From IMG/VR virus record IMGVR_UViG_3300013005_000043, positions 1 through 59,057 of that record: 59,057 nt of DNA; one strand, written 5' to 3'. The translations under genes were made by a program, and so were the position numbers. This document shows positions 1-59,057 of this stretch, piece by piece. Below the pieces are notes generated by a model. The model searched no databases, was not told the DNA's origin, and was given only the letters and a program-made list of their open reading frames with translations. Numbering within the stretch: the stretch's first letter is position 1; each line of letters opens with the position of its first letter. Origin of the DNA: a virus.

Positions 1-300
1 GTGATTTTAACACCCGATTGCCAGTTGAGCGTTTCATTTCCGCTGCTATCTTTAAGTTGACGATTTTGCCAATCAATTGATGTCTTATTGCCAGTGTCAA
101 TTGTAGTTCGGTTTTGCCAGTCTACTGAATTGTTGGAACCTGTATCTCGTAGTAGTCCGCCGCCCCAATTAACTGTGAATGCTCCCGGACCATTATCTAT
201 TTTTAGCAATCGATCGTTCCAGTTAACTGACTGCGAACTCACAGTATCAACTAATCTGCGACCCTCCCATGCGACACTAAGTATAGTACTACTATCATAT
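1..300 (-). repeat. W-x-x-R-x-L protein repeats in fibre gene
   Basis: In the minus-strand translation, units such as SVAWEGRRL, SVNWNDRLL, SVDWQNRTT, SIDWQNRQL and TLNWQSGV recur every 15-20 residues. Each has a conserved Trp and most have Asn-Arg/Asp-Arg. This looks like a degenerate coil repeat of a fibre shaft or adhesin, and it continues beyond the window edge. Confidence 0.6.
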
Positions 301-1781
301 AGATCTCTATCATCAGCATTAATGCTTGTTGATCCCATTATATCATTAATGGCCCTAGTGACTCCACTAAAATCTAATGCAGTTACATCAGTTAATCCAT
401 TAAATGTTTGTAAATTAAATGAACCAGTTACTCCCAATGAACCTGTAATTTCTGCACTTCCGGTATATGGGAACGTAGGTGTACTTGGAGCATATGATGC
501 ACTTGTAGCAAATGACGCAGATGCTACACTCAAAGAAGAAGTAGCTACTGCCGTTGGTGTTCCGATGCTATTACCTACTAAAGTATATCCTGGTTGTATG
601 TTTTGAATTTCAATTTGGCCAGGGTTAAGGATAACAGCTTGACCATTTATCCCTACTCTAGTTACAATGCCTAACAATTGCACACTATTAGGATATGGAG
701 GTCTAGAAGTTGTAATTCCACTTCCTGTGTTAGTAAATAATTCTTGTCCTGCTTGATATGCAGTTGTATTAATGTTTGTTAAAAGACCAGAAATCAATGC
801 TTTACCAGTACCACTAGGTGCGATAGTTTCACTTGCTATATAAGTAGCCGGCATTCTAGCCGGGTTAGATGCATCGGCTATATAAACATCGGAATTAGCA
901 CCGGTTGCTCCTGATACGAATAATGGTATTCCGGAAATAATAGAAGATGTTTCTCTATTCCTTACGGTTTCATACATTGATTTTACATACTGTAAGGATA
1001 AATTTCCTGCACCATCTGTTTGTATATAGGATTCATTGCCATTATCTGCACTAGGATATATTAATCCGCTAGCCGTTAAGCCAGTTGCTACGTTAAATTG
1101 TGTTGCATATGAAGATGTTGCTGCATACGAAGCACTTATTACGTTTTGTATAGAAGATGTGGCAATTGCTATTGCTACGCCATTTGCATTACCAACCCAC
1201 GTATAGCCTTGTTGTATATTTGGTAAATCATTATAATATCCGGGCCCGTTAATTACACCCGATCCATTAAGTGCAGATTTTTCAACGTTACCTAATTTTT
1301 GTACTAATATTGCAGACCCCGTTGGTCGTATGTTTGTATAGCCGCCGCCAGCAGCAACATAAACTGAATCACCAGCTGCAAATGCTGAAGTATTAACACC
1401 GTTTATAAATCCGTTAATTAACCCTAAACCTTCATCTCCATTATTTAATGTTTCGCCGGCAATTACACCTGCGGGCATTCTTAATGGATTTGAAGCATCT
1501 GCGGGCCATACGCCGGCAATGTTTCCTGAAGTGCCTGATCCAGTTATATAACAAGGGGTTCCTTTGGCAATAGTAACACCGGATACATTTTTAATTGAAA
1601 TAGCAGTATACTCTACATTAGAAAAAGATAAATTGCCAGCACCGTCTGTTTGTATGACTTGTCCAGATATACCATCAACTGTCGGATATATCAATCCACT
1701 CGCAGTAAGTGATGTGGTTACGTTTAATGAATTTAACGCGGCATCGGAGCCAGACGTTATGACCTTTTTCCAAGATGGCAT
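1..1781 (-). CDS. tail fibre-like protein, C-terminal end cut by window edge
   Basis: The frame is open from an ATG at 1781 to the left edge, so about 593 codons are seen and the stop lies outside. The N terminus, MPSWKKVITSGSD, matches the start of the next gene (MATWKKVVVSGSN), an N-terminal signature of fibre-like proteins in marine T4-like phages. Two diverged copies of a domain of about 190 residues follow (residues ~25-212 and ~235-417). The end visible here holds repeats of about 17 residues with the pattern S-x-x-W-x-x-R-x-L, suggesting a repetitive beta structure. The composition is rich in G, S, T, A and N, as in phage fibres. AAAGGAAAACGAT precedes the start. The role in host binding is inferred. 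A leader of about 80 bases that is unusually GC-rich separates the start from the promoter motif. Confidence 0.8.
   Translation of the reverse strand, partial: MPSWKKVITSGSDAALNSLNVTTSLTASGLIYPTVDGISGQVIQTDGAGNLSFSNVEYTAISIKNVSGVTIAKGTPCYITGSGTSGNIAGVWPADASNPLRMPAGVIAGETLNNGDEGLGLINGFINGVNTSAFAAGDSVYVAAGGGYTNIRPTGSAILVQKLGNVEKSALNGSGVINGPGYYNDLPNIQQGYTWVGNANGVAIAIATSSIQNVISASYAATSSYATQFNVATGLTASGLIYPSADNGNESYIQTDGAGNLSLQYVKSMYETVRNRETSSIISGIPLFVSGATGANSDVYIADASNPARMPATYIASETIAPSGTGKALISGLLTNINTTAYQAGQELFTNTGSGITTSRPPYPNSVQLLGIVTRVGINGQAVILNPGQIEIQNIQPGYTLVGNSIGTPTAVATSSLSVASASFATSASYAPSTPTFPYTGSAEITGSLGVTGSFNLQTFNGLTDVTALDFSGVTRAINDIMGSTSINADDRDLYDSSTILSVAWEGRRLVDTVSSQSVNWNDRLLKIDNGPGAFTVNWGGGLLRDTGSNNSVDWQNRTTIDTGNKTSIDWQNRQLKDSSGNETLNWQSGVKI
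531..1709 (-). repeat. tandem duplication of a ~190-residue domain in fibre gene
   Basis: Copy 1 covers about 1709-1147 and copy 2 about 1079-531. Both start LTASGLIYP, share QTDGAGNLS, then ADASNP-RMPA and end near Q-GYT-VGN and A-ATSS. The offset is 630 bases (210 codons). The DNA has diverged well beyond the protein, so the duplication is old. Confidence 0.7.
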
Positions 1782-1862
1782 ATCGTTTTCCTTTTGTGTT
1801 GTGGTTGGTTACATACACTTATGCCGTGCGTGTGCCCACTTCCTTGCGGCCTACAACATTTA

Positions 1863-1872
1863 ATATAAATAT
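1863..1872 (-). promoter_or_regulatory. late-promoter-like motif for fibre gene
   Basis: The minus strand reads ATATTTATATTAAA. It lies about 80 bases before the ATG at 1781, the longest leader of the set. It partly overlaps the stop of the small upstream gene. Confidence 0.5.
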
Positions 1873-2048
1873 CATTGTTTTAGATATTGCTCTTGTAATT
1901 TTAGTATGATATTGTAGAATGTTTCTACTTGATCACCGCGCACAGAAACATCTTTTAATAACAACAACAAAAATTCGATTTCTTGTTTTGTTAAATGAAT
2001 GTGCGTTTCGGGTTTAGATGCTGATTTTAATTTGTCAATTATGCTCAT
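1872..2048 (-). CDS. small conserved-looking phage protein (58 aa)
   Basis: A 58-codon frame starting MSIIDKLKSASKPETHIH and ending LQEQYLKQ. It fills the gap between two fibre genes, starts 15 bases after the preceding stop and ends at the promoter motif of the next gene. The segment HLTKQEIEFLLLLLKDV is helical and amphipathic. I recall similar short proteins beside fibre genes in marine T4-like phages but cannot name a function. The clean packing between neighbours and the coding-like composition support it as real. Confidence 0.6.
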   Translation of the reverse strand: MSIIDKLKSASKPETHIHLTKQEIEFLLLLLKDVSVRGDQVETFYNIILKLQEQYLKQ

Positions 2049-2063
2049 AACTAGTTATTTATT

Positions 2064-2900
2064 TTATGAATAAATGTATATATCTCCGGTATTAGTATCA
2101 ACATGTATTGTTCCAAAGCCATTACTAACACCACCGTAAACTGGTGCAGCACTTGGTGAAGTTAAACTAGCTTCTACGCCACCTGCATAAACTGCCGGAG
2201 AAAATGAATTGCTTGTTGCATTAAATGATGAAGTGAATCCCCATCGTGTAGTACCAGAATCGTATCCGTATAGTTCCCCAATGTTTTGCGTACCTTGTTG
2301 TATAACAATACCACCATCTCCGGTTGTATTTGATCCAGAAGCAAACAATACAAATCGATCACCTACTAGTAAATTTTGTGTATTTTGGAATGATGCTGTA
2401 CCTAATACAACTAAATCACCTGTCAATGTTAATCCAACAAATGTAGGAGAATCTCCTGTTTCCAATCCTAAATCGATTGTCGATCCAGCTACACCATTTG
2501 TTGTAAGTAATGCTTGCCCTTGAGCTGGACTCGATAATACTGATGCAGATACTACTGAGCTGCCTGCTAATATTTGTGCTTGAGTAATGCTATCACCTAA
2601 ATCAACAGAAACGCCTGCGATTGTTATTTCGGAATTAAGTATGCTAGTGTTTGGAATAAGACTTAAACCAAATGTTAGTGTATCGTTAAGTGGATTAGCT
2701 GATATAGTTAAACCTTGACCTGACGAAGATGCAAATGATAAACTTGCGGTTGTACTACCAGCAATTAAATTTGTTCCATTAAATGATGCGGTACTATAAG
2801 CATTTTTTGCTCCTAACGTTCCTGCAGTTAGATATCCAGCATCGTTATTTAATTGTGAAATATTACTACCCGATACTACTACTTTTTTCCAAGTTGCCAT
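2064..2900 (-). CDS. tail fibre-like protein (278 aa)
   Basis: The protein begins MATWKKVVVSGSNISQLNND, the same N-terminal type as the fibre gene downstream, which suggests a common attachment site on the virion or a shared adaptor. The middle is rich in S, T, G and N with short beta-like stretches (LTLTGDLVVLGTASF). Near residue 180 is NLLVGDRFVLFASGS, and the C terminus, GTIHVDTNTGDIYIYS, resembles the last strand of a fibre tip. It has no chaperone-type intramolecular peptidase motif that I can see. The start follows an AATAGGAACATAAAAC leader and the promoter motif at 2919-2928, so it may be transcribed on its own. Confidence 0.7.
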   Translation of the reverse strand: MATWKKVVVSGSNISQLNNDAGYLTAGTLGAKNAYSTASFNGTNLIAGSTTASLSFASSSGQGLTISANPLNDTLTFGLSLIPNTSILNSEITIAGVSVDLGDSITQAQILAGSSVVSASVLSSPAQGQALLTTNGVAGSTIDLGLETGDSPTFVGLTLTGDLVVLGTASFQNTQNLLVGDRFVLFASGSNTTGDGGIVIQQGTQNIGELYGYDSGTTRWGFTSSFNATSNSFSPAVYAGGVEASLTSPSAAPVYGGVSNGFGTIHVDTNTGDIYIYS

Positions 2901-2918
2901 GTTTTATGTTCCTATTTT

Positions 2919-2928
2919 ATATAAATAT
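2919..2928 (-). promoter_or_regulatory. late-promoter-like motif
   Basis: The minus strand reads TTATATTTATATAAAA. It ends 18 bases before the ATG at 2900, inside the region just after the stop of the upstream gene. Confidence 0.6.
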
Positions 2929-2933
2929 AAGCA

Positions 2934-3266
2934 TCAATCTAAACCTACAAAAAAAGATCCAGATGTAAAATACATTCCGCCATTTGGTGCCGTACTTGTT
3001 AATTCAATGCTTTGCGTTGCTATAATTACTACTCCACTTTGTGATACTGTTAATATTGGTTGATTATTAAAATTTTTAATTAAAAATATATTGTTTATGT
3101 CACTTCTAATTTCCAATGAACCGGTGATTACTGCACTACCGGAGAATGGAAATGTATTTCCGCCGCCGCCGCCATTTAAAGCAAATGATGCAGTAATGGC
3201 ATAACTAGAAGAAATATTAAATAAAGATCCGGTTTGTAATTGTCCGGGTCTAAACTGACGTGCCAT
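2934..3266 (-). CDS. short tail/fibre-associated structural protein
   Basis: A 110-residue protein beginning MARQFRPGQLQTGSLFNISS. The chosen ATG at 3266 overlaps the preceding stop in a TAATG arrangement and has AAAGGGAG about 9 bases upstream. An ATG at 3275 would sit directly against that ribosome site and is less likely. The sequence has ASFALNG, five glycines at about residues 32-36, then SGSAVITGSLEIRSD, a pattern common in phage fibre and adaptor proteins. Position between the gp15-like gene and two fibre genes suggests a virion role. No enzyme motif is seen. Confidence 0.65.
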   Translation of the reverse strand: MARQFRPGQLQTGSLFNISSSYAITASFALNGGGGGNTFPFSGSAVITGSLEIRSDINNIFLIKNFNNQPILTVSQSGVVIIATQSIELTSTAPNGGMYFTSGSFFVGLD

Positions 3267-4489
3267 TATTGCCATCTCCCTTTAACTACAACAACATCTT
3301 GTGCATTAAGCGTATATCCTAATTCTGCAGTATCAAATACAATTGTTTGCGTTGTGATATCACTAGGTGTCCATGTATATACTGCTTTATCAATGTATTG
3401 TCCATTAATGAATATATCAAATTCATTTTTAGATGCAATTGCCAATGTTACTGGATTAATTGCAGCAAATGATGAAATTGTTACGGTAGTTGCATTTGAA
3501 TATGTTGCAATTTTTTCGGTTATATTAGTTAAATACGTCATTGCTTGTGCATTGATACTAACATTGACTCCGCCGCCTGATATAATTGCAGTGCCGCCGC
3601 TCATTATATTAGTTTGCAGCTGTAATAACTGAGCTGGAATTTCTAATGTTTCAAATATGTTGTTATCAACATCAACAACTTGATCAAATGTTACTTTCTT
3701 TATAGAATACATTTTCTTAATGGTTGACATTCGAACTTCTTGTTCTGATAACAATGTTCCTAAAACAGATAATGGAATTGATGCTCGAACTAATCGATCT
3801 TCTCCAATCGTATTTACCGTTTCAAATGATATTGATCCGATAGTTGTAGGAAATTTATTTGCATCATTTCCCCAAGAAAATCGACCATATGGTAAAATTT
3901 GATCAACTAATTCATTCATTTGTGTAGTAAAATCACACCATAACATCATATCATATTCTACAGTAACATATTTTGGTATATCAATAATATAAAATTGTTC
4001 TGATGGTTGCGGATTATTTTTTGGAATTGGAAACAATTCATCTTCATATCTATTTCTAGAATTATATTTACTTCGATGTACTATATAGTTTGCTGCATTA
4101 GGTCTGTTCACATCCAATGTTTTTTGTGCATCTCTTTCTCCTACAGAATTACGTTTTAGCATAATTAATGGAGATTGCAACATGCCCTTTTCATCACGTA
4201 AATAGCCTAATCTACGTACATTATCCCATTTTTCTCCGTTTGAAAATATCACCGGAACTGGTACTAATTCTTTATTCGCAGTTACTTGTGGTTGAATTTC
4301 ATTTTCAATATACCATTTAATTGCAAAATCAATATCGTAAATTGTTCTTTGTTTTGTTCGAACAACATCATCATCCCGACGAGTTTGCATTGCTCTGTTT
4401 AACGATAGATCAGGCGTTATTCCTTCCGTTCTTTGCGGATTTGGTTTATTTGTTTTTCTATCAATATCCTGTCTATTTAATCTAGGCAT
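3266..4489 (-). CDS. 15: gp15-like tail terminator / tail completion protein
   Basis: T4 gp15 caps the tail and joins it to the neck. Residues about 48-290 follow the gp15 pattern: IDFAIKWYIENEIQPQ, then VPVPVIFSNGEKWDN (compare T4 VPITYASKEHF), then YDMMLWCDFTTQMNELVDQ-ILPY (compare T4 YEDDMFQIVEQILPY). At 407 residues it is much longer than the T4 protein of about 270. The extra length lies mainly in the C-terminal 130 residues, which look like a separate beta domain (FDIFINGQYIDKAVYTWTPS). It sits directly downstream of two neck-protein genes, 2 bases from the previous stop, as expected for this module. The family assignment rests on short motifs read by eye. Confidence 0.7.
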   Translation of the reverse strand: MPRLNRQDIDRKTNKPNPQRTEGITPDLSLNRAMQTRRDDDVVRTKQRTIYDIDFAIKWYIENEIQPQVTANKELVPVPVIFSNGEKWDNVRRLGYLRDEKGMLQSPLIMLKRNSVGERDAQKTLDVNRPNAANYIVHRSKYNSRNRYEDELFPIPKNNPQPSEQFYIIDIPKYVTVEYDMMLWCDFTTQMNELVDQILPYGRFSWGNDANKFPTTIGSISFETVNTIGEDRLVRASIPLSVLGTLLSEQEVRMSTIKKMYSIKKVTFDQVVDVDNNIFETLEIPAQLLQLQTNIMSGGTAIISGGGVNVSINAQAMTYLTNITEKIATYSNATTVTISSFAAINPVTLAIASKNEFDIFINGQYIDKAVYTWTPSDITTQTIVFDTAELGYTLNAQDVVVVKGRWQ

Positions 4490-4491
4490 TA

Positions 4492-5007
4492 TTATCCTTT
4501 AAATGAAAATGCGTTATCTCCGCCTCGTCTTAAATTTTTAATACCCAATGGCGTTTGTCTTGTTGCATGTGCATTACACATAATAGAAACACTATAACCA
4601 TGACTATCACCATTTGGCCATGTTTCTGGATTTTTTCCTACAAAGTATTTGTTTGCATCGATACTATCTAATTCATAGTATTCATTATCCCAAAATACAA
4701 TGTCGCCAGCTTCTGGATAAAATCCTGCCCGTTCTACTAAATCTCTAGATACGCCAAAGGTCAATGTTCTTGTATATGAATGTCCGTAATCATCCATAGT
4801 TGATGATTTATCATCTTTAGTTATAATACATGGCAATAAGATTGAATCATAATATGATTTAGAATCAGATTCTCCGTATATATTAGATTCGGTTGTATCT
4901 AAAATCAATTTATAGAATTCAATTTCAGTATCAACAACTGCATTAATTATTTCTTTATTAATTGATGCTAAAAATTTAGCATCTCGCATTGTTCCAAATA
5001 GTGCCAT
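4492..5007 (-). CDS. 14: gp14-like neck / head-tail connector protein
   Basis: A 171-residue protein placed between the gp13-like and gp15-like genes, the usual position of gp14. Features include an N-terminal helix (FLASINKEIINAVVDTEIEFYKL), the YGESDSKSYYDSILLPC segment and a beta-rich domain (GDIVFWDNEYYELDSIDANKYFVG). The last segment fits head-tail connector folds in which a protein checks a surface and reads 'electrostatic' loops. An AAGGAGAAACC ribosome site precedes the ATG. The position argues for a neck role more strongly than the sequence does. It is shorter than T4 gp14 (about 256), so a general connector protein is the alternative. Confidence 0.6.
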   Translation of the reverse strand: MALFGTMRDAKFLASINKEIINAVVDTEIEFYKLILDTTESNIYGESDSKSYYDSILLPCIITKDDKSSTMDDYGHSYTRTLTFGVSRDLVERAGFYPEAGDIVFWDNEYYELDSIDANKYFVGKNPETWPNGDSHGYSVSIMCNAHATRQTPLGIKNLRRGGDNAFSFKG

Positions 5008-5016
5008 GGTTTCTCC

Positions 5017-6243
5017 TTATGCAACATATATTTTTAATGGAATCTTTGCTTGCATTTCTAATAATTGCGTTGCTTCTGCATTCTGTCTTGTTATCATTTG
5101 TTCTCGAGTCATTTTTTCTAAAAATTCTCGAAGTTGAGTTATCAATGTTTCTTTTTCCGATTGGCCTTGTGATGTTAAATCAGCACCATTAAGTGTTACC
5201 TCACCATTTGGAATAGGAATACTACTGTATTTATTACGTATAAAGCCTAACATTTCTTTTGATAATGCTAATGCATATCTAAATATCCACGCACGCCCCA
5301 TATCATTAATTCTACTGTATGTTTGATAGTTATATGGTATATTTGATGCGTCCGTAATAACACCTCGCATAAGTGCTGTATTGCCAAATAAGACGGCTTC
5401 ATTAGTTTTGCCATCATCGAAAATAACATCAACAAATACTTTATCAAAAAATGGTGTTGCAGATGACGATCCGGTTGGACGTACTGGCACTGGCCAAAAT
5501 TTAATATCATCTCCATGTATTTCAAATGAATATTGAGATTTTCTAATTTGATCATTAAATTCAATCGATTGCAATCTCATCAAATCTGCATGTATTGGCA
5601 TCATCATAAATGATACTGATGGTGAAAATCCACCAAAATCAAATGCATCAAGCAACTGTTGCGAACCTAAGCCTGTTCCCACAAATGGATCAAAATATCT
5701 TACGATAGCAGGTGGAGCATTATGAATTACTCGTTTTATTTCAACCGAACTAGTAGTTAAAATAATACCTAATGATTTAGATACTGCAGTTCGTATGCTA
5801 TACGTTTGTTGTCCGGGTTGAATATCAAACTGTACGGTATGCCATTTTAAGTTACCGCCGCTGTCTGCTTCAGTTCCATATGCTTTTGATAGTTTAGAAA
5901 CATATCCAAATGAATTTCCAATCAATGCATCGGTAAAACTATTTCCGGATAAGAAGCTTGATCCGGTTTGGACTCCTAACGTACTATATAAATTATTAGC
6001 AATATTTACTTGGTTTACTTGATTTGAATATTCAACTACTGCAGCTTCTAATGCTGTATAAAAATTTACAGCTTGAAGTTCAACATCTAAAATTGGATAT
6101 CCTAATGTTTGAGCTGCCATTTTGGCAAACTTATCTGCATGAGATTGAAATGTAGCATCAGTATCAAAAAATCCAAATGGAGTACTACCAGTTGTAAATG
6201 AAGAACTGCCGGGCCAAATTGGGCGATTTTCTGAATAATCCAT
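5017..6243 (-). CDS. 13: gp13-like neck protein (head completion)
   Basis: A 408-residue protein with a segment familiar from neck proteins of marine T4-like phages: DATFQSHADKFAKMAAQ, then LGYPILDVELQAVNFYTALE and YSNQVNQVNIANNLYS near residues 28-88. In T4, gp13 and gp14 form the neck that closes the filled head before tail joining. The middle is beta-rich (VQFDIQPGQQTYSIRTAV), and the C-terminal part is helical with a charged coiled-coil segment (LREFLEKMTREQMITR). It has its own promoter motif at 6261-6270 and leads the gp13-gp14-gp15 operon. Length exceeds T4 gp13 (309), as in other environmental phages. Confidence 0.7.
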   Translation of the reverse strand: MDYSENRPIWPGSSSFTTGSTPFGFFDTDATFQSHADKFAKMAAQTLGYPILDVELQAVNFYTALEAAVVEYSNQVNQVNIANNLYSTLGVQTGSSFLSGNSFTDALIGNSFGYVSKLSKAYGTEADSGGNLKWHTVQFDIQPGQQTYSIRTAVSKSLGIILTTSSVEIKRVIHNAPPAIVRYFDPFVGTGLGSQQLLDAFDFGGFSPSVSFMMMPIHADLMRLQSIEFNDQIRKSQYSFEIHGDDIKFWPVPVRPTGSSSATPFFDKVFVDVIFDDGKTNEAVLFGNTALMRGVITDASNIPYNYQTYSRINDMGRAWIFRYALALSKEMLGFIRNKYSSIPIPNGEVTLNGADLTSQGQSEKETLITQLREFLEKMTREQMITRQNAEATQLLEMQAKIPLKIYVA

Positions 6244-6260
6244 CTCTACACTTCCTTTTC

Positions 6261-6270
6261 ATATAAATAT
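6261..6270 (-). promoter_or_regulatory. late-promoter-like motif for neck operon
   Basis: The minus strand reads TGATATTTATATGAAAAGG, followed by AAAGGAAG and the ATG at 6243. The spacing to the start is 17 bases. Confidence 0.65.
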
Positions 6271-6935
6271 CAGTATGTTTCGTTTAGAAGTTTCAAAATT
6301 TCATTTAATGATTCATGTCGATGATTATCTAATAAAATGATTTCATTAACATATTTTGACTTAGTCAATTTAGGAACTTCATGTACTGCTGAATCATTAC
6401 CAAATTTTAAATCTATTTGATATCGATCACCTGTTAATATCATAATACTTTCTTTACCTAAACGAGATACAACCATTTGAAGTTGTTGTTTAGTTAAATT
6501 TTGAAATTCATCTACAATACATACTGCATGATCAAATGTACGACCTCTAAAATGTGCTAAAGAAACTAATTCAATATTTTCTTCTTTTTCCATTTTTTCT
6601 AAAATTTCTGGTTTATTATAAACCTTACGCATATTACTACGTAGTGGCACTAACCATGGTTCCATTTTTTCTGATAATGATCCAGGTAAGAATCCGTTAT
6701 CTTCGTTTGATACTGTTGGTCTTGTTATAATAATTTTATTGATTTGTCTTTTAAAAAATAAATCTAATGCAACTTGTACTGCTAACAATGTTTTACCAGA
6801 TCCAGCTTTACCTAAAATAAAATTAAATGGTGTTTGTAATATTTTTGATTTTGCTTGTTTTTGTTCTTCTGACAATGTGATGGAAAACTTAACATCGGTT
6901 TTTGGTGGAGTTTTCTCTCGATTCTGAGTAGTCAT
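6270..6935 (-). CDS. phoH: PhoH-like ATPase
   Basis: PhoH-family P-loop protein of 221 residues. The Walker A motif GKAGSGKT lies at residues 42-49, TRPTVSNEDNGFLPGSL at about 71-87 is typical of the family, Walker B is CIVDEFQNL near 139-147, and MILTGDRYQID follows, as in bacterial PhoH. The family is common in marine phages, and its phage role is unsettled (an RNA-linked helicase/ATPase or phosphate-stress function has been proposed). It lies between the capsid gene group and the neck genes and lacks its own promoter motif. It probably shares the transcript that begins before 7232. The N-terminal 20 residues are charged and probably flexible. Confidence 0.9.
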   Translation of the reverse strand: MTTQNREKTPPKTDVKFSITLSEEQKQAKSKILQTPFNFILGKAGSGKTLLAVQVALDLFFKRQINKIIITRPTVSNEDNGFLPGSLSEKMEPWLVPLRSNMRKVYNKPEILEKMEKEENIELVSLAHFRGRTFDHAVCIVDEFQNLTKQQLQMVVSRLGKESIMILTGDRYQIDLKFGNDSAVHEVPKLTKSKYVNEIILLDNHRHESLNEILKLLNETY

Positions 6936-6956
6936 AACTAACCTTGTTTTAATTTG

Positions 6957-7232
6957 TTAAAATAATTTTGTAAGTGTCGATTGTTGAAGATTCATATCTT
7001 TTAATGTTTCAATTTTACCTAAACACATTTTTCGTATAGCAAAAAACGTTTGTTTTGGCGGATATGGCGTCATAACTTTTATTTTAATTAATTCTTTATC
7101 TGGTCCTAAATCTCGTTCTATATGTACCATTAAAACTAATCGTATAGCTCGAATTCGATCTAATACATCGATAAGACGACCTGCATATCGTATTTCTGCA
7201 AACATTTCGTATTTATGTCTTTCTACTGCCAT
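6957..7232 (-). CDS. conserved hypothetical protein between capsid and phoH genes
   Basis: The start is placed at 7232 (MAVERHKYEMFAEIRYAGR) because TAAAGGAAAC lies just before it and the promoter motif lies just before that. A longer reading would begin upstream of the promoter. The resulting 91-residue protein has a basic, alternating hydrophobic pattern (RLIDVLDRIRAIRLVLMVH), then VMTPYPPKQTFFAIRKMCLG. No known domain is recognised. It leads a two-gene unit with phoH. Confidence 0.65.
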   Translation of the reverse strand: MAVERHKYEMFAEIRYAGRLIDVLDRIRAIRLVLMVHIERDLGPDKELIKIKVMTPYPPKQTFFAIRKMCLGKIETLKDMNLQQSTLTKLF

Positions 7233-7242
7233 GTTTCCTTTA

Positions 7243-7252
7243 ATATAAATAT
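7243..7252 (-). promoter_or_regulatory. late-promoter-like motif
   Basis: The minus strand reads TATATTTATATTAAAGGAAAC and then ATG at 7232. It lies just downstream of the capsid-gene terminator, so a new transcript begins as the previous one ends. Confidence 0.7.
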
Positions 7253-7261
7253 ACAACCAGT

Positions 7262-7288
7262 AAAAAAGGGTGACCGGAGCCACCCTTT
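7262..7288 (-). terminator. Rho-independent terminator after the capsid gene
   Basis: On the minus strand an 8-bp stem AAAGGGTG/CACCCTTT with an 8-base loop is followed by a run of T. It lies about 50 bases past the capsid stop codon and would isolate the abundant capsid message from the genes downstream. Confidence 0.85.
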
Positions 7289-7338
7289 CATTTTTAATTA
7301 GTTAATTCGTTAAATTAAAAGCTAATCGAAGTTAACTA

Positions 7339-8991
7339 TTAAAGCGTGTTAAGACCGTGAACGTATACTTTTCCGTAGAATTCAGGACGAACTACTTGTT
7401 TTGCGTAACGAGTCATCACACCTTTACGTGGAGTGAAGTTAACTGGATCGTATACAAGTGGAGTCATGATTAACGGAATATATGGAGCAAATACCGCACC
7501 CGTTTCAAGGAACTGAGAACCTCTAAAGCCCATCAAGATTACATTTTCTTTCATGTATGGGTTTTTGTAAACGGTATAACGGTTGTTGATTGCACCAATT
7601 TTTTGTACACCGGCAGCAAATTCCATTTTAGTACCATCTGTGTCGGCAGCAAATCCTGGGATAGACTCAAGGATAGTTGCAACTGCTGGAGACGTTACTA
7701 AGAAGTTAGCACCACCACGTAATGTTTTTTGGTGAATTTTATTAGATACTTTTTGAAGTTTTGTACCTAAAGTTTGGAACCATCCACCTTGGGTGTTATA
7801 GAATCCATCACCTAAATTTTGGTTAGCCGTACCAGCTGCCAAAGTTGTAAATGCAGTACCATCAAAAATTGTGTTGTTTCGAGCTGACCAATATTCAGTT
7901 GTTGGAGCTGCTGAAATCAACATATCAAGGATCTCAAGGTCGATTTCCATTGATACATACTCAGACAACATTGAAGTCAATTCAGCCTCAGCATCAATTG
8001 AGTGATATGCATTAAGGTCTTGAGCGAATTCAGGTGTCCATACAGCCTTTAACTTACGTGTTTTAGCAACAATTGGGTTAGACTGCATTTCAAGGTTAAT
8101 TTCTGGAATATCGATATCAGTGTTGTATCCGTTTCCGTAAGCACCTTTATTGTCTTCAAAATCACCTCTAGTAATATCTGTAGGCTGTTTGCTATAATTG
8201 ATTTTTAAATTACCAGCATCGATAGCTAATTGAACTGCTGCAAATTGAGCAGAACCAGATAATACAAATGATGCAGTGAAGTTAGAATTCACAGTCGAAA
8301 ATGCTTGAACTGGAACAATTTCAGCAGCACCAGAACCAGATGCTAATGTAAATGAACGAACTGCATATAGGTCAGCATCGGTTGGAATGTTAACTGTTAA
8401 CATTTTGTAATTAGCTGAACCTGAATATGTAGTATCACCATTGATTTGAGCTACGGTTGGAGTAGATCCAGTTGCAGCAGTTACAGCTGATGAAGTGTAT
8501 GCATTGATTGAATAACCAAAACGTCCTGCTCCATAAAGACCGCCGCTTGGGTCACCTGCTGTAGTGGTAACACCAAACATTGAGTCATCAGCATTTGGAG
8601 AACCAAATGGATCACCGGTACGGTTATTATTATCAGCATCAAATCCAGGTTGAGCTGTACCATATTTAAAGTCTAGATAAAATACAAGACCCGATGGCAA
8701 GTTCATTGGTTGAACTGAAACGAATTCTTTTGCAGCAAATTCAGCAAAAATACGACGTACCAATGGAAGTGCTACACCTGCCCACTCTTCTGAACCAGCT
8801 GATGTTCCTGTTGCAGAAGCTTCTTTTACTAATTGACGTGCTTGGTTTTCAAGCAATTGTGCCATACCAGCACGTTCAGTCTCACCGCGAAGACCTTCTA
8901 ATAGACCCGTTCTCTCCCACTTTGCAGCCAAAGCTTTTGCATTGTTTCGTTGAACAAAGTCATTTGTTTGAAGTAAGTTTGAAATACTCAT
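7339..8991 (-). CDS. 23: major capsid protein, gp23-like
   Basis: The protein forms the head shell hexamers. It is 550 residues, close to T4 gp23 (521). The N terminus (MSISNLLQTNDFVQRNNAKA) and the first 57 residues have the helical, charged look of the T4 propeptide. A probable maturation cut lies after LVKE at residue 57, near T4's position 65. FAEFAAKEFVSVQPMNLPSG near 85-104 and VVRPEFYGKVYVHGL at the C terminus are typical gp23 segments. Codons here are better behaved and the gene is flanked by a strong terminator, which fits very high expression. GGAAAAAAG precedes the ATG. The scaffold gene lies just upstream. Confidence 0.93.
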   Translation of the reverse strand: MSISNLLQTNDFVQRNNAKALAAKWERTGLLEGLRGETERAGMAQLLENQARQLVKEASATGTSAGSEEWAGVALPLVRRIFAEFAAKEFVSVQPMNLPSGLVFYLDFKYGTAQPGFDADNNNRTGDPFGSPNADDSMFGVTTTAGDPSGGLYGAGRFGYSINAYTSSAVTAATGSTPTVAQINGDTTYSGSANYKMLTVNIPTDADLYAVRSFTLASGSGAAEIVPVQAFSTVNSNFTASFVLSGSAQFAAVQLAIDAGNLKINYSKQPTDITRGDFEDNKGAYGNGYNTDIDIPEINLEMQSNPIVAKTRKLKAVWTPEFAQDLNAYHSIDAEAELTSMLSEYVSMEIDLEILDMLISAAPTTEYWSARNNTIFDGTAFTTLAAGTANQNLGDGFYNTQGGWFQTLGTKLQKVSNKIHQKTLRGGANFLVTSPAVATILESIPGFAADTDGTKMEFAAGVQKIGAINNRYTVYKNPYMKENVILMGFRGSQFLETGAVFAPYIPLIMTPLVYDPVNFTPRKGVMTRYAKQVVRPEFYGKVYVHGLNTL

Positions 8992-9021
8992 CTTTTTTCC
9001 TTTGTTTTTGTTTTTTTATTG

Positions 9022-10059
9022 TTATAATAATCCTGCTAATTTTTTCCATCTGTTAGCCATTTCGAAGCCTTCAGATAAAACTTGTGTTGTTTCTACGCTT
9101 GGCGCTGTAGTTGCAGATGGTCTAGAAGCCGCAGAATAAGACTCTTTAACCATTCGCTTCTTAGTTTTTGGACGAGCAAAACTTTCTGCCAATGTAGTAA
9201 ATACTAATTTTGTTTCCCTTGTATTTCCTGCTCTATCAAAATTTTCAATTACTTTCATTTTTTGAGCTTCAGTCAATTCAAAGTTACGGAACAACTTGTT
9301 AGTGTAAAGAAGTTTAGCATTAAGAAGATTTACTTCATTGATAACTGATTGAAGACGTTTAACTGTTCGATATGCTTCTTGAAGTTCTTGATCTTTAGCT
9401 ACCAATTCATCTTCCATTTCTTGCATTACATCACCTTCTGGTGCATATGCATTTGGATCTTCTTCGGCATCCATTTCACGAAGAATCGATTCGATGATTT
9501 CATTAACATCTTCTTCTTCTTCATACATTTCGTTAGTCATATCCTCATCTTCTTCCTCATAATACATCCCTTCGTTTGGCATATCAACATCCAATTCATC
9601 TTCTCCTGCCATCATATCATCTTCTAATTCTCGGATGATTGATTCTAGATTTAGATCTTCAGGTGCATCTTCCATATCCATACCTTCGTTGTACTCAGCA
9701 GACATTTCTTCTTCAGATGCTGGTTCTTCATCAGATACCATTTCTTCGCCGTCTTCACCTGCCATTCCTACTTGAAAAGAATAATCATTACCACCAACTG
9801 ATGCTGACAATGAATCATCTGTCCAAGTAAAATCATCACCACCCATCTCTTCTGTTCCTGCCTCTACACCTGTATCTACAGCTGCACCGGCCATTTCTTC
9901 ATCCTCGCCTTCAATCTCAGTTGTTAGTTTAGTAGCTAACATTTCTTTGATTCTTGGCGAAAATGCTTCTTGTAAAGCAATCTTTGCGTTTGCTAAAGCA
10001 GTTTCTTTAACAGCTTTTGCATCAGCGATTGCTTGTTTAAGCAAGTCTGATTTTGCCAT
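9022..10059 (-). CDS. 22: prohead scaffold (core) protein, gp22-like
   Basis: The internal scaffold around which the gp23 shell assembles and which gp21 later degrades. Evidence is position between protease and capsid genes, 345 residues, a very acidic middle (long runs of E and D with M at residues about 50-205) and a helical second half (ELQEAYRTVKRLQSVINEVN). The C terminus, NRWKKLAGLL, is a sequence commonly seen at the end of scaffolds in T4-like environmental phages. Several L/I-x-E sites, for example VLSE near the end, could be cut by gp21. It starts with a basic helix (MAKSDLLKQAIADAKAVKE). A promoter region with two motif copies lies upstream. Confidence 0.85.
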   Translation of the reverse strand: MAKSDLLKQAIADAKAVKETALANAKIALQEAFSPRIKEMLATKLTTEIEGEDEEMAGAAVDTGVEAGTEEMGGDDFTWTDDSLSASVGGNDYSFQVGMAGEDGEEMVSDEEPASEEEMSAEYNEGMDMEDAPEDLNLESIIRELEDDMMAGEDELDVDMPNEGMYYEEEDEDMTNEMYEEEEDVNEIIESILREMDAEEDPNAYAPEGDVMQEMEDELVAKDQELQEAYRTVKRLQSVINEVNLLNAKLLYTNKLFRNFELTEAQKMKVIENFDRAGNTRETKLVFTTLAESFARPKTKKRMVKESYSAASRPSATTAPSVETTQVLSEGFEMANRWKKLAGLL

Positions 10060-10113
10060 TTTTCTCCTTAAATTTTGTTTTTTGGAAATAAGATTATTTG
10101 AAATCTTAATAGA

Positions 10114-10123
10114 ATATAAATAT
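10114..10123 (-). promoter_or_regulatory. late-promoter-like motif for scaffold/capsid genes
   Basis: The minus strand reads AAATATTTATATTCTATT. It lies about 55 bases before the scaffold ATG at 10059. A second, weaker copy (ATATTTATTG) lies at about 10165-10174. Confidence 0.55.
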
Positions 10124-10133
10124 TTTAATATAA

Positions 10134-10158
10134 ACGCTATATTAAGATTGAATAGCGT
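10134..10158 (-). promoter_or_regulatory. inverted repeat in scaffold-gene leader
   Basis: ACGCTAT (10134-10140) pairs with ATAGCGT (10152-10158) across 11 bases. It sits between the two promoter-motif copies. A second small hairpin, AAGATT/AATCTT, lies closer to the gene. Its role is unknown. Confidence 0.35.
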
Positions 10159-10164
10159 ATTCTA

Positions 10165-10174
10165 CAATAAATAT
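10165..10174 (-). promoter_or_regulatory. second late-promoter-like motif
   Basis: The minus strand reads CTATATTTATTGTAG, upstream of the motif at 10114. It lies just after the terminator that ends the bS21 transcript. Confidence 0.45.
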
Positions 10175-10195
10175 AGACACGTTTGAAAAAACAGT

Positions 10196-10225
10196 AAAAA
10201 AGTCCTAACATTTCTGCTAGGACTT
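10196..10225 (-). terminator. Rho-independent terminator after the bS21 gene
   Basis: On the minus strand, AAGTCCTA/TAGGACTT forms an 8-bp stem with a 10-base loop, followed by six T. It separates the bS21-containing transcript from the scaffold/capsid transcript. T runs on the other side make it possibly bidirectional. Confidence 0.85.
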
Positions 10226-10242
10226 AAAATTTTTTTGATTTA

Positions 10243-10482
10243 TTAAAATTTATTTTGCAAATCTCGCATTTTTTGTCGATATTGTGCTTTGGAAACTTGC
10301 ATTCGTTTTTCTACACTAGGTTTGGTAAACGTTCGATGCTCTTTTACATATTCTAATACGCCGCTTTCTTTTACTTTGCGTTTCCAAGTTCGTAATGCAA
10401 ATCCTAAATCATGATTTACTACATTTACTGCCGTTGCATTGCCTGGTACAATGCTTTGATGTTGTTTTTGTTTTTTATTCAT
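10243..10482 (-). CDS. rpsU: phage-encoded ribosomal protein bS21
   Basis: A 79-residue basic protein matching the bS21 pattern: LGFALRTWKRKVKESGVLEY, then HRTFTKPSVEKRMQ and a basic tail, YRQKMRDLQNKF. In bacteria bS21 sits on the 30S platform beside the anti-Shine-Dalgarno region and affects initiation. Phage copies are known from environmental T4-like phages and are thought to enter host ribosomes and favour phage messages. It is placed in the late head operon, between the accessory head genes and scaffold, and has its own terminator right after. The N-terminal 20 residues (MNKKQKQHQSIVPGN) are phage-specific and replace the usual short start. Confidence 0.85.
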   Translation of the reverse strand: MNKKQKQHQSIVPGNATAVNVVNHDLGFALRTWKRKVKESGVLEYVKEHRTFTKPSVEKRMQVSKAQYRQKMRDLQNKF

Positions 10483-10503
10483 ATATAACTATTAAATTTT
10501 ACC

Positions 10504-10980
10504 TTATGCTCGTTTTGAATTTTGTTGCCTTACATTAAATCTAAAATGTTTTAATTCTGGTTTCTGAGCTAAATACCCTTGAAGTTTTTGTGATTCTAAT
10601 GCAGGATCTTGTCCTAATCTAAAATAAAAATATCCAATCTTACCAGATGGCGATACTGTTTTTTTAATTACGGTAAATCCTTTTCGTTCGGACCAATCTT
10701 GAATTTCTTGTGCTACTGCTTCAGCCGTTGCTGGGTCTCGGAGTATATATTCTATCCCACCTCGATAATCGGTTAAGTTGTTAACTAATTGTGCTTCTTC
10801 TAAATCTGATTCTCCTAGTTGTTTTTGAACTTTTTCCATGGAATCGCTTACTGCATCAATCGATGGAGCTAATTCATCAAACGCACCTTTTACTTTAGAA
10901 ACCATATCGGGATTCGGAAGATCAGACTGTTCGGTTAATCCAAAAAATTCTCGATATAATTTTTTAAATTTACTCATCAT
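10504..10980 (-). CDS. head-module hypothetical protein, possible packaged protein
   Basis: A 158-residue protein, not recognised. The start is one of two adjacent ATGs (MMSKFKKLYREFFGLTEQSD). Its first 17 residues are a basic amphipathic helix ending in GLTE, which resembles a T4-type capsid-targeting propeptide with an L-x-E cleavage site. Residues 22-70 form a helical, acidic segment. The rest (GFTVIKKTVSPSGKIGYFYFRLG) looks like a small mixed alpha/beta domain. It lies between the protease-linked gene and bS21 and has its own promoter motif at 10991. Confidence 0.6.
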   Translation of the reverse strand: MMSKFKKLYREFFGLTEQSDLPNPDMVSKVKGAFDELAPSIDAVSDSMEKVQKQLGESDLEEAQLVNNLTDYRGGIEYILRDPATAEAVAQEIQDWSERKGFTVIKKTVSPSGKIGYFYFRLGQDPALESQKLQGYLAQKPELKHFRFNVRQQNSKRA

Positions 10981-10990
10981 GCACCTTTAT

Positions 10991-10998
10991 TATAAATA
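10991..10998 (-). promoter_or_regulatory. late-promoter-like motif
   Basis: The minus strand reads ATTATTTATAATAAAGG, 10 bases before the ATG pair at 10980. The first A of the motif differs from the commonest form. Confidence 0.55.
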
Positions 10999-11018
10999 AT
11001 TTTTTTTCAATATCCAAT

Positions 11019-11396
11019 TTATCCAACAGAAAAATAACGATTTAAATGTTGTCCAATATTTTCATATGCTAGAGCCATTCGGTCTTGTGCTTCTTTAAGA
11101 TCGCGCGCAGCTTGTTCAAAATCACGATAATCTTCGTGCATTCTTTTATTACCTTTTTTATGAGCAACATTAGCCATCCAATCATCACTCTCAGTCATAA
11201 TTCTATCTGCACGTTCAACTATATTTTTAACACGTTGTGCAATTTCTTCTAAATCACCTTTTCCGTAAACCGAATCTCCCATTGCAGAAAAATTTGCAAT
11301 TTCTTGTACGAATTGTTGCTTTTCTTCGCGAGATAATGGCTTAGGTTGATCTTGCATCATAGTTTCTAAAATAAACTTTAAATTTGGTGTTCTCAT
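11019..11396 (-). CDS. head-module helical protein
   Basis: A 125-residue, almost wholly helical and charged protein starting MRTPNLKFILETMMQDQP. Its ATG overlaps the stop of the gp21-like gene (spacing of zero), so the two are probably translationally coupled. The N-terminal helix followed by FILE could be a gp21 cut site. A YGKGDLE motif near residue 41 recurs in the 586-residue protein at 28964-30724. A role in the prohead core is inferred from position only. Confidence 0.65.
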   Translation of the reverse strand: MRTPNLKFILETMMQDQPKPLSREEKQQFVQEIANFSAMGDSVYGKGDLEEIAQRVKNIVERADRIMTESDDWMANVAHKKGNKRMHEDYRDFEQAARDLKEAQDRMALAYENIGQHLNRYFSVG

Positions 11397-12031
11397 TATA
11401 TTATCCTACATTTACCATCTTCACATAAAATCGAAGTGATTATTTCGTTTGTTTTTGCGTATCTATTTGTTTTTATATTATTTTTATTAACTGATTCATT
11501 CATGTGCGCAGGCCGCATAAAAGCCCCATGTGTTGATGGATTTGATACGAAGTCCCAACATATCAATTCAAAATCTTCTTGTACTTCTACTACACCTTCA
11601 TTTCGTAATTCTTTTACTGATCCCAACCCACGTGATGAAATGCCTAACGTAATACCTGCTCTAAATAGTTCTTTAAGAATCTTACCAGATGGAGTATCTA
11701 AAATTTGTACAGCACCATTCAAATCATCGCCATTCCACCATATTTTTAAAACATTATGAGAAACGTTATTTAAGTTAACTACCGATGATTCGGGATGATC
11801 TAATTCTCCTAATGCTCTATGTTGATCTATATATTCTTTTTGATACCGTTGACATTCTCTTTGTAAAATATGTTTTGGATAAACACGTCCGTTTTGATTT
11901 TTAGCGCCTGCTCGTTGCAAAACACCTTGCACAACAAAACCACCAGGTAATCCATATGCAGCACCGCTTGATTCAGTTAATGAACCAATTGGCTTGAATG
12001 GCATATATTCTACTATTAGATGTTTTGACAT
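11396..12031 (-). CDS. 21: prohead core protein protease, gp21-like
   Basis: Serine-type maturation protease that degrades the scaffold and trims head proteins after L/I-x-E. Length (211) matches T4 gp21 (212). GELDHPESS gives the likely catalytic His at residue 79, and GISSRGLGSV gives the likely catalytic Ser at 132/133. RVYPKHIL and FELICWDFVSNPSTHGAFM are typical of the family. It is encoded between the portal-side genes and the scaffold, as in T4. Together with the scaffold, the capsid propeptide and the candidate capsid-targeting N termini elsewhere, it defines the cleavage system of the head. Confidence 0.9.
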   Translation of the reverse strand: MSKHLIVEYMPFKPIGSLTESSGAAYGLPGGFVVQGVLQRAGAKNQNGRVYPKHILQRECQRYQKEYIDQHRALGELDHPESSVVNLNNVSHNVLKIWWNGDDLNGAVQILDTPSGKILKELFRAGITLGISSRGLGSVKELRNEGVVEVQEDFELICWDFVSNPSTHGAFMRPAHMNESVNKNNIKTNRYAKTNEIITSILCEDGKCRII

Positions 12032-12032
12032 T

Positions 12033-12797
12033 TTATTCTCCTAATGCTCTTACGCGTTCTGATATTTTAATTAATCTTTCTGAAATTTTTGTTAATGCAC
12101 TGTCTACTGAAGAACCATATCCATTTCTTGCAATATTTGATTCTGTTTTTAACTTTGATGCATAATTTACAGTACGTTCAATTTCTTGTAATTGTCGCGC
12201 AACTTCTTTTATTGTATGTTTTATTTTTTGTTCAGGAGTCGTTTTTGAATTACCTGTTGCATATGCTCGATATGATTCAATAAGTTTTTCATATTTTGAA
12301 TCCATTGCTTCAGCAACGGCAGATTTCATATGGTTTGACGTTTTATCTTTTCTTTTAGATAATCCTGGCGTATTTGTTAAATCAACAGAAGGATATTTGT
12401 AGTTTTTATGTTGCCAATTTTTATCATCTTCTGCAAAAGGAAACTTATCTGTATACTCTTCTTCTTCATCTTCTGGAGCTTGATAGTCGCCTAATTTCCA
12501 GCTTGGAGAAACATTTACGGATTCATATGTTTTTGATTTATTTCGCCATTTACCTGGTTTGGCAAATGCTGCAGGTATATTATAACCAGCAATTGCACCC
12601 GTAGCATTTTGTTCGTCTAATTCTTCATCATCTTGAAGAATAGCACGCTTTCTTGCTTTTCTTCTATGATGCAAATAGTCATCAGATTTGTCATGATCTC
12701 CATCATTATCAATATCATCATCTTCATGATCAACTGCATCCAATGATTCTTCTAATTCAATAAACTTGTTTTCTATTTCTTTTAATAACGATTTCAT
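12033..12797 (-). CDS. acidic head-module protein with Asp-rich cation-binding-like motif
   Basis: A 254-residue protein, function unknown. It starts with a helix MKSLLKEIENKFIELEESLD that carries possible gp21 sites. Residues 23-43 hold DHEDDDIDNDGDHDKSDDYL. The spacing D-x-D-x-D-G-D is like a calcium-binding loop, and it is followed by a basic HHRRKARKRAI stretch. This combination recurs in core proteins of marine T4-like phages as far as I recall. The middle is disordered and acidic; the C-terminal 90 residues are helical (IKHTIKEVARQLQEIERT). The end overlaps nothing and the next start (gp21) lies 1 base after the stop. Confidence 0.65.
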   Translation of the reverse strand: MKSLLKEIENKFIELEESLDAVDHEDDDIDNDGDHDKSDDYLHHRRKARKRAILQDDEELDEQNATGAIAGYNIPAAFAKPGKWRNKSKTYESVNVSPSWKLGDYQAPEDEEEEYTDKFPFAEDDKNWQHKNYKYPSVDLTNTPGLSKRKDKTSNHMKSAVAEAMDSKYEKLIESYRAYATGNSKTTPEQKIKHTIKEVARQLQEIERTVNYASKLKTESNIARNGYGSSVDSALTKISERLIKISERVRALGE

Positions 12798-13648
12798 TGA
12801 TGCACTCCTTGTAATTCTGTAAGCAAATCAAAATAACGTAACAAAGAAAGAATGTTTGATTCTTTAATTGTTTTCATATTTTCTACAGTGCATAACATTT
12901 CTGAAAGTTTTTGTACTTTTATTTTTGTAGCTCGATCTGTAATTAACTTTGCTTGTCCGGCAAGTTGTTTTTTAATACTTGGTATGATTTGCTCTATATA
13001 TTCTTTTAATGCAGTCGTATCATTTACATTTGTTATGTATTTATTTAACAATTGTTTTTGCGATTCATTTAAAACAGAATATTTTTCATTGAATTTATCT
13101 ACAAGTATTTTATATGCTAAAAGTCGTACTTCTTTTGGTTGAGCTCGATATGTTTCATATACTATATCTCTAGTTTCTTTTTTTACTGGAGAAATTAAAA
13201 CATTGCTTAATATTGCAGATTTACATTCCATTATTTGATTTGGATTATCCGTTTCTTCGTGTTCAAATAACATGTATATCGATGCTAATGTTTTATAATT
13301 TGGAATATGTATTTTTGCCATATTCTCAAAAACAAACTTTTCTGAAATTTCTTTTACAAGATTGTATTTTTGTCGCTTTAATGTTTGTTGGTTTAATTTT
13401 TTATAAGACTCTTTAATAGTTCGTATATAATCTAAAGCACGAGCTTCACTTTTGAATTGTTGTTCTTTTAACAATGAATTATAAAGTTGTAATTCCTTGG
13501 ATAATTCAGTATTTCGTCCAAAATATTTTTTAATAATATCTACAGTTAATGTTTTATTTGAAGATAATGTTTCGGATGTTAGTTTTCTAACTAAAATTTC
13601 AAAAAGAATTCCGGTGTTTTTATATTTCGAATGTTTTAATTTTTTCAT
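12794..13648 (-). CDS. conserved head-module protein between portal and protease
   Basis: A 284-residue helical and basic protein starting MKKLKHSKYKNTGILFEILV. The NTGILFEILVRKLTSETL segment is one I associate with uncharacterised proteins that lie between gp20 and gp21 in T4-like environmental phages. No catalytic motif is visible. Its stop overlaps the next start by 4 bases (ATGA type), suggesting coupled translation. Position suggests a role in prohead initiation or the core, comparable to T4 gp67/gp68, although the sequence is unlike those short proteins. Confidence 0.65.
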   Translation of the reverse strand: MKKLKHSKYKNTGILFEILVRKLTSETLSSNKTLTVDIIKKYFGRNTELSKELQLYNSLLKEQQFKSEARALDYIRTIKESYKKLNQQTLKRQKYNLVKEISEKFVFENMAKIHIPNYKTLASIYMLFEHEETDNPNQIMECKSAILSNVLISPVKKETRDIVYETYRAQPKEVRLLAYKILVDKFNEKYSVLNESQKQLLNKYITNVNDTTALKEYIEQIIPSIKKQLAGQAKLITDRATKIKVQKLSEMLCTVENMKTIKESNILSLLRYFDLLTELQGVHQ

Positions 13649-13673
13649 CGTTTCCTTATACAGTATCTCGATT

Positions 13674-13683
13674 TTTAATAAAT
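13674..13683 (-). promoter_or_regulatory. late-promoter-like motif
   Basis: The minus strand reads CATATTTATTAAAAATCG, then a TAAGGAAACG ribosome site and the ATG at 13648. Spacing from motif to start is 25 bases, a little longer than usual. Confidence 0.6.
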
Positions 13684-13687
13684 ATGT

Positions 13688-15538
13688 TTAATCTTGTAAA
13701 ATATTGTTTTCATCTAACATAGTTCCCGAATCATTTGATAATGGATCTATTTTATCTTTTAAAGATTCTAATAAGATATCTGGAGTTTTATTATTTTTCC
13801 GTTTCAGATGTTTTAAAATTTCATGCGATTCTCGTTGATGTGGTTTGATTGTTTCTGCAGATCGCGGATCTGGTTGAAATGTGGTTGCCTGATTGCCAGA
13901 TTTAAATGCCTGATCAATTGTTTTCTTGCCGGTTGGATCCCATCCAAATTCATTTTTATGTTGTCCAAATTTAATTCCTTCTTTTGGACGACCACCTTTA
14001 TCTTTTTCTTCTACTTCATCCGATGACATATGTATTGATGCTAAATCATGTGGCGTGCCAAATGATACACCGGTGATTGCTGGATCATTTCCTTCTTGCT
14101 CAATTTGATTTTGACGGAATCTCAATTTGAGATCTTCAACTACATCGGTTCTTTGCTGTAACCATTGATCTTCGGACATATTGAATATATACTCATATAT
14201 AAACTTGTCCGATAACAATTTTGAGTCTTTCATTGCAGTTGCTAATGTCATTTTTTCAGTCATTAGTGCAACTTTTTGTTGATCATAAATAATTGATGGC
14301 GCCGTTAATTCTAATTCAAAATCAATTAAATCTTCCCCTTCAAAGCCTTGTGTATATAAATGTACTATTGCAATTTTATATAATTCAGAAACAATTATTT
14401 TTTGAATTCGCTCAATTGTTCTAGCAAATCTAATATCCATTGCAGCTAACGTTGTTTTTCCTTCTACTGCTTCCGAATAACCTAAAAATGCTTTTGGTAC
14501 TTTTAATGCACCTACCATTTTATCTTTTATGTAATTAATATCATCCATTCCGGTAAATGTCATACCAGGTAACGTATCAATTGATGTAGTAGAATTACCG
14601 CCGCGGACAGGCAAGTAATAATCTTCCAACATGTTGTTGAGATTAAACTTTAAGTTGTAATTACCAGTTTGCGGATCAATATGTGGTATTTTTTTCATTT
14701 TATTGATAATTTGTTCCATAAATGCATCTACTTCATTTGGCGGAATATTACCAATATCAATTTTAAAAATACGTTTTTCTGGTGCACGCATAATACGATG
14801 TATTAGCATTGCATCTTCCATCATCATTAATTTTTGAAATTCTTTACGTGCTCCTTCTAACATAGATCTACCATATGGTAAAAAGTTAGAATCGGATAAC
14901 ATTCTAAAATGTGCTATTTCAAAAACATCATAACCTTGTTGTCGATTTCCTACGTGTTTGAATTCAATTTTATATTCTCCTGTAGCTTCGTTATATTCTT
15001 CCCAACGTTCGATTTCATAACTAGAAAATGGTCGTACGTTAATTACTCCAATTTCGTTTGCAATATCCAACTTTAAGAAGAAATCTCCATATTTGGTCAT
15101 GTTTCTAATCCATGTCCATAAATTGAATTCAATGTTTAAAATATCATAAAATAAATTATATAGTATTTTTTGAATTCTACTATTGCTAGTTTTAATTGTC
15201 AATATATCACCAAATTGATTGGCCAATGTTGATTCATCGGAATATATATCTAATGCTGCACTAATTATTGGATCACGATCCATCATTTCATAATCAGCAT
15301 ATAATTGCATCCTGTTTTGATGCATATAATAATTTGAATCATAACCGCCCATTCCTCCGACCATATGCTTGTTTGCACCATGCATTCTGGTATATCTATC
15401 CGCAACTTTTGTTTGATTTAAATTACCACGAGATTGAAGTTGATTTGTATCTACAACTTTTAATCGATCTTTGCCATACGAACGAACAACGACGTTTGTA
15501 GCAAATAAGTTTTGTAAGCGTTTTCTCAATGAAGGCAT
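13688..15538 (-). CDS. 20: portal protein, gp20-like
   Basis: Dodecameric portal through which DNA enters and leaves and which nucleates the prohead. It is 616 residues against 524 in T4. Conserved-type segments include DYEMMDRDPIISAALDIYSDE near residues 80-100, WTWIRNMTKYGDFFLKLDI near 140-158, MLIHRIMRAPEKRIFKIDIG near 245-265 and LKVPKAFLGYSEAVEG-KTTLAAMDIRFART near 345-375. The C-terminal 130 residues are charged and disordered and end KDKIDPLSNDSGTMLDENN. It lies directly downstream of the terminase gene. Confidence 0.92.
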   Translation of the reverse strand: MPSLRKRLQNLFATNVVVRSYGKDRLKVVDTNQLQSRGNLNQTKVADRYTRMHGANKHMVGGMGGYDSNYYMHQNRMQLYADYEMMDRDPIISAALDIYSDESTLANQFGDILTIKTSNSRIQKILYNLFYDILNIEFNLWTWIRNMTKYGDFFLKLDIANEIGVINVRPFSSYEIERWEEYNEATGEYKIEFKHVGNRQQGYDVFEIAHFRMLSDSNFLPYGRSMLEGARKEFQKLMMMEDAMLIHRIMRAPEKRIFKIDIGNIPPNEVDAFMEQIINKMKKIPHIDPQTGNYNLKFNLNNMLEDYYLPVRGGNSTTSIDTLPGMTFTGMDDINYIKDKMVGALKVPKAFLGYSEAVEGKTTLAAMDIRFARTIERIQKIIVSELYKIAIVHLYTQGFEGEDLIDFELELTAPSIIYDQQKVALMTEKMTLATAMKDSKLLSDKFIYEYIFNMSEDQWLQQRTDVVEDLKLRFRQNQIEQEGNDPAITGVSFGTPHDLASIHMSSDEVEEKDKGGRPKEGIKFGQHKNEFGWDPTGKKTIDQAFKSGNQATTFQPDPRSAETIKPHQRESHEILKHLKRKNNKTPDILLESLKDKIDPLSNDSGTMLDENNILQD

Positions 15539-15555
15539 AATTTAATCTATTTTAT

Positions 15556-15565
15556 TATAAATATA
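15556..15565 (-). promoter_or_regulatory. late-promoter-like motif for portal gene
   Basis: The minus strand reads GTTATATTTATAATAAAATAG and ends 17 bases before the ATG at 15538. It is one of the best copies. Confidence 0.7.
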
Positions 15566-15590
15566 ACTAGATGTAGAACATGAAGATTTT

Positions 15591-17168
15591 TTAACGTATC
15601 AACCAAGTTAGATCTTCATCGTTATGACCGTTATTCCATGTCCATCCATCTGTATTATTTGATGGTCGACCCGTATAGATTTTTGTTTCAGATTTTTGAA
15701 ATTGTGATAATGCTCGTTTATGCAATTCAATACCTTGCTGTCGCAATTTTAAGGATGTATCTCGTAACCACAATCCAATACAAAATGACATTACAAGGTC
15801 ATCGTTATATCCATTCTGTGATTGTGCTTTACCATTTAACCAAACAAAAACAAATAATTCTTGAATTAATCTTTTAGAACGAATTACTGGTGTTCGTTCT
15901 CTCATATACATTTCTAGTGCTGATATCATTAATGGACGCGTACGTGAGGTTGTTGATACACCCGGGACCATTTGTGATTTGTCCTTCATATCATAACCTT
16001 TTTTAAGTTGCGTATCTACATCAACATAACCATCATCTTTATATGTATAAAATAAATTTTCATAACTACGGTCTAGTGCGGGTTGAATTGCAGCCCAACC
16101 AATGTTTGCATTTTCTATTGCTAATAATGCATTGTTCCATTCAGTTGCAACTGATACAAGCATATTACCAAAATCTTTAGGAGGCAATTTACCTTTATAT
16201 TCAGCAACTTGTGCAATTGATTCTACATCAATAACATGAAATGTTGACCAGTCAGCACCATCACCTCGTGCAACGTCTGCTACTACTATATAATTTTTTT
16301 CATAGTTTGGATATTCCCAAATCCAATATGCATTATCAAATCCTCGTCGTTCGATAGGGTCTGTACATTTTAATTCGTAATCCATTAATATAGAACCATC
16401 TATTACAGTATGTCCAGATGAAATGAAATCGCAATCGCATTCTTGTGCTGCACCTCGTTCACCTAATAATTGTGTTTGTTCATCACGCCATTTTTGATCT
16501 CGATCTGGATGTACGGTCCAATGTAGCTTGATTGTATGAAATCCATTAATTTCTTGTTCAGCTTCTGACCAAACTGAGTGGAACCAGTTACCAATACCGT
16601 TGGGTGTAGATAATACGATTGCGCCTCCACCTGTTGATAATGTAGCTTGCGATGCTATCCATATTTCTTCAATATTACGAATAAACGCAGCCTCATCTAT
16701 AATTAACAATGATAATGCTTCCGATCGTGCTCCTGTAGTTGCCGACGATACCGCTTTAATTTGCGAACCATTTTTAAATTTCAATGAAAGTTTATTATCT
16801 GCTTCAATTGTTCCTTTTAGCCAACTTGGTAAATTATCGTGCATTACCCGTACTTTAGTAACCAAGTTTTTTGCTACTTCTTGTGTTGTTGCAATAACTA
16901 ATACGTTAAAGTCATCTTTGAAAAGCATGCTCCATAAAGCAAATCCTGCAGACAATGTTGATATACCTAACTGACGAGACTTTAATATTACATTATAACG
17001 ATTGTCTCGTAGTTCCGTTAAAGAATCTTCCTGAAACGGATATAGATTAAATTTAATTTTACCTCGTTTAGGATGTTGAATATAACAATATTGTTTCATG
17101 AAAAAAACAGGATCTTTAGCACACATTGTGTACTGTTGTTGAATGATCTGTTTTATATTCTGTGACAT
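15591..17168 (-). CDS. 17: terminase large subunit, gp17-like
   Basis: ATPase/nuclease motor that packages and cuts concatemeric DNA; 525 residues (T4: 610). The ATPase has a deviant Walker A, LKSRQLGIST: the lysine (K63) is at the start of the loop and the usual G-K-T/S lysine is Ile, as known for several large terminases. Walker B is LLIIDEAAF (D158, E159) and the coupling motif is LSTPNG near 187. The RNase-H-like nuclease has VVADVARGDGAD (D298), AIENANIG (E352) and a late acidic residue in NGYNDDLVMSF. Two bases separate its start from the stop of the membrane-anchored protein upstream. No clear gp16-type small subunit is seen next to it. Confidence 0.94.
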   Translation of the reverse strand: MSQNIKQIIQQQYTMCAKDPVFFMKQYCYIQHPKRGKIKFNLYPFQEDSLTELRDNRYNVILKSRQLGISTLSAGFALWSMLFKDDFNVLVIATTQEVAKNLVTKVRVMHDNLPSWLKGTIEADNKLSLKFKNGSQIKAVSSATTGARSEALSLLIIDEAAFIRNIEEIWIASQATLSTGGGAIVLSTPNGIGNWFHSVWSEAEQEINGFHTIKLHWTVHPDRDQKWRDEQTQLLGERGAAQECDCDFISSGHTVIDGSILMDYELKCTDPIERRGFDNAYWIWEYPNYEKNYIVVADVARGDGADWSTFHVIDVESIAQVAEYKGKLPPKDFGNMLVSVATEWNNALLAIENANIGWAAIQPALDRSYENLFYTYKDDGYVDVDTQLKKGYDMKDKSQMVPGVSTTSRTRPLMISALEMYMRERTPVIRSKRLIQELFVFVWLNGKAQSQNGYNDDLVMSFCIGLWLRDTSLKLRQQGIELHKRALSQFQKSETKIYTGRPSNNTDGWTWNNGHNDEDLTWLIR

Positions 17169-17169
17169 A

Positions 17170-17550
17170 TTATTTTAAAATTTCATTGATTAATATTCCA
17201 GAGCCTAATGTTGTAAATATACCCAATCCAAACCACAATCCTTTTGAATCATACCATTTTGGTTTAAGATAACGTTCTCTACGAATGTATATTTCTACAT
17301 TCTCTTGTAGTAATGCAATTTGTTGATCTTTATAACGAAGTTGCAATGAATCCAATTTAATTAATTTTTCATGTTGCATCGTTAATGTTTCAAACTTTTC
17401 AATCAATGCATTATTGATAGAATCTGCAGCATATAATGAATCTAATGTATATGAAATATCAATAATTTCTTGTTGAGTAAAACATGTATCTGGTTTAGTT
17501 TGCGTCAATGCAAACATTGGAAATAACAATATAATTAATAAATGTTTCAT
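17170..17550 (-). CDS. secreted/membrane-anchored coiled-coil protein, spanin candidate
   Basis: A 126-residue protein with an N-terminal signal peptide (MKHLLIILLFPMFALTQ; likely cut before or at Q), a charged helical middle rich in leucine heptads (LIEKFETLTMQHEKLIKL, LRYKDQQIALLQENVEI) and a hydrophobic C-terminal segment (GLWFGLGIFTTLGSGILI). This topology, periplasmic helix with C-terminal membrane anchor, would suit a spanin or lysis regulator, but no sequence match is claimed. It lies between terminase and another membrane protein, an unusual place in T4 order. Confidence 0.55.
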   Translation of the reverse strand: MKHLLIILLFPMFALTQTKPDTCFTQQEIIDISYTLDSLYAADSINNALIEKFETLTMQHEKLIKLDSLQLRYKDQQIALLQENVEIYIRRERYLKPKWYDSKGLWFGLGIFTTLGSGILINEILK

Positions 17551-17551
17551 A

Positions 17552-17887
17552 CTATTTTTTTGGTTTTCTGCCTCGACGGGTCTTGTTTAAAATATTTTGT
17601 TTTGCTGCATCAACTGGTAATTCATTTACTTGAACATTGTCTTTTGCATTTTGTAAATCTTTGATATCTTGTTTAGTATCTTGAATTACATCTTTTACTT
17701 CTTCTCGTTGTTCTTCAACAACTTCAGTTTTGCCTTGTAATTGATCAATTTTTTGATTATTATCATCAATTTTAATATCTGATTTTGTAACTTTCTTTTT
17801 GTTAATTTTATCACTCGTAAAAATAATAGCAATAAATGCTATAATTGCTCCAATAATAATAGCCCAATATTTTTTAATCGTTTTCAT
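17552..17887 (-). CDS. single-pass membrane protein with coiled coil
   Basis: A 111-residue protein: a short basic start, one membrane helix (WAIIIGAIIAFIAIIF, residues 8-23), then a long charged coiled coil (KIDQLQGKTEVVEEQREEV) and a basic tail ending RRGRKPKK. It looks like an inner-membrane spanin subunit or other anchored structural factor. It is one base from the next gene, so the pair may act together. Its start overlaps the previous gene by 14 bases. The function is inference from topology only. Confidence 0.55.
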   Translation of the reverse strand: MKTIKKYWAIIIGAIIAFIAIIFTSDKINKKKVTKSDIKIDDNNQKIDQLQGKTEVVEEQREEVKDVIQDTKQDIKDLQNAKDNVQVNELPVDAAKQNILNKTRRGRKPKK

Positions 17888-18524
17888 TTTGTTTAGTTTC
17901 CTTATTTAAATTTTCTAAAAATTTTGTTTTAAATTCTTCAAATTGTTTTTGAATAGTTTGATCAAATTCTTCTGCAGTCATTTTTGCAGTCCATGTTTCA
18001 GTAATACCATCACTATTACTAACAAATTCTTGTGCTTGCGTATATGCTTGTTTTAACAATTCAACATCTCGTTCTGCATCTCGTAACCAAGCTAATGCAT
18101 TTTCTCGAATTTTATTTTGTTCATATTCTTGATACGTGCCTTGCTTTTTTAATTCATGTTCCATTTCAATTACACAATCAAAACACATTCCGTGAATTTT
18201 TCTCATTTTTTGATCTAATTGATGCGTTCCAATACACGTACATACATCTTTTTTGCAATTAGGAAATGATTGTAATTCATCTCGAATTGATTGGAATATA
18301 TCAGAATTTTTTGTTTTTCGAATTCGAAATCCTTCTCGTTGTTCTATAACGTAAGTATTTCCATTGACATCCGTTTCTTCCCATATATCGCCAACGTTGC
18401 GATGCTCAGTTTGTTTTCCTTTTGATTCGGCATCAGAGAATCCATGGGTTTTTTTAGTTTGAAACTTATGGGTACCATCCAACATTTGTTGAATAGCTTT
18501 AACATTTTGTAACTTTTTTGACAT
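17874..18524 (-). CDS. hypothetical protein with cysteine cluster
   Basis: A 216-residue protein beginning MSKKLQNVKAIQQMLDGTHK. The first part (HKFQTKKTHGFSDAE) looks like a conserved phage segment. A cluster CKKDVCTC near residues 94-101 and MCFDCVIEMEHE about 20 residues later form a possible four-cysteine zinc site. The rest is a charged helical region. Its position directly upstream of the terminase group allows a role in packaging, but nothing in the sequence shows it to be a small terminase. Confidence 0.6.
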   Translation of the reverse strand: MSKKLQNVKAIQQMLDGTHKFQTKKTHGFSDAESKGKQTEHRNVGDIWEETDVNGNTYVIEQREGFRIRKTKNSDIFQSIRDELQSFPNCKKDVCTCIGTHQLDQKMRKIHGMCFDCVIEMEHELKKQGTYQEYEQNKIRENALAWLRDAERDVELLKQAYTQAQEFVSNSDGITETWTAKMTAEEFDQTIQKQFEEFKTKFLENLNKETKQNEND

Positions 18525-18540
18525 AACTTGTTATTAATTA

Positions 18541-19422
18541 TTATTCTTCGTCTTCGGACGGAGTTTCAATTGTAATATTTTTAATTTGACGTATAGCTAA
18601 TTTTTTAGCACGTTCTGCATCTTCTGGACTTAATTTTTTAATCATTGCAGCTAATGGAGCAACAGCTGTTTGTACTAATGTAGATGGCCCTTTTTCTTGT
18701 TTGGTTTTTAGATATTCTAACCATTTCTTTACCGTAACAATTTTTTCTGCTTCTTTTTCTTCGGTAGATTTTTCAGCATCGGGAGCAGGTGCAGGCTCTG
18801 TTGGAGCGGCTGCTGGTTCTGTTGGTGCAGGTGCAGCGGGTGCCGGTGGAGCGGGTGCAGGTTCTGCTGGAGCAGGCGGAGCTGCAGCATCTGGTGTTGG
18901 TGCTGCTGCGGCATCTGCTGCAGGTGGTTCTGCATTTGGATCAGCCGGTGCATTTGGATCTTCTGGTTCTGTTGGTTCGCCTTGTTCACGTAAAAACTTT
19001 GCAATTTTTCTACGTACGTATTCTCTAACCAATTTATCTTTTTGTTTTTTTGATAATTTAGATATACGTTCATCTAATTCTGATGTAGTTACACCATGAT
19101 CAATTTTTTCTAATGCATTTAAATATTCATCCGTATCATCATCTTGTCGACGGCGTAAAATATTCATTGCATGTTTTGGATCGTATTCACCAGTTTCTAT
19201 ATTTTTATATAATCGGTCTTTATCAGTATATTTAGGAAACATGTTTCCGTCATCTTGAATTGGTTTATCTGTTTTTCGTGCAACCTTTTCTTGACGTTTA
19301 CCTGTAGAATATGGATTCAATGCACCGTTTTTATCATCGGTTGTATAATCTTTAAGATCTTTACGATAAGTTGGTTTTGAATTTTCTGGTTTTTTATACT
19401 TGCTTTTGTGTTTTTCAGCCAT
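18541..19422 (-). CDS. head-module protein with long Ala/Pro/Glu linker
   Basis: A 293-residue protein. The first 60 residues are very basic and start MAEKHKSKYKKPENSK. Residues ~95-150 contain helical charged segments (ERISKLSKKQKDKLVREYV). Residues ~152-220 are an almost pure A, P, E, D, T linker, made of short repeats such as PAPAPPAPA and TEPA. The C-terminal domain of about 70 residues is helical (IVTVKKWLEYLKTKQEKG, LAAMIKKLSPEDAERAKKLA). The two ends are probably joined by a flexible extended tether. The promoter motif is at 19441. Function unknown. Confidence 0.65.
   Translation of the reverse strand: MAEKHKSKYKKPENSKPTYRKDLKDYTTDDKNGALNPYSTGKRQEKVARKTDKPIQDDGNMFPKYTDKDRLYKNIETGEYDPKHAMNILRRRQDDDTDEYLNALEKIDHGVTTSELDERISKLSKKQKDKLVREYVRRKIAKFLREQGEPTEPEDPNAPADPNAEPPAADAAAAPTPDAAAPPAPAEPAPAPPAPAAPAPTEPAAAPTEPAPAPDAEKSTEEKEAEKIVTVKKWLEYLKTKQEKGPSTLVQTAVAPLAAMIKKLSPEDAERAKKLAIRQIKNITIETPSEDEE
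18780..18985 (-). repeat. low-complexity Ala/Pro-coding region
   Basis: Many short direct repeats of GCA/GCT-CCA type codons encode an A/P/E/D-rich linker. It is GC-richer than the flanks because of the alanine and proline codons. The antisense strand is open over it for that reason and does not look like a gene. Confidence 0.7.
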
Positions 19423-19440
19423 GATTAAATTCCAATTTTA

Positions 19441-19450
19441 TTATAAATAT
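19441..19450 (-). promoter_or_regulatory. late-promoter-like motif
   Basis: The minus strand reads ATATATTTATAATAAAATTGG and ends 18 bases before the ATG at 19422. Confidence 0.65.
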
Positions 19451-19451
19451 A

Positions 19452-21488
19452 TCATCGTGCGTATTTCAATACTCCTAGTATCTGATTTACCGGAGCGAAT
19501 GCGCCTGTGAGTTTATATGTGTTTCCTTGATATGTAAATACTACCCCTTCAGATGGAACTATTGCATCAAATCCTCCTAATTTTTCAATTCGCTTAAGTT
19601 CTAATTCTAATTTAGCAACTGTCTGCGGATTTGGATTATTTTGCAAGTCTTGAATCAATTGTGCCATTTCTTGTTTGATTGTTTGTACGGTGTTTGATGG
19701 ATTTGCTGCTAAGAAATTTGTTGCATTTTTCAATGCTACGGCTCCTAATCGTAAAAACAATGTTTCAAACGGTTCCATGTTTTGTTTGTAATATCGTTTA
19801 AATTCATTTTTATCAAATTCTTGAACCCAGTTTAAAAATTCAGGATTCGTAATTCGTTTTTTAAGTGCTGTCATACTTTCTGATTTATCAAAAAATGCCC
19901 AACGAGAAATTAAAATATTCAATACATCATCTGGGATTTCGAAGCCCATTTTCTCTGCTTGGGTTTTAATAACATCTCGCCACCATGCTTTATGATATTC
20001 TGTTACTCGATCAGTTTCGTTCAAACCAAAACGATTTTGTAATTGTGCAATTTCATTAAAGAATGCAGCTTGTTGATCTTCAAAATCAGATATTTTTCCA
20101 ATTTTAATTTGTTGCGGAGGAATAAAAGAAAATGTTTTTTGCAAGTGTGCATTTGCATCTTTAATTATGCCTTGCAAAGTAGCACCGCCGGTTAAATCGG
20201 TTTCTACCAGATTACCTTGCTCATCATATTCCATTAAATTATGAAATTGTAATACTGCTACTTCATATGCAATAACATTTCTCGTAGCAGGATATATAAT
20301 TTCCATGTTAGCAAATACTCGTCCGTTTTTAAATATTTGATTAAGTTTATCTTGAGGCACTCGCATAAATGCTTCGGCTAAATCTTCTGCAGCATTTCCG
20401 AATGCATCGGATATCGGACCTCTTCCTCCAAACTTATCTTGAATCTCCTGTACCGACATTGGATTAATAATTGTACCTTTATTTCTAGCAAAACCTATTT
20501 GTCCATTTTTCCAAGTAACTTGAATGTTTTGGCCATCTGTTTTTTCGGTTACTGCAGATTCAATATCCAATCGTCCTTCTAATGCTCTACTAACGATTTC
20601 TTTCATGTCATTAAATGTTAAACCGTGATCATCCCATGGGTGTGCCATATGTCCGGCAGCACCGCCTTCAGTCAATGTTCTTCTAGTTATACCTTCCGAT
20701 GTTAACATTTTTGCACCTAATACCGTTTTAGGAAAATCATCAAAATCATAAACAAATGAATCTTGTCGATTTGAATCTAAAAAATTACGAAGTTTATCTA
20801 TTTTTTTATTATGTCGATTTCGTTCTGACGTATTCATTACTGCTTCTAACACATCATTCACTTCTTCTTGTAATTGTTTTATCCACCAATCTTTGGTAAA
20901 CAATGCTTCTTGCAAACCTGTTGCAATTTGCCATGCATTTTTTACTAATGCATCTTTATATTGCGGATATGATGCACGAAATGTTTCATAATTGCGATCT
21001 ACTATTGCTTTACGTACTATGGTTGCCGATATAGGCGTGCCATCTGTATATGTTTCTGGATCTACGTCTATACTTAGTTCCGTTGCATCGATGCCCATAG
21101 GAATTTTACGTCCTTTTTTATCGCCAATTGTTGCATATTTGTCTACATTAGGAACAAATGTTTTTGCTCTAACATAATCATCTCCTTTTGCGGAAGCTGC
21201 CATGGCATAACGGCCGGTGGCATCTGACGGCAATTTAAACAAATATTCATACGCTGCCATTATCGGCGAATTAAATTCGGTAGGGTGAATTCGTATATCT
21301 GGATTATCATTGAGCAAGTTAAACATTTCGATGCTTTGTTCTCGCGTAATACTGTCTCTAGATTGTGGACCTATAAGTAATATTACTTGACCTACTTGTG
21401 GTGATTCGGCATAGCGTTGTGCTAATGCTAAATGAGCTCCAGTTAATGGTTTAAATCCTCCAGGAAATAAAACTGTTATTTTATCCAT
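19452..21488 (-). CDS. nucleotidyltransferase fused to RNA/DNA-ligase-type domain
   Basis: A 678-residue two-domain protein. Residues 1-190 are a cytidylyl/adenylyltransferase fold: VLFPGGFKPLTGAHLALAQ at 6-24 (the H-x-G-H-type motif appears as TGAH) and DGTPISATIVRKAI at 149-162, as in NMN or pantetheine-phosphate adenylyltransferases. Residues 280-678 have the ordered motifs of covalent nucleotidyltransferases: motif I EKTDGQNI (K316 the likely adenylated lysine), motif III VFANMEIIYP (E396), motif IV EGVVFTY and motif V YKLTGAF near the C terminus. The substrate is not known; NAD metabolism or RNA/DNA end repair are both possible. It lies in the late region among structural genes. It has its own promoter at 21501. 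Confidence 0.75.
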   Translation of the reverse strand: MDKITVLFPGGFKPLTGAHLALAQRYAESPQVGQVILLIGPQSRDSITREQSIEMFNLLNDNPDIRIHPTEFNSPIMAAYEYLFKLPSDATGRYAMAASAKGDDYVRAKTFVPNVDKYATIGDKKGRKIPMGIDATELSIDVDPETYTDGTPISATIVRKAIVDRNYETFRASYPQYKDALVKNAWQIATGLQEALFTKDWWIKQLQEEVNDVLEAVMNTSERNRHNKKIDKLRNFLDSNRQDSFVYDFDDFPKTVLGAKMLTSEGITRRTLTEGGAAGHMAHPWDDHGLTFNDMKEIVSRALEGRLDIESAVTEKTDGQNIQVTWKNGQIGFARNKGTIINPMSVQEIQDKFGGRGPISDAFGNAAEDLAEAFMRVPQDKLNQIFKNGRVFANMEIIYPATRNVIAYEVAVLQFHNLMEYDEQGNLVETDLTGGATLQGIIKDANAHLQKTFSFIPPQQIKIGKISDFEDQQAAFFNEIAQLQNRFGLNETDRVTEYHKAWWRDVIKTQAEKMGFEIPDDVLNILISRWAFFDKSESMTALKKRITNPEFLNWVQEFDKNEFKRYYKQNMEPFETLFLRLGAVALKNATNFLAANPSNTVQTIKQEMAQLIQDLQNNPNPQTVAKLELELKRIEKLGGFDAIVPSEGVVFTYQGNTYKLTGAFAPVNQILGVLKYAR

Positions 21489-21500
21489 ATGTTCCGTTTT

Positions 21501-21510
21501 ATATAAATAT
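21501..21510 (-). promoter_or_regulatory. late-promoter-like motif
   Basis: The minus strand reads ACATATTTATATAAAACGG and ends 12 bases before the ATG at 21488. An ACGGAACAT sequence lies between them. Confidence 0.65.
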
Positions 21511-21511
21511 G

Positions 21512-24193
21512 TTATGACACAATACCACCAGGCGGAGGTAATGTAGAACTTCCAACCGCGCGGCTTGATCGATATACAAATCCTTTCATAGCTAACATAT
21601 CCCCTGCGCCGCCGGCTGCGTCCCTACTCGTAATCATGTATATTCGTACGTAACGTCCTTGATAATTTTCAAAGGTTGTTGACGTCGTAGTAAAAGTTCT
21701 AGAACCACCTTCATATGTGCCAGTTGAATTTATTGTTGTGATTAGTTGTTCTGTAGCAAATAAAGTTTGCGGCACGCTCCAGGAATCATATCCAGTGCTA
21801 GTGCCAGTACTTCCTGATATACTAGCAGATTGTATATACCATTGTCCTTCGAGATTTCCAGCGGAACTAGTAGCTGCAGTAAAATTATACATGAATGAGA
21901 CTTGCATTCTAGTTTCGCCAGGCAATACAAATGTTTCAAAAATTGAAGATGTTTGTGCTCCCGTAGTAGATAAACTTCCAGTATATGTAAATTCAGATCG
22001 ATCAAAATAAACAACTCGTCCAATATTCAAACCATCAACAAATTCATTATTCGAATCAAATAATACTTGACCTCCTTGTACCGCAATAAATGAAGATGCT
22101 GTTACATTGCCTTGTGCTGTTAAGTGAAATCCACTTGCAGAAATTTCAATATTGCCATTGGCCCCGCTAACAAATGTAGTTGCAGGATTACCAAAAAAGA
22201 ATTTATCCGTTCGAACATCTATTTCGGAATCGGCGGTTGAATATCTAAAATAACTTGATGTATTTGCATAAAGTTCTAATCCAACACCGCTATATGCTCC
22301 GCCACCTTTTGTTCCAGCGCTGCCGGGTAATGCTGATCCTGACCACATCAAGAATCCCGGAAATCCTGCTGTAAATCCTTCATATCCTAAAGAACGAAGC
22401 CACCCTGCGTTTGGATATCCGCTAATTGCAACACCACTATTTAATGAATCAGCAACATATAAAGATCCAGTAAGCATTGAATAATCGCCATCAATGTATC
22501 GGTTACCACCTTCCCAATCTTTATTATAAACATATGATATTTGTTTGCTCTTTTCACCATTAACATTGTAATATTCTACTTTAAAAGAAATTTGATTGTT
22601 AATTTTATGTGTAGTTTGAATTGGCGTTTTAATGCGAGTATAATTAGGAGAATATCCTGCATCATTATCGGTTGTAGTTCGTATATCAGAAACTTGCCAT
22701 TGTCCTGCTTCTACTACTAATAACAACGTTCCATGTCCAGTATAGTTAGATTCAAAATTTAAAACAATATCATCAAACCGTTGATTATCTCCAACCGCAC
22801 GCAATTCGCCAATTCGTTTTCCTAAAGAAAAATCTTGATTGAAATAATCGGTTGGATCTGCATAAAATGCACTGCCCGATAAATATACTGATAATACTGG
22901 ATCAGAATTTGTTCTAGTTGCTAATGCATCTATTGTAACTTTATATGACGAATTTTCAATAAAATAACCAGCATTATTTGTTTTTGCAATTAAAATAGAA
23001 TTATCTGCAGATAAATCAATTGAACTAGAAATTTTCATTGCATTGTTCAATGATGCCGTCATCCATATTAATGCCGGTGCTATAGTTTGCGTGCCTTGTA
23101 AATATGCAGATGCAGACCAATACGTACTAATTATACTTTGCGATGTAAATAATCCAATTGATTCATCTGGATATAATGATGCGGTGTTCGCAACAAATAT
23201 TTCTGTTTCTTCTAATTCAACATCATTAACTAAGTCCCACGAACCTATAGTACCATTATTATTCGTAAACACTTTGATTCTAGAAACATCGCCGGCGGAT
23301 GGATCTAATCCTTTAACTTGTATGTATGCAAATGATTGAGAATTTTCAGTTGGTATGTATGTCGGCGTTGCTTCATATGCTAAAGAAAATGCAGAATATG
23401 CAAATTCTGTATAAGTGTGTGCAGATATACTTTGGCTGCTATAAACCGTATACTCTGTATCTAATAAGGCGGTAGTAGGAGATAAGATCTTTTTAATTGA
23501 TGACACGTAAGGTGTTGTTGCTACCACATAATTAGGAGTAGGGGTAGGTGTCGTCGGCGTTGCTACTGTTATAGTTCCATTTGCCATATCCGATGTAAAT
23601 ACACCGTTTGTAATTTCAATTGCTGGTTGATTGTTATATGAATAATAACGTACTTGTCCCGTAGTATAGGTTGGGAACTGCACACTACCAGAATATATCC
23701 TATTTAGTTGTACTCCTACTATTTCTTCAACTGTAACTTCAGGTACTGTTTCGAAAATAATTTCAGATATGTTTGATACATTTGGATTAACTGGTACAGT
23801 TCTAGACCATCGTACGTTTGGTTTTCCTTGCCATTCTGTTGGTATCGACTGTTGATTGATTAATGCAGCTTCCGCTAAAAGTGTTACGGTGCAATCGCCT
23901 GGAGAGGTATTTTCATAAATATAAATTGCAATTACTCTAGATTTATCTTCGTCAATATAATTTACAACTTCATGATAAATAGGATTACCATTATAATCTA
24001 ATATTTCGATACCTAAAGCTCCGCCTACTTTTAAATTAAACGGATTACCGCGAAGTTTAAATAAATTTTTGCCGGCTGTTAAACGCGTAGGAAATTCTGA
24101 TATTTGAAAATAATCTGGTGACGTAAGTGACGTATCTTCAAAATATACAGGAACAAATTGTAAACCTTTATATATAGCTTCTTTGCGTTTCAT
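21512..24193 (-). CDS. large fibre-like virion protein (893 aa)
   Basis: The N-terminal ~110 residues (FQISEFPTRLTAGKNLFKLR, then GALGIEILDYNGNPIYHEVV) form a compact beta domain I link with structural proteins of marine T4-like phages. The rest is rich in S, T, G, Y and N. Stretches of beta character and a TPTTPTPTPNY linker lie near residue 212. At residue ~560-600 a jelly-roll-like segment begins with GHGTLLLVVEAGQWQVSD. The C-terminal ~170 residues (DGLNIGRVVYFDRSEF, QVSFMYNFTAATSSAG, GRYVRIYMITSRD) look like a carbohydrate-binding or discoidin-type beta sandwich. It could be a long tail fibre or whisker. The promoter motif lies inside a hairpin upstream. Confidence 0.65.
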   Translation of the reverse strand: MKRKEAIYKGLQFVPVYFEDTSLTSPDYFQISEFPTRLTAGKNLFKLRGNPFNLKVGGALGIEILDYNGNPIYHEVVNYIDEDKSRVIAIYIYENTSPGDCTVTLLAEAALINQQSIPTEWQGKPNVRWSRTVPVNPNVSNISEIIFETVPEVTVEEIVGVQLNRIYSGSVQFPTYTTGQVRYYSYNNQPAIEITNGVFTSDMANGTITVATPTTPTPTPNYVVATTPYVSSIKKILSPTTALLDTEYTVYSSQSISAHTYTEFAYSAFSLAYEATPTYIPTENSQSFAYIQVKGLDPSAGDVSRIKVFTNNNGTIGSWDLVNDVELEETEIFVANTASLYPDESIGLFTSQSIISTYWSASAYLQGTQTIAPALIWMTASLNNAMKISSSIDLSADNSILIAKTNNAGYFIENSSYKVTIDALATRTNSDPVLSVYLSGSAFYADPTDYFNQDFSLGKRIGELRAVGDNQRFDDIVLNFESNYTGHGTLLLVVEAGQWQVSDIRTTTDNDAGYSPNYTRIKTPIQTTHKINNQISFKVEYYNVNGEKSKQISYVYNKDWEGGNRYIDGDYSMLTGSLYVADSLNSGVAISGYPNAGWLRSLGYEGFTAGFPGFLMWSGSALPGSAGTKGGGAYSGVGLELYANTSSYFRYSTADSEIDVRTDKFFFGNPATTFVSGANGNIEISASGFHLTAQGNVTASSFIAVQGGQVLFDSNNEFVDGLNIGRVVYFDRSEFTYTGSLSTTGAQTSSIFETFVLPGETRMQVSFMYNFTAATSSAGNLEGQWYIQSASISGSTGTSTGYDSWSVPQTLFATEQLITTINSTGTYEGGSRTFTTTSTTFENYQGRYVRIYMITSRDAAGGAGDMLAMKGFVYRSSRAVGSSTLPPPGGIVS

Positions 24194-24196
24194 TGT

Positions 24197-24225
24197 GCGT
24201 AATATCTTTATTATAAATATTACGC
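24197..24225 (-). promoter_or_regulatory. late-promoter-like motif inside a hairpin
   Basis: GCGTAATA (24197-24204) pairs perfectly with TATTACGC (24218-24225); the loop and the inner stem carry the motif ATATTTATAA (minus strand, 24211-24220). The structure overlaps the stop codon of the gp47-gp46 fusion and ends 3 bases before the ATG at 24193. No T run follows, so it is not a terminator. Confidence 0.6.
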
Positions 24226-27200
24226 ATGATTAATCTTGCTAAATCCGTTTGTCTTGTTTACTTCAATTAAATTGTCAACCATATCTCGCATCGAATCAAC
24301 GTGTGATATGATGATTGAAAAATCAAATTTAGTTCTAAAATAATCAAATAAGTTTACTACTGAAGAAATATGTTCAGCATCTAATGACCCCCAACCTTCA
24401 TCGATTGCAATAAAATTAGGACGAGGTAATGCTGAAACATTGATAAGTGCAATGCGAATTGCCAATGATGATATAAAACGTTCCATACCCGATGTTAATT
24501 CTAACGGCCAATAATTATCTTCATCATATATAATATAACCGTTAATATTTTTGCCATCTGTATTTAACACCATATTAAATTCAACAATTTGATTGAGTAC
24601 ATTGTTGATTTCAGATTCAATTTTTGGAATAGCTTTTGCTACTAATTCATATGGTATTCCATTTCGCTTAACTGATTCTAAATAATATTCATATGCTTTA
24701 TATTCAATTTCTAACTGTTGATATCGTTCCAATTGTTCCATAGCCGTACTTTTATTTGTACGTGCAACTTCAATAGCACCAAACAATGATTTAATTTGAT
24801 CTTGAATTATTTTAATTTGCTGAGAACATGATGTAATTTTTGACTTACATTCTTCAATCGATGAATCTATAGATTGGTTGTGAACAATTGCAGTTTCATT
24901 TTTACGAAATGATTCTTGTCGTTCAATTGTAGTTTCTAATTCAGATTCTCGTGTTTGTAAATCACTTTCTAAAATTTGTAATTGTAGTTCGTTTCGTTCT
25001 AATGTAATTTTTTTAGTTGCAACATTGGATTTTAATTTGCTATATTGGTCTGCAGTTTCAAATACAGGTTGTAGTTTATTTAATTCGATCGTTGCAGATT
25101 CAATATGTTGTTGCAATTCTTCTAATATCGCTCTATCCGAATCAATTGTATTTTGAGCTTCGATTGCATTTTGCACGAAAACGTTAGATGTACAGTATTT
25201 GCAGTTTGGATCATATTCATGAGATTCGAGATGTTTAATTTTTTCTTGTTTTGCATTTACTTGTTCCTGTTGTTGTCTAAACTTGTGTGATTGTTTGTTT
25301 ATATTAGATTCTAATTTTTGATATTGTTCAATCTGCGTTTTAATTGCATCTACATTAATTGCTAATAATTCTAAATCTAATGATTCAATTGTTTCTGTTA
25401 ATGTTTCTAGTTCTTGTTCTGCAGATTCTATTTCTGTTTGAATTGATTCAATTTTACTAACTAACGTTTGTTCTTGCAATTGCAATTCTTTGATGTTAGG
25501 ACCATCATATGTTGTTGGTAATTTGGTTTCAATTAATTGCAATATTTGTTCTTGTAATGCATTTCGTTGTTCTTGATGTTGATCTTCAAGTTGTTCTAAT
25601 GATATAATAGTATCTTGATTGTCTGTTATAACTGCATCTGCTTGCACAATAATTTCAGCAAAATCCGTTTTCTTATAATCTTTTAATCGTCCGGCAGTTT
25701 CTTTAATTTCATCAGCGGCAAGTTGATAAAGTTGTTCGAATACCGTAATATCTAAAAACTGTGACAACAAGTCTTTGCGTTCTTTTTGTGATTTTTCTAT
25801 GAAGTTATTGTTATCTGCTTGCAAAGAAAATGCAGTTAAAATAAAATCATCATATGTGCCTAAATAACGACGAATGTTTTTATTTGTTTCACTACGTTCT
25901 TCTCCGTTCAAATTTTCTGAATCAGTATAAAAATCTACATCAACTTTAACGTGCGTTTCTTTCTTTTTATTTTGGGTGCCTTTACGTTCAATAGTATAAA
26001 TTATGCCATTCATTTCAAAACGAAATACCCCCCGAAACCAATCTTTTTTATTATTCAATACTTCATTTGCTTTGCTTGTTTTGCTACATTTATCGAATAT
26101 AGTATACGTAATTGCATCAAGCAAGCTTGATTTACCAGAAGTATTTGCTGCAAATAATCCACAAACATCGGAAAGATTTTCAAAATTTAAAACATTGCCT
26201 TCGCCATATGAAAACATGTTATCAAATTCAAATGATATAGGATGCCAAGTAGTATGACGTATTGATTCTACTGCTGGCAGTTTTGAATTTATTGTTCGGT
26301 TGATGTGTCGAATAGCATCAATTTCATTGGGCGTAGCTTGTGGAAAATTTGTATCAATATATTCCGTTAGTAATACATTTTGATATTCAACATCTCGTAC
26401 ATTTCCTATTGCTAAACTAGAAGATGTATTAGTAGAAGCCGAACCTATAGTTCGTTGAATTGTAATATCTTCTACTTGATATTTTTTACGAATTGTTGCA
26501 ATCAATCGTTTCATATCTGCAGCACTCGTTTCGTTAAACTTAATGCGAATGCGCGGACGATTAGGCATACGGTGTGGCGAAGATATAATTGCAGAACCTT
26601 GAGTTTCTATAGTTACGTATCCATAATCATTTTCAATTTGCACAAAATCTGCAGTTCTGCGTTCTATATCCCAAACTAATATACCATGGTCTAATGCTTC
26701 ACCGTGATTTTGTTGAATAAGTGAACCAGGATATGCAACAGTGCGTGCATCATCTAAAAACTGTGCCGGTTTATGAATATCTCCTAGCAAGGTAATGTCG
26801 TGTCCTTCAAACAAATCAACGCCTACATGTTCATTTGATATTTGATAACCAATATCCGTTTTAGCAGTATTTACTGCACCATGATGTAATGCAATTTTAT
26901 ATGCTGCAGCGAAATCTTTTGCACGTATGTAATCTGCAGGTGTTTTATCAACTGCCATATGATTCCAAGTAACTCCACCTAACTCAAATAATCCATTATC
27001 TTTAATGAAATGAATATGTTTGTTTTGAATTACATCTAAAACGGGACTAACTGCATCGATGCGATGCATATTATTTAAGTTCATATCATGATTACCTAAA
27101 ATAACAATTGTAGGTAATTCAAATCCGTTAAAAAAATCAACTAGCATCTGTACTAGTTCTGGTGACATATCTAATTTGCTATGCACAATATCACCAGTAA

Positions 27201-27366
27201 CTACTGCAATGCTTCGTTCCGTTTTAGTTTGATTGATATATTTAAACATGTTTTGAAATACTTCTCGATATTCTCGATGTCGTTTCAATGTTCGAATATG
27301 TACGTCTGAAATATGATAAATCTTATCGATTCGATCAATTCCTGTTTCAATTTTTTTTATGCCCAT
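24220..27366 (-). CDS. 47-46: fused gp47-gp46 (SbcD-SbcC / Mre11-Rad50) nuclease-ATPase
   Basis: A single 1048-residue protein with both halves of the T4 recombination nuclease. Residues 1-240 are a metallophosphoesterase: D21-V-H23, VVTGDIVHS (56-63), GNHD (91-94), LHHG (160-163), GDIH (195-198) and YPGSL. Residues 380-1048 are the SMC-like ATPase: Walker A AANTSGKSS (406-414), long coiled coils about 560-720 and 735-900, zinc hook CKYC (722-725), signature LTSGMERF (957-964) and Walker B FIAIDEGWGS (985-994). In T4, gp46 and gp47 are separate and load UvsX by resecting ends and degrade host DNA. Its start overlaps the primase stop by 10 bases, so the two are coupled. Confidence 0.9.
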   Translation of the reverse strand: MGIKKIETGIDRIDKIYHISDVHIRTLKRHREYREVFQNMFKYINQTKTERSIAVVTGDIVHSKLDMSPELVQMLVDFFNGFELPTIVILGNHDMNLNNMHRIDAVSPVLDVIQNKHIHFIKDNGLFELGGVTWNHMAVDKTPADYIRAKDFAAAYKIALHHGAVNTAKTDIGYQISNEHVGVDLFEGHDITLLGDIHKPAQFLDDARTVAYPGSLIQQNHGEALDHGILVWDIERRTADFVQIENDYGYVTIETQGSAIISSPHRMPNRPRIRIKFNETSAADMKRLIATIRKKYQVEDITIQRTIGSASTNTSSSLAIGNVRDVEYQNVLLTEYIDTNFPQATPNEIDAIRHINRTINSKLPAVESIRHTTWHPISFEFDNMFSYGEGNVLNFENLSDVCGLFAANTSGKSSLLDAITYTIFDKCSKTSKANEVLNNKKDWFRGVFRFEMNGIIYTIERKGTQNKKKETHVKVDVDFYTDSENLNGEERSETNKNIRRYLGTYDDFILTAFSLQADNNNFIEKSQKERKDLLSQFLDITVFEQLYQLAADEIKETAGRLKDYKKTDFAEIIVQADAVITDNQDTIISLEQLEDQHQEQRNALQEQILQLIETKLPTTYDGPNIKELQLQEQTLVSKIESIQTEIESAEQELETLTETIESLDLELLAINVDAIKTQIEQYQKLESNINKQSHKFRQQQEQVNAKQEKIKHLESHEYDPNCKYCTSNVFVQNAIEAQNTIDSDRAILEELQQHIESATIELNKLQPVFETADQYSKLKSNVATKKITLERNELQLQILESDLQTRESELETTIERQESFRKNETAIVHNQSIDSSIEECKSKITSCSQQIKIIQDQIKSLFGAIEVARTNKSTAMEQLERYQQLEIEYKAYEYYLESVKRNGIPYELVAKAIPKIESEINNVLNQIVEFNMVLNTDGKNINGYIIYDEDNYWPLELTSGMERFISSLAIRIALINVSALPRPNFIAIDEGWGSLDAEHISSVVNLFDYFRTKFDFSIIISHVDSMRDMVDNLIEVNKTNGFSKINHA

Positions 27367-28298
27367 AACATGTCCATTTTGAGTGCCATGATGCGCTCAA
27401 AAGTTAATATATCAGTATCGTTAATAATTTCTGTAATACGATCAAAACCTAATTCTGATGCATCTGCATCTTGTAGTTTAATAAAATAAACATTTAATCC
27501 TTCTGCCATAAACCGTTCTGCAATCTGTACTGCATTTTTTAATGCATCGGCATCTAAACAAATATAGATATCTCTAACTCGCTTTTCAATGATTTTCTTT
27601 TGTAAAGCTGGCTGAATAATTTTTCCGAATAGTGGTATTGCATTGCGTTTAACTGCAATTGCATCAAATGCACCTTCACATAAAACAATTGGTTGTGACC
27701 AATTTATAGTTAAATCAAATCCAATTATGTCTTTTGATATTTTAGGATTTTTATGTTTTTGTTTGTCTGCTCGATAAAATGCTCGAGATACAAAATAATT
27801 TAGTTGTCCCGCATCATCATAGCTAGGAATAATTATTTTGCCGGAGTATTCTCCTTGTTCGCAATATCCAATTCGATACTTTAAAATATCCAACATTCCA
27901 ACGCCTCGTTGTTGCAAATAATGAATTGCATTGCGATAATCAGGTGTATTTTTTTTATTCCATAATGGAACATAATGTTCTGGTAAAGCTAACGTTGCTG
28001 TTGCTTTTGTTTCTGTAGTATTTCGATATCTAGCAGATTCAATTATCTTCGAAAGCTGTTCAAACCATTCTTTTGATAAGCCCATTTGTTTGAATAAACT
28101 AGAAATAGTTCTACCTTTTTTATCAGATATCCAACAATGCCATGGATTTTCTCCCGCATGATTAGTATTGATATCAATTTCTAATTTTGGTTTGTAATGT
28201 GAAGTAAATGGAGAAAAGAATGCAATGTTGTTACCAGAAGTAGATTTTCCTTTACCTAAAACGGATTCTAATAATTGTAACAGTTTAAGATTCTTCAC
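27357..28298 (-). CDS. 61: DNA primase, gp61/DnaG-like
   Basis: A 313-residue DnaG-type primase with a GTG start (MKNLKLLQLLESVLGKGKST). The N-terminal part (WHCWISDKKGRTISSLFKQM) aligns with the DnaG zinc ribbon but retains only one Cys, so the metal site seems lost. The RNA-polymerase core follows (IIIPSYDDAGQLNYFVSRAF), then the Toprim E209 in IVLCEGAFDA and the D249-x-D251 pair in ICLDADALK. In T4, gp61 makes pentaribonucleotide primers with helicase gp41. The 179-base spacer upstream has several hairpins and no late-promoter motif, so this unit may use another promoter. Confidence 0.85.
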   Translation of the reverse strand: MKNLKLLQLLESVLGKGKSTSGNNIAFFSPFTSHYKPKLEIDINTNHAGENPWHCWISDKKGRTISSLFKQMGLSKEWFEQLSKIIESARYRNTTETKATATLALPEHYVPLWNKKNTPDYRNAIHYLQQRGVGMLDILKYRIGYCEQGEYSGKIIIPSYDDAGQLNYFVSRAFYRADKQKHKNPKISKDIIGFDLTINWSQPIVLCEGAFDAIAVKRNAIPLFGKIIQPALQKKIIEKRVRDIYICLDADALKNAVQIAERFMAEGLNVYFIKLQDADASELGFDRITEIINDTDILTFERIMALKMDMLWA

Positions 28299-28477
28299 AA
28301 TTATAATATAATAAAAAACTGTAAAGAATCCAATTAATAATTAATATTATAATATATGTTAAGCACATACATTTCATTTCTGGCTTAACGATTGAATCAA
28401 TAAATTCTTCAATCTATTAATTAAATAAATTTCATTAATCTTCATGAATATATTAAAAATAATTCACAAAACAAACC
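28299..28477 (-). other. AT-rich spacer with hairpins upstream of primase
   Basis: A 179-base gap, unusually long for this genome. GTTAAGC (28358-28364) pairs with GCTTAAC (28383-28389). GATTGAA (28390-28396) then pairs with TTCAATC (28408-28414) directly after it. No frame is convincing, and no late-promoter motif is present. It may hold an early or middle promoter and a terminator or structured leader. Confidence 0.4.
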
Positions 28478-28960
28478 TTACTTAAAAAAACGTTTCGGAT
28501 CTATTGGTACTTCGCCCAATTTTACACATTCATCAAACCATTCTGCAGGTATATCTTTTTTTGCAACATGTTGAATACCTAATTTACGAGCAAATGCTTC
28601 GTATGTAGTTGGTGATGTTTTTGATAATTTTTGATTAGGATTCTGAAATATCATTCGAATATCAATTCCAGGATTTGATTGTAATACGTGTTTCATTTTA
28701 GTACGATCTGCAGTAGTCCAACGTCCTTTTGTTTCAATATACATGGTACCACCGTTGCGTTTTGTAAATATAAAATCAGGAGTATATTTTGCTTTACGTT
28801 CTGGAACTATGTAATTTAACGTTTCTGTTTCATAGCGAAGTTCATATTCTGTTTGTTTGATCTGATCAGAAACTGTAAGTTCTAGCCCCGATTTATAACC
28901 ATGTTTAAGTGCATTAGCTCGTTTTGAATTGCCCGAACTATGAAAATGATTTCGTCTCAT
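28478..28960 (-). CDS. T7 endonuclease I-like Holliday junction resolvase
   Basis: A 160-residue PD-(D/E)xK nuclease. The order SGLELTVSDQI (E27), TPDFIF (D62) and YIETKGRW (E76, K78) matches the catalytic E-D-E-x-K of T7 gp3. The C-terminal half shares the T7 pattern DIRMIFQNPNQKLSKTSPTT-YEAF, then KLGIQHVAKKDIPAEWF. T7 endonuclease I cuts branched DNA before packaging. T4 uses the unrelated gp49 for this, so the enzyme type is a replacement in a T4-like background. It lies 3 bases after the preceding stop and upstream of primase and the gp47-gp46 fusion. Confidence 0.88.
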   Translation of the reverse strand: MRRNHFHSSGNSKRANALKHGYKSGLELTVSDQIKQTEYELRYETETLNYIVPERKAKYTPDFIFTKRNGGTMYIETKGRWTTADRTKMKHVLQSNPGIDIRMIFQNPNQKLSKTSPTTYEAFARKLGIQHVAKKDIPAEWFDECVKLGEVPIDPKRFFK

Positions 28961-28963
28961 AAC

Positions 28964-30724
28964 TTATTCTAAAATAGATGTTTCAACCCAAGTTTGTTGA
29001 GTAGCGCTTGTGACGTTAGGAATATCTACTTGAGTATATGTATCTTTAGTACTTAATTTTTCTAATTTCCTATCACCGGTAACTTCAACTGTCCCGAGGC
29101 TTTGCCATTTATTTGATTCAAATTTATAAACTTTAAATTTTGTAACATTTGATTTAATTGTAACAAATTGTTTGTTAGATGTATTTATATCAGGATTAAA
29201 TAATTTAATAAATTTATCGACATCAGCAGGGTCTTCAATAGTTGTCAGTTTAGATATAAACTCTTTATCTGTCATGGTTTTATTTACTTGTTTTGCATGA
29301 TCAGATTTTAACGCAACATACCATTTTTTTTCATTTGACGCATATGTATAAACAAATTTATCTTCTTCGGATTGTGTATAAACTTTAAGACCGTTAGGTG
29401 CCGTATATGGATATGTAACAGGTTTTGCATATTCATTATACTTTCCATTTTTCGTTTCGCCTATTGCAATATATTCAGAATTTACATCTTTTCTTTCATA
29501 ATAAACGCCATTTCTAGGTTTAACTTTTCCTTCGAACGTTCCTGAAAATTTAAAACCATAAGCATCATTAACATCCTTGTAATAATATGCATCGCCTTCG
29601 TTTAATTCCCAACTAAAACTAGTTTCTATTCGTTCAGACTTTTCATTATAATCTTCATATACTTCTGACTTTACTTTGCCGATAAATTTTGTTATATCCC
29701 ATTTTTTATCTGATTCAGATAAGTCCCAAGTTAATGTACCATTATAATATGCACCAGATTTAAATTCTCCTCGAAATGAGCCCCGGCGACAATTAGTTGT
29801 ACAATCTTTAGGGAATCTAAAAGTACCGTTTCCATTTACCGGTATAAGTGAATATTTTCCAGAAATTGGATCTGCTTCAATAATGCCTGTTCCTTCAAAT
29901 GAAGATCGTATTCCATAATCTCGAGATAAAATTTCGGGTGTCAGTTTTAATTGTCCAAGTTGTACCGCATCTCCTTGCTTAGATTGAAATTTTTCTACAT
30001 CAATTCGATTCATATATTTAAAATCCGGGACAGCTCCCAATATCGACTGAGTTTTTCTAGTATTTGGAAAATTTTGTTTCCACCAATCGGGTGCTGATTC
30101 TTGAATAGTTTTCATAACATTATTTAATGATGTTGTCCATTGAATTGCAACTGGTTGTGTCATCACTAAACTCGATTCATCAGTTTCATCTCGCAAAAGT
30201 TTTTGAATCCCTTTCATGGTAAAACTAAGATTGCGATTAACATTTTTAGCTAAATATGATTGCAATATATCTAACAAATTACCTAATGGAGATGCATAAG
30301 ATACATCTACAATCCAAACTGCAAAAACTTTTCTACGATCGGTGCCTTTTGGTATACTAACAACAATTCGATAACTATATCCATAATAATCAGATAAAGC
30401 AGAATCCATTGCCATTCTATCAGCAATTGCAGATATCATTTGATCATATGTTGGTTTTTTAGTTTTATCTTTGTGAATTGCAACAACTAAAAATCCGCGG
30501 ACTGCTCCATTTTCTTGAGCAGCTTTATCAACAAAATGAACACGTAATCTTTCTAAATCACCTTTACCATATGTTGTTTTAGGAATTTTATAGATATATC
30601 CAGTTGACGGATCATACTCTGGATCGTTTTCATATTTTTTTGGTTTATCATCTTCAATTAGATGCTGTTCTAACAATCGTTTTTGCACTAAAACTGACCG
30701 TATATATTGTTCTATTCGATTCAT
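28964..30724 (-). CDS. 586-residue protein with MORN-like middle, candidate packaged protein
   Basis: N-terminal 21 residues (MNRIEQYIRSVLVQKRLLEQ) form an amphipathic helix followed by HLIEDDK, with L-x-E/I-E sites typical of capsid-targeting propeptides. Residues 45-160 are a mixed alpha/beta domain starting IPKTTYGKGDLERLRVHF. Residues about 280-420 contain MORN-like turns (NGNGTFRF, RGEFKSGAYYNGTLTW, FSGTFEGKVKPRNGVYY). The C-terminal ~150 residues end in a small beta domain. The YGKGDLE string recurs in the head protein at 11019. No catalytic motif seen. Promoter motif at 30736. Confidence 0.6.
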   Translation of the reverse strand: MNRIEQYIRSVLVQKRLLEQHLIEDDKPKKYENDPEYDPSTGYIYKIPKTTYGKGDLERLRVHFVDKAAQENGAVRGFLVVAIHKDKTKKPTYDQMISAIADRMAMDSALSDYYGYSYRIVVSIPKGTDRRKVFAVWIVDVSYASPLGNLLDILQSYLAKNVNRNLSFTMKGIQKLLRDETDESSLVMTQPVAIQWTTSLNNVMKTIQESAPDWWKQNFPNTRKTQSILGAVPDFKYMNRIDVEKFQSKQGDAVQLGQLKLTPEILSRDYGIRSSFEGTGIIEADPISGKYSLIPVNGNGTFRFPKDCTTNCRRGSFRGEFKSGAYYNGTLTWDLSESDKKWDITKFIGKVKSEVYEDYNEKSERIETSFSWELNEGDAYYYKDVNDAYGFKFSGTFEGKVKPRNGVYYERKDVNSEYIAIGETKNGKYNEYAKPVTYPYTAPNGLKVYTQSEEDKFVYTYASNEKKWYVALKSDHAKQVNKTMTDKEFISKLTTIEDPADVDKFIKLFNPDINTSNKQFVTIKSNVTKFKVYKFESNKWQSLGTVEVTGDRKLEKLSTKDTYTQVDIPNVTSATQQTWVETSILE

Positions 30725-30735
30725 AATACTTTCTT

Positions 30736-30745
30736 TAATAAATAT
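30736..30745 (-). promoter_or_regulatory. late-promoter-like motif
   Basis: The minus strand reads TATATTTATTAAAGAAAG and ends 11 bases before the ATG at 30724. Confidence 0.6.
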
Positions 30746-30748
30746 ACA

Positions 30749-31291
30749 TCACCAATCAATCATTACCATTTTACCGTTCCATAACATGATATTATCTGAC
30801 TTAAAATCTAAATCTAAATCTAAATCTTCAATGTCTATTTTTTGTACATCTCGTTGCAACGCCCGTAAAAAATTTACTAGTTCAATATCAGTATTACGAC
30901 CACCGTCAGCATCTAAATATTCAAAAATAGAAACTTCTCCTCCATTATCTCGTGCGTATATTTTATAAGATGAAATAAATTGTTCAATTGATTGTTTTTG
31001 AGTATTTGATAAGTTATCAGCTTTTGCCATAATATACATATTACGTCCGTCTACGTAATATACCGGTATAAAAGTTGTATATTGTGAATATCGATCAACA
31101 ATTACTTCTGCAACTCGATATTCTTCAGATTCAGTTGTAATTTTAAATAATTTATCTTCATCATCAATTTCATAAACTCGGCCGTTATCGCCTTGACCGA
31201 ATAATTTAAATTGTTTATTTTGTATTTTTTGTAAAATTCGTTTTAAATCAACATCAACAATTTCATTTAATAATTTTTTAAGTCGTATCAT
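30749..31291 (-). CDS. minimal kinase-like protein, candidate packaged protein
   Basis: A 180-residue protein with kinase-fold landmarks. The glycine loop is FGQGDNGRVYEI (31-42), a lysine (K50) sits in LFKIT, a Glu pair follows at 56-57, and YIMAKAD (86-92) is in the hinge position. A catalytic-loop-like DFKSDNIML has D162 and N167 in D-x4-N spacing, and a metal-binding Asp in MVMIDW (D179) takes the DFG/IDW position as in aminoglycoside-phosphotransferase-type kinases. The protein stops right there, so the C-terminal lobe is missing or very small. The N terminus MIRLKKLLNEIVD resembles a capsid-targeting helix with an L-x-E site. Substrate unknown; a scaffold-like inactive kinase is possible. 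Confidence 0.65.
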   Translation of the reverse strand: MIRLKKLLNEIVDVDLKRILQKIQNKQFKLFGQGDNGRVYEIDDEDKLFKITTESEEYRVAEVIVDRYSQYTTFIPVYYVDGRNMYIMAKADNLSNTQKQSIEQFISSYKIYARDNGGEVSIFEYLDADGGRNTDIELVNFLRALQRDVQKIDIEDLDLDLDFKSDNIMLWNGKMVMIDW

Positions 31292-31293
31292 TA

Positions 31294-32874
31294 TTATCCT
31301 TTAACTGTTATGTTTTTATCTAAATCTAAACGAATTAAAAAATTCATATCTACATCTGTGCGTTTACGTATTGGTTGTGCCAATTTACCAATAGCTAATA
31401 ATTCTCCTGCATCATTATATAAACCTATTGATGTCACGTATGGATTAAACGTGCTACCGGAAACAAAAGATCTATATGTTGCATCATCATCAGCAGTTAA
31501 TGTTACATTAGTAGACATATTGAAATCTCCGGCATCTAATCTAGCAATTACCGACAATTCATGAATTGTTACTGAACTTCTATATGATGCTGTAAACGGG
31601 GTTTTTATCATATCATTAACTCGATAATCTGCAGAAGAAAAAACAATAAGACCTTGTTTAGAAAAAACATTACCTACATATTGCGTTTGTAATGCAGTTC
31701 CACCTTCTGTTCGATCGGATAACGCACTTATCTGCGATGCGGATAATGACTTATTAAAGATTCTAATTTCATCTAAATATCCTTGTAGATTTGAACTATT
31801 GGTGCTAAAACCGCCTACTTTTAATGTATCTAAATTATCAATACGAGCTGATGCAGAAAACGGAGACGTAGCAATTACAAATAATGGTGATGTTGCAGAT
31901 GAATGCAATGTTCCGTTAATATACATCTGCATTAAACTACCAGATTTTTGACAAACTACATGATTCCATGAAGATGAAACTTGTGCAGATGATGTAATAA
32001 TTGTTTTAAATGAATTACTACCTGCAGAACTAAATATTAATTGATTACTACCACTTAATTCAATTCTAAACGGATATGTTGGCGATATGTTTGTATCAGC
32101 TTTTGTTATAACCAATTGATTACTAGTTGTAGTATTTCCACCGCTAATAAAAAATGAAACTGCATAATCATGATTTCGATCATATAAACCTGATATAGTT
32201 GTGTCAATATAACTAGATCCAGAAAACTTTGCAGCTAATCCTAAAGAACGTTGTTGCCCCGTTGTTGTTTTAATGCCTGGTACATATGTTATATTATTTG
32301 ATATATATGATGTTCTACTAGTATCAAAATATTCATTAAATCCTTCATATAATTTCACATCAGAAACAATTGACGCAGAATTATATGATGTATCATAAAT
32401 ATTTCCATATCGATCACTAGCATATGATCCAGAAACTGACGATGTAAATGAAAACGATGCTGGTTTAATTCCTTCTCCTATTCTAATTTGCGGAAAAGAA
32501 AAAATTGATGCAGTTTGAAATAATGATTTTTTTGTTTTAGTTAAATCAGTCGGCCCATATGTTTTAAACGGTTCTGATTTGTTTTTATAAAATAAATGAT
32601 TTATAGAAAAATATGTAACACTTTGCAGACTACCATCAATATTTGCAGCATCATTATATACTAATTCAGTCTCTAAAGCCGGCAATACATTTATGTCAGA
32701 ATAAATACCTTGCAAAGGTAAGACGCTAGAAGTAATACTTCCGGAATAGATAGTCCATTTTTTATACGACTGAAACGCATTAACCGTTACATCAGAAGAA
32801 TCAATCTTTTTAAAAACTGTTGGATAAACACCAACATATGAATCTTCTTGTATATCTGTTTTTATTTGTGTCAT
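31294..32874 (-). CDS. tail/fibre structural protein with LamG-type domain
   Basis: A 526-residue protein. Residues ~200-390 form a concanavalin/LamG-like beta sandwich: DRNHDYAVSFFISGG, SSWNHVVCQKSGSLMQMYIN, TLKVGGFSTNSSNLQGYLDE-IRIFNKSLS. These are the usual 'W-N-H-V, Y-I-N-G and G-x-L-D-E-I-R-I' marks. Such domains bind sugars, so a role on the host surface is likely. The C-terminal ~95 residues (TSIGLYNDAGELLAIGKLAQ) are a paralogue of the C terminus of the protein encoded just upstream. The promoter lies in the loop of the preceding terminator. Confidence 0.75.
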   Translation of the reverse strand: MTQIKTDIQEDSYVGVYPTVFKKIDSSDVTVNAFQSYKKWTIYSGSITSSVLPLQGIYSDINVLPALETELVYNDAANIDGSLQSVTYFSINHLFYKNKSEPFKTYGPTDLTKTKKSLFQTASIFSFPQIRIGEGIKPASFSFTSSVSGSYASDRYGNIYDTSYNSASIVSDVKLYEGFNEYFDTSRTSYISNNITYVPGIKTTTGQQRSLGLAAKFSGSSYIDTTISGLYDRNHDYAVSFFISGGNTTTSNQLVITKADTNISPTYPFRIELSGSNQLIFSSAGSNSFKTIITSSAQVSSSWNHVVCQKSGSLMQMYINGTLHSSATSPLFVIATSPFSASARIDNLDTLKVGGFSTNSSNLQGYLDEIRIFNKSLSASQISALSDRTEGGTALQTQYVGNVFSKQGLIVFSSADYRVNDMIKTPFTASYRSSVTIHELSVIARLDAGDFNMSTNVTLTADDDATYRSFVSGSTFNPYVTSIGLYNDAGELLAIGKLAQPIRKRTDVDMNFLIRLDLDKNITVKG

Positions 32875-32882
32875 TATAGTAA

Positions 32883-32919
32883 AAACCCTGCTACATTTAA
32901 TATAAATATAACAGGGCTT
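32883..32919 (-). terminator. terminator-like hairpin that encloses a late-promoter motif
   Basis: On the minus strand AAGCCCTG pairs with CAGGGTTT (eight pairs, one G-T), followed by more T. The 21-base loop carries ATATTTATAT. It would end the transcript of the upstream gene (stop at 32937) while the next transcript starts from within it. Confidence 0.6.
32900..32909 (-). promoter_or_regulatory. late-promoter-like motif in terminator loop
   Basis: The minus strand reads TTATATTTATATTAAATG and ends 25 bases before the ATG at 32874. It lies entirely inside the hairpin loop. Confidence 0.6.
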
Positions 32920-32936
32920 AAATCAGTGTTGATTTA

Positions 32937-34244
32937 TTAGAAATCTAACTTAACTCGTATAAGAGCTTCTCGTTGAAATGATTTTAATAATGGTTTTGAA
33001 AGTTTTGCTACTGCTAACAATTCTTGATTATCATTGTATAATCCTACCGTAGTAATATATGTTTTAGGATCACCAATAAATGTTGATTGTGCTATTTGAC
33101 CAACACTTCCACTTACATATGATGGATTATTAGAAAAATTATATTCAGCATTTTTAATTCTTACAAAATAATGCGTACTTGTAACTTTTTCAGAATTACG
33201 AGCTAAGAATCCGTACGGATCAGATGTAGCTGGATCAGTAAACGCAGCAGATCCAGAAATAGAATGGAAAAGTACAAAATGATTATTACCTTCAGAACTA
33301 GATGAAACATTTGTTGCAAATCCTAATTTTTGATCAAGCATTTTGCCGTCTAAAATTAAAGTACCATAATCCGGATATGCTAATCCGTAATATACTGGTG
33401 CGGTAGAATTATAAACGCCTGAGTTAATAGAACCGGAAACAATATTATAAACTTTTCCTGATTGTCCAACTGTTGCAGATGAAATAGATGAATCATCAAT
33501 CAATTGTATGATTGCACCTGAGCCTGTCACAACAGAACCCGTTGCATTTGTTGCTCTGGATGCAATCGGTTTTAATGGAATTTCCCAATTTCCTGGATCT
33601 AAACGTTCTTTCATTCTGTTACGTTTAAAATTTAAAACATAAACATAATCCGTACTACCAGATCCTGCAGTTGTAAATCTTGTATCAGTTGGGGCTAATA
33701 ATAATTGTCGATATTGCGAATAAACTGCTTTACTTGGAGAATCATTAAGTTGTCCTTGTGAATCAGAACCACTACCTAAAGCATGACCAAATGCTAAAGC
33801 AAATTGCACAGCTGCGCCATCGGCGCTAGGTGTATCTTGATAAACATCTACATAATATCTACGTTGTGATGTAGTTTGTCCTGAGGCAGTATAATAAGTA
33901 GTTAAACTTGCTAAATTATCACTCCACAATCCGGCAGTAACAACTTCTGTTTGATTTGCAACAATATCATTAACTGCATCAAATTTAGTATATGTTCTAC
34001 CATTGCGAGCCAATATTTGTGCTTGATTCTGTTCAGCTACAATTTGATTTGCAAGTTGTTGTGCTAATAATCGTACTTGTTCATTTACTCCATTATTAGC
34101 AGTTGTTAATGCTTGATTTTCATTTTGTAATTGCTGGATCGCTTGTTGTGCTCTTAGATTCTCCAATCCTCGCGGCACTCCGCCAATTCTAGGTTGTTGT
34201 TTTAATTGTGCAATGAATTCATTCATTTTCATAATATTTTCCAT
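32937..34244 (-). CDS. tail-associated structural protein sharing C-terminal module
   Basis: A 435-residue protein starting MENIMKMNEFIAQLKQQPRI. The ATG at 34232 (MKMNEF) has GGAAAATATT before it and may be the real start. Residues 30-75 form a glutamine-rich coiled coil (RAQQAIQQLQNENQAL). The rest is a beta-rich domain. The C-terminal ~90 residues (TTVGLYNDNQELLAVAKLSK, then REALIRVKLDF) match the C terminus of the LamG protein downstream. No sugar-binding or enzyme motif is seen. It sits in the same operon as the 216-residue protein upstream (1 base after its stop). Confidence 0.65.
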   Translation of the reverse strand: MENIMKMNEFIAQLKQQPRIGGVPRGLENLRAQQAIQQLQNENQALTTANNGVNEQVRLLAQQLANQIVAEQNQAQILARNGRTYTKFDAVNDIVANQTEVVTAGLWSDNLASLTTYYTASGQTTSQRRYYVDVYQDTPSADGAAVQFALAFGHALGSGSDSQGQLNDSPSKAVYSQYRQLLLAPTDTRFTTAGSGSTDYVYVLNFKRNRMKERLDPGNWEIPLKPIASRATNATGSVVTGSGAIIQLIDDSSISSATVGQSGKVYNIVSGSINSGVYNSTAPVYYGLAYPDYGTLILDGKMLDQKLGFATNVSSSSEGNNHFVLFHSISGSAAFTDPATSDPYGFLARNSEKVTSTHYFVRIKNAEYNFSNNPSYVSGSVGQIAQSTFIGDPKTYITTVGLYNDNQELLAVAKLSKPLLKSFQREALIRVKLDF

Positions 34245-34245
34245 T

Positions 34246-34896
34246 TTATAATGTTGCAGTAGTTGCTTGTTTAACTGTTAAATTAATAGTAACACTACCG
34301 CCTGTTTCATTTGCAATTACTGTAATAGTTGCAGTTTTATCTTCAATTAATTGCGTTTTAGCAACAATGCGGAATTCAAATCCAGCAACTGCTACACTTT
34401 GTGCATCTTCATTATCTCCAATAAAACGAGGAGTAGTTGGAAGTACTGAATTTTGTAATGCTCTAGTTACTTGAATATCAGCCACGGTAGAATCTGACAA
34501 TATTGCCGTATAACCCAACGTTGCATTACCTCCTTTAAAGTTACTAGTATTTGGTGCAATAATTGTTGAATCGCCAGGTGCAGCCAATGTAATAGAAGTA
34601 TTTCCTACAGTAACAATTGGAATATTTGTTGTTTGTTTAGGCAACGTAATTAATTTATATTTAAGAGCCTGAGTTTCATCAGGAACTGCTTCAACAATAG
34701 GCATATTTTCTATAATAGTACCATAATATGCCGTTCCGAGAGGATGATCTGGATTCCATAATGAATAATCGATTTCATCATCTCCTACTGCAAATTGTGT
34801 AATATTGAAAGAATTTCCGCCTTTAGCTAAAAGTTCTCGACCTTTTAATGTTAAAATTGCGTCGACTGTAACGCTAGAATTATCTAAATATCCCAT
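34246..34896 (-). CDS. conserved tail/baseplate structural protein (216 aa)
   Basis: MGYLDNSSVTVDAILTLKGR-ELLAKGG, then FNITQFAVGDDEIDYSLW near residues 31-48, is an N-terminal module I have seen in environmental T4-like phages next to baseplate genes. The C-terminal 90 residues are a beta sandwich with Ig-like strands (FEFRIVAKTQLIEDKTATIT, ETGGSVTINLTVKQA). No function beyond a structural one is assigned. It has its own promoter motif at 34917. Confidence 0.7.
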   Translation of the reverse strand: MGYLDNSSVTVDAILTLKGRELLAKGGNSFNITQFAVGDDEIDYSLWNPDHPLGTAYYGTIIENMPIVEAVPDETQALKYKLITLPKQTTNIPIVTVGNTSITLAAPGDSTIIAPNTSNFKGGNATLGYTAILSDSTVADIQVTRALQNSVLPTTPRFIGDNEDAQSVAVAGFEFRIVAKTQLIEDKTATITVIANETGGSVTINLTVKQATTATL

Positions 34897-34916
34897 ATGT
34901 TTTTACCTTATTTAAT

Positions 34917-34926
34917 ATAAATATAC
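34917..34926 (-). promoter_or_regulatory. late-promoter-like motif
   Basis: The minus strand reads GTATATTTATATTAAATAAGG and ends 20 bases before the ATG at 34896. Confidence 0.65.
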
Positions 34927-34939
34927 AATCTATAAATTT

Positions 34940-37900
34940 CTATACTAAAACAAAACTACCTTGTTGTCCATTATTTTGATATATCAATTGATTTGGATTT
35001 GATTCGCGCCATTCTACTGCAGGGCCTCCGTCGACTGTTTGAGTTGAGTTTATATTAAATGCAGGCGAAGTAAGTTTAGCACCAGAATATCGCTGATTAT
35101 TTATACCCGTTGGTAAATAATCTTGAAATTCAACTAAACTTCCAGTAAATCGTTTTGGTACATTTAATCCATAAACGCTAGTACCATATATACCAATACC
35201 ATATGCACCAATAATACCAGATGATGTTATAGGCGTTGCATTGGTTAATTTAAATTCAGAATATCTACTAGTTATATAAACAGGTTGAATTGCATCACTT
35301 AACCAATATGGTGTCGATGCAGTTATATATACACTTGCAGATCGAATTAAGTATTGATTTGAATATAACATTCCATCATATTTTTCTGAAGTAGATGCAG
35401 TTAAATACATTTGATATTGATCATCATCGATTGCAGATAATGAAACAATATTTGCATTAGTTTCACCAACATACTGTATATAATCTCCTGATGCTGTTGG
35501 AACATTATCAATTATTATTGAATTATATGATTGATCGAGTCTTTGAATTTTAGGAAGAATTGTATCTTTACTTCGTTCAAATAGATTTGGTTGTATTAAT
35601 ATACCCGTTATTTTATCAACACGAGCTGGCAATAGTTGTTCAAGCTGTCGAAAGAATGATAAATCAAACAACGTAAACATAGAAATGTATGCATTAATAT
35701 CATTTCTATTTTGATATTTTTTCCAATAGCTTTGAGCTGCTTGAATTAACTTTGGGTATGCCTTAGAATCAGTTTCTCCCGGATCGCCAATATATTGATC
35801 TAATTCAACAAATCCATATTGTGCAATGATATCTTCATCAACCATTGTTTGTGGAGAAAAATATACTCCTAATTTTTTGCTATCTAATGGTGCATTATCA
35901 TATTGACTTCGTTCCGCTCTCGTTTTAACATCTAAAGAACCGATCAATTGATTAGATTCAATACGTATTTTATTATCATCATATGTTCCCGCACCTAAAG
36001 ACGGAGCATCATAGTAATATGTTTCTTCATATGAATCATATGGTGTATTTACAGTCCAACTTGCAAATGAGGCAGAAATAGTAGATGCTTTCGGCTGTAT
36101 ACCAGATAAACTACTAGTTAAAGAATGATTTATTTTTTGCGTTAACGGTAATCTAAAAACTAGTTCTTCATATGCATCGGTATTAGCATTATATGCTCCC
36201 GGTGCTTTAACATGATTATCAAATGCCATTATATTCAATGAAGATGACCACAGTCTCAATTCTTGCAATTGTCCAACAAATCTACTAGCACCAGACGATG
36301 TTCCGCCTAAAGTTAATGTTCCAGACCCAGCAAATGATGCTGTAGCTGAAGCAGAAACTGCTGCAACAATTTTACCATACTTAGATTTTTTAGTGATTAA
36401 ATCTAGATTAGTACCATTTGTTTTTAACACAGTCATCAACCATTCATCATTGTATAATTCAATTAGTCCGGAACTAGTTCCGTTAATTTTCATTACACCT
36501 TTATTGCCGCTATTAAACTCCATTGTTACCGCATTAGCGCCTATATTAAACAGGTTCATAGTTGTTGGTATCAAAGGATTAGTGACTATATTATCTGGTC
36601 TAAAACGAAGTTCAACCGCGTTAATTGATTGCGAATAATTAACTGTTACCGTTCCTGCAGCACTACCACTAACATCTAGAGCATAATCAAAATTATATTT
36701 TTCATATACTGGAGCTCTATCAATTCTAGGACCACCATATTCATTAATACTAATTAAAGACTGAGGAATTCCATAACAAGCTAATAATGCTTGAATACTA
36801 CGTTTAGTTCCTTTAGATTTTAATAAAAATGGAAGATTATTAACAATCCTACGCCATATAGCGTATGTCATATTCTGGCCAGAAACAGATGGATCGCCAA
36901 CCGTATTTGATCCAGTTAACGGAATTCCAGCTTCAGATGTTCCTAAAACATATTGCCATAATTCTTGTGATTGATTTCCATTAGTTAAATTCCATCCAAA
37001 TTGTTTTGCAACTGAATATAATAATTCGTTAGGCATACCCAATTTAGGATTTTCTTCTCGTTTATTAACTAATGATATATTACGGATATATGTATGTAAT
37101 ATATCAAAATGTTGACCTAACATATGGGTAAATGTAATCAAATCAACATTTGCCGAATCATTTCGTATAAATTCTGGTATAGTATAATATAAAGAATTTA
37201 TGTTTTCAACATCATAAAATGAAGCCGAATTATATAATCCGTTATACCAATTATTAAACATGCTACTAGTAGTTGAAGCTAACACATATGGCCTTGTTGC
37301 ATTTAATTTTGGTACTGGTGCAACATAACTGCCGGTTAATCTACTAACATTAACAACTTCTAATGGCAATGTATGCGTAGTTAATTTTGATGATGATTCA
37401 TAATATAGAAATTTTTCAAAATCATCAAAACCACTAATTAACGAAGTTTTTAAATCAAAAAATTCTTGTGAATTAGTAGTAGCAACGCTACCAGATAATG
37501 ATGCTACTGCTGAACTTTGACTAGTATATTGTTCTAATAACTGTAATTTATATTTGAAATTTTCTAAACGCTCCGTTGCAGAGCTATAAAAAACAAAGTT
37601 ATTGAAGTCTGAATAATCAATATTTAATTTAACTCCAGATAAGCTTCCAGAAAAATATGCATCTACAATTTGTTGTGATGTTTGAACTGATGAACCCAAT
37701 ATATCTGTCCAAGTTCTATAATCAGTTCCCGCTGAAGTTTGTTGTGGAGAAAATGCTTGCCAATTTGGTCCAGCTAAAGAATTAAATTGTTTTTTATTAA
37801 CTTTAGGTTGAATTGCAACTCGGTCAATATATGTAGGTTTTTGTTCTTCTACTATCCAACATTTAAAATCTACTGCAATATCTTGCGATAATGGTTCTTG

Positions 37901-38512
37901 AAGTTTAACGTATAGATATTCTCCAATTACTACACTATTAACAAACAATACACAGTTATTTCTACTAAAATTTAATAGATATGGTTTATAATACTGTTGT
38001 GCCGTTTGATTTACGGTTTGAATATAATTGGTAATTTGCTGTAAAAATTCTGGGTCGGTATCATCGATTGCACGAAGCCGTATCTCGGTACGATCTGGAG
38101 ATATTTCATCTATTCGTAGATGTTGTCGCTCATAACTACCAATTAAATTTTTAAAGAAATTAAATGCAATACGGAAATTGCCTGCCGTTAATTTTAATTT
38201 TTCAAACTCAGAATATAAATCAATACCAATTGCAGTATTAATTGGTATTATTGCATTAGTAGCTTTGTCTTTAAATTCAGGTATTTTTGTTTGAAATTGA
38301 ATTTTATGATTTCCCGTTAACCAAGTATCATTAGAATATACATGAAACTCAATTCGATTATCATTGGACACATTAATAATATCCGTATTTAGATATACTG
38401 GCTCTACAAGATCATATGATGCAAATTCAGATTTAGTTCGAGCAATACGTTCACCAGAAACGGATTGCGTTGCTGATTTTATTTGATCGATATTTTTATA
38501 CTGATTAAGCAT
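34940..38512 (-). CDS. large baseplate-associated structural protein (1190 aa)
   Basis: The largest protein of the window. The N terminus (MLNQYKNIDQIKSATQSVSG) is followed by a beta domain (residues ~60-240) with EFHVYSNDTWLTGNHKIQFQ and the DEISPDRTEIRLRAIDD segment. The centre (GQHFDILHTYIRNISLV, ILPFLLKSKGTKRSIQALL-type helices around residues 490-590, ACYGIPQSLISINEYGG) resembles large structural proteins seen in this position in marine T4-like phages. Residues ~690-770 form a LamG-like sandwich (LTLGGTSSGASRFVGQLQEL-RLWSSSLN). It lies between a gp6-linked gene group and fibre genes; it may substitute for T4 gp7/gp10. The exact match is not established. Confidence 0.65.
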   Translation of the reverse strand: MLNQYKNIDQIKSATQSVSGERIARTKSEFASYDLVEPVYLNTDIINVSNDNRIEFHVYSNDTWLTGNHKIQFQTKIPEFKDKATNAIIPINTAIGIDLYSEFEKLKLTAGNFRIAFNFFKNLIGSYERQHLRIDEISPDRTEIRLRAIDDTDPEFLQQITNYIQTVNQTAQQYYKPYLLNFSRNNCVLFVNSVVIGEYLYVKLQEPLSQDIAVDFKCWIVEEQKPTYIDRVAIQPKVNKKQFNSLAGPNWQAFSPQQTSAGTDYRTWTDILGSSVQTSQQIVDAYFSGSLSGVKLNIDYSDFNNFVFYSSATERLENFKYKLQLLEQYTSQSSAVASLSGSVATTNSQEFFDLKTSLISGFDDFEKFLYYESSSKLTTHTLPLEVVNVSRLTGSYVAPVPKLNATRPYVLASTTSSMFNNWYNGLYNSASFYDVENINSLYYTIPEFIRNDSANVDLITFTHMLGQHFDILHTYIRNISLVNKREENPKLGMPNELLYSVAKQFGWNLTNGNQSQELWQYVLGTSEAGIPLTGSNTVGDPSVSGQNMTYAIWRRIVNNLPFLLKSKGTKRSIQALLACYGIPQSLISINEYGGPRIDRAPVYEKYNFDYALDVSGSAAGTVTVNYSQSINAVELRFRPDNIVTNPLIPTTMNLFNIGANAVTMEFNSGNKGVMKINGTSSGLIELYNDEWLMTVLKTNGTNLDLITKKSKYGKIVAAVSASATASFAGSGTLTLGGTSSGASRFVGQLQELRLWSSSLNIMAFDNHVKAPGAYNANTDAYEELVFRLPLTQKINHSLTSSLSGIQPKASTISASFASWTVNTPYDSYEETYYYDAPSLGAGTYDDNKIRIESNQLIGSLDVKTRAERSQYDNAPLDSKKLGVYFSPQTMVDEDIIAQYGFVELDQYIGDPGETDSKAYPKLIQAAQSYWKKYQNRNDINAYISMFTLFDLSFFRQLEQLLPARVDKITGILIQPNLFERSKDTILPKIQRLDQSYNSIIIDNVPTASGDYIQYVGETNANIVSLSAIDDDQYQMYLTASTSEKYDGMLYSNQYLIRSASVYITASTPYWLSDAIQPVYITSRYSEFKLTNATPITSSGIIGAYGIGIYGTSVYGLNVPKRFTGSLVEFQDYLPTGINNQRYSGAKLTSPAFNINSTQTVDGGPAVEWRESNPNQLIYQNNGQQGSFVLV

Positions 38513-39371
38513 TTATCTCCTGATTCCAAAGATCTACATTTTTACTTGCATCTGTTATCACCCAATATGATTGCAATGCATTTATTGTGTGAAATTCTGT
38601 TGCATTATTTTGTCCAGCTTTTGCTCCGATGCCAAATCTATCTCCAATTTCAAATTCTGAATTAGGAATAACAATGTCAACTTCTAAATTTTGAACTTCA
38701 TATTGATTTATAGATCCTGGAATGTTTGGCCTAAATTCCGATGTATTTTCAAATGTACGATAATCTCTATCTAAGCCTTGTTCGCTCGTTTTAATTATAG
38801 AAAAAAAGGCAGTGCCATATGGTGTTACATTTAAAAAGCCGCCTGGCTCATCATAGCGATGTTGCAACTTGATTCTAAATCGAAGATCAACCCCGGAATT
38901 TTTAATATCTTTTGATATAGTATATGTATTTGTTGATTGTTGCGATAGACCCTCTTGTACCTCATCCATCAAAATACCAGAATAATCTGGGGTTGCTAAA
39001 ATTGGTCTGTTTTCGCTTGGACGATATCTTGCAAACACTGGATCTGGTAATTGCAAATCTACATTTAAATCTAAATCAATTGACGCATCATCAAATTCAA
39101 TACTGACAGGGAAACTATAGTAATTAAACTGCGTATCTAAAACTCGTAACATTGATTTTGTTGTTATTTTAGTAGTCATTGGTTCGATAATTAATAACGG
39201 ATTTGTTGTAACGTTTTCTTCTAATGAAATATTTCCATTTGCATCACGTGGCACAACTGATTGATTATTTGATATACGAGTTAAACCATCACGTTGATAT
39301 TCCGTTTGACGTTTAGCCGCAAATGCATCTAATTTTGATAACGCAGATGTATTTAACTTAGGTATATTCAT
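38505..39371 (-). CDS. virion structural protein (288 aa)
   Basis: A 288-residue protein starting MNIPKLNTSALSKLDAFAAK-RQTEYQRD. The middle has NYYSFPVSIEFDDASIDLDL and repeated acidic/hydrophobic strands that suggest a beta fold. No catalytic motif is seen. Its start shares a base with the preceding stop and its end overlaps the next start by 8 bases, so it is tightly coupled with the 371- and 1190-residue proteins. It is probably part of the baseplate or its fibres. Confidence 0.6.
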   Translation of the reverse strand: MNIPKLNTSALSKLDAFAAKRQTEYQRDGLTRISNNQSVVPRDANGNISLEENVTTNPLLIIEPMTTKITTKSMLRVLDTQFNYYSFPVSIEFDDASIDLDLNVDLQLPDPVFARYRPSENRPILATPDYSGILMDEVQEGLSQQSTNTYTISKDIKNSGVDLRFRIKLQHRYDEPGGFLNVTPYGTAFFSIIKTSEQGLDRDYRTFENTSEFRPNIPGSINQYEVQNLEVDIVIPNSEFEIGDRFGIGAKAGQNNATEFHTINALQSYWVITDASKNVDLWNQEINA

Positions 39372-40486
39372 TATCTAATCACTTTGAAATATATTTGATC
39401 ATCTATATATTGTTCTGTAAATCCGTCTACTAATTTTAAATTTATTCGATAATAACGCTCCGGCATTAAACCGTTCATATCCATGTAAATAAAATTACTA
39501 GTACTATCACAACTTACTTTAGTATAAATATCATCGTAAGGAATTATGACTTCATCTGTAGCTGCATCAGAAACTGAATAATATGATGATGTTGGCAGAA
39601 ATTTTACGGTTTGAATTGGAAATAAATTTGTTGCAGATTTTTGCGGATATTTATCTCGTGCGTAAATTCGTATTTTTGAAATTTCCGTATCTTTATAAGT
39701 TGGTTTAATCTTTGTATATATCTCATATGAGTCTAAATTAATAGATGTTAATGATCCAGTTGTAAACGTAGTATTATTAAAATACATTGTTAGTTTAGGC
39801 ACGTAAATCGTATGAGTTTCTCTACTAAAAAATCTTACATATCCAGCAACATTATTATTTGCTTCATCTGCATCTGAAAATTGAAGCAAAAATCCGTAAT
39901 TAGGAATTGATATTCCATTACTACCGCTTAACCAAATTTTAACTGCATCGGTTACATCAAGATTTAAATCACTTGTACGATAAGAAAATGATTCAGATGC
40001 AATTAATGATAGTGTATTTCCTGAGCCAGAATAATACAAATAATTTCCTCCTGCTCCCGATCCAGAAATATACAAACTACTAGAATTTACATTAACGTAT
40101 TGACTACCCGATATCCATGTAGATCCAGATGCTGATCCAGACCACGTTGCACCATCAATATTTAGTGCAGCTAAATATCCTGTACCATTAACCCAATCTT
40201 GACCCAACATTTTTGCATTAATAATATAATCTGATGGCAAATTTTTTGCATGAGATGTATATAGATTTAATATGAATTTACAATCATTAACCGTTTTAGA
40301 ATATTTTGATAATGATGCTGAAATTTCAGTCATATCAAATTTGACAATACTTCTAGATTTTAATAACGTATCGCCTTGTGCATCTAAACGTTTTCCTACT
40401 TCTAGTATTTCATCTAGTCCTGTATTATAATTTGCATACCGTTCGTACAACGTTGTGTCTTTTGATGCATAAAATATTCTAAACAT
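39371..40486 (-). CDS. virion structural protein (371 aa), beta-rich
   Basis: MFRIFYASKDTTLYERYANY, then ARNTGLDEILEVGKR-type residues and SRSIVKFDMTEISASLSKY near 40-62, recall the DNRLRE-type beta domain that begins secreted and virion adhesins ('D.tly.....n.g......vg'). The middle is rich in S, G, N and Y (DLNLDVTDAVKIWLSGSNG is a typical 'LDVT-AVK-WL' strand of this fold). The C-terminal 100 residues are a second beta domain. It sits directly downstream of gp6 (8 bases) and is likely on the baseplate. Confidence 0.6.
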   Translation of the reverse strand: MFRIFYASKDTTLYERYANYNTGLDEILEVGKRLDAQGDTLLKSRSIVKFDMTEISASLSKYSKTVNDCKFILNLYTSHAKNLPSDYIINAKMLGQDWVNGTGYLAALNIDGATWSGSASGSTWISGSQYVNVNSSSLYISGSGAGGNYLYYSGSGNTLSLIASESFSYRTSDLNLDVTDAVKIWLSGSNGISIPNYGFLLQFSDADEANNNVAGYVRFFSRETHTIYVPKLTMYFNNTTFTTGSLTSINLDSYEIYTKIKPTYKDTEISKIRIYARDKYPQKSATNLFPIQTVKFLPTSSYYSVSDAATDEVIIPYDDIYTKVSCDSTSNFIYMDMNGLMPERYYRINLKLVDGFTEQYIDDQIYFKVIR

Positions 40487-40494
40487 TTTAATCC

Positions 40495-42375
40495 TTAATA
40501 ATTAACTACTCGGCCACGTATATCTTGATTAGGAAATTTAACTTCAAATATACTAGGATCCAATGATGGATAAATTATTCCATTCTTTGTAGCTGATGCT
40601 AAATCATATACATTGCCAGAATAATTTAAATCAGAATCATATAAATTTTTAAATGAAACATTAACTACCGATTGAACACCTTTAACATTTCCTAATAAAT
40701 TTGTAACATCTGATTTTATAATAGGTTGATTTATTTGCCAACGATCGATATTAAAATATGCTCGAAGATCATTAATACATTTCAATAATACTTCATTGCT
40801 ATTATAATTTGTTAATACCGATATTTCAAAATCAACACCAACATTAATAATAAATGCATCTTTAAGATTTACTGCATCGGTTAAGATTCGATAATGCCCC
40901 AAATACGTTTTTAAATTTTGTTTGATTACTTCATTAACTGCGGTAAGTTGTTTGTCTTTATTATAGCCCAAAATATACATATTCATTGCATATGGATTTG
41001 GAATTCTATTTTTTTCTAAATCTTGTTGAGAAATTTGATCATCGGGAACTATATATGCCTTAGCAACACTTCCAAACTTTGCTGGCATTGAATATGTTCG
41101 AATTATATAATCTTCTCTAGTTACTAAACGATTCTGTGTAGCAAAATTAGCTAATGCGTTATTTTTAATATCATCTAACGTGTCTGCAGTTTTTGCACCA
41201 GCACCCGGATTTACATTTGTTACAGCTAATGATGATTTTATAAGATTTACAATGTTTATGTTGTTTGTAGAATTAATATCCTCAACATAATCTATACCAA
41301 TAATATTGGTCAATGTATTTGCATCTACATTATCTTCAATTCCATTACCAACCGTATATGTAATTGTTAGTGTAGTATTAGATGGGGCTTGTCCATATGT
41401 TCGTGTATATAAAAAGTTAGATGGGTCAATATCTACATTAACACCTCTTCGAATAGCAGTTAAGCCATTTCCAACATTATTCGGATTTGGTATAATCTCC
41501 TCATCATTATTATCAGAAACCCCAGCACCAAATTGAATTTCTAATTTATTATCTCCGCGCAATCTACTAACAAATCGTTTTGCAGTTTTCTTTAGTTTTA
41601 ATAAACTAGGAGACGATGAACGATATGGAGCAAAGTCTGGATCATTTTCCAATAAATTCGGAACTTCTTCAAATATTGTATCTTGTGCTAAGTACGGAAC
41701 TTCATACCAGCTATCGCCATCCGATTCAGTAATTGAAATTATTTCGATAACATTTAAATCAGACAATACCACTTTATCATATGGTTTAGGAACACCAAAT
41801 GTAAAATTGGTCGTTTTAATTTCTCCCGAAACGGCAGGAACTTGTTTTTTTAACAAATAATATGTTGGTAATTTTGTAGTATTATTACTTTCATATATGG
41901 TTACTTCAGTTGGATCATATGATGATGAAAATCTAAATTCTACCGATTCTAAAGTTCTAAATACCGAATTCGATGTTGCATGTTTAACTCGCATTCCCGG
42001 CTTAATTGACAATGCATAGTTAAAATCTGGTTGTACAGCAGAGCCTGTTCCTATTGCGGGAACCAATTGATATACATCTAATATTACATGTGCAGGAACT
42101 GAATTTTTTGGTTGATATCCCAATGTTTTTGCAATATCATATATATTACCTCGTTCTGTCGCATATTGCAACATTGATTCTTTTAAATTGTTATCGGTAT
42201 AATATGAAAGAACATCGCCTACATATGACGCCATATTAATAAACAATGTTCCTGGCGACGATTCATTGAAGTTAGTATATGTAGTAGGAAAGTATTGTTT
42301 AGCAAAATCAATTAAATTTTGCCGAAATTGTCCAAAATCTTTTCCTAAATATGAAACATCTTTATTATTTTCCAT
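40495..42375 (-). CDS. 6: baseplate wedge protein, gp6-like
   Basis: Core wedge subunit that makes the baseplate ring around the hub. 626 residues (T4 gp6: 660). The start (YLGKDFGQFRQNLIDFAKQY, FNESSPGTLFINMASYVGDV-LSYYTD, LGYQPKNSVPAHVILDVY) is the usual gp6 N-terminal block, and NRLVTREDYIIRTYSMPAKFG near residue 425 is the conserved baseplate-J-type segment. It lies directly after gp25, 20 bases downstream, as in many contractile-tail phages. Confidence 0.88.
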   Translation of the reverse strand: MENNKDVSYLGKDFGQFRQNLIDFAKQYFPTTYTNFNESSPGTLFINMASYVGDVLSYYTDNNLKESMLQYATERGNIYDIAKTLGYQPKNSVPAHVILDVYQLVPAIGTGSAVQPDFNYALSIKPGMRVKHATSNSVFRTLESVEFRFSSSYDPTEVTIYESNNTTKLPTYYLLKKQVPAVSGEIKTTNFTFGVPKPYDKVVLSDLNVIEIISITESDGDSWYEVPYLAQDTIFEEVPNLLENDPDFAPYRSSSPSLLKLKKTAKRFVSRLRGDNKLEIQFGAGVSDNNDEEIIPNPNNVGNGLTAIRRGVNVDIDPSNFLYTRTYGQAPSNTTLTITYTVGNGIEDNVDANTLTNIIGIDYVEDINSTNNINIVNLIKSSLAVTNVNPGAGAKTADTLDDIKNNALANFATQNRLVTREDYIIRTYSMPAKFGSVAKAYIVPDDQISQQDLEKNRIPNPYAMNMYILGYNKDKQLTAVNEVIKQNLKTYLGHYRILTDAVNLKDAFIINVGVDFEISVLTNYNSNEVLLKCINDLRAYFNIDRWQINQPIIKSDVTNLLGNVKGVQSVVNVSFKNLYDSDLNYSGNVYDLASATKNGIIYPSLDPSIFEVKFPNQDIRGRVVNY

Positions 42376-42397
42376 TTATTGTCCTACTTAATATACG

Positions 42398-42859
42398 TTA
42401 GTTGCCACCAACTATTTGATTGTTTTGAATAATTACAGTACCGGTATTAGTTGCTGATATAACTAGTTCTGCAGCAACTTCTACAACATTAACATTGAAT
42501 TGAATTTTTACTACAATATCATATGTTAGTTGCGGATCATCTTCAGGTGTAGTGACATCAATTGATGTAATTTCTATTAATCCAACTCCAAAATATGTAC
42601 TTACTGCACTACGTATTTCTTCATCGATATCTTGTTTAAGGAATGAATTATTTGGTTCAAACAATATACGTAACAAATTAGTTCCAAAACTAGGATTACC
42701 AACAATTTCACCTGGCATTGTTAGTAATAAAAATTTAAAGTCGCTAATTGTTTGATCTAAAGTTTTATATGTAGAAGTAAATATATTTTGCGTAGAAATG
42801 CCCAAACCATATGGCGTATTCTCATTGACGTTTGCGGGATTAACTACTAAATATGGCAC
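42398..42859 (-). CDS. 25: baseplate wedge protein, gp25-like
   Basis: A 153-residue protein (T4 gp25: 132) that belongs to the GPW/gp25 family. The core is TISDFKFLLLTMPGEIVGNP-SFGTNLLRILFEPN, then DIDEEIRSAVSTYFG and VVKIQFNVNVVEVAAELV. gp25 joins gp6 and gp53 and nucleates sheath assembly. It has no lysozyme motif. It is followed directly by gp6, so the wedge core is transcribed as a unit. Confidence 0.88.
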   Translation of the reverse strand: MPYLVVNPANVNENTPYGLGISTQNIFTSTYKTLDQTISDFKFLLLTMPGEIVGNPSFGTNLLRILFEPNNSFLKQDIDEEIRSAVSTYFGVGLIEITSIDVTTPEDDPQLTYDIVVKIQFNVNVVEVAAELVISATNTGTVIIQNNQIVGGN

Positions 42860-42860
42860 G

Positions 42861-43385
42861 TTACATTCCTTTCTTTTTATTAATTGCTTTCATCAATGCA
42901 GAATAATCTCGCGTCATTGCTTGTTGAACTTCTTGAGGTACATCGAATACTTTACCCGTTTCTGGGTCTTCCATTATTTTTGGAGCAGCTGGTGCTATAC
43001 CAATAGCTTCTTTCATGTTTTGTCGCATTGCACCAAAATTAACAGCATCTCTAGATGTCATTCTAATTTCTTCCATACCTTCGTTCATCATATCTTTAAA
43101 GCTATTCATTGCTATTGGTTGTGGTTCCGATAACGAATCAGTTTCATTTAAAATAGATGCCCATTTATTATCAGTGAATTGAACTTTTGGTTTTCTTCCT
43201 GATTCATTAACCATCTTTGGTTCAACATGAATTACTTTGTTTGGATCTACTTTAACTTGTTTTTTTGGCTGTGTCATTTCTGTAATCGTAGATTGTAATC
43301 CTTCACGAAGAATGTCAGTTAATTCTTCTTTTATAACTTCGCGTACAGCGATTTTAAGTGCTTTTATTAATGTTTTTGAATCCAT
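42861..43385 (-). CDS. basic/acidic helical protein upstream of gp25
   Basis: A 174-residue protein starting MDSKTLIKALKIAVREVIKE, a helix with alternating charge, then a basic stretch (TQPKKQVKVDPNKVIHVEPK) and an extended C-terminal part with LSEPQPIAMNSFKDMMNEGM. The end QQAMTRDYSALMKAINKKKG is helical. It leads the wedge operon, with the promoter motif at 43398. I see no known domain. It may be a baseplate or assembly factor. Confidence 0.6.
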   Translation of the reverse strand: MDSKTLIKALKIAVREVIKEELTDILREGLQSTITEMTQPKKQVKVDPNKVIHVEPKMVNESGRKPKVQFTDNKWASILNETDSLSEPQPIAMNSFKDMMNEGMEEIRMTSRDAVNFGAMRQNMKEAIGIAPAAPKIMEDPETGKVFDVPQEVQQAMTRDYSALMKAINKKKGM

Positions 43386-43397
43386 ATGAATACTTTT

Positions 43398-43407
43398 ATA
43401 TAAATAT
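43398..43407 (-). promoter_or_regulatory. late-promoter-like motif for baseplate wedge operon
   Basis: The minus strand reads CTAATATTTATATAAAAG and ends 12 bases before the ATG at 43385. Confidence 0.65.
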
Positions 43408-43412
43408 TAGGT

Positions 43413-44255
43413 TTAATAATTTATGCCCATTGGCCATTCAGTATCTGATAGTTTCGGTCCGTAAAATATTAAATTTTCTGTGTCAATATAATAATCACCC
43501 AATTTACCAATATCTGACGTCGGTCTTCCGGTTTGTTGAAATACTGTGCTCGGAGCTTCTCGTAAATTAGACAATACATCCAATTGACGTGTAATTAACG
43601 TTTGAATTGTAGTAGCCCTATCAAGTAAATCTTGTTCCGATACGTTGATGTCTCGATAAAAGTCTGATGGAAATAGATCATTATATGTATTTATGTCGAC
43701 TGGGCCATCATCAATTGAAGGCATTGTAATAACAGGAACATCGCCATTACATGCACTACTTAATTTTTGCAATGCTTCTTGAATTGGCGGCATTACTACC
43801 GGTGGCAATTTATTAATTAATGTTGGCGGATATGTTGCCAATTGCTCAATACATGTTAATGCATTAGCAATAGTTGCATCCTGAATAGCTTGTAATTGTT
43901 GCGCAATAAACAATGGAGCTGTTACTGGATTCGACAATTGTGCAGCTGTAATTGCAGTCTTTATGCTTTGAGCAACATTGATTACAGTTTTTGTTGTATT
44001 AACTACTTGTTGTACTTTTGGTAACGTTTGTTGCACTCGTGCAATTTGTTGTTGAATAGATTCTAAATCGCGTTTAAGTTTTTTGATTCTAGGATCATCA
44101 CACTTACATTTTACTGGAATTTGAATTGAATCTTGTACTACTTTTAAGGATTGATCAATCAATTTATCCGCTTCTTTTAACCCCAATTGAACTAGTAGAT
44201 TAGTTAATTTGCCAGCTAATTTAGGTATTTCATCTAATGGTGGTACTATTGCCAT
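43413..44255 (-). CDS. tail structural protein with helical centre and fibre-type C terminus
   Basis: A 280-residue protein. Residues 1-110 are amphipathic helix and coiled coil (KLKRDLESIQQQIARVQQTL). A hydrophobic segment (IKTAITAAQLSNPVTAPLFI-AQQLQAIQDATIANALTC) follows. The C terminus has TSDIGKLGDYYIDTENLIFY-GPK, the D-x-G-D-x-Y-x-D-x-x-x-x-x-x-Y-G-P pattern seen at the end of many phage fibre and spike proteins. It lies between the gp5-like and gp25-region genes, so it is probably at the baseplate centre. Confidence 0.6.
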   Translation of the reverse strand: MAIVPPLDEIPKLAGKLTNLLVQLGLKEADKLIDQSLKVVQDSIQIPVKCKCDDPRIKKLKRDLESIQQQIARVQQTLPKVQQVVNTTKTVINVAQSIKTAITAAQLSNPVTAPLFIAQQLQAIQDATIANALTCIEQLATYPPTLINKLPPVVMPPIQEALQKLSSACNGDVPVITMPSIDDGPVDINTYNDLFPSDFYRDINVSEQDLLDRATTIQTLITRQLDVLSNLREAPSTVFQQTGRPTSDIGKLGDYYIDTENLIFYGPKLSDTEWPMGINY

Positions 44256-44264
44256 GTTTTACTT

Positions 44265-45296
44265 TTATTTTCTAGGATTAAATTCCATTCGATATTTTGA
44301 ACTTACTAAATCATCTAATTTTTTACGGGCAGAGCTTAACTGAGTTTGTGATAAAAATCCTCCAGTTAATTCACCACATTGTATAGGAACAAATTGTAGA
44401 TGATCTAATATTTTTCCTAATACATCTAACAATACATCTCCATGAACCAATGGTTGACTTGCTTTTTCACCACCTATATAGATGTTATTTGGCGTATTTA
44501 ATACGATGCCCAATTCGGAATCGATAACAGCTATGTCGCGTTTAGCTCGAAGTATGATTCGATCTGCAATACCTATAAATTGCGAACCATCAAATGAATT
44601 GTGTATTGTTAATGGTTTTGTAATTTTTAAATTATTTAACTGTTGGGTACTAGTTAAATATAATGATGATGCATCTTGTTCTACATCTTCTACTACAAAT
44701 TCTTTTTTAGTTAAATTTTTTCGTCCATTAGATAAAACAATAATTGGATCTCCCGATTTATTGCTTGACCACGGAGCTGATTTATAATAATGTCCTGCAG
44801 GTGATGATGCAATGCTACTACCCAATCGAATACTATTACTCCAACGGCCTTCTAGCAACGTATCACCCTCATATGGTTGTAATGGGGATATTACGCGTTG
44901 TTCAAACGTTTTGCCGGGTTTAATATTTTGAATTTCTTGTTGAGAACTATTTGACGATATTCCTGGCAACATGTTTTCATTGATAGATGATTGAACTGAT
45001 ATCGTAGTTAAATAATACCAAGTCTCTCGCCATTGTGTGGTTGTAGTTAATTCATTGAATGTTTTATATACTAATACAAATTCACCAATTAATGGAATTT
45101 GTTTGTTAGAAATATTACCTGGTTTTGCTAGTATTATACGAGTATTAAAATAATCGCCACACGTTCTAATTTTAATAGCAAACAATGAATTCGTATTTCC
45201 TACAGATGATTTATCCGGGGCTTCATATCTATAGGTATAATCATAATCAATTACTTCGCCTACATCCCATTCTAATTTACGTTCGTTAGACTTCAT
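44265..45296 (-). CDS. 5: baseplate hub/spike protein, gp5/VgrG-like
   Basis: 343 residues. The N-terminal half has an OB-fold-type beta barrel (SLFAIKIRTCGDYFNTRIIL, IPLIGEFVLVYKTFNE, WYYLTTISVQ), which is the fold of gp5 and VgrG N-terminal domains. GRWSNSIRLGSSIASSP near residues 150-166 and LTIHNSFDGSQFIGIADRII then VIDSELGIVLNTPNNIYIGG repeat the 'I-LNTP-N-I-IGG' turns of phage spike proteins. The lysozyme domain of T4 gp5 is absent. Its start overlaps the preceding gene by 4 bases (ATGA type). The role at the membrane-piercing tip is inferred. Confidence 0.75.
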   Translation of the reverse strand: MKSNERKLEWDVGEVIDYDYTYRYEAPDKSSVGNTNSLFAIKIRTCGDYFNTRIILAKPGNISNKQIPLIGEFVLVYKTFNELTTTTQWRETWYYLTTISVQSSINENMLPGISSNSSQQEIQNIKPGKTFEQRVISPLQPYEGDTLLEGRWSNSIRLGSSIASSPAGHYYKSAPWSSNKSGDPIIVLSNGRKNLTKKEFVVEDVEQDASSLYLTSTQQLNNLKITKPLTIHNSFDGSQFIGIADRIILRAKRDIAVIDSELGIVLNTPNNIYIGGEKASQPLVHGDVLLDVLGKILDHLQFVPIQCGELTGGFLSQTQLSSARKKLDDLVSSKYRMEFNPRK

Positions 45297-45721
45297 GTAG
45301 TACCTTGAATTTTATTTTTTGTTGCATCAATGGTTTGTTTTAATGCAGCCGTTTCTTGTTCGATGTTATCTAATTCATCAGATAATTCAGATGATAATGT
45401 TTGTTCAGCAACACGTAATAACTGTTGTTTTTCTTCATCACTTAATAATCCATCTGCACCTGATATTGTTTGTTTGGTTGAAATATAACGTTGAACGATT
45501 GCAGTTAGTTTAACTAAATGATCATCATTTTTAACTGCAACATCTAGGTATTCTTTAATTAACGGAACAATGATTGTAGCATCTGATGCATTTTTTATTA
45601 ATGGTTGCAACTGTGCAATCAATTGATTTATTTGTCTATCTTTCTTCTTTGAATTGTGATATACATCGGACATTAAATCGGCAAAAGTAGTACCTTTGAA
45701 TAATTCATCATTCTTGTCCAT
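45293..45721 (-). CDS. conserved helical protein upstream of hub gene
   Basis: A 142-residue helical protein starting MDKNDELFKGTTFADLMSDV-YHNSKKKDRQ. The N-terminal pattern FKG-TFADL with the YHNSKKKDRQINQLIAQL, then ATIIVPLIKEYLDVAVKN-DDHLVKL, is one that recurs beside the hub gene in environmental T4-like phages as far as I recall. The C-terminal 50 residues are a coiled coil (LDNIEQETAALKQTIDAT). Function is not known; a baseplate-hub chaperone is a guess. Confidence 0.65.
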   Translation of the reverse strand: MDKNDELFKGTTFADLMSDVYHNSKKKDRQINQLIAQLQPLIKNASDATIIVPLIKEYLDVAVKNDDHLVKLTAIVQRYISTKQTISGADGLLSDEEKQQLLRVAEQTLSSELSDELDNIEQETAALKQTIDATKNKIQGTT

Positions 45722-45736
45722 ATCTAAAACCCTTTA

Positions 45737-45746
45737 AAATAAATAT
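45737..45746 (-). promoter_or_regulatory. late-promoter-like motif for hub operon
   Basis: The minus strand reads TGATATTTATTTTAAAGGG and ends 15 bases before the ATG at 45721. It overlaps the stop codon region of the sigma factor gene. Confidence 0.6.
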
Positions 45747-46441
45747 CAAAAAGGCAATTTTATGAAATCTGTTTGTTCGTATTCTCGAAATTTATCTTCA
45801 TAGATTGTTTTCAACGTTTTAATAACACGCGTAATATTAGTTGTTTCCAATCCGGTTCGTTCTCGTATGTAGATGTATAATGCTTTCTTATTGAAATTTT
45901 CAATATTTTCTCTAGTTTCAAATATATGTAATACTGAATCTGCTACATGTATATCAATTGAATTAGAAAAAATGTAGTTTAAATTTTCATAACAATGATT
46001 GATATAAGCATCCATGAATTCCTGCAATGTTTCTTGCATTTCTTCATTATGCATTTCAGTAATTACATTTCGCTGTTCATCAATATCTAATTCTAATGCA
46101 TCATTTTTTAATTTGCTATATGCTTTTTGATTTTCTGCAATTAAATAATTAAATGATGTTCTAGTATAATATGAATATGCTTTGCCTGCTGCCGGATTAA
46201 ATTTATCTAATCGTGCGGTAAGGTATGTAACTAAATCGGTTTGTAAATCTAAAAACGTTGAATCAATGTAATCTGGTTTTACTTTGTTTATGATATTTTC
46301 TGTAAGTTTCATAAACGCCGGATATATAAATCGTCTGTAAATTTTTTCTCTTTTAGCAATATCTTCGCTTTTATTATATGCAGAAATTGCTAAATCTGTT
46401 ATCTTTGTAAAATACGTTTTACTTTTCTTGGCTCGTCCCAT
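45746..46441 (-). CDS. 55: late-transcription sigma factor, gp55-like
   Basis: A 231-residue protein starting MGRAKKSKTYFTKITDLAIS-AYNKSED if the ATG at 46441 is used; an upstream ATG at 46465 also lies in frame and would add 8 residues, overlapping the previous gene further. Conserved region 2 of sigma-70-type factors is at about residues 70-115: FLDLQTDLVTYLTARLDKFN, KAYSYYTRTSFNYLIAENQK. No region 4 is seen, as in T4 gp55. The factor directs host RNA polymerase to late promoters with the sliding clamp. The repeated ATATTTAT motif upstream of most genes here is a good candidate for its target. Confidence 0.8.
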   Translation of the reverse strand: MGRAKKSKTYFTKITDLAISAYNKSEDIAKREKIYRRFIYPAFMKLTENIINKVKPDYIDSTFLDLQTDLVTYLTARLDKFNPAAGKAYSYYTRTSFNYLIAENQKAYSKLKNDALELDIDEQRNVITEMHNEEMQETLQEFMDAYINHCYENLNYIFSNSIDIHVADSVLHIFETRENIENFNKKALYIYIRERTGLETTNITRVIKTLKTIYEDKFREYEQTDFIKLPF

Positions 46442-46733
46442 CAAATTCGTCTTTAAGTGTTTCAATTACTTCTTTCAGCATATCAAATGTAGTACCAACT
46501 TCATCTTCTGCAGCAAATGCACCTCGAAGATCAACTCGATTCATAACTTCATATGCAGATACTATTTTTGAATACATGTATTGATTGGTTAATTCCAATG
46601 CTTCAATATATTCATTTACATCATCGCCTTGATCTTGTATATCAGCAACTGCACCAGCAAGATACCATACTCGATATCCTAAGTATGTGCTAATTCCTAG
46701 AAGCAATATCGTTGTTATGATTAAAAATATCAT
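46419..46733 (-). CDS. single-pass membrane protein upstream of gp55
   Basis: A 104-residue protein with an N-terminal membrane helix (MIFLIITTILLLGISTYLGY, uncleaved), then an amphipathic segment and a soluble C-terminal domain with RVDLRGAFAAEDEVGTTFDM. I recall a short protein with a 'RGAF.a.DEVGT.F.m' segment conserved in environmental T4-like phages. It overlaps the gp55-like start. Function unknown. Confidence 0.65.
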   Translation of the reverse strand: MIFLIITTILLLGISTYLGYRVWYLAGAVADIQDQGDDVNEYIEALELTNQYMYSKIVSAYEVMNRVDLRGAFAAEDEVGTTFDMLKEVIETLKDEFDGTSQEK

Positions 46734-46734
46734 A

Positions 46735-47511
46735 TTATTCCTCGTTAAATGCTTTGAAAATATCCGTTAATGCTTGTTCAACGGCAGGATTATTTTCGGT
46801 TAAATTTTTCAATCCGTTTGATTTTTGTACTCTACTTTTTTCTGAAACTGGTTTAGGTGTTTCTTTGTCTTTATTTCTCCATCGCTCAAATTCAATTTGT
46901 GCTGCCATATGATCTGCATGATGCAAAATGATAGGTAGATTTGTTTTTAATTTGGCTTGTGCTGAGCGAGCAACAAAATATGGTTTATTTGCTTCATCAT
47001 ACATACCATCATGAATTTTAATTGCTTGATATTCCGTCCAAGACATTTTAACATCATATTCTTGTAGCAACCAAATTGAAAGATCCGGTACCATAGTAAA
47101 CGGAATGTTTTCATTGTGACGATACATTTTGTTTTGATTTTTTCTATGCCAATCCGATGTTTCTACCTGATAAACTTCATTACCCTCACCTGGAAATCCC
47201 ACTTTACCTAAATCATGATGCATTGCGGCAAACATTAATTCCTCTTCGGTATAACCAGACATATCTGCTCCACTGACCGTCCATGTATTATGTAAGGTTA
47301 ATGCACAATCCATAACGCGAAGAACATGGTCGACATAACCTCCGGCAAATGCATTGTGAAAGTGTGCAATACTAGATGCTGGCATCATTACTATTCGATC
47401 TTCAAACTCATCATACATTCGATTTAATGCATCTTTACGTGTAGGAAAGAATTGATTAACTAATCCTCGATAACGTTCCCAGTTTGATTTGATTTTTTCT
47501 GCTTGTAACAT
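46735..47511 (-). CDS. HD-domain phosphohydrolase-like protein
   Basis: A 258-residue protein. The metal-binding pattern is H62 (YVDHVLRV), the H-D pair in MHHDLGKVG (H99-D100) and a late D in LHHADHMAAQ (near 212). The typical HD phosphohydrolase order is present. Substrates of phage HD proteins include dNTPs and cyclic nucleotides, so a nucleotide-modulating or signal-destroying role is possible. Location between a zinc ribbon protein and late sigma factor is also suggestive of regulation. The C-terminal 40 residues are basic and disordered. Confidence 0.75.
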   Translation of the reverse strand: MLQAEKIKSNWERYRGLVNQFFPTRKDALNRMYDEFEDRIVMMPASSIAHFHNAFAGGYVDHVLRVMDCALTLHNTWTVSGADMSGYTEEELMFAAMHHDLGKVGFPGEGNEVYQVETSDWHRKNQNKMYRHNENIPFTMVPDLSIWLLQEYDVKMSWTEYQAIKIHDGMYDEANKPYFVARSAQAKLKTNLPIILHHADHMAAQIEFERWRNKDKETPKPVSEKSRVQKSNGLKNLTENNPAVEQALTDIFKAFNEE

Positions 47512-47527
47512 AACTTATTATATTGAT

Positions 47528-47695
47528 TTATTTTCGTATTTCCAATCGTTGTCCATTGACAAGTTTCGATACACATTTATAACATGTAATTGCTTCTGCT
47601 TTTTCATCAACTCGTTGACAAATTTCTTCACAATACTTACATTGTAATTTTTTAAATCCTTTCGGTGCAGGACTACTTTTTGTACTTCTTTTCAC
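47528..47695 (-). CDS. small zinc-ribbon protein (55 aa)
   Basis: A frame of 55 codons with a GTG start (47695), encoding KRSTKSSPAPKGFKKLQCKY-C and CYKC about 19 residues later. Two CxxC pairs (CKYC, CYKC) form a zinc ribbon. It overlaps the previous gene by 23 bases and ends 16 bases before the HD gene. Its protein is basic (RLEIRK at the end). It is too short for a usual gene finder but the cysteine arrangement and the lack of alternative explanation support it. Confidence 0.6.
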   Translation of the reverse strand: MKRSTKSSPAPKGFKKLQCKYCEEICQRVDEKAEAITCYKCVSKLVNGQRLEIRK

Positions 47696-48689
47696 GTTCT
47701 ATTCTAAATTTATTTCGGTATGATAATATATCTGATTTTGGATTAGTAGGAATTTTATCTTCTTTAATTACTCTATCCGGAGGTGGCGGAGGAGGAACAT
47801 TGGTTGTTAATGGATCAGGAGTTGCATCGGTATTGAAATCAGTATGTGACTCGTCTTCTAAACCATCCATTAATGTAACATCCCAGTCACTGATGTCATC
47901 GTTTGCGTTTAACAAGGCTTTATTTGCTGAAATGAGCAATATGATTGCTAAAGGATCAAACACCATTATAAGCATTAAAATCAGCCAATTAACTACGGTA
48001 TCCATGCTCTTGTTAGTAATAGTTGCAATATATTTTAATGGACCTACTTCTGCTGCAACGGTAGATGTTGTTTGCAAATTAGTAATTTTAAGATCCATTG
48101 CTGATACCGAATCCGTCATTGCTAATTCTCGTTGCATTAGTTGTTGATTTCGTTGTACGGCAATATCTAACTGTTTTTCATATGCCTTTCTATTACTAGC
48201 ATCCGTTTTAATAACTTGATTGCCATTTCGATCTGTATATTGAATACGATTATTAGATAATGCATTTGTTAGATTTTCTATGTTTGCATCAACCGTTTGT
48301 TTTTCTTTGGTTACTTGATCCAGCTGGGTTTGAAATCTATCACGCTTAGTTTTAACATTGTCGATTATTAATTCAGAATTTTGTAAACGATATGATGTGT
48401 CTTGATATGATGATGCTAAAAACCCATAGATGCCTAATGACGTAATTGCCATCAATATAACAACCGCTGTAGTCAAATAAATTTTCATTAATCTGGAAAT
48501 CGTATTCCAATAACGATGCAAGTATGATGCTGTTATAAGTTTTGAAAGTTCTAAAGTTGATGCCAAAATAATTACGGCAGTTGCTTGTGATGCAAACAAT
48601 TTACTCAATCCGAATACGCTGTAATATGCAGCACTTGCAGCTAAACTAAATGCAGCTGCTAATACAATGTACGGAAATCGTTTTGCCAT
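47673..48689 (-). CDS. four-helix membrane protein with coiled coil
   Basis: A 338-residue protein. Membrane helices are predicted at about 8-28 (IVLAAAFSLAASAAYYSVFG), 36-52, 71-92 (IYLTTAVVILMAITSLGIYG) and 230-255 (WLILMLIMVFDPLAIILLIS). A long coiled coil fills residues 105-200. A P-rich stretch (PPPPPPD) near 300 and basic tail form the C terminus. The overall layout (two N-terminal hairpins, long coiled coil, last helix pair) is seen in proteins of marine T4-like phages and may act in the host envelope or at lysis. The start overlaps the previous stop in a TAATG junction. Confidence 0.7.
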   Translation of the reverse strand: MAKRFPYIVLAAAFSLAASAAYYSVFGLSKLFASQATAVIILASTLELSKLITASYLHRYWNTISRLMKIYLTTAVVILMAITSLGIYGFLASSYQDTSYRLQNSELIIDNVKTKRDRFQTQLDQVTKEKQTVDANIENLTNALSNNRIQYTDRNGNQVIKTDASNRKAYEKQLDIAVQRNQQLMQRELAMTDSVSAMDLKITNLQTTSTVAAEVGPLKYIATITNKSMDTVVNWLILMLIMVFDPLAIILLISANKALLNANDDISDWDVTLMDGLEDESHTDFNTDATPDPLTTNVPPPPPPDRVIKEDKIPTNPKSDILSYRNKFRIEREKKYKK

Positions 48690-48871
48690 TATCCTCGTTC
48701 AATATAATATTTTGCTGATTCTAATTTTTTTAATGCACGTGCTAAATTGTCAAGCATTGATGGCTTATCAATCTTTCCTTCTTCCAACGCTTTACCAGTA
48801 ACGCGAATAATATTGTGAGCATCAACAATATCATCCGTAATTTTTTCTCTAAATTTATAATCTACTTTCAT
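48689..48871 (-). CDS. small helical protein (60 aa)
   Basis: MKVDYKFREKITDDIVDAHN-IIRVTGK, and DNLARALKKLESAKYYIERG. Two helices with a charged pattern. Its stop overlaps the start of the membrane protein downstream in a TAATG junction, which supports co-translation. No known domain recognised. A promoter motif lies 35 bases upstream. Confidence 0.6.
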   Translation of the reverse strand: MKVDYKFREKITDDIVDAHNIIRVTGKALEEGKIDKPSMLDNLARALKKLESAKYYIERG

Positions 48872-48906
48872 AAATAACCTTTTTATATTATTATTAATAT
48901 TATATA

Positions 48907-48916
48907 TAATAAATAT
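48907..48916 (-). promoter_or_regulatory. late-promoter-like motif
   Basis: The minus strand reads TATATTTATTATATATAA and is followed by a long AT-only leader to AAAAAGGTTATTTATG at 48871. It overlaps the stop region of the UV endonuclease gene. Confidence 0.5.
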
Positions 48917-48917
48917 A

Positions 48918-49943
48918 TTAGTCTAAAATTAATTGTGTGTTTTGACAACATTCAACATTTAAAGCAATCAATGATTGTTCTTTAGCCTTAGCCTCAACCA
49001 TAACATCAAGATCGGCAACACCATATGTAGCAGGAAGCCGTGTAATGTAGTCAGCATGAGCCTGCTCCTTGATCTTGGTAAACTCCTTGTATTGTTTGTG
49101 GAAGGTAGGCCATTTGGGCAAGTCGGCAATGTCAATGTTATGATGTGCAAACATACGCTCGATAAGAATCTGTGCTTCGCGTCGACGAGACTCGCTGTAA
49201 TGGGTACATTGCGTAACACCATGACGCTGCCAAGTTTCGCGAGCCATGAAGAATGCTTCTTGTTCGGATATGTCACCAGTATTGAATGTGTGATGCCAAT
49301 AGTCAAACGTAATAGGTATAGCAATTTCGGTATGCAACATGGAATATAATTCGCGCACCGAATACATGGAGGCCTTGTCATCATTCTCAATAACTAAACG
49401 TGCCTTGCAAGAATCTGAAAGGCGATCATAGTTATGCAACCACCGTGCAATGGTGCCGGGTTTGTCGTTGTAGGTAGCACCAACGTGAATATTGATCTTG
49501 TTCTCAAAGCTAGGAGCAAAACCCATCATATCAAAGAGCTCAGAATGTCGTTCAAGACCAATGATAGAATTATCAACAACTACAGCATCGGGACTGCCAA
49601 GGATATGAAATGGACCAGGATGCGTTGTGATGCGATGGCCATGCGCACGAGCATAATCACCTGCGGCACGTAGATGCCGTGCAATAAGATCAATGTCAGG
49701 CAAATCTGCAAGCTCGTAATGATTCCAACGAGGAAAGAGCTCAGAGCCTAAACGAAACAAACGAATACCGTGTGCTTCATTCCATTGCAGAATAGTAAGT
49801 AAATCGCGGGCATTGGCAAGTGCAATGTCGGATGCTAACTGCAAACCACCCAATTTAAATTTGCGATCAATCATGGCACGACCGGTACGAATACCTTGGG
49901 CGGATAACTCCATGTTGATACAGGCATAACCAAAACGTATCAT
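48918..49943 (-). CDS. uvdE: UV-damage endonuclease, UvdE/UvsE-like
   Basis: A 341-residue TIM-barrel enzyme that nicks DNA 5' to UV photoproducts. Family marks: N-terminal MIRFGYACINMELS, then LFRLGSELFPRWNH, THPGPFHILGSPD (metal-binding His), NIHVGATYNDKPG, LVIENDDKA (Glu/Asp metal ligands) and TFDYWHHTF. Length is close to known UvdE proteins (about 300-420). Composition differs from the surroundings: line 49081-49140 has 26 G/C of 60, against 14 of 60 for 46081-46140. Codons use more C/G-ending forms (for example many CGC and GCC). This suggests recent acquisition, perhaps from a bacterium or another phage. Confidence 0.9.
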   Translation of the reverse strand: MIRFGYACINMELSAQGIRTGRAMIDRKFKLGGLQLASDIALANARDLLTILQWNEAHGIRLFRLGSELFPRWNHYELADLPDIDLIARHLRAAGDYARAHGHRITTHPGPFHILGSPDAVVVDNSIIGLERHSELFDMMGFAPSFENKINIHVGATYNDKPGTIARWLHNYDRLSDSCKARLVIENDDKASMYSVRELYSMLHTEIAIPITFDYWHHTFNTGDISEQEAFFMARETWQRHGVTQCTHYSESRRREAQILIERMFAHHNIDIADLPKWPTFHKQYKEFTKIKEQAHADYITRLPATYGVADLDVMVEAKAKEQSLIALNVECCQNTQLILD

Positions 49944-50010
49944 ATATGTTTTATTTTATATTATGTAAAAAGAATGAAAAATCCAAATTACGTTATTTTT
50001 TTTTTGCGTA

Positions 50011-50020
50011 ATATTTATAT
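50011..50020 (+). promoter_or_regulatory. late-promoter-like motif, plus strand
   Basis: GTAATATTTATATGTAG, 18 bases before the ATG at 50039 with AAAAAGGA between. ATCCAAATTACGTTATTTTT lies 30 bases upstream of the motif and is repeated almost exactly at 51081. Confidence 0.65.
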
Positions 50021-50038
50021 GTAGTAAAAAGGAACACA

Positions 50039-50539
50039 ATGAAAAATATTTTAGCAGAAAACATGTTGCGATTTGGAACAAAAAATATTTCCGAAGCAGA
50101 TATACGAACAAAATTAACAGAAGCGGCATACACAATAATTCCAGTAACCATAGACATCCCGGCACAAAAAAATGAACAAGGTGTTTTAGTAGCTATTCCA
50201 AATGCTTTATTAAAATTTCAAATCATCAACACAAAGGGAACGGAGGGAAGTATGACTGACGGCTTTGAGTCAATTTCGCAAATTCATTGGCCTAACGGTA
50301 GTGCAAAAGTAAGCGGCAAACCGACTAAAGATGGTAATGGAAGTATTGTTGGAAGTTTTGCAACAGATGCTGCCGGATTAAAGACATTAACATCATTCGT
50401 TGGAAAAAAAGATATGACCGGTACTTTAGGTATGAAAGTAACAATACAGCCACAAAATGAACTTGTTCCTGCACCAGCTACGGTTAGATTCAAAGAGCGA
50501 CAACAAACCGTAACGCCAACACCCGTAAAGAAAGATTAA
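50039..50539 (+). CDS. LLAEN-RFGT family protein 1, candidate packaged protein
   Basis: A 166-residue protein. The N terminus MKNILAENMLRFGTKNISEA is closely related to the N terminus of the next plus-strand gene (LERLLAENIVRFGTRNLTEN) and ends in an I-x-E-type site, as a T4 capsid-targeting propeptide would. After it comes a beta-rich domain (TIIPVTIDIPAQKNEQGVLV) and ALLKFQIINTKGTEGSMTD, GSIVGSFATDAAGL, and a C terminus with TPTPVKKD. No enzyme motif. It has its own promoter and terminator, so it can be expressed alone. Confidence 0.7.
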   Translation: MKNILAENMLRFGTKNISEADIRTKLTEAAYTIIPVTIDIPAQKNEQGVLVAIPNALLKFQIINTKGTEGSMTDGFESISQIHWPNGSAKVSGKPTKDGNGSIVGSFATDAAGLKTLTSFVGKKDMTGTLGMKVTIQPQNELVPAPATVRFKERQQTVTPTPVKKD

Positions 50540-50556
50540 AATTATTCACAATAAGT

Positions 50557-50580
50557 AATGGGGGCATTGCCCCCATTTTT
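50557..50580 (+). terminator. strong Rho-independent terminator
   Basis: A perfect 9-bp stem AATGGGGGC/GCCCCCATT with a 3-base loop is followed by a run of T. It lies 18 bases after the stop of the plus-strand gene and also blocks converging transcription. Confidence 0.9.
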
Positions 50581-50593
50581 ACTAGTTGTTAAA

Positions 50594-51022
50594 TTATAAT
50601 TTAGTAGATGTAATTGTAAATTTTGTTGGTAATGTTACAATTCGTTCCATTTCATAACCATAGCCATACACAAATATATTTCGATTAACATCGACAACAA
50701 TTTCGGTATCATCGGCTGCATCATCTAATTTAATAACAATCTGACTGCTATCTTGCAATATATCAACAATTGCAGCACTTCCAACTACTGTATCTTGAAA
50801 ATATACTTCGCATATACCTTTATCAAAATCAATTACATAATGACAGTCCGTAGTTTCATATGAAACGGAATCTGGTTTTAAAATGGCTTCATTGTTAGAC
50901 ACATCAGAATATTTATAATATTGAATAAATTCTATAATGTGTACATCTACACATTTAGGTAATTCGGATTGTGCAACAACTACATTAGAAATCAATACAA
51001 ATGCAAACAATAACTTTTTCAT
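50594..51022 (-). CDS. secreted protein of unknown function (142 aa)
   Basis: A 142-residue protein with a signal peptide MKKLLFAFVLISNVVVAQSE (cut likely between A and Q, the Bacteroidota style). The mature part contains PKCVDVHIIEFIQYYKYSDV and ETTDCHYVIDFDKGICEVYF. Three Cys in it may form a disulfide. No domain recognised. It lies between two plus-strand genes, in the opposite direction. It could be periplasmic, or a lipoprotein-free envelope factor. Confidence 0.6.
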   Translation of the reverse strand: MKKLLFAFVLISNVVVAQSELPKCVDVHIIEFIQYYKYSDVSNNEAILKPDSVSYETTDCHYVIDFDKGICEVYFQDTVVGSAAIVDILQDSSQIVIKLDDAADDTEIVVDVNRNIFVYGYGYEMERIVTLPTKFTITSTKL

Positions 51023-51080
51023 GGCTCTTAATTTTTTAACTGGTTAATTATATTACAATAATATAAAAATAAATTTATAA

Positions 51081-51119
51081 ATCCAAATTATGTTATTTTT
51101 TTTTAAATGATATTTATTA
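51081..51119 (+). promoter_or_regulatory. late-promoter-like motif with repeated upstream element
   Basis: ATCCAAATTATGTTATTTTT begins at 51081 and ATATTTATTA follows at 51110. The same pair, with one base changed in the upstream part, precedes the gene at 50039. The upstream box and motif are about 29-30 bases apart. Confidence 0.6.
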
Positions 51120-51167
51120 TTGTTAACAAGAACATATATATATAAAACCTATAAAGGAAACAAAAAC

Positions 51168-52523
51168 ATGAATTTAGAACGATTATTGGCCGAAAACATC
51201 GTTCGGTTTGGAACAAGAAATTTAACTGAAAATCAAATAAAACGACTACTTAAAGAACAAATGTCGGTTAGTGGTACTCCTCCAACTTCACCAGTTCCAA
51301 TAGTTAACCAATTTGTTAATGCTTCATCAAATTGGGGACCACAATTTACAGCAACATATAATACAGTTAAAGCATTTCTTACTAGAAACCAAGTTCCGTT
51401 TGCCGTAGGCATCGATTTAGCAGCAGCATGGTTAACGGTAGCTAGATATCTAGAAGGACTTGATAAATCAAAATTTAAAGCTGCATTTAAATCAATGCAA
51501 TCATTTGTACAATTTATTGAAAATTTAGGTCCATTAGATGGTAATGCATTTACAGCTGTAGAAATCCAATTGAATGAATCTACAAATGAAAAAGGAAAAG
51601 TATTAACTTCAGGAGTTATAACAAAAACAAGCGTTACTGGAAATCAACCAGGCGAATCATCTGACATCAATGACATTGTACAATTTTGTAATGATTATAA
51701 TTTGCAAATTACTGCTAAAAGCATAACAGATTCCGGCATTAATATTGACGGTACAATAGCAATTGACCCATATACACCAGGCGGCGGATATTCAATTGCA
51801 TCTGGAGCAAAAGGTGAAATCAAAGGTGGAACTTTCGTACAAGGTATGCCTGGACGCGTTGCTGGTGCTGGTAGCTTAAATTTAGTGAACGATGGAGGAT
51901 ATTTTTATATTTATTCATTAACAAAATATACAGCTGCATCAGCCGGAAGCGCTGGGAAGCAAATAACAACGATTACAGTAACTCCAGGTCCTGTAGTTCC
52001 AATTGATGCTACTGATGCATTTGAAAAATTAAAAATTCAGTTATCTCAAGCCGGCACAGAAGATATTAAAACAGCATTAACTGGATTACAATCGATTGGT
52101 AAAATAACAAATATACGGATTGAGTCAGCTGCATCATATGATGAAGAGGTAACATTAAATAATGCTGAGTTTGCTAAAAAGGTAGGATTACAACCAAATC
52201 AAGTTCCAGCAGACCCAACAAAGGATGCACAAGGAGTTGTAAAAGATCCAATGTCAGGAGGTAATGCATTTTTAGCATATATGCGAGGCGAAGCATTGAA
52301 AAATTTAGTAACGCAACTAATTCCGGGAATAACACCTACAGTAACCGCTGAAGTTAAAATTGGCGGCGCTAAAGCTAGATATGCAAAAGTTTTTGTAACG
52401 GTTCAAAAACCAGATGGGTCAACGGAAGTTACAACAGATGATCTTAAGACTATTGGTGTTGGAAGTAAAACTGTTAGCGGTGCAGGAACATTTAAAATTT
52501 ATAAATACGAAGCAACCTTTTAA
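51168..52523 (+). CDS. LLAEN-RFGT family protein 2, candidate packaged protein
   Basis: 451 residues if started at the ATG at 51168, which has TAAAGGAAACAAAAAC before it. A TTG at 51120 would add 16 residues ahead of that ribosome site and is rejected. N terminus: MNLERLLAENIVRFGTRNLT-ENQIKRLLKEQ. The LTEN and LLKEQ ends are plausible gp21 sites. The next 100 residues are helical. The middle is beta-rich with a P-G-G-G region. Residues near 280-430 (ITNIRIESAASYDEEV, FLAYMRGEALKNLVTQL) loosely resemble an OmpA-type domain, but I do not claim that. No enzyme motif is seen. Confidence 0.65.
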   Translation: MNLERLLAENIVRFGTRNLTENQIKRLLKEQMSVSGTPPTSPVPIVNQFVNASSNWGPQFTATYNTVKAFLTRNQVPFAVGIDLAAAWLTVARYLEGLDKSKFKAAFKSMQSFVQFIENLGPLDGNAFTAVEIQLNESTNEKGKVLTSGVITKTSVTGNQPGESSDINDIVQFCNDYNLQITAKSITDSGINIDGTIAIDPYTPGGGYSIASGAKGEIKGGTFVQGMPGRVAGAGSLNLVNDGGYFYIYSLTKYTAASAGSAGKQITTITVTPGPVVPIDATDAFEKLKIQLSQAGTEDIKTALTGLQSIGKITNIRIESAASYDEEVTLNNAEFAKKVGLQPNQVPADPTKDAQGVVKDPMSGGNAFLAYMRGEALKNLVTQLIPGITPTVTAEVKIGGAKARYAKVFVTVQKPDGSTEVTTDDLKTIGVGSKTVSGAGTFKIYKYEATF

Positions 52524-52540
52524 CATAAAATTTATTAAGT

Positions 52541-52568
52541 AATAGGGTGAAGAAATTCACCCTATTTT
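52541..52568 (+). terminator. Rho-independent terminator
   Basis: A perfect 11-bp stem AATAGGGTGAA/TTCACCCTATT with loop GAAA, followed by TT. It separates the plus-strand gene from the converging CAP-like gene. The GAAA tetraloop adds stability. Confidence 0.9.
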
Positions 52569-52569
52569 A

Positions 52570-53145
52570 CTATCCTTTATATGGAGTTTCTAAATATTTA
52601 TACGGATCTTTATAAAATCCCAATTGAAAAATACAATATACGTTTTTATAAGTCCCATAGTCTAAAACATTAACTGATATAGCACCAAATTTATTCAGAA
52701 TTATATTTAAATTAACACCAGACACTTCAATCTTATAATTAGTAGATGCCACAGATATAATTGGAGCTTTTAATGTTTTATGATGCCATTCCGAATGTTT
52801 CCATTGTTGAATACACGAATCAACAATCATTTCATATAAAGCTGGAGTAAGTTCTTGACGGATACCACAAACGCCTACGATTAATTCAGTACCTGGCATA
52901 ATATTAGTCCTATGACCCCACATACCATTAATACATAAATAATCATTTTGTTTTTTTGCCGAAACATAATAATTTTCTTCCCATATAAACGCCGATTCTC
53001 CCAATGATTTCCGGTATTCATTAACTTTTAAAAATAATTGTTTAGATAAACATTTATCTTCATAATATGATTGAGGTTTTCCTACAAAAATTTGAGCTGA
53101 TACGGAAAATGACACAAAACCTAAAATAACCAATAAACGTTTCAT
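52570..53145 (-). CDS. secreted CAP/SCP-like protein
   Basis: A 191-residue protein. Signal peptide MKRLLVILGFVSFSVSAQIF (cut probably A|Q). The mature part has the pattern of a CAP (SCP/PR-1/Tpx-1) domain: KVNEYRKSLGESAFIWEENY, a H-R/H-N pair in WGHRTN, EL-VGVCG, and W-KHSEWHHKTLKAP near residue 118. CAP domains often are secreted proteases, lipid-binding or membrane-active. Such a domain in a T4-like phage is unusual. Whether the active-site His/Glu residues are kept cannot be told by eye. It faces the plus-strand cluster and has its own promoter region shared with 53232. Confidence 0.55.
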   Translation of the reverse strand: MKRLLVILGFVSFSVSAQIFVGKPQSYYEDKCLSKQLFLKVNEYRKSLGESAFIWEENYYVSAKKQNDYLCINGMWGHRTNIMPGTELIVGVCGIRQELTPALYEMIVDSCIQQWKHSEWHHKTLKAPIISVASTNYKIEVSGVNLNIILNKFGAISVNVLDYGTYKNVYCIFQLGFYKDPYKYLETPYKG

Positions 53146-53192
53146 AACTTTAATTTTTTAATTAAATTTATAATATAAAATAACATCGTAAA

Positions 53193-53229
53193 ATCCAACC
53201 TATTCTTTTAATTATGTTCATATTTATTA
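53193..53229 (+). promoter_or_regulatory. late-promoter-like motif, plus strand
   Basis: ATCCAACCTATTC at 53193 and ATATTTATTA at 53220-53229, a third copy of the upstream-box plus motif arrangement. Here the motif ends only 2-3 bases before the ATG at 53232, which would mean a leaderless or very short message. Confidence 0.5.
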
Positions 53230-53231
53230 AT

Positions 53232-55427
53232 ATGATACGATCTATAACATATGACGAAGTATTGCGAGAAGCTTTTTTAGAAAAATTTGTAGAGCAAAAG
53301 CAATTACAACTCGAAGCTCCGAAATCAGATATTCCCCCTGCAGGAATGTATAAGTTACCAAATCAACCCAAAGGATCGTATTATGCAGTATATAAAAATA
53401 ACTGGTACTATTTTTTTCCGGAAAGAATTACGTATGCCGGAGGCGGAGATGTAGACGAACAATTGAGCCATAAAAAAGTAACAGATGCCGCAGAAATAAA
53501 AAAATTAAATCGTCGAGCAAAATGGTTTCGAAAATTTTCTGCATCGGAATTACAAGTCCTAGCAAAAATTACTCCAAAAGACAATACATTAACATATATT
53601 GATACAGATGGTGTTGAGACTGTCAGAAAAGTTTTAGTTACGCCTGAGATTGTAATCAGCCGAATGGATCCTAAAAAAGCCGCTCAACGAATTTATGATG
53701 CTAAGGGTATTATAGATAATGAATCTGAAGCATTGGCCGTAATATCAAATATTACCGACAGTCAAGAATATTGGAGAATCAACAAAGCATTCATGGATAA
53801 AGTTGATCCAAAAAAACGAACAATTGTTGAATATTTAAGATCATTTTTATCAACAGCAGATTTATGTAGAGCTGCTTGGCTATTAGAAGGCACATTAAGT
53901 AAAGGCGATTATTCCGTATTAAAACAATTGAATACGTACGGCGAAATAAAAAAGGTTGCAACATGGGTGTATCGCAATATGCCGAATTCCATAAAGAATC
54001 AATTAAATTTAAAAGAAAAACAACAATTTGATAAAGAATTGCCACAAATGGAAATGACATTTCCGGGCGGTGTAGGAATTCAAATGCCAGCATTTGGTGG
54101 TCCTGGACGGGGTACTGGTGCAGTAAATTTAAAAGCTGATTATTATGCAGGTTTAGCACAAAATTTAAAAGGGTGGCATCCGGATGCAGCGCGTATGGTT
54201 TGGAATTATTTGCATTCTCCAGCGCTGTATTTAAATGAATTCAAAAATGATTTAAAATCAGTAGACTTTCGAGATTTTATGGCTCAAGTAGGTAGCGTAG
54301 CAGGGCAAGCAACATATTGGACTTGGGAAGAGACGGTACAATATTTACGAGGACTTGCTTATTCTCCCGAAGGTATAATTGGTACTGTTGTGTTAGATGT
54401 GTTTCCACTTACAAAATGGATTCCTAAAGTAGTATTTGGTATTTTGTTAGCGGATGATATATACAAGATATCGACGGGTACTTCTAACGACGAAACCGTA
54501 ATGAACATGATATTCGATGCATTGGGCGTATTTCATACAGCCATAATAAGTGCAGTTGGTAAAGTTTTCCGTCCATTGTTGCGAGGTATTATTTCGATAA
54601 TTGGTCGTGGTTTTAAAATGACAGCGCCTGGTGTTAAATATTTAGTACAATTTATACAACGTGCTTCAAAATCTGTAATTGCAACTTTGGAAAGAATTGG
54701 CGGTGGTAAATTATTATCAACAATTGTACAAACGTTTAAAGAAGGATTAACATTAATTAAAAGCACAATAAAAGATATTCCATTTTTAAAAGGTGCAATT
54801 ACTTATTTAGATAAAGCACTTGCAACCATTGAATTGTATTGGATTGGTATGATTAAACCGTTTTTAGAGACATTGCAAAATGTTATAAAAACAGTAGCAC
54901 GATGGCCTGGTCAAACAGTTGAATACATCATGGGCAAATTAGGTTATGGTGCAGAGACGTTGCCAGCAAAAGCTGTTAAAGCTGGAGTTCATACAATACC
55001 CATTGCATATAGTATAGATTGGGCACTTCGAAGTTATGCTAAATGGAAATCTGAATATGATTTAAAACAATTAAGCGAAAAACAACAACGAGCTTTCTTA
55101 AAAGCAAATTCGGAACTATTACAAGAGCATGTTATTGGAGTTCCAAATGTTAAACGTTTAGAATCATGGAAATATGATGAAACTGCAGGAGAATTAAAAT
55201 CATTTGGCGTTTGGAATAACTATGAAGATCAAATGTCTGATGCATTTGGTAATATTATTCCAATGGAAATGGTATTATATGATACGTTAAAGATTGAAGG
55301 CGAATCTGCTACATATATAAAAGTTATGATGCCATTAGATCCAAATTTAAAAACTATTGAAGAAGTATATATAAAAAGATCAGAAATTGATCAAGTTAAC
55401 ACAAAACCATTAAAAGACATCAAATAA
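53232..55427 (+). CDS. 731-residue hydrophobic-segment protein, candidate ejected virion protein
   Basis: Start at the ATG at 53232 (MIRSITYDEVLREAFLEKFV); an ATG at 53214 lies upstream of the promoter motif and is rejected. The N terminus is an amphipathic helix ending LQLEAPKSD, a candidate gp21 site. Residues ~270-285 hold MPAFGGPGRGTGAVNL. Residues ~378-425 and 440-470 have amphipathic or hydrophobic helices (GIIGTVVLDVFPLTKWIPKV-VFGILLADD, AIISAVGKVFRPLLRGIISI). The long protein has no signal peptide. It could be a virion core protein that inserts into the host envelope during injection, as for podovirus core proteins, but that is inference. Confidence 0.6.
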   Translation: MIRSITYDEVLREAFLEKFVEQKQLQLEAPKSDIPPAGMYKLPNQPKGSYYAVYKNNWYYFFPERITYAGGGDVDEQLSHKKVTDAAEIKKLNRRAKWFRKFSASELQVLAKITPKDNTLTYIDTDGVETVRKVLVTPEIVISRMDPKKAAQRIYDAKGIIDNESEALAVISNITDSQEYWRINKAFMDKVDPKKRTIVEYLRSFLSTADLCRAAWLLEGTLSKGDYSVLKQLNTYGEIKKVATWVYRNMPNSIKNQLNLKEKQQFDKELPQMEMTFPGGVGIQMPAFGGPGRGTGAVNLKADYYAGLAQNLKGWHPDAARMVWNYLHSPALYLNEFKNDLKSVDFRDFMAQVGSVAGQATYWTWEETVQYLRGLAYSPEGIIGTVVLDVFPLTKWIPKVVFGILLADDIYKISTGTSNDETVMNMIFDALGVFHTAIISAVGKVFRPLLRGIISIIGRGFKMTAPGVKYLVQFIQRASKSVIATLERIGGGKLLSTIVQTFKEGLTLIKSTIKDIPFLKGAITYLDKALATIELYWIGMIKPFLETLQNVIKTVARWPGQTVEYIMGKLGYGAETLPAKAVKAGVHTIPIAYSIDWALRSYAKWKSEYDLKQLSEKQQRAFLKANSELLQEHVIGVPNVKRLESWKYDETAGELKSFGVWNNYEDQMSDAFGNIIPMEMVLYDTLKIEGESATYIKVMMPLDPNLKTIEEVYIKRSEIDQVNTKPLKDIK

Positions 55428-55437
55428 AGGAATATCA

Positions 55438-57051
55438 ATGAATTATCAAAAAAAATTAGATTCATTAATTGAACGAGCTTTATCAAATATTGTTCAAAAT
55501 AAAAAAATTATAATTAGCGAACAAGATCCACCTAGTAAAGGAGGATTTGTATTTACACCGGAGACGCCAGAAACTGTAACGACTACTAACGCTACGGGTA
55601 AAACTACAAAACCAAAAACTGTTAAGAAAGTAGTAAAAAAAGATGCAGAGAAACCAAAACCATCAACAACAAATGTAACAGATTCATCTACTACATGGCA
55701 GCCTCCGGCAAAAGATTCAACTGCTTACCAAAAAGCATTAGAACAAAAAGTTCAAAAATATTATGATAAAGATAATCCGGAACATGATGATGCATGGAAT
55801 GGTGTCATGGTATATGGTGCATTGATAGGTTTAGGTGCATTTTTACTTGGAAAAGGTTATGTTAAATATAAAGCCGTAACAGACCCAGAATGGGCACAAA
55901 CATCAGGATTCTATAGAAATATGTATGGTCAACCTTTTTGGCCTGGTTGGATTCGTTGGTTTGGCGGGCAACAATTAAGAGATATTCAAGATTTAAAAAA
56001 ATTCTTAAATTTAGAACGCGAACGAGGAAATATTACTTTAACAGAATATGATAATTTCATTCGCGCATTAAATAAATCCGATCGATATATTAAGCGAGCT
56101 AAGACTTTTAATCGAGAGCTAAAAGATGTTAAGGCTGGCGTAATGACCATGGAAGAACTTATAGAAAGATTGCCAAGAGCATATCAAGAAAATGAAGCAT
56201 TTACATCAGCTTTATTAAAATATGATGATGAAGTATTATCATATGGTAGACCTGGAGGAAGGAGAGTTGTTCGAGGAACAGCTGGCGAACTTACGGGCAC
56301 TGCACCAGGATATGCAGCCAAATATACCGATTTAATCAGATCATATGATGAAATGCGTTATATAGATTGGAATGAGTTTGTACAAACATATGGTGATAAA
56401 TATGGAGAACTCACTAATATATCGGCCTTACATAACGTTGGCCCCGGGCAATGGATAAGTTGGGTCGATTATGCTACACCAGATCAATTAAGAGAAATGA
56501 GAAAAGCAGCAAAGGCAGCAATAAAAGCTGGCGAGCCAATCCCGATAACAAAATATGGAATAGAAGATATGATGTTAAATGCAAGCGAAGGACAGTTTTT
56601 AGGTCCGGATGGAAGAATGGCTGGAGGGCCTGCAGTAACAAAGCCAGTTGTAACAATCAACATGCATGCATTTGCTAGTTCTACCATTCTTAGAAATTTA
56701 GAAACATCTGTTAAAAATAACGTACCTTGTATAGAATTTCATTTAAAGTTTCAAACGGCAGGAAAAGAAAATTTAAAAAAGTTTTTAATGAGTGATGAGA
56801 TGACAACAATTGCCGGAGAATCTTATTCTTCAGCTGAAGCAAATGCTATTATACGAAAACTTGACTCTGATGGATCGAACATTGTATTACCAAAAAAATA
56901 CACAGAGCCCGGCGCGACAATCCCGGATATGAACCAATGGACTGCTGACATGAAAGAAATAGGACTTCGACCAGTTTATAGAAATGATTCAAACAGAAAA
57001 CGACAAATTGCGTACGCAGAAATTTATAAAATATTAAGAAAGGGTCTTTAA
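55438..57051 (+). CDS. 537-residue protein with single membrane-like helix, candidate packaged protein
   Basis: A 537-residue protein 10 bases after the previous gene, with an AAAGGAATATC ribosome site. N terminus: MNYQKKLDSLIERALSNIVQ and NKKIIISEQDPP, an amphipathic helix followed by IISE. A K/P/T-rich linker fills residues 40-90. A hydrophobic segment is at about 123-143 (GVMVYGALIGLGAFLLG). The C-terminal half is a mixed alpha/beta domain (PGQWISWVDYATPDQLREMR, VTINMHAFASSTILRNLE) that I do not recognise. It overlaps nothing on the other strand and converges with the gene at 57054. Confidence 0.6.
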   Translation: MNYQKKLDSLIERALSNIVQNKKIIISEQDPPSKGGFVFTPETPETVTTTNATGKTTKPKTVKKVVKKDAEKPKPSTTNVTDSSTTWQPPAKDSTAYQKALEQKVQKYYDKDNPEHDDAWNGVMVYGALIGLGAFLLGKGYVKYKAVTDPEWAQTSGFYRNMYGQPFWPGWIRWFGGQQLRDIQDLKKFLNLERERGNITLTEYDNFIRALNKSDRYIKRAKTFNRELKDVKAGVMTMEELIERLPRAYQENEAFTSALLKYDDEVLSYGRPGGRRVVRGTAGELTGTAPGYAAKYTDLIRSYDEMRYIDWNEFVQTYGDKYGELTNISALHNVGPGQWISWVDYATPDQLREMRKAAKAAIKAGEPIPITKYGIEDMMLNASEGQFLGPDGRMAGGPAVTKPVVTINMHAFASSTILRNLETSVKNNVPCIEFHLKFQTAGKENLKKFLMSDEMTTIAGESYSSAEANAIIRKLDSDGSNIVLPKKYTEPGATIPDMNQWTADMKEIGLRPVYRNDSNRKRQIAYAEIYKILRKGL

Positions 57052-57053
57052 TT

Positions 57054-57611
57054 TTATTTTTTAATAAAACCGTTTAAGAAATCTCGCTGTCGTTGGATTG
57101 CGTCATCAAGTTCATGATTTTTTCGTTTTTTTGAAGTTGATGTAAGCAATCCAACATTGCTAGATTTAGAAGCATCTTTTGTTGTATGTTTAATTCTGGG
57201 TTCTTTAGGCTTTCTATTATTTTTTGAAGGTATGTCGTTGCTAGTTGTATGCTGGCTTGTGCTTTGTACTGTTGTCCTTCTGGGGTGTTCAAAAATTGGT
57301 GAATCCGATCCTGCAAATCCATTTCTGGCTCTCGTTTCGAGTTCTTCTTTGGTAAATGATTTTGTTTTATCGATATCAATGCATCCTGTGAAATATGCTG
57401 TCTTATAGCCTTTGGTTGTAACCCCACACGGATATTTTGTAGTGTTCGATTCAACCATATACTGAACTCCCCAGCCCACTTCTTTAGTATTAATAACATA
57501 ACCATATTTTTTTGTACCTAACCAAGTAAAGAATACCGGATCGCCTATTTTAAATTGAAGTTTGTTAAATTGTTTTTGTATATTATCTGGTATTGTTTGT
57601 TTTTTTGCCAT
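57054..57611 (-). CDS. SH3-like/basic hypothetical protein (185 aa)
   Basis: The first 60 residues (GDPVFFTWLGTKKYGYVINT, VGWGVQYMVESNTTKYPCGV) look like a small beta-barrel of SH3/Tudor type. The remainder is highly basic and low complexity (RNGFAGSDSPIFEHPRRTT, KSSNVGLLTSTSKKRKNHEL) and may bind nucleic acid. The stop sits 2 bases from the stop of the plus-strand gene. No closer relation is recognised. It could be early or non-virion because the gene lies outside the late operons and no motif precedes it. Confidence 0.55.
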   Translation of the reverse strand: MAKKQTIPDNIQKQFNKLQFKIGDPVFFTWLGTKKYGYVINTKEVGWGVQYMVESNTTKYPCGVTTKGYKTAYFTGCIDIDKTKSFTKEELETRARNGFAGSDSPIFEHPRRTTVQSTSQHTTSNDIPSKNNRKPKEPRIKHTTKDASKSSNVGLLTSTSKKRKNHELDDAIQRQRDFLNGFIKK

Positions 57612-57617
57612 GTATTT

Positions 57618-58085
57618 TTAATTTAAACATAAGCCTGTAGAACAACTAATAATTCGAAATACGCGCATATATCTCGTAATCTTATCTCGTTTAAACATTT
57701 TTTCTGTTGCAGTGTCTCGAGTAATCATATAGCCGGATTCTATGAATTTAATTATTACTGCACGAACCGCGCGTAAACTATTTGATTCAATCATAATGCT
57801 TGTATCATCAATTGTAACATCTACATAATCAGTATTTTTTGATAGATCAGATACTTCAATTTCTTCTCGTTGAGCACTAATTAAATTGAGATCTTCAACT
57901 TCATTATATCGTTCTAAATTGTTTTGAACTGTATCGAAAAAATTAGAAAGATCTAAACCAGATGATTTAATACGAGCTGCATCATATGAATCAAATAAAA
58001 ATTCAAGTTTCTGTGTTTTAGCCAACGACTTGAAATATTCATATTCTGAATATGCAATTGTAATACTATCGAACATCGTTTTCAT
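57618..58085 (-). CDS. hypothetical protein (155 aa)
   Basis: The ATG at 58085 (MKTMFDSITIAYSEYEYFKS) is preferred because CGGAGCTGCAAA precedes it. An ATG 33 bases earlier would overlap more of the upstream gene. Beta/alpha mixed character with VEVSDLSKNTDYVDVTIDDT and a C-terminal RVFRIISCSTGLCLN. No domain recognised. It overlaps the preceding gene by 20 bases. Confidence 0.55.
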   Translation of the reverse strand: MKTMFDSITIAYSEYEYFKSLAKTQKLEFLFDSYDAARIKSSGLDLSNFFDTVQNNLERYNEVEDLNLISAQREEIEVSDLSKNTDYVDVTIDDTSIMIESNSLRAVRAVIIKFIESGYMITRDTATEKMFKRDKITRYMRVFRIISCSTGLCLN

Positions 58086-58260
58086 TTTGCAGCTCCGTTT
58101 CAGAAAGTTTAACATCAAATATCTTAATAAACTCAGTAACTGGTAAATCTTTGATTAGAGCAGCTGTTGTTTTAGCAGATTCTAAAGATTCAGCATATAT
58201 TCGCCCTATAGGCTCGGAACTAGTGTCAGATCTATAAAAATATACATACCATGTTTTCAT
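58066..58260 (-). CDS. small hypothetical protein (64 aa)
   Basis: MKTWYVYFYRSDTSSEPIGR-IYAESLESAK is a compact beta-alpha start, similar to short phage proteins that resemble the PRTRC/‘YxYFYRxD’ type, but no family is claimed. It leads a two-gene unit with its own promoter motif. Confidence 0.5.
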   Translation of the reverse strand: MKTWYVYFYRSDTSSEPIGRIYAESLESAKTTAALIKDLPVTEFIKIFDVKLSETELQNENDVR

Positions 58261-58272
58261 GATCTGCCTTTA

Positions 58273-58665
58273 TTATAAATATAATCCTAATTCATATTTT
58301 TTCATTGATACTTCTAAGGCGTCTGTCAATGTTTGTGCTAATTTTCCAATTTCATGTTTACGTAATGAAAATGTATATCCTTTAACATCCACGTAAAAAA
58401 CATCATCTTGTTTAGGACGTTGTGCATAAACGTTTTCAGATAATGTATTTATGTTTTTAGCAAGATTAATCAAATCTTTATAATTTAAAGAAAGTTTTTG
58501 ATTAAATATGCATAATTGTCCAACTGTACAAGCCATTGGATCGGTTTTAAAATTTTCAGCTGATATTTTAGATTCAACTTCAAAATCTAAATTAGCCCAA
58601 GTTTCGCCATATCGTTTAACATATTTTTCTGAAATAGCCCATGGCTGATTAATACTGTTTGTCAT
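58273..58665 (-). CDS. hypothetical protein (130 aa)
   Basis: Starts MTNSINQPWAISEKYVKRYG. A long helical segment LSLNYKDLINLAKNINTLSE is followed by VFYVDVKGYTFSLRKHEIGK, a likely small mixed domain. No recognised family. Stop lies beside the next gene's promoter motif. It and the gene to the right run as a unit, with a 2-base gap. Confidence 0.55.
   Translation of the reverse strand: MTNSINQPWAISEKYVKRYGETWANLDFEVESKISAENFKTDPMACTVGQLCIFNQKLSLNYKDLINLAKNINTLSENVYAQRPKQDDVFYVDVKGYTFSLRKHEIGKLAQTLTDALEVSMKKYELGLYL
58274..58283 (-). promoter_or_regulatory. late-promoter-like motif
   Basis: The minus strand reads GATTATATTTATAATAAAGG, 13 bases before the ATG at 58260. It overlaps the stop codon of the preceding gene. 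Confidence 0.65.
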
Positions 58666-58667
58666 TT

Positions 58668-59057
58668 TTATTGTAATTTATAAATTAATACTGTATATAC
58701 GTCTTTTGAATAATTGCATCGGATATTAACAAATTGATATTTTTCAATCAACATGTCCATAACTAATCCGGGATGCACATAAAAGAATCCTTCATGATGA
58801 TATGTATTTATTGGATTCATTAAGTTAAATGCAACTACTTGTGTTGATAAATTATATAATATATCGATATCACTAAATAGTTTACGTAAATCATCGTCTT
58901 CGGTTTTACATCTACGCTGCGTAAATACGCCGGATGCAACCACCCATTGATGTTTATCGAGTTTAGCAGTTTCAAATGCACCTACATTAACTTTGTCTAA
59001 GCCCCATTTTTGTTCGCCTAAGTGCGTCATTATAGGATTATGGTCTATGGCATTATA
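58668..59057 (-). CDS. hypothetical protein, possibly cut at 5' end by window edge
   Basis: The frame starts at an ATG at 59030 (MTHLGEQKWGLDKVNVGAFE) but is open upstream to the window edge, where the codons NAIDHNPI look protein-like and no ribosome site precedes the ATG. The real start may therefore lie outside. The visible protein has HQWVVASGVFTQRRCKTEDD and YFNV-type segments and ends VYTVLIYKLQ. No domain recognised. Coordinates are given to the edge. Confidence 0.5.
   Translation of the reverse strand, partial: YNAIDHNPIMTHLGEQKWGLDKVNVGAFETAKLDKHQWVVASGVFTQRRCKTEDDDLRKLFSDIDILYNLSTQVVAFNLMNPINTYHHEGFFYVHPGLVMDMLIEKYQFVNIRCNYSKDVYTVLIYKLQ

Follow-up and report, generated by a model that had tools for sequence, protein, structure and literature searches.

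The window, a virus contig of 59,057 bases analysed over its whole length, codes for a ribosomal protein bS21 that carries an amino-terminal extension and lies in a T4-like head region. Its gene has no Shine-Dalgarno (SD) site, while structural genes around it have sites that are conserved across a clade of related phages. Our tentative reading, held with rather less than even confidence, is that phages of this clade make the SD-blind ribosomes of Bacteroidia read SD sites by means of the extended bS21, pairing an SD-less switch gene with SD-led structural genes in a reversal of the host rpsU circuit.

Ribosomes of Bacteroidia hide their anti-SD sequence and ignore the SD start signal, and Bacteroidia genes are almost without SD sites. 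This makes the class a sharp setting for the open question of whether phage ribosomal proteins redirect translation.

The bS21 gene and its place in the head region

Genes of the head region all run in the same direction. Their order is TerL, portal, two hypothetical genes, protease, two further hypothetical genes, bS21, an ORF at the position of the scaffold gene (gp22), the major capsid protein (MCP) gene gp23, a small ORF, PhoH and a neck gene. The features used below are:

15591..17168 (-), terminase large subunit, TerL (PF03237)
13688..15538 (-), portal gp20 (PF07230)
11396..12031 (-), prohead core protease (PF03420)
10985..10997 (-), T4-late-promoter-like element TATTTATAATAAA ahead of the 158-aa gene and bS21 (putative function)
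10504..10980 (-), 158-aa hypothetical gene directly upstream of bS21, 21-bp gap (ORF; orthologue in the clade)
10243..10482 (-), phage bS21 gene, 79 aa, ATG start (ORF, Pfam match and alignment)
10432..10482 (-), codons of the 17-residue amino-terminal extension, MNKKQKQHQSIVPGNAT (gapped in at least 95% of 89 Bacteroidia bS21)
10200..10225 (-), intrinsic terminator hairpin and T tract directly after bS21
9022..10059 (-), ORF at the scaffold-gene (gp22) position (named from synteny)
7339..8991 (-), MCP gp23 (PF07068, E=1.1e-75)
5017-6243 (-), neck/head-completion gene

The plus strand of 10243-10482 is interrupted by stops and the ORF is found only on the minus strand. Its 79-aa product, MNKKQKQHQSIVPGNATAVNVVNHDLGFALRTWKRKVKESGVLEYVKEHRTFTKPSVEKRMQVSKAQYRQKMRDLQNKF, matches Pfam Ribosomal_S21 (PF01165) with E=2.2e-11 and 43.7 bits, above the cut-off of 27. 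The check proposed in the initial annotation thus bears out its identification of bS21. The closest solved relative is the F. johnsoniae protein (7jil). An AlphaFold2 model (pLDDT 80) features helices at residues 26-40, 42-48 and 55-78, and a fold search of the PDB (Foldseek) returned mostly chains of the ribosomal small subunit, including E. coli 30S chain U, none of them at E<=0.001.

The two other structural statements of that annotation, a location among the head genes and a terminator of its own directly after the gene, also stand. The gene is found between the gp22-position and protease genes and is followed by the hairpin at 10225-10200 with its T tract. Such a hairpin recurs behind bS21 in every distinct sequence of the relatives (50/50), where changes in the stem are paired, as compared to 2/40 shuffles. 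The 158-aa gene, for which Pfam and PHROG searches gave no match, likely shares one transcript with bS21. The motif TTTATA[AT] occurs in 31% of leaders versus 12% of shuffles and clusters at -30 to -12. Promoter-like element and terminator together suggest a short unit, probably expressed late to judge from the motif, that is separate from gp22-MCP. The gp22-position ORF had no Pfam match. Enrichment of TTTATA[AT] 12-30 bases before starts was observed in this clade and in Flavobacterium phage immuto (leaders including L232-L234).

A scan for bS21 gave 83 confirmed relatives, of which the best 80 of 83 were kept. Among phages found independently through their capsid protein (~75-92% identical), bS21 is present in 54/54 that hold the region, always on the strand of the MCP gene and at an upstream distance of about 1.2-1.7 kb. 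Pairwise dN/dS of bS21 against the seven nearest relatives is ~0.12-0.26, denoting purifying selection. The nearest isolates are immuto (MW353176) and Microcystis phage Mel-JY01 (PP395634); bS21 is absent from the whole immuto record. That the gene lies between protease and gp22 in every relative would also suit a protein that is packaged in the virion or takes part in head assembly, and that acts as soon as the phage enters or has no action on ribosomes, and packaging was raised as a possibility by Chen 2022 (PMC9723584). We regard such a role as very improbable, given that the ribosomal residues are kept under purifying selection and that immuto builds a similar head without bS21.

The amino-terminal arm and the residues facing the ribosome

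The 65 distinct clade bS21 proteins with an MNK start were compared to 89 Bacteroidia bS21 sequences. Bacteroidia-type bS21 begins at the MLIIPVK strand without an arm, whereas the clade protein bears one with the consensus MNKKQKQHQ-x-I-V-P-G-N, in which M1, G14 and most of KKQKQH are invariant or nearly so; other members start with MSKK, MTKK or MSRN. The arm has no helix in the AlphaFold2 model, where residues 1-20 score at pLDDT 51-70. That it is an artefact of start codon choice was rejected: in most relatives a stop sits a few codons before the ATG, and the protein is conserved despite varied codons at G14, H8 and N2.

The carboxyl terminus is that of a Bacteroidia-type protein. Phage Tyr68 aligns with F. 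johnsoniae Tyr54, the tail residue that contacts the anti-SD (7JIL), inside the motif A-x-[YF]-x-Q, which reads A-x-Y-x-Q in the window. In the 65 distinct clade proteins position 54 is F in 61% and Y in 33%, and Q56 is kept in 95%. The comparison of carboxyl-terminal contacts with host bS21 that had been proposed for this gene therefore finds the anti-SD-hiding aromatic retained (Tyr68; Y or F), so that a simple unhiding of the anti-SD cannot be assumed. Arg31 and Arg35 correspond by alignment to E. coli Arg17 and Arg21, which contact the SD (PMC10123108), and R21 is kept in the clade; phage bS21 of the published type has Ser or Tyr at the Arg21 position. Other positions differ between host and clade proteins (R14->F/Y, F/Y19->W, F23->V/I, D24->K, R30->E), and the host K51 position is occupied by A, D, S and others.

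Shine-Dalgarno leaders and the host

Pairing of leaders (-20 to -4) with the 16S tail ACCUCCUUUCU was compared to that of dinucleotide shuffles. Leaders of the window give z=-4.4, with a core SD motif in 30% versus 9% in shuffles; two 160-kb relatives give z=-5.2 and -7.3, the 805 leaders of the clade z=-17.2, and those of Mel-JY01 z=-7.2. Motif starts are most frequent at -10/-11 in the window and the two relatives, and mock windows further upstream contain no SD signal. The initial annotation had many genes with AAGGA-type sites. Such sites are real, yet only part of the genes have them, and bS21 is not among these. Shuffles and mock windows led to rejection of base composition as the source of the signal, and the late-promoter motif was rejected likewise, since motif-free genes retain it.

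Conservation of single sites was assessed as dG<=-5 in distinct orthologous leaders:

8998..9003 (-), AAAGGA of the MCP gene, 99% of 78 leaders
10064..10069 (-), AAGGAG of the gp22-position ORF, 100% of 57 leaders
12038..12043 (-), TAGGAG of the protease, 100% of 60 leaders (inside the end of the upstream gene; shuffles 57%)
6253..6257 (-), AAGGA of the neck gene, 96% of 49 leaders (shuffles 24%)
4495..4500 (-), AAAGGA of gene 3266-4489, 90% of 50 leaders (shuffles 16%)

In the clade the threshold is reached by 0/79 distinct leaders of bS21, 0% of 55 of portal gp20 and 2% of 56 of TerL. The 160-kb relative G434 has SD sites also on GroEL, GroES and several tail genes. It carries a large cluster of sugar/surface-glycan genes, a stretch in which SD sites taken as a whole are not above chance.

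No SD signal was found in leaders of immuto (z=+2.4), crAss001 (z=-1.2), phi38:1 (+0.6), phi14:2 (+1.6) or FCL-2 (+1.8), and SD leaders are absent from all five bS21-less Bacteroidia phages. G449 is also null (z=+1.2), and three Bacteroidia chromosomes have no SD leaders (z=+2.5, -0.6 and +2.0). A general association of SD use with phage bS21 was rejected, as SD leaders are missing in bS21 phages of the published type (z=-1.1) and jumbo contigs with host-type bS21 (G450, G454) are null (z=+0.2 and -0.6).

These published-type Bacteroidetes phages, with bS21 and no SD leaders, agree with plain substitution, in which phage bS21 does the job of host bS21 late, after host bS21 synthesis stops, with the SD sites an independent character of the clade. 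The conserved Tyr68 and A-x-[YF]-x-Q tail point the same way, as do the essentiality of bS21 in F. johnsoniae, where rpsU is autoregulated (McNutt 2023, PMC9976891), and its exchangeability between ribosomes (PMC6375957). Substitution is nevertheless less likely in our judgement than the account given below: it leaves unexplained both the conserved SD sites on high-output genes in a phage of SD-blind hosts and the invariant amino-terminal arm that hosts do not have.

The host class is strongly suggested to be Bacteroidia by sequence similarity of bS21, by GroEL of sister phages and by the nearest Flavobacterium phage. Against Bacteroidota the bS21 of the window reaches 39.8 bits, against 30 sampled Pseudomonadota <=23 bits; the one higher match there is a bS21 of Flavobacteriia type from a mixed bin. 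In a tree of sampled Bacteroidota and Pseudomonadota, GroEL of the relatives G434 and G435, rather than of the window itself, nests in Bacteroidia next to genome G050 (97* support, 71% identity) and away from Pseudomonadota. A Bacteroidia-derived GroEL and a GroES are present in relatives (L416 4723-6333, L418 10219-10512, L417, L431). The pattern used in the genome scan derives partly from F. johnsoniae, so that its nearly all-Bacteroidota result is not taken as the sole basis for the host. A capsid protein search of 395 Bacteroidota genomes found no infected or prophage contig. Bins titled Pelagibacter and Limnohabitans (L305/G006, L265/G002) contain Flavobacteriia-type rpsU contigs; G002 was placed with Bacteroidota by search and G006 was not, so titles or bins are mixed.

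Could the true host simply read SD sites, the leaders following the host with bS21 uninvolved? Mel-JY01, whose host is written as a cyanobacterium, combines a bS21 gene at the corresponding position with SD-like leaders, and some Bacteroidota lineages with non-aromatic bS21 show SD use: in G133, G141 and G014 (L397, L399, L402) Arg replaces the aromatic and z is -4.9, -4.5 and -3.1. Other genomes with non-aromatic bS21 are SD-null. Against such a host, both the tail of bS21 and GroEL point to Bacteroidia; the sampled genomes whose bS21 has aromatic 54 are SD-blind without exception (11/11), as are G050, the genome nearest by GroEL, and other near genomes; and immuto, the nearest isolate infecting Bacteroidia, is SD-less. 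Mel-JY01 itself differs from the clade in that SD-like leaders extend to its portal and TerL and that its bS21 has no aromatic at position 54. An SD-reading host is thus improbable, if less so than a virion role for bS21; like plain substitution, it is a rival to be reckoned with.

In the closest Bacteroidota (Flavobacteriia), an extended SD precedes nearly every rpsU gene while the neighbouring genes have none, which agrees with McNutt 2023 (PMC9976891). A host rpsU that is SD-led among SD-less neighbours is the reverse of the phage arrangement. The F. johnsoniae rpsU has the extended SD and codes for no arm, while the phage gene has no SD and codes for an arm.

A possible mechanism and related systems

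The account that we put forward, which falls slightly short of an even chance, is that host ribosomes make bS21 from its SD-less leader and that the protein then retunes 30S subunits toward SD-led structural mRNAs. The phage protein would probably be made late, in a short unit with its upstream neighbour. As its leader is SD-less, it could be translated by unmodified SD-blind Bacteroidia ribosomes. Since bS21 is bound only loosely and can be exchanged, the phage form would enter host 30S in this way, keeping Arg31, Arg35 and Tyr68, adding the conserved basic amino-terminal arm and altering the surrounding surface. 30S with phage bS21 may then pair better with SD leaders, favouring mRNAs of capsid, scaffold, protease, neck and some tail proteins over SD-less host mRNAs. 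Late timing, incorporation in 30S and altered start selection, like the causal link from phage bS21 to SD-led translation, are inferred here from the leader pattern together with published results. F. johnsoniae 30S without bS21 or its carboxyl-terminal region translates SD-mRNA better and initiates faster on SD-rich rpsU (PMC9976891), and bS21 of pelagiphage HTVC008M enters E. coli 70S, which then translate poorly in vitro (PMC6375957). Since the aromatic residue is retained, the anti-SD is unlikely to be released in full; it is more plausible that the balance shifts, or that the arm and the SD-facing arginines help directly.

Several points count against this account. The aromatic that hides the anti-SD is kept as Y or F; the published-type phages show that phage bS21 alone is not tied to SD use; the link depends on a single clade, which amounts to one evolutionary event; portal and TerL are SD-less late genes besides bS21; and the core SD motif occurs in only ~30% of window genes. 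The presence of bS21 together with conserved SD sites on structural genes in the clade, versus neither in the Flavobacterium relative, nonetheless yields a specific prediction that can be tested with F. johnsoniae reporters of the existing type. Were it borne out, the clade would offer a clear example of specialised ribosomes made by a virus.

The core idea is not new, as it was published in 2022. Chen 2022 (PMC9723584) described bS21 among head genes of Bacteroidetes phages (clades a-e), with an aromatic residue conserved in the phage protein, and proposed late expression and a preference for phage mRNA. Those phages are alike in having bS21 amid TerL, portal, prohead protease and MCP, Bacteroidetes hosts and aromatic 54. 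They have bS21 on the strand opposite to the head genes, unlike the 54/54 relatives studied here. Look-alikes of the published type (L321-L345) have a host-type amino terminus and no SD leaders, in contrast to the amino-terminally extended protein and SD-led structural genes of the clade. Mizuno 2019 (PMC6375957) surveys viral bS21, mostly from aquatic lytic phages, and contains no SD analysis; the HTVC008M isolate belongs with another host phylum. The clade may be among the contigs of that survey, though no description of it as such was found there. Mel-JY01 RpsU has the same gene order and strand, between protease and MCP, and differs from the clade also by the lack of the KKQKQH arm, while the clade portal and TerL are SD-less, unlike their Mel-JY01 counterparts. 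Immuto has the same head gene order and an MCP 57.5% identical, but neither bS21 nor SD leaders. A literature search with little coverage of subscription journals or preprints found no paper on SD sites in bS21 phages, and the same-strand, amino-terminally extended clade and its SD pattern look new.

Other genes of the window are of separate interest. A 1048-aa ORF (24220-27366, -), present also in one relative, joins a calcineurin-like part (SbcD/Mre11-type) to an SMC/AAA part (SbcC/Rad50-type) and looks like a fused SbcCD. The ORF at 48918-49943 (-) is a homologue of the UV-endonuclease UvdE (197 bits). A similar short amino-terminal segment precedes unrelated proteins coded at 50039-50539 (+), 51120-52523 (+) and 30749-31291 (-), and by genes of L419, L422 and L423. 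It takes the form M-K-N-L-L-S/A-E-N-M-L-R-F-G-T-K-N-L-S-E or M-I-R-L-K-x-L-L-x-E. Its L-x-E could be a prohead-protease cleavage motif, and the segments are possibly capsid-targeting leaders of packaged internal proteins.
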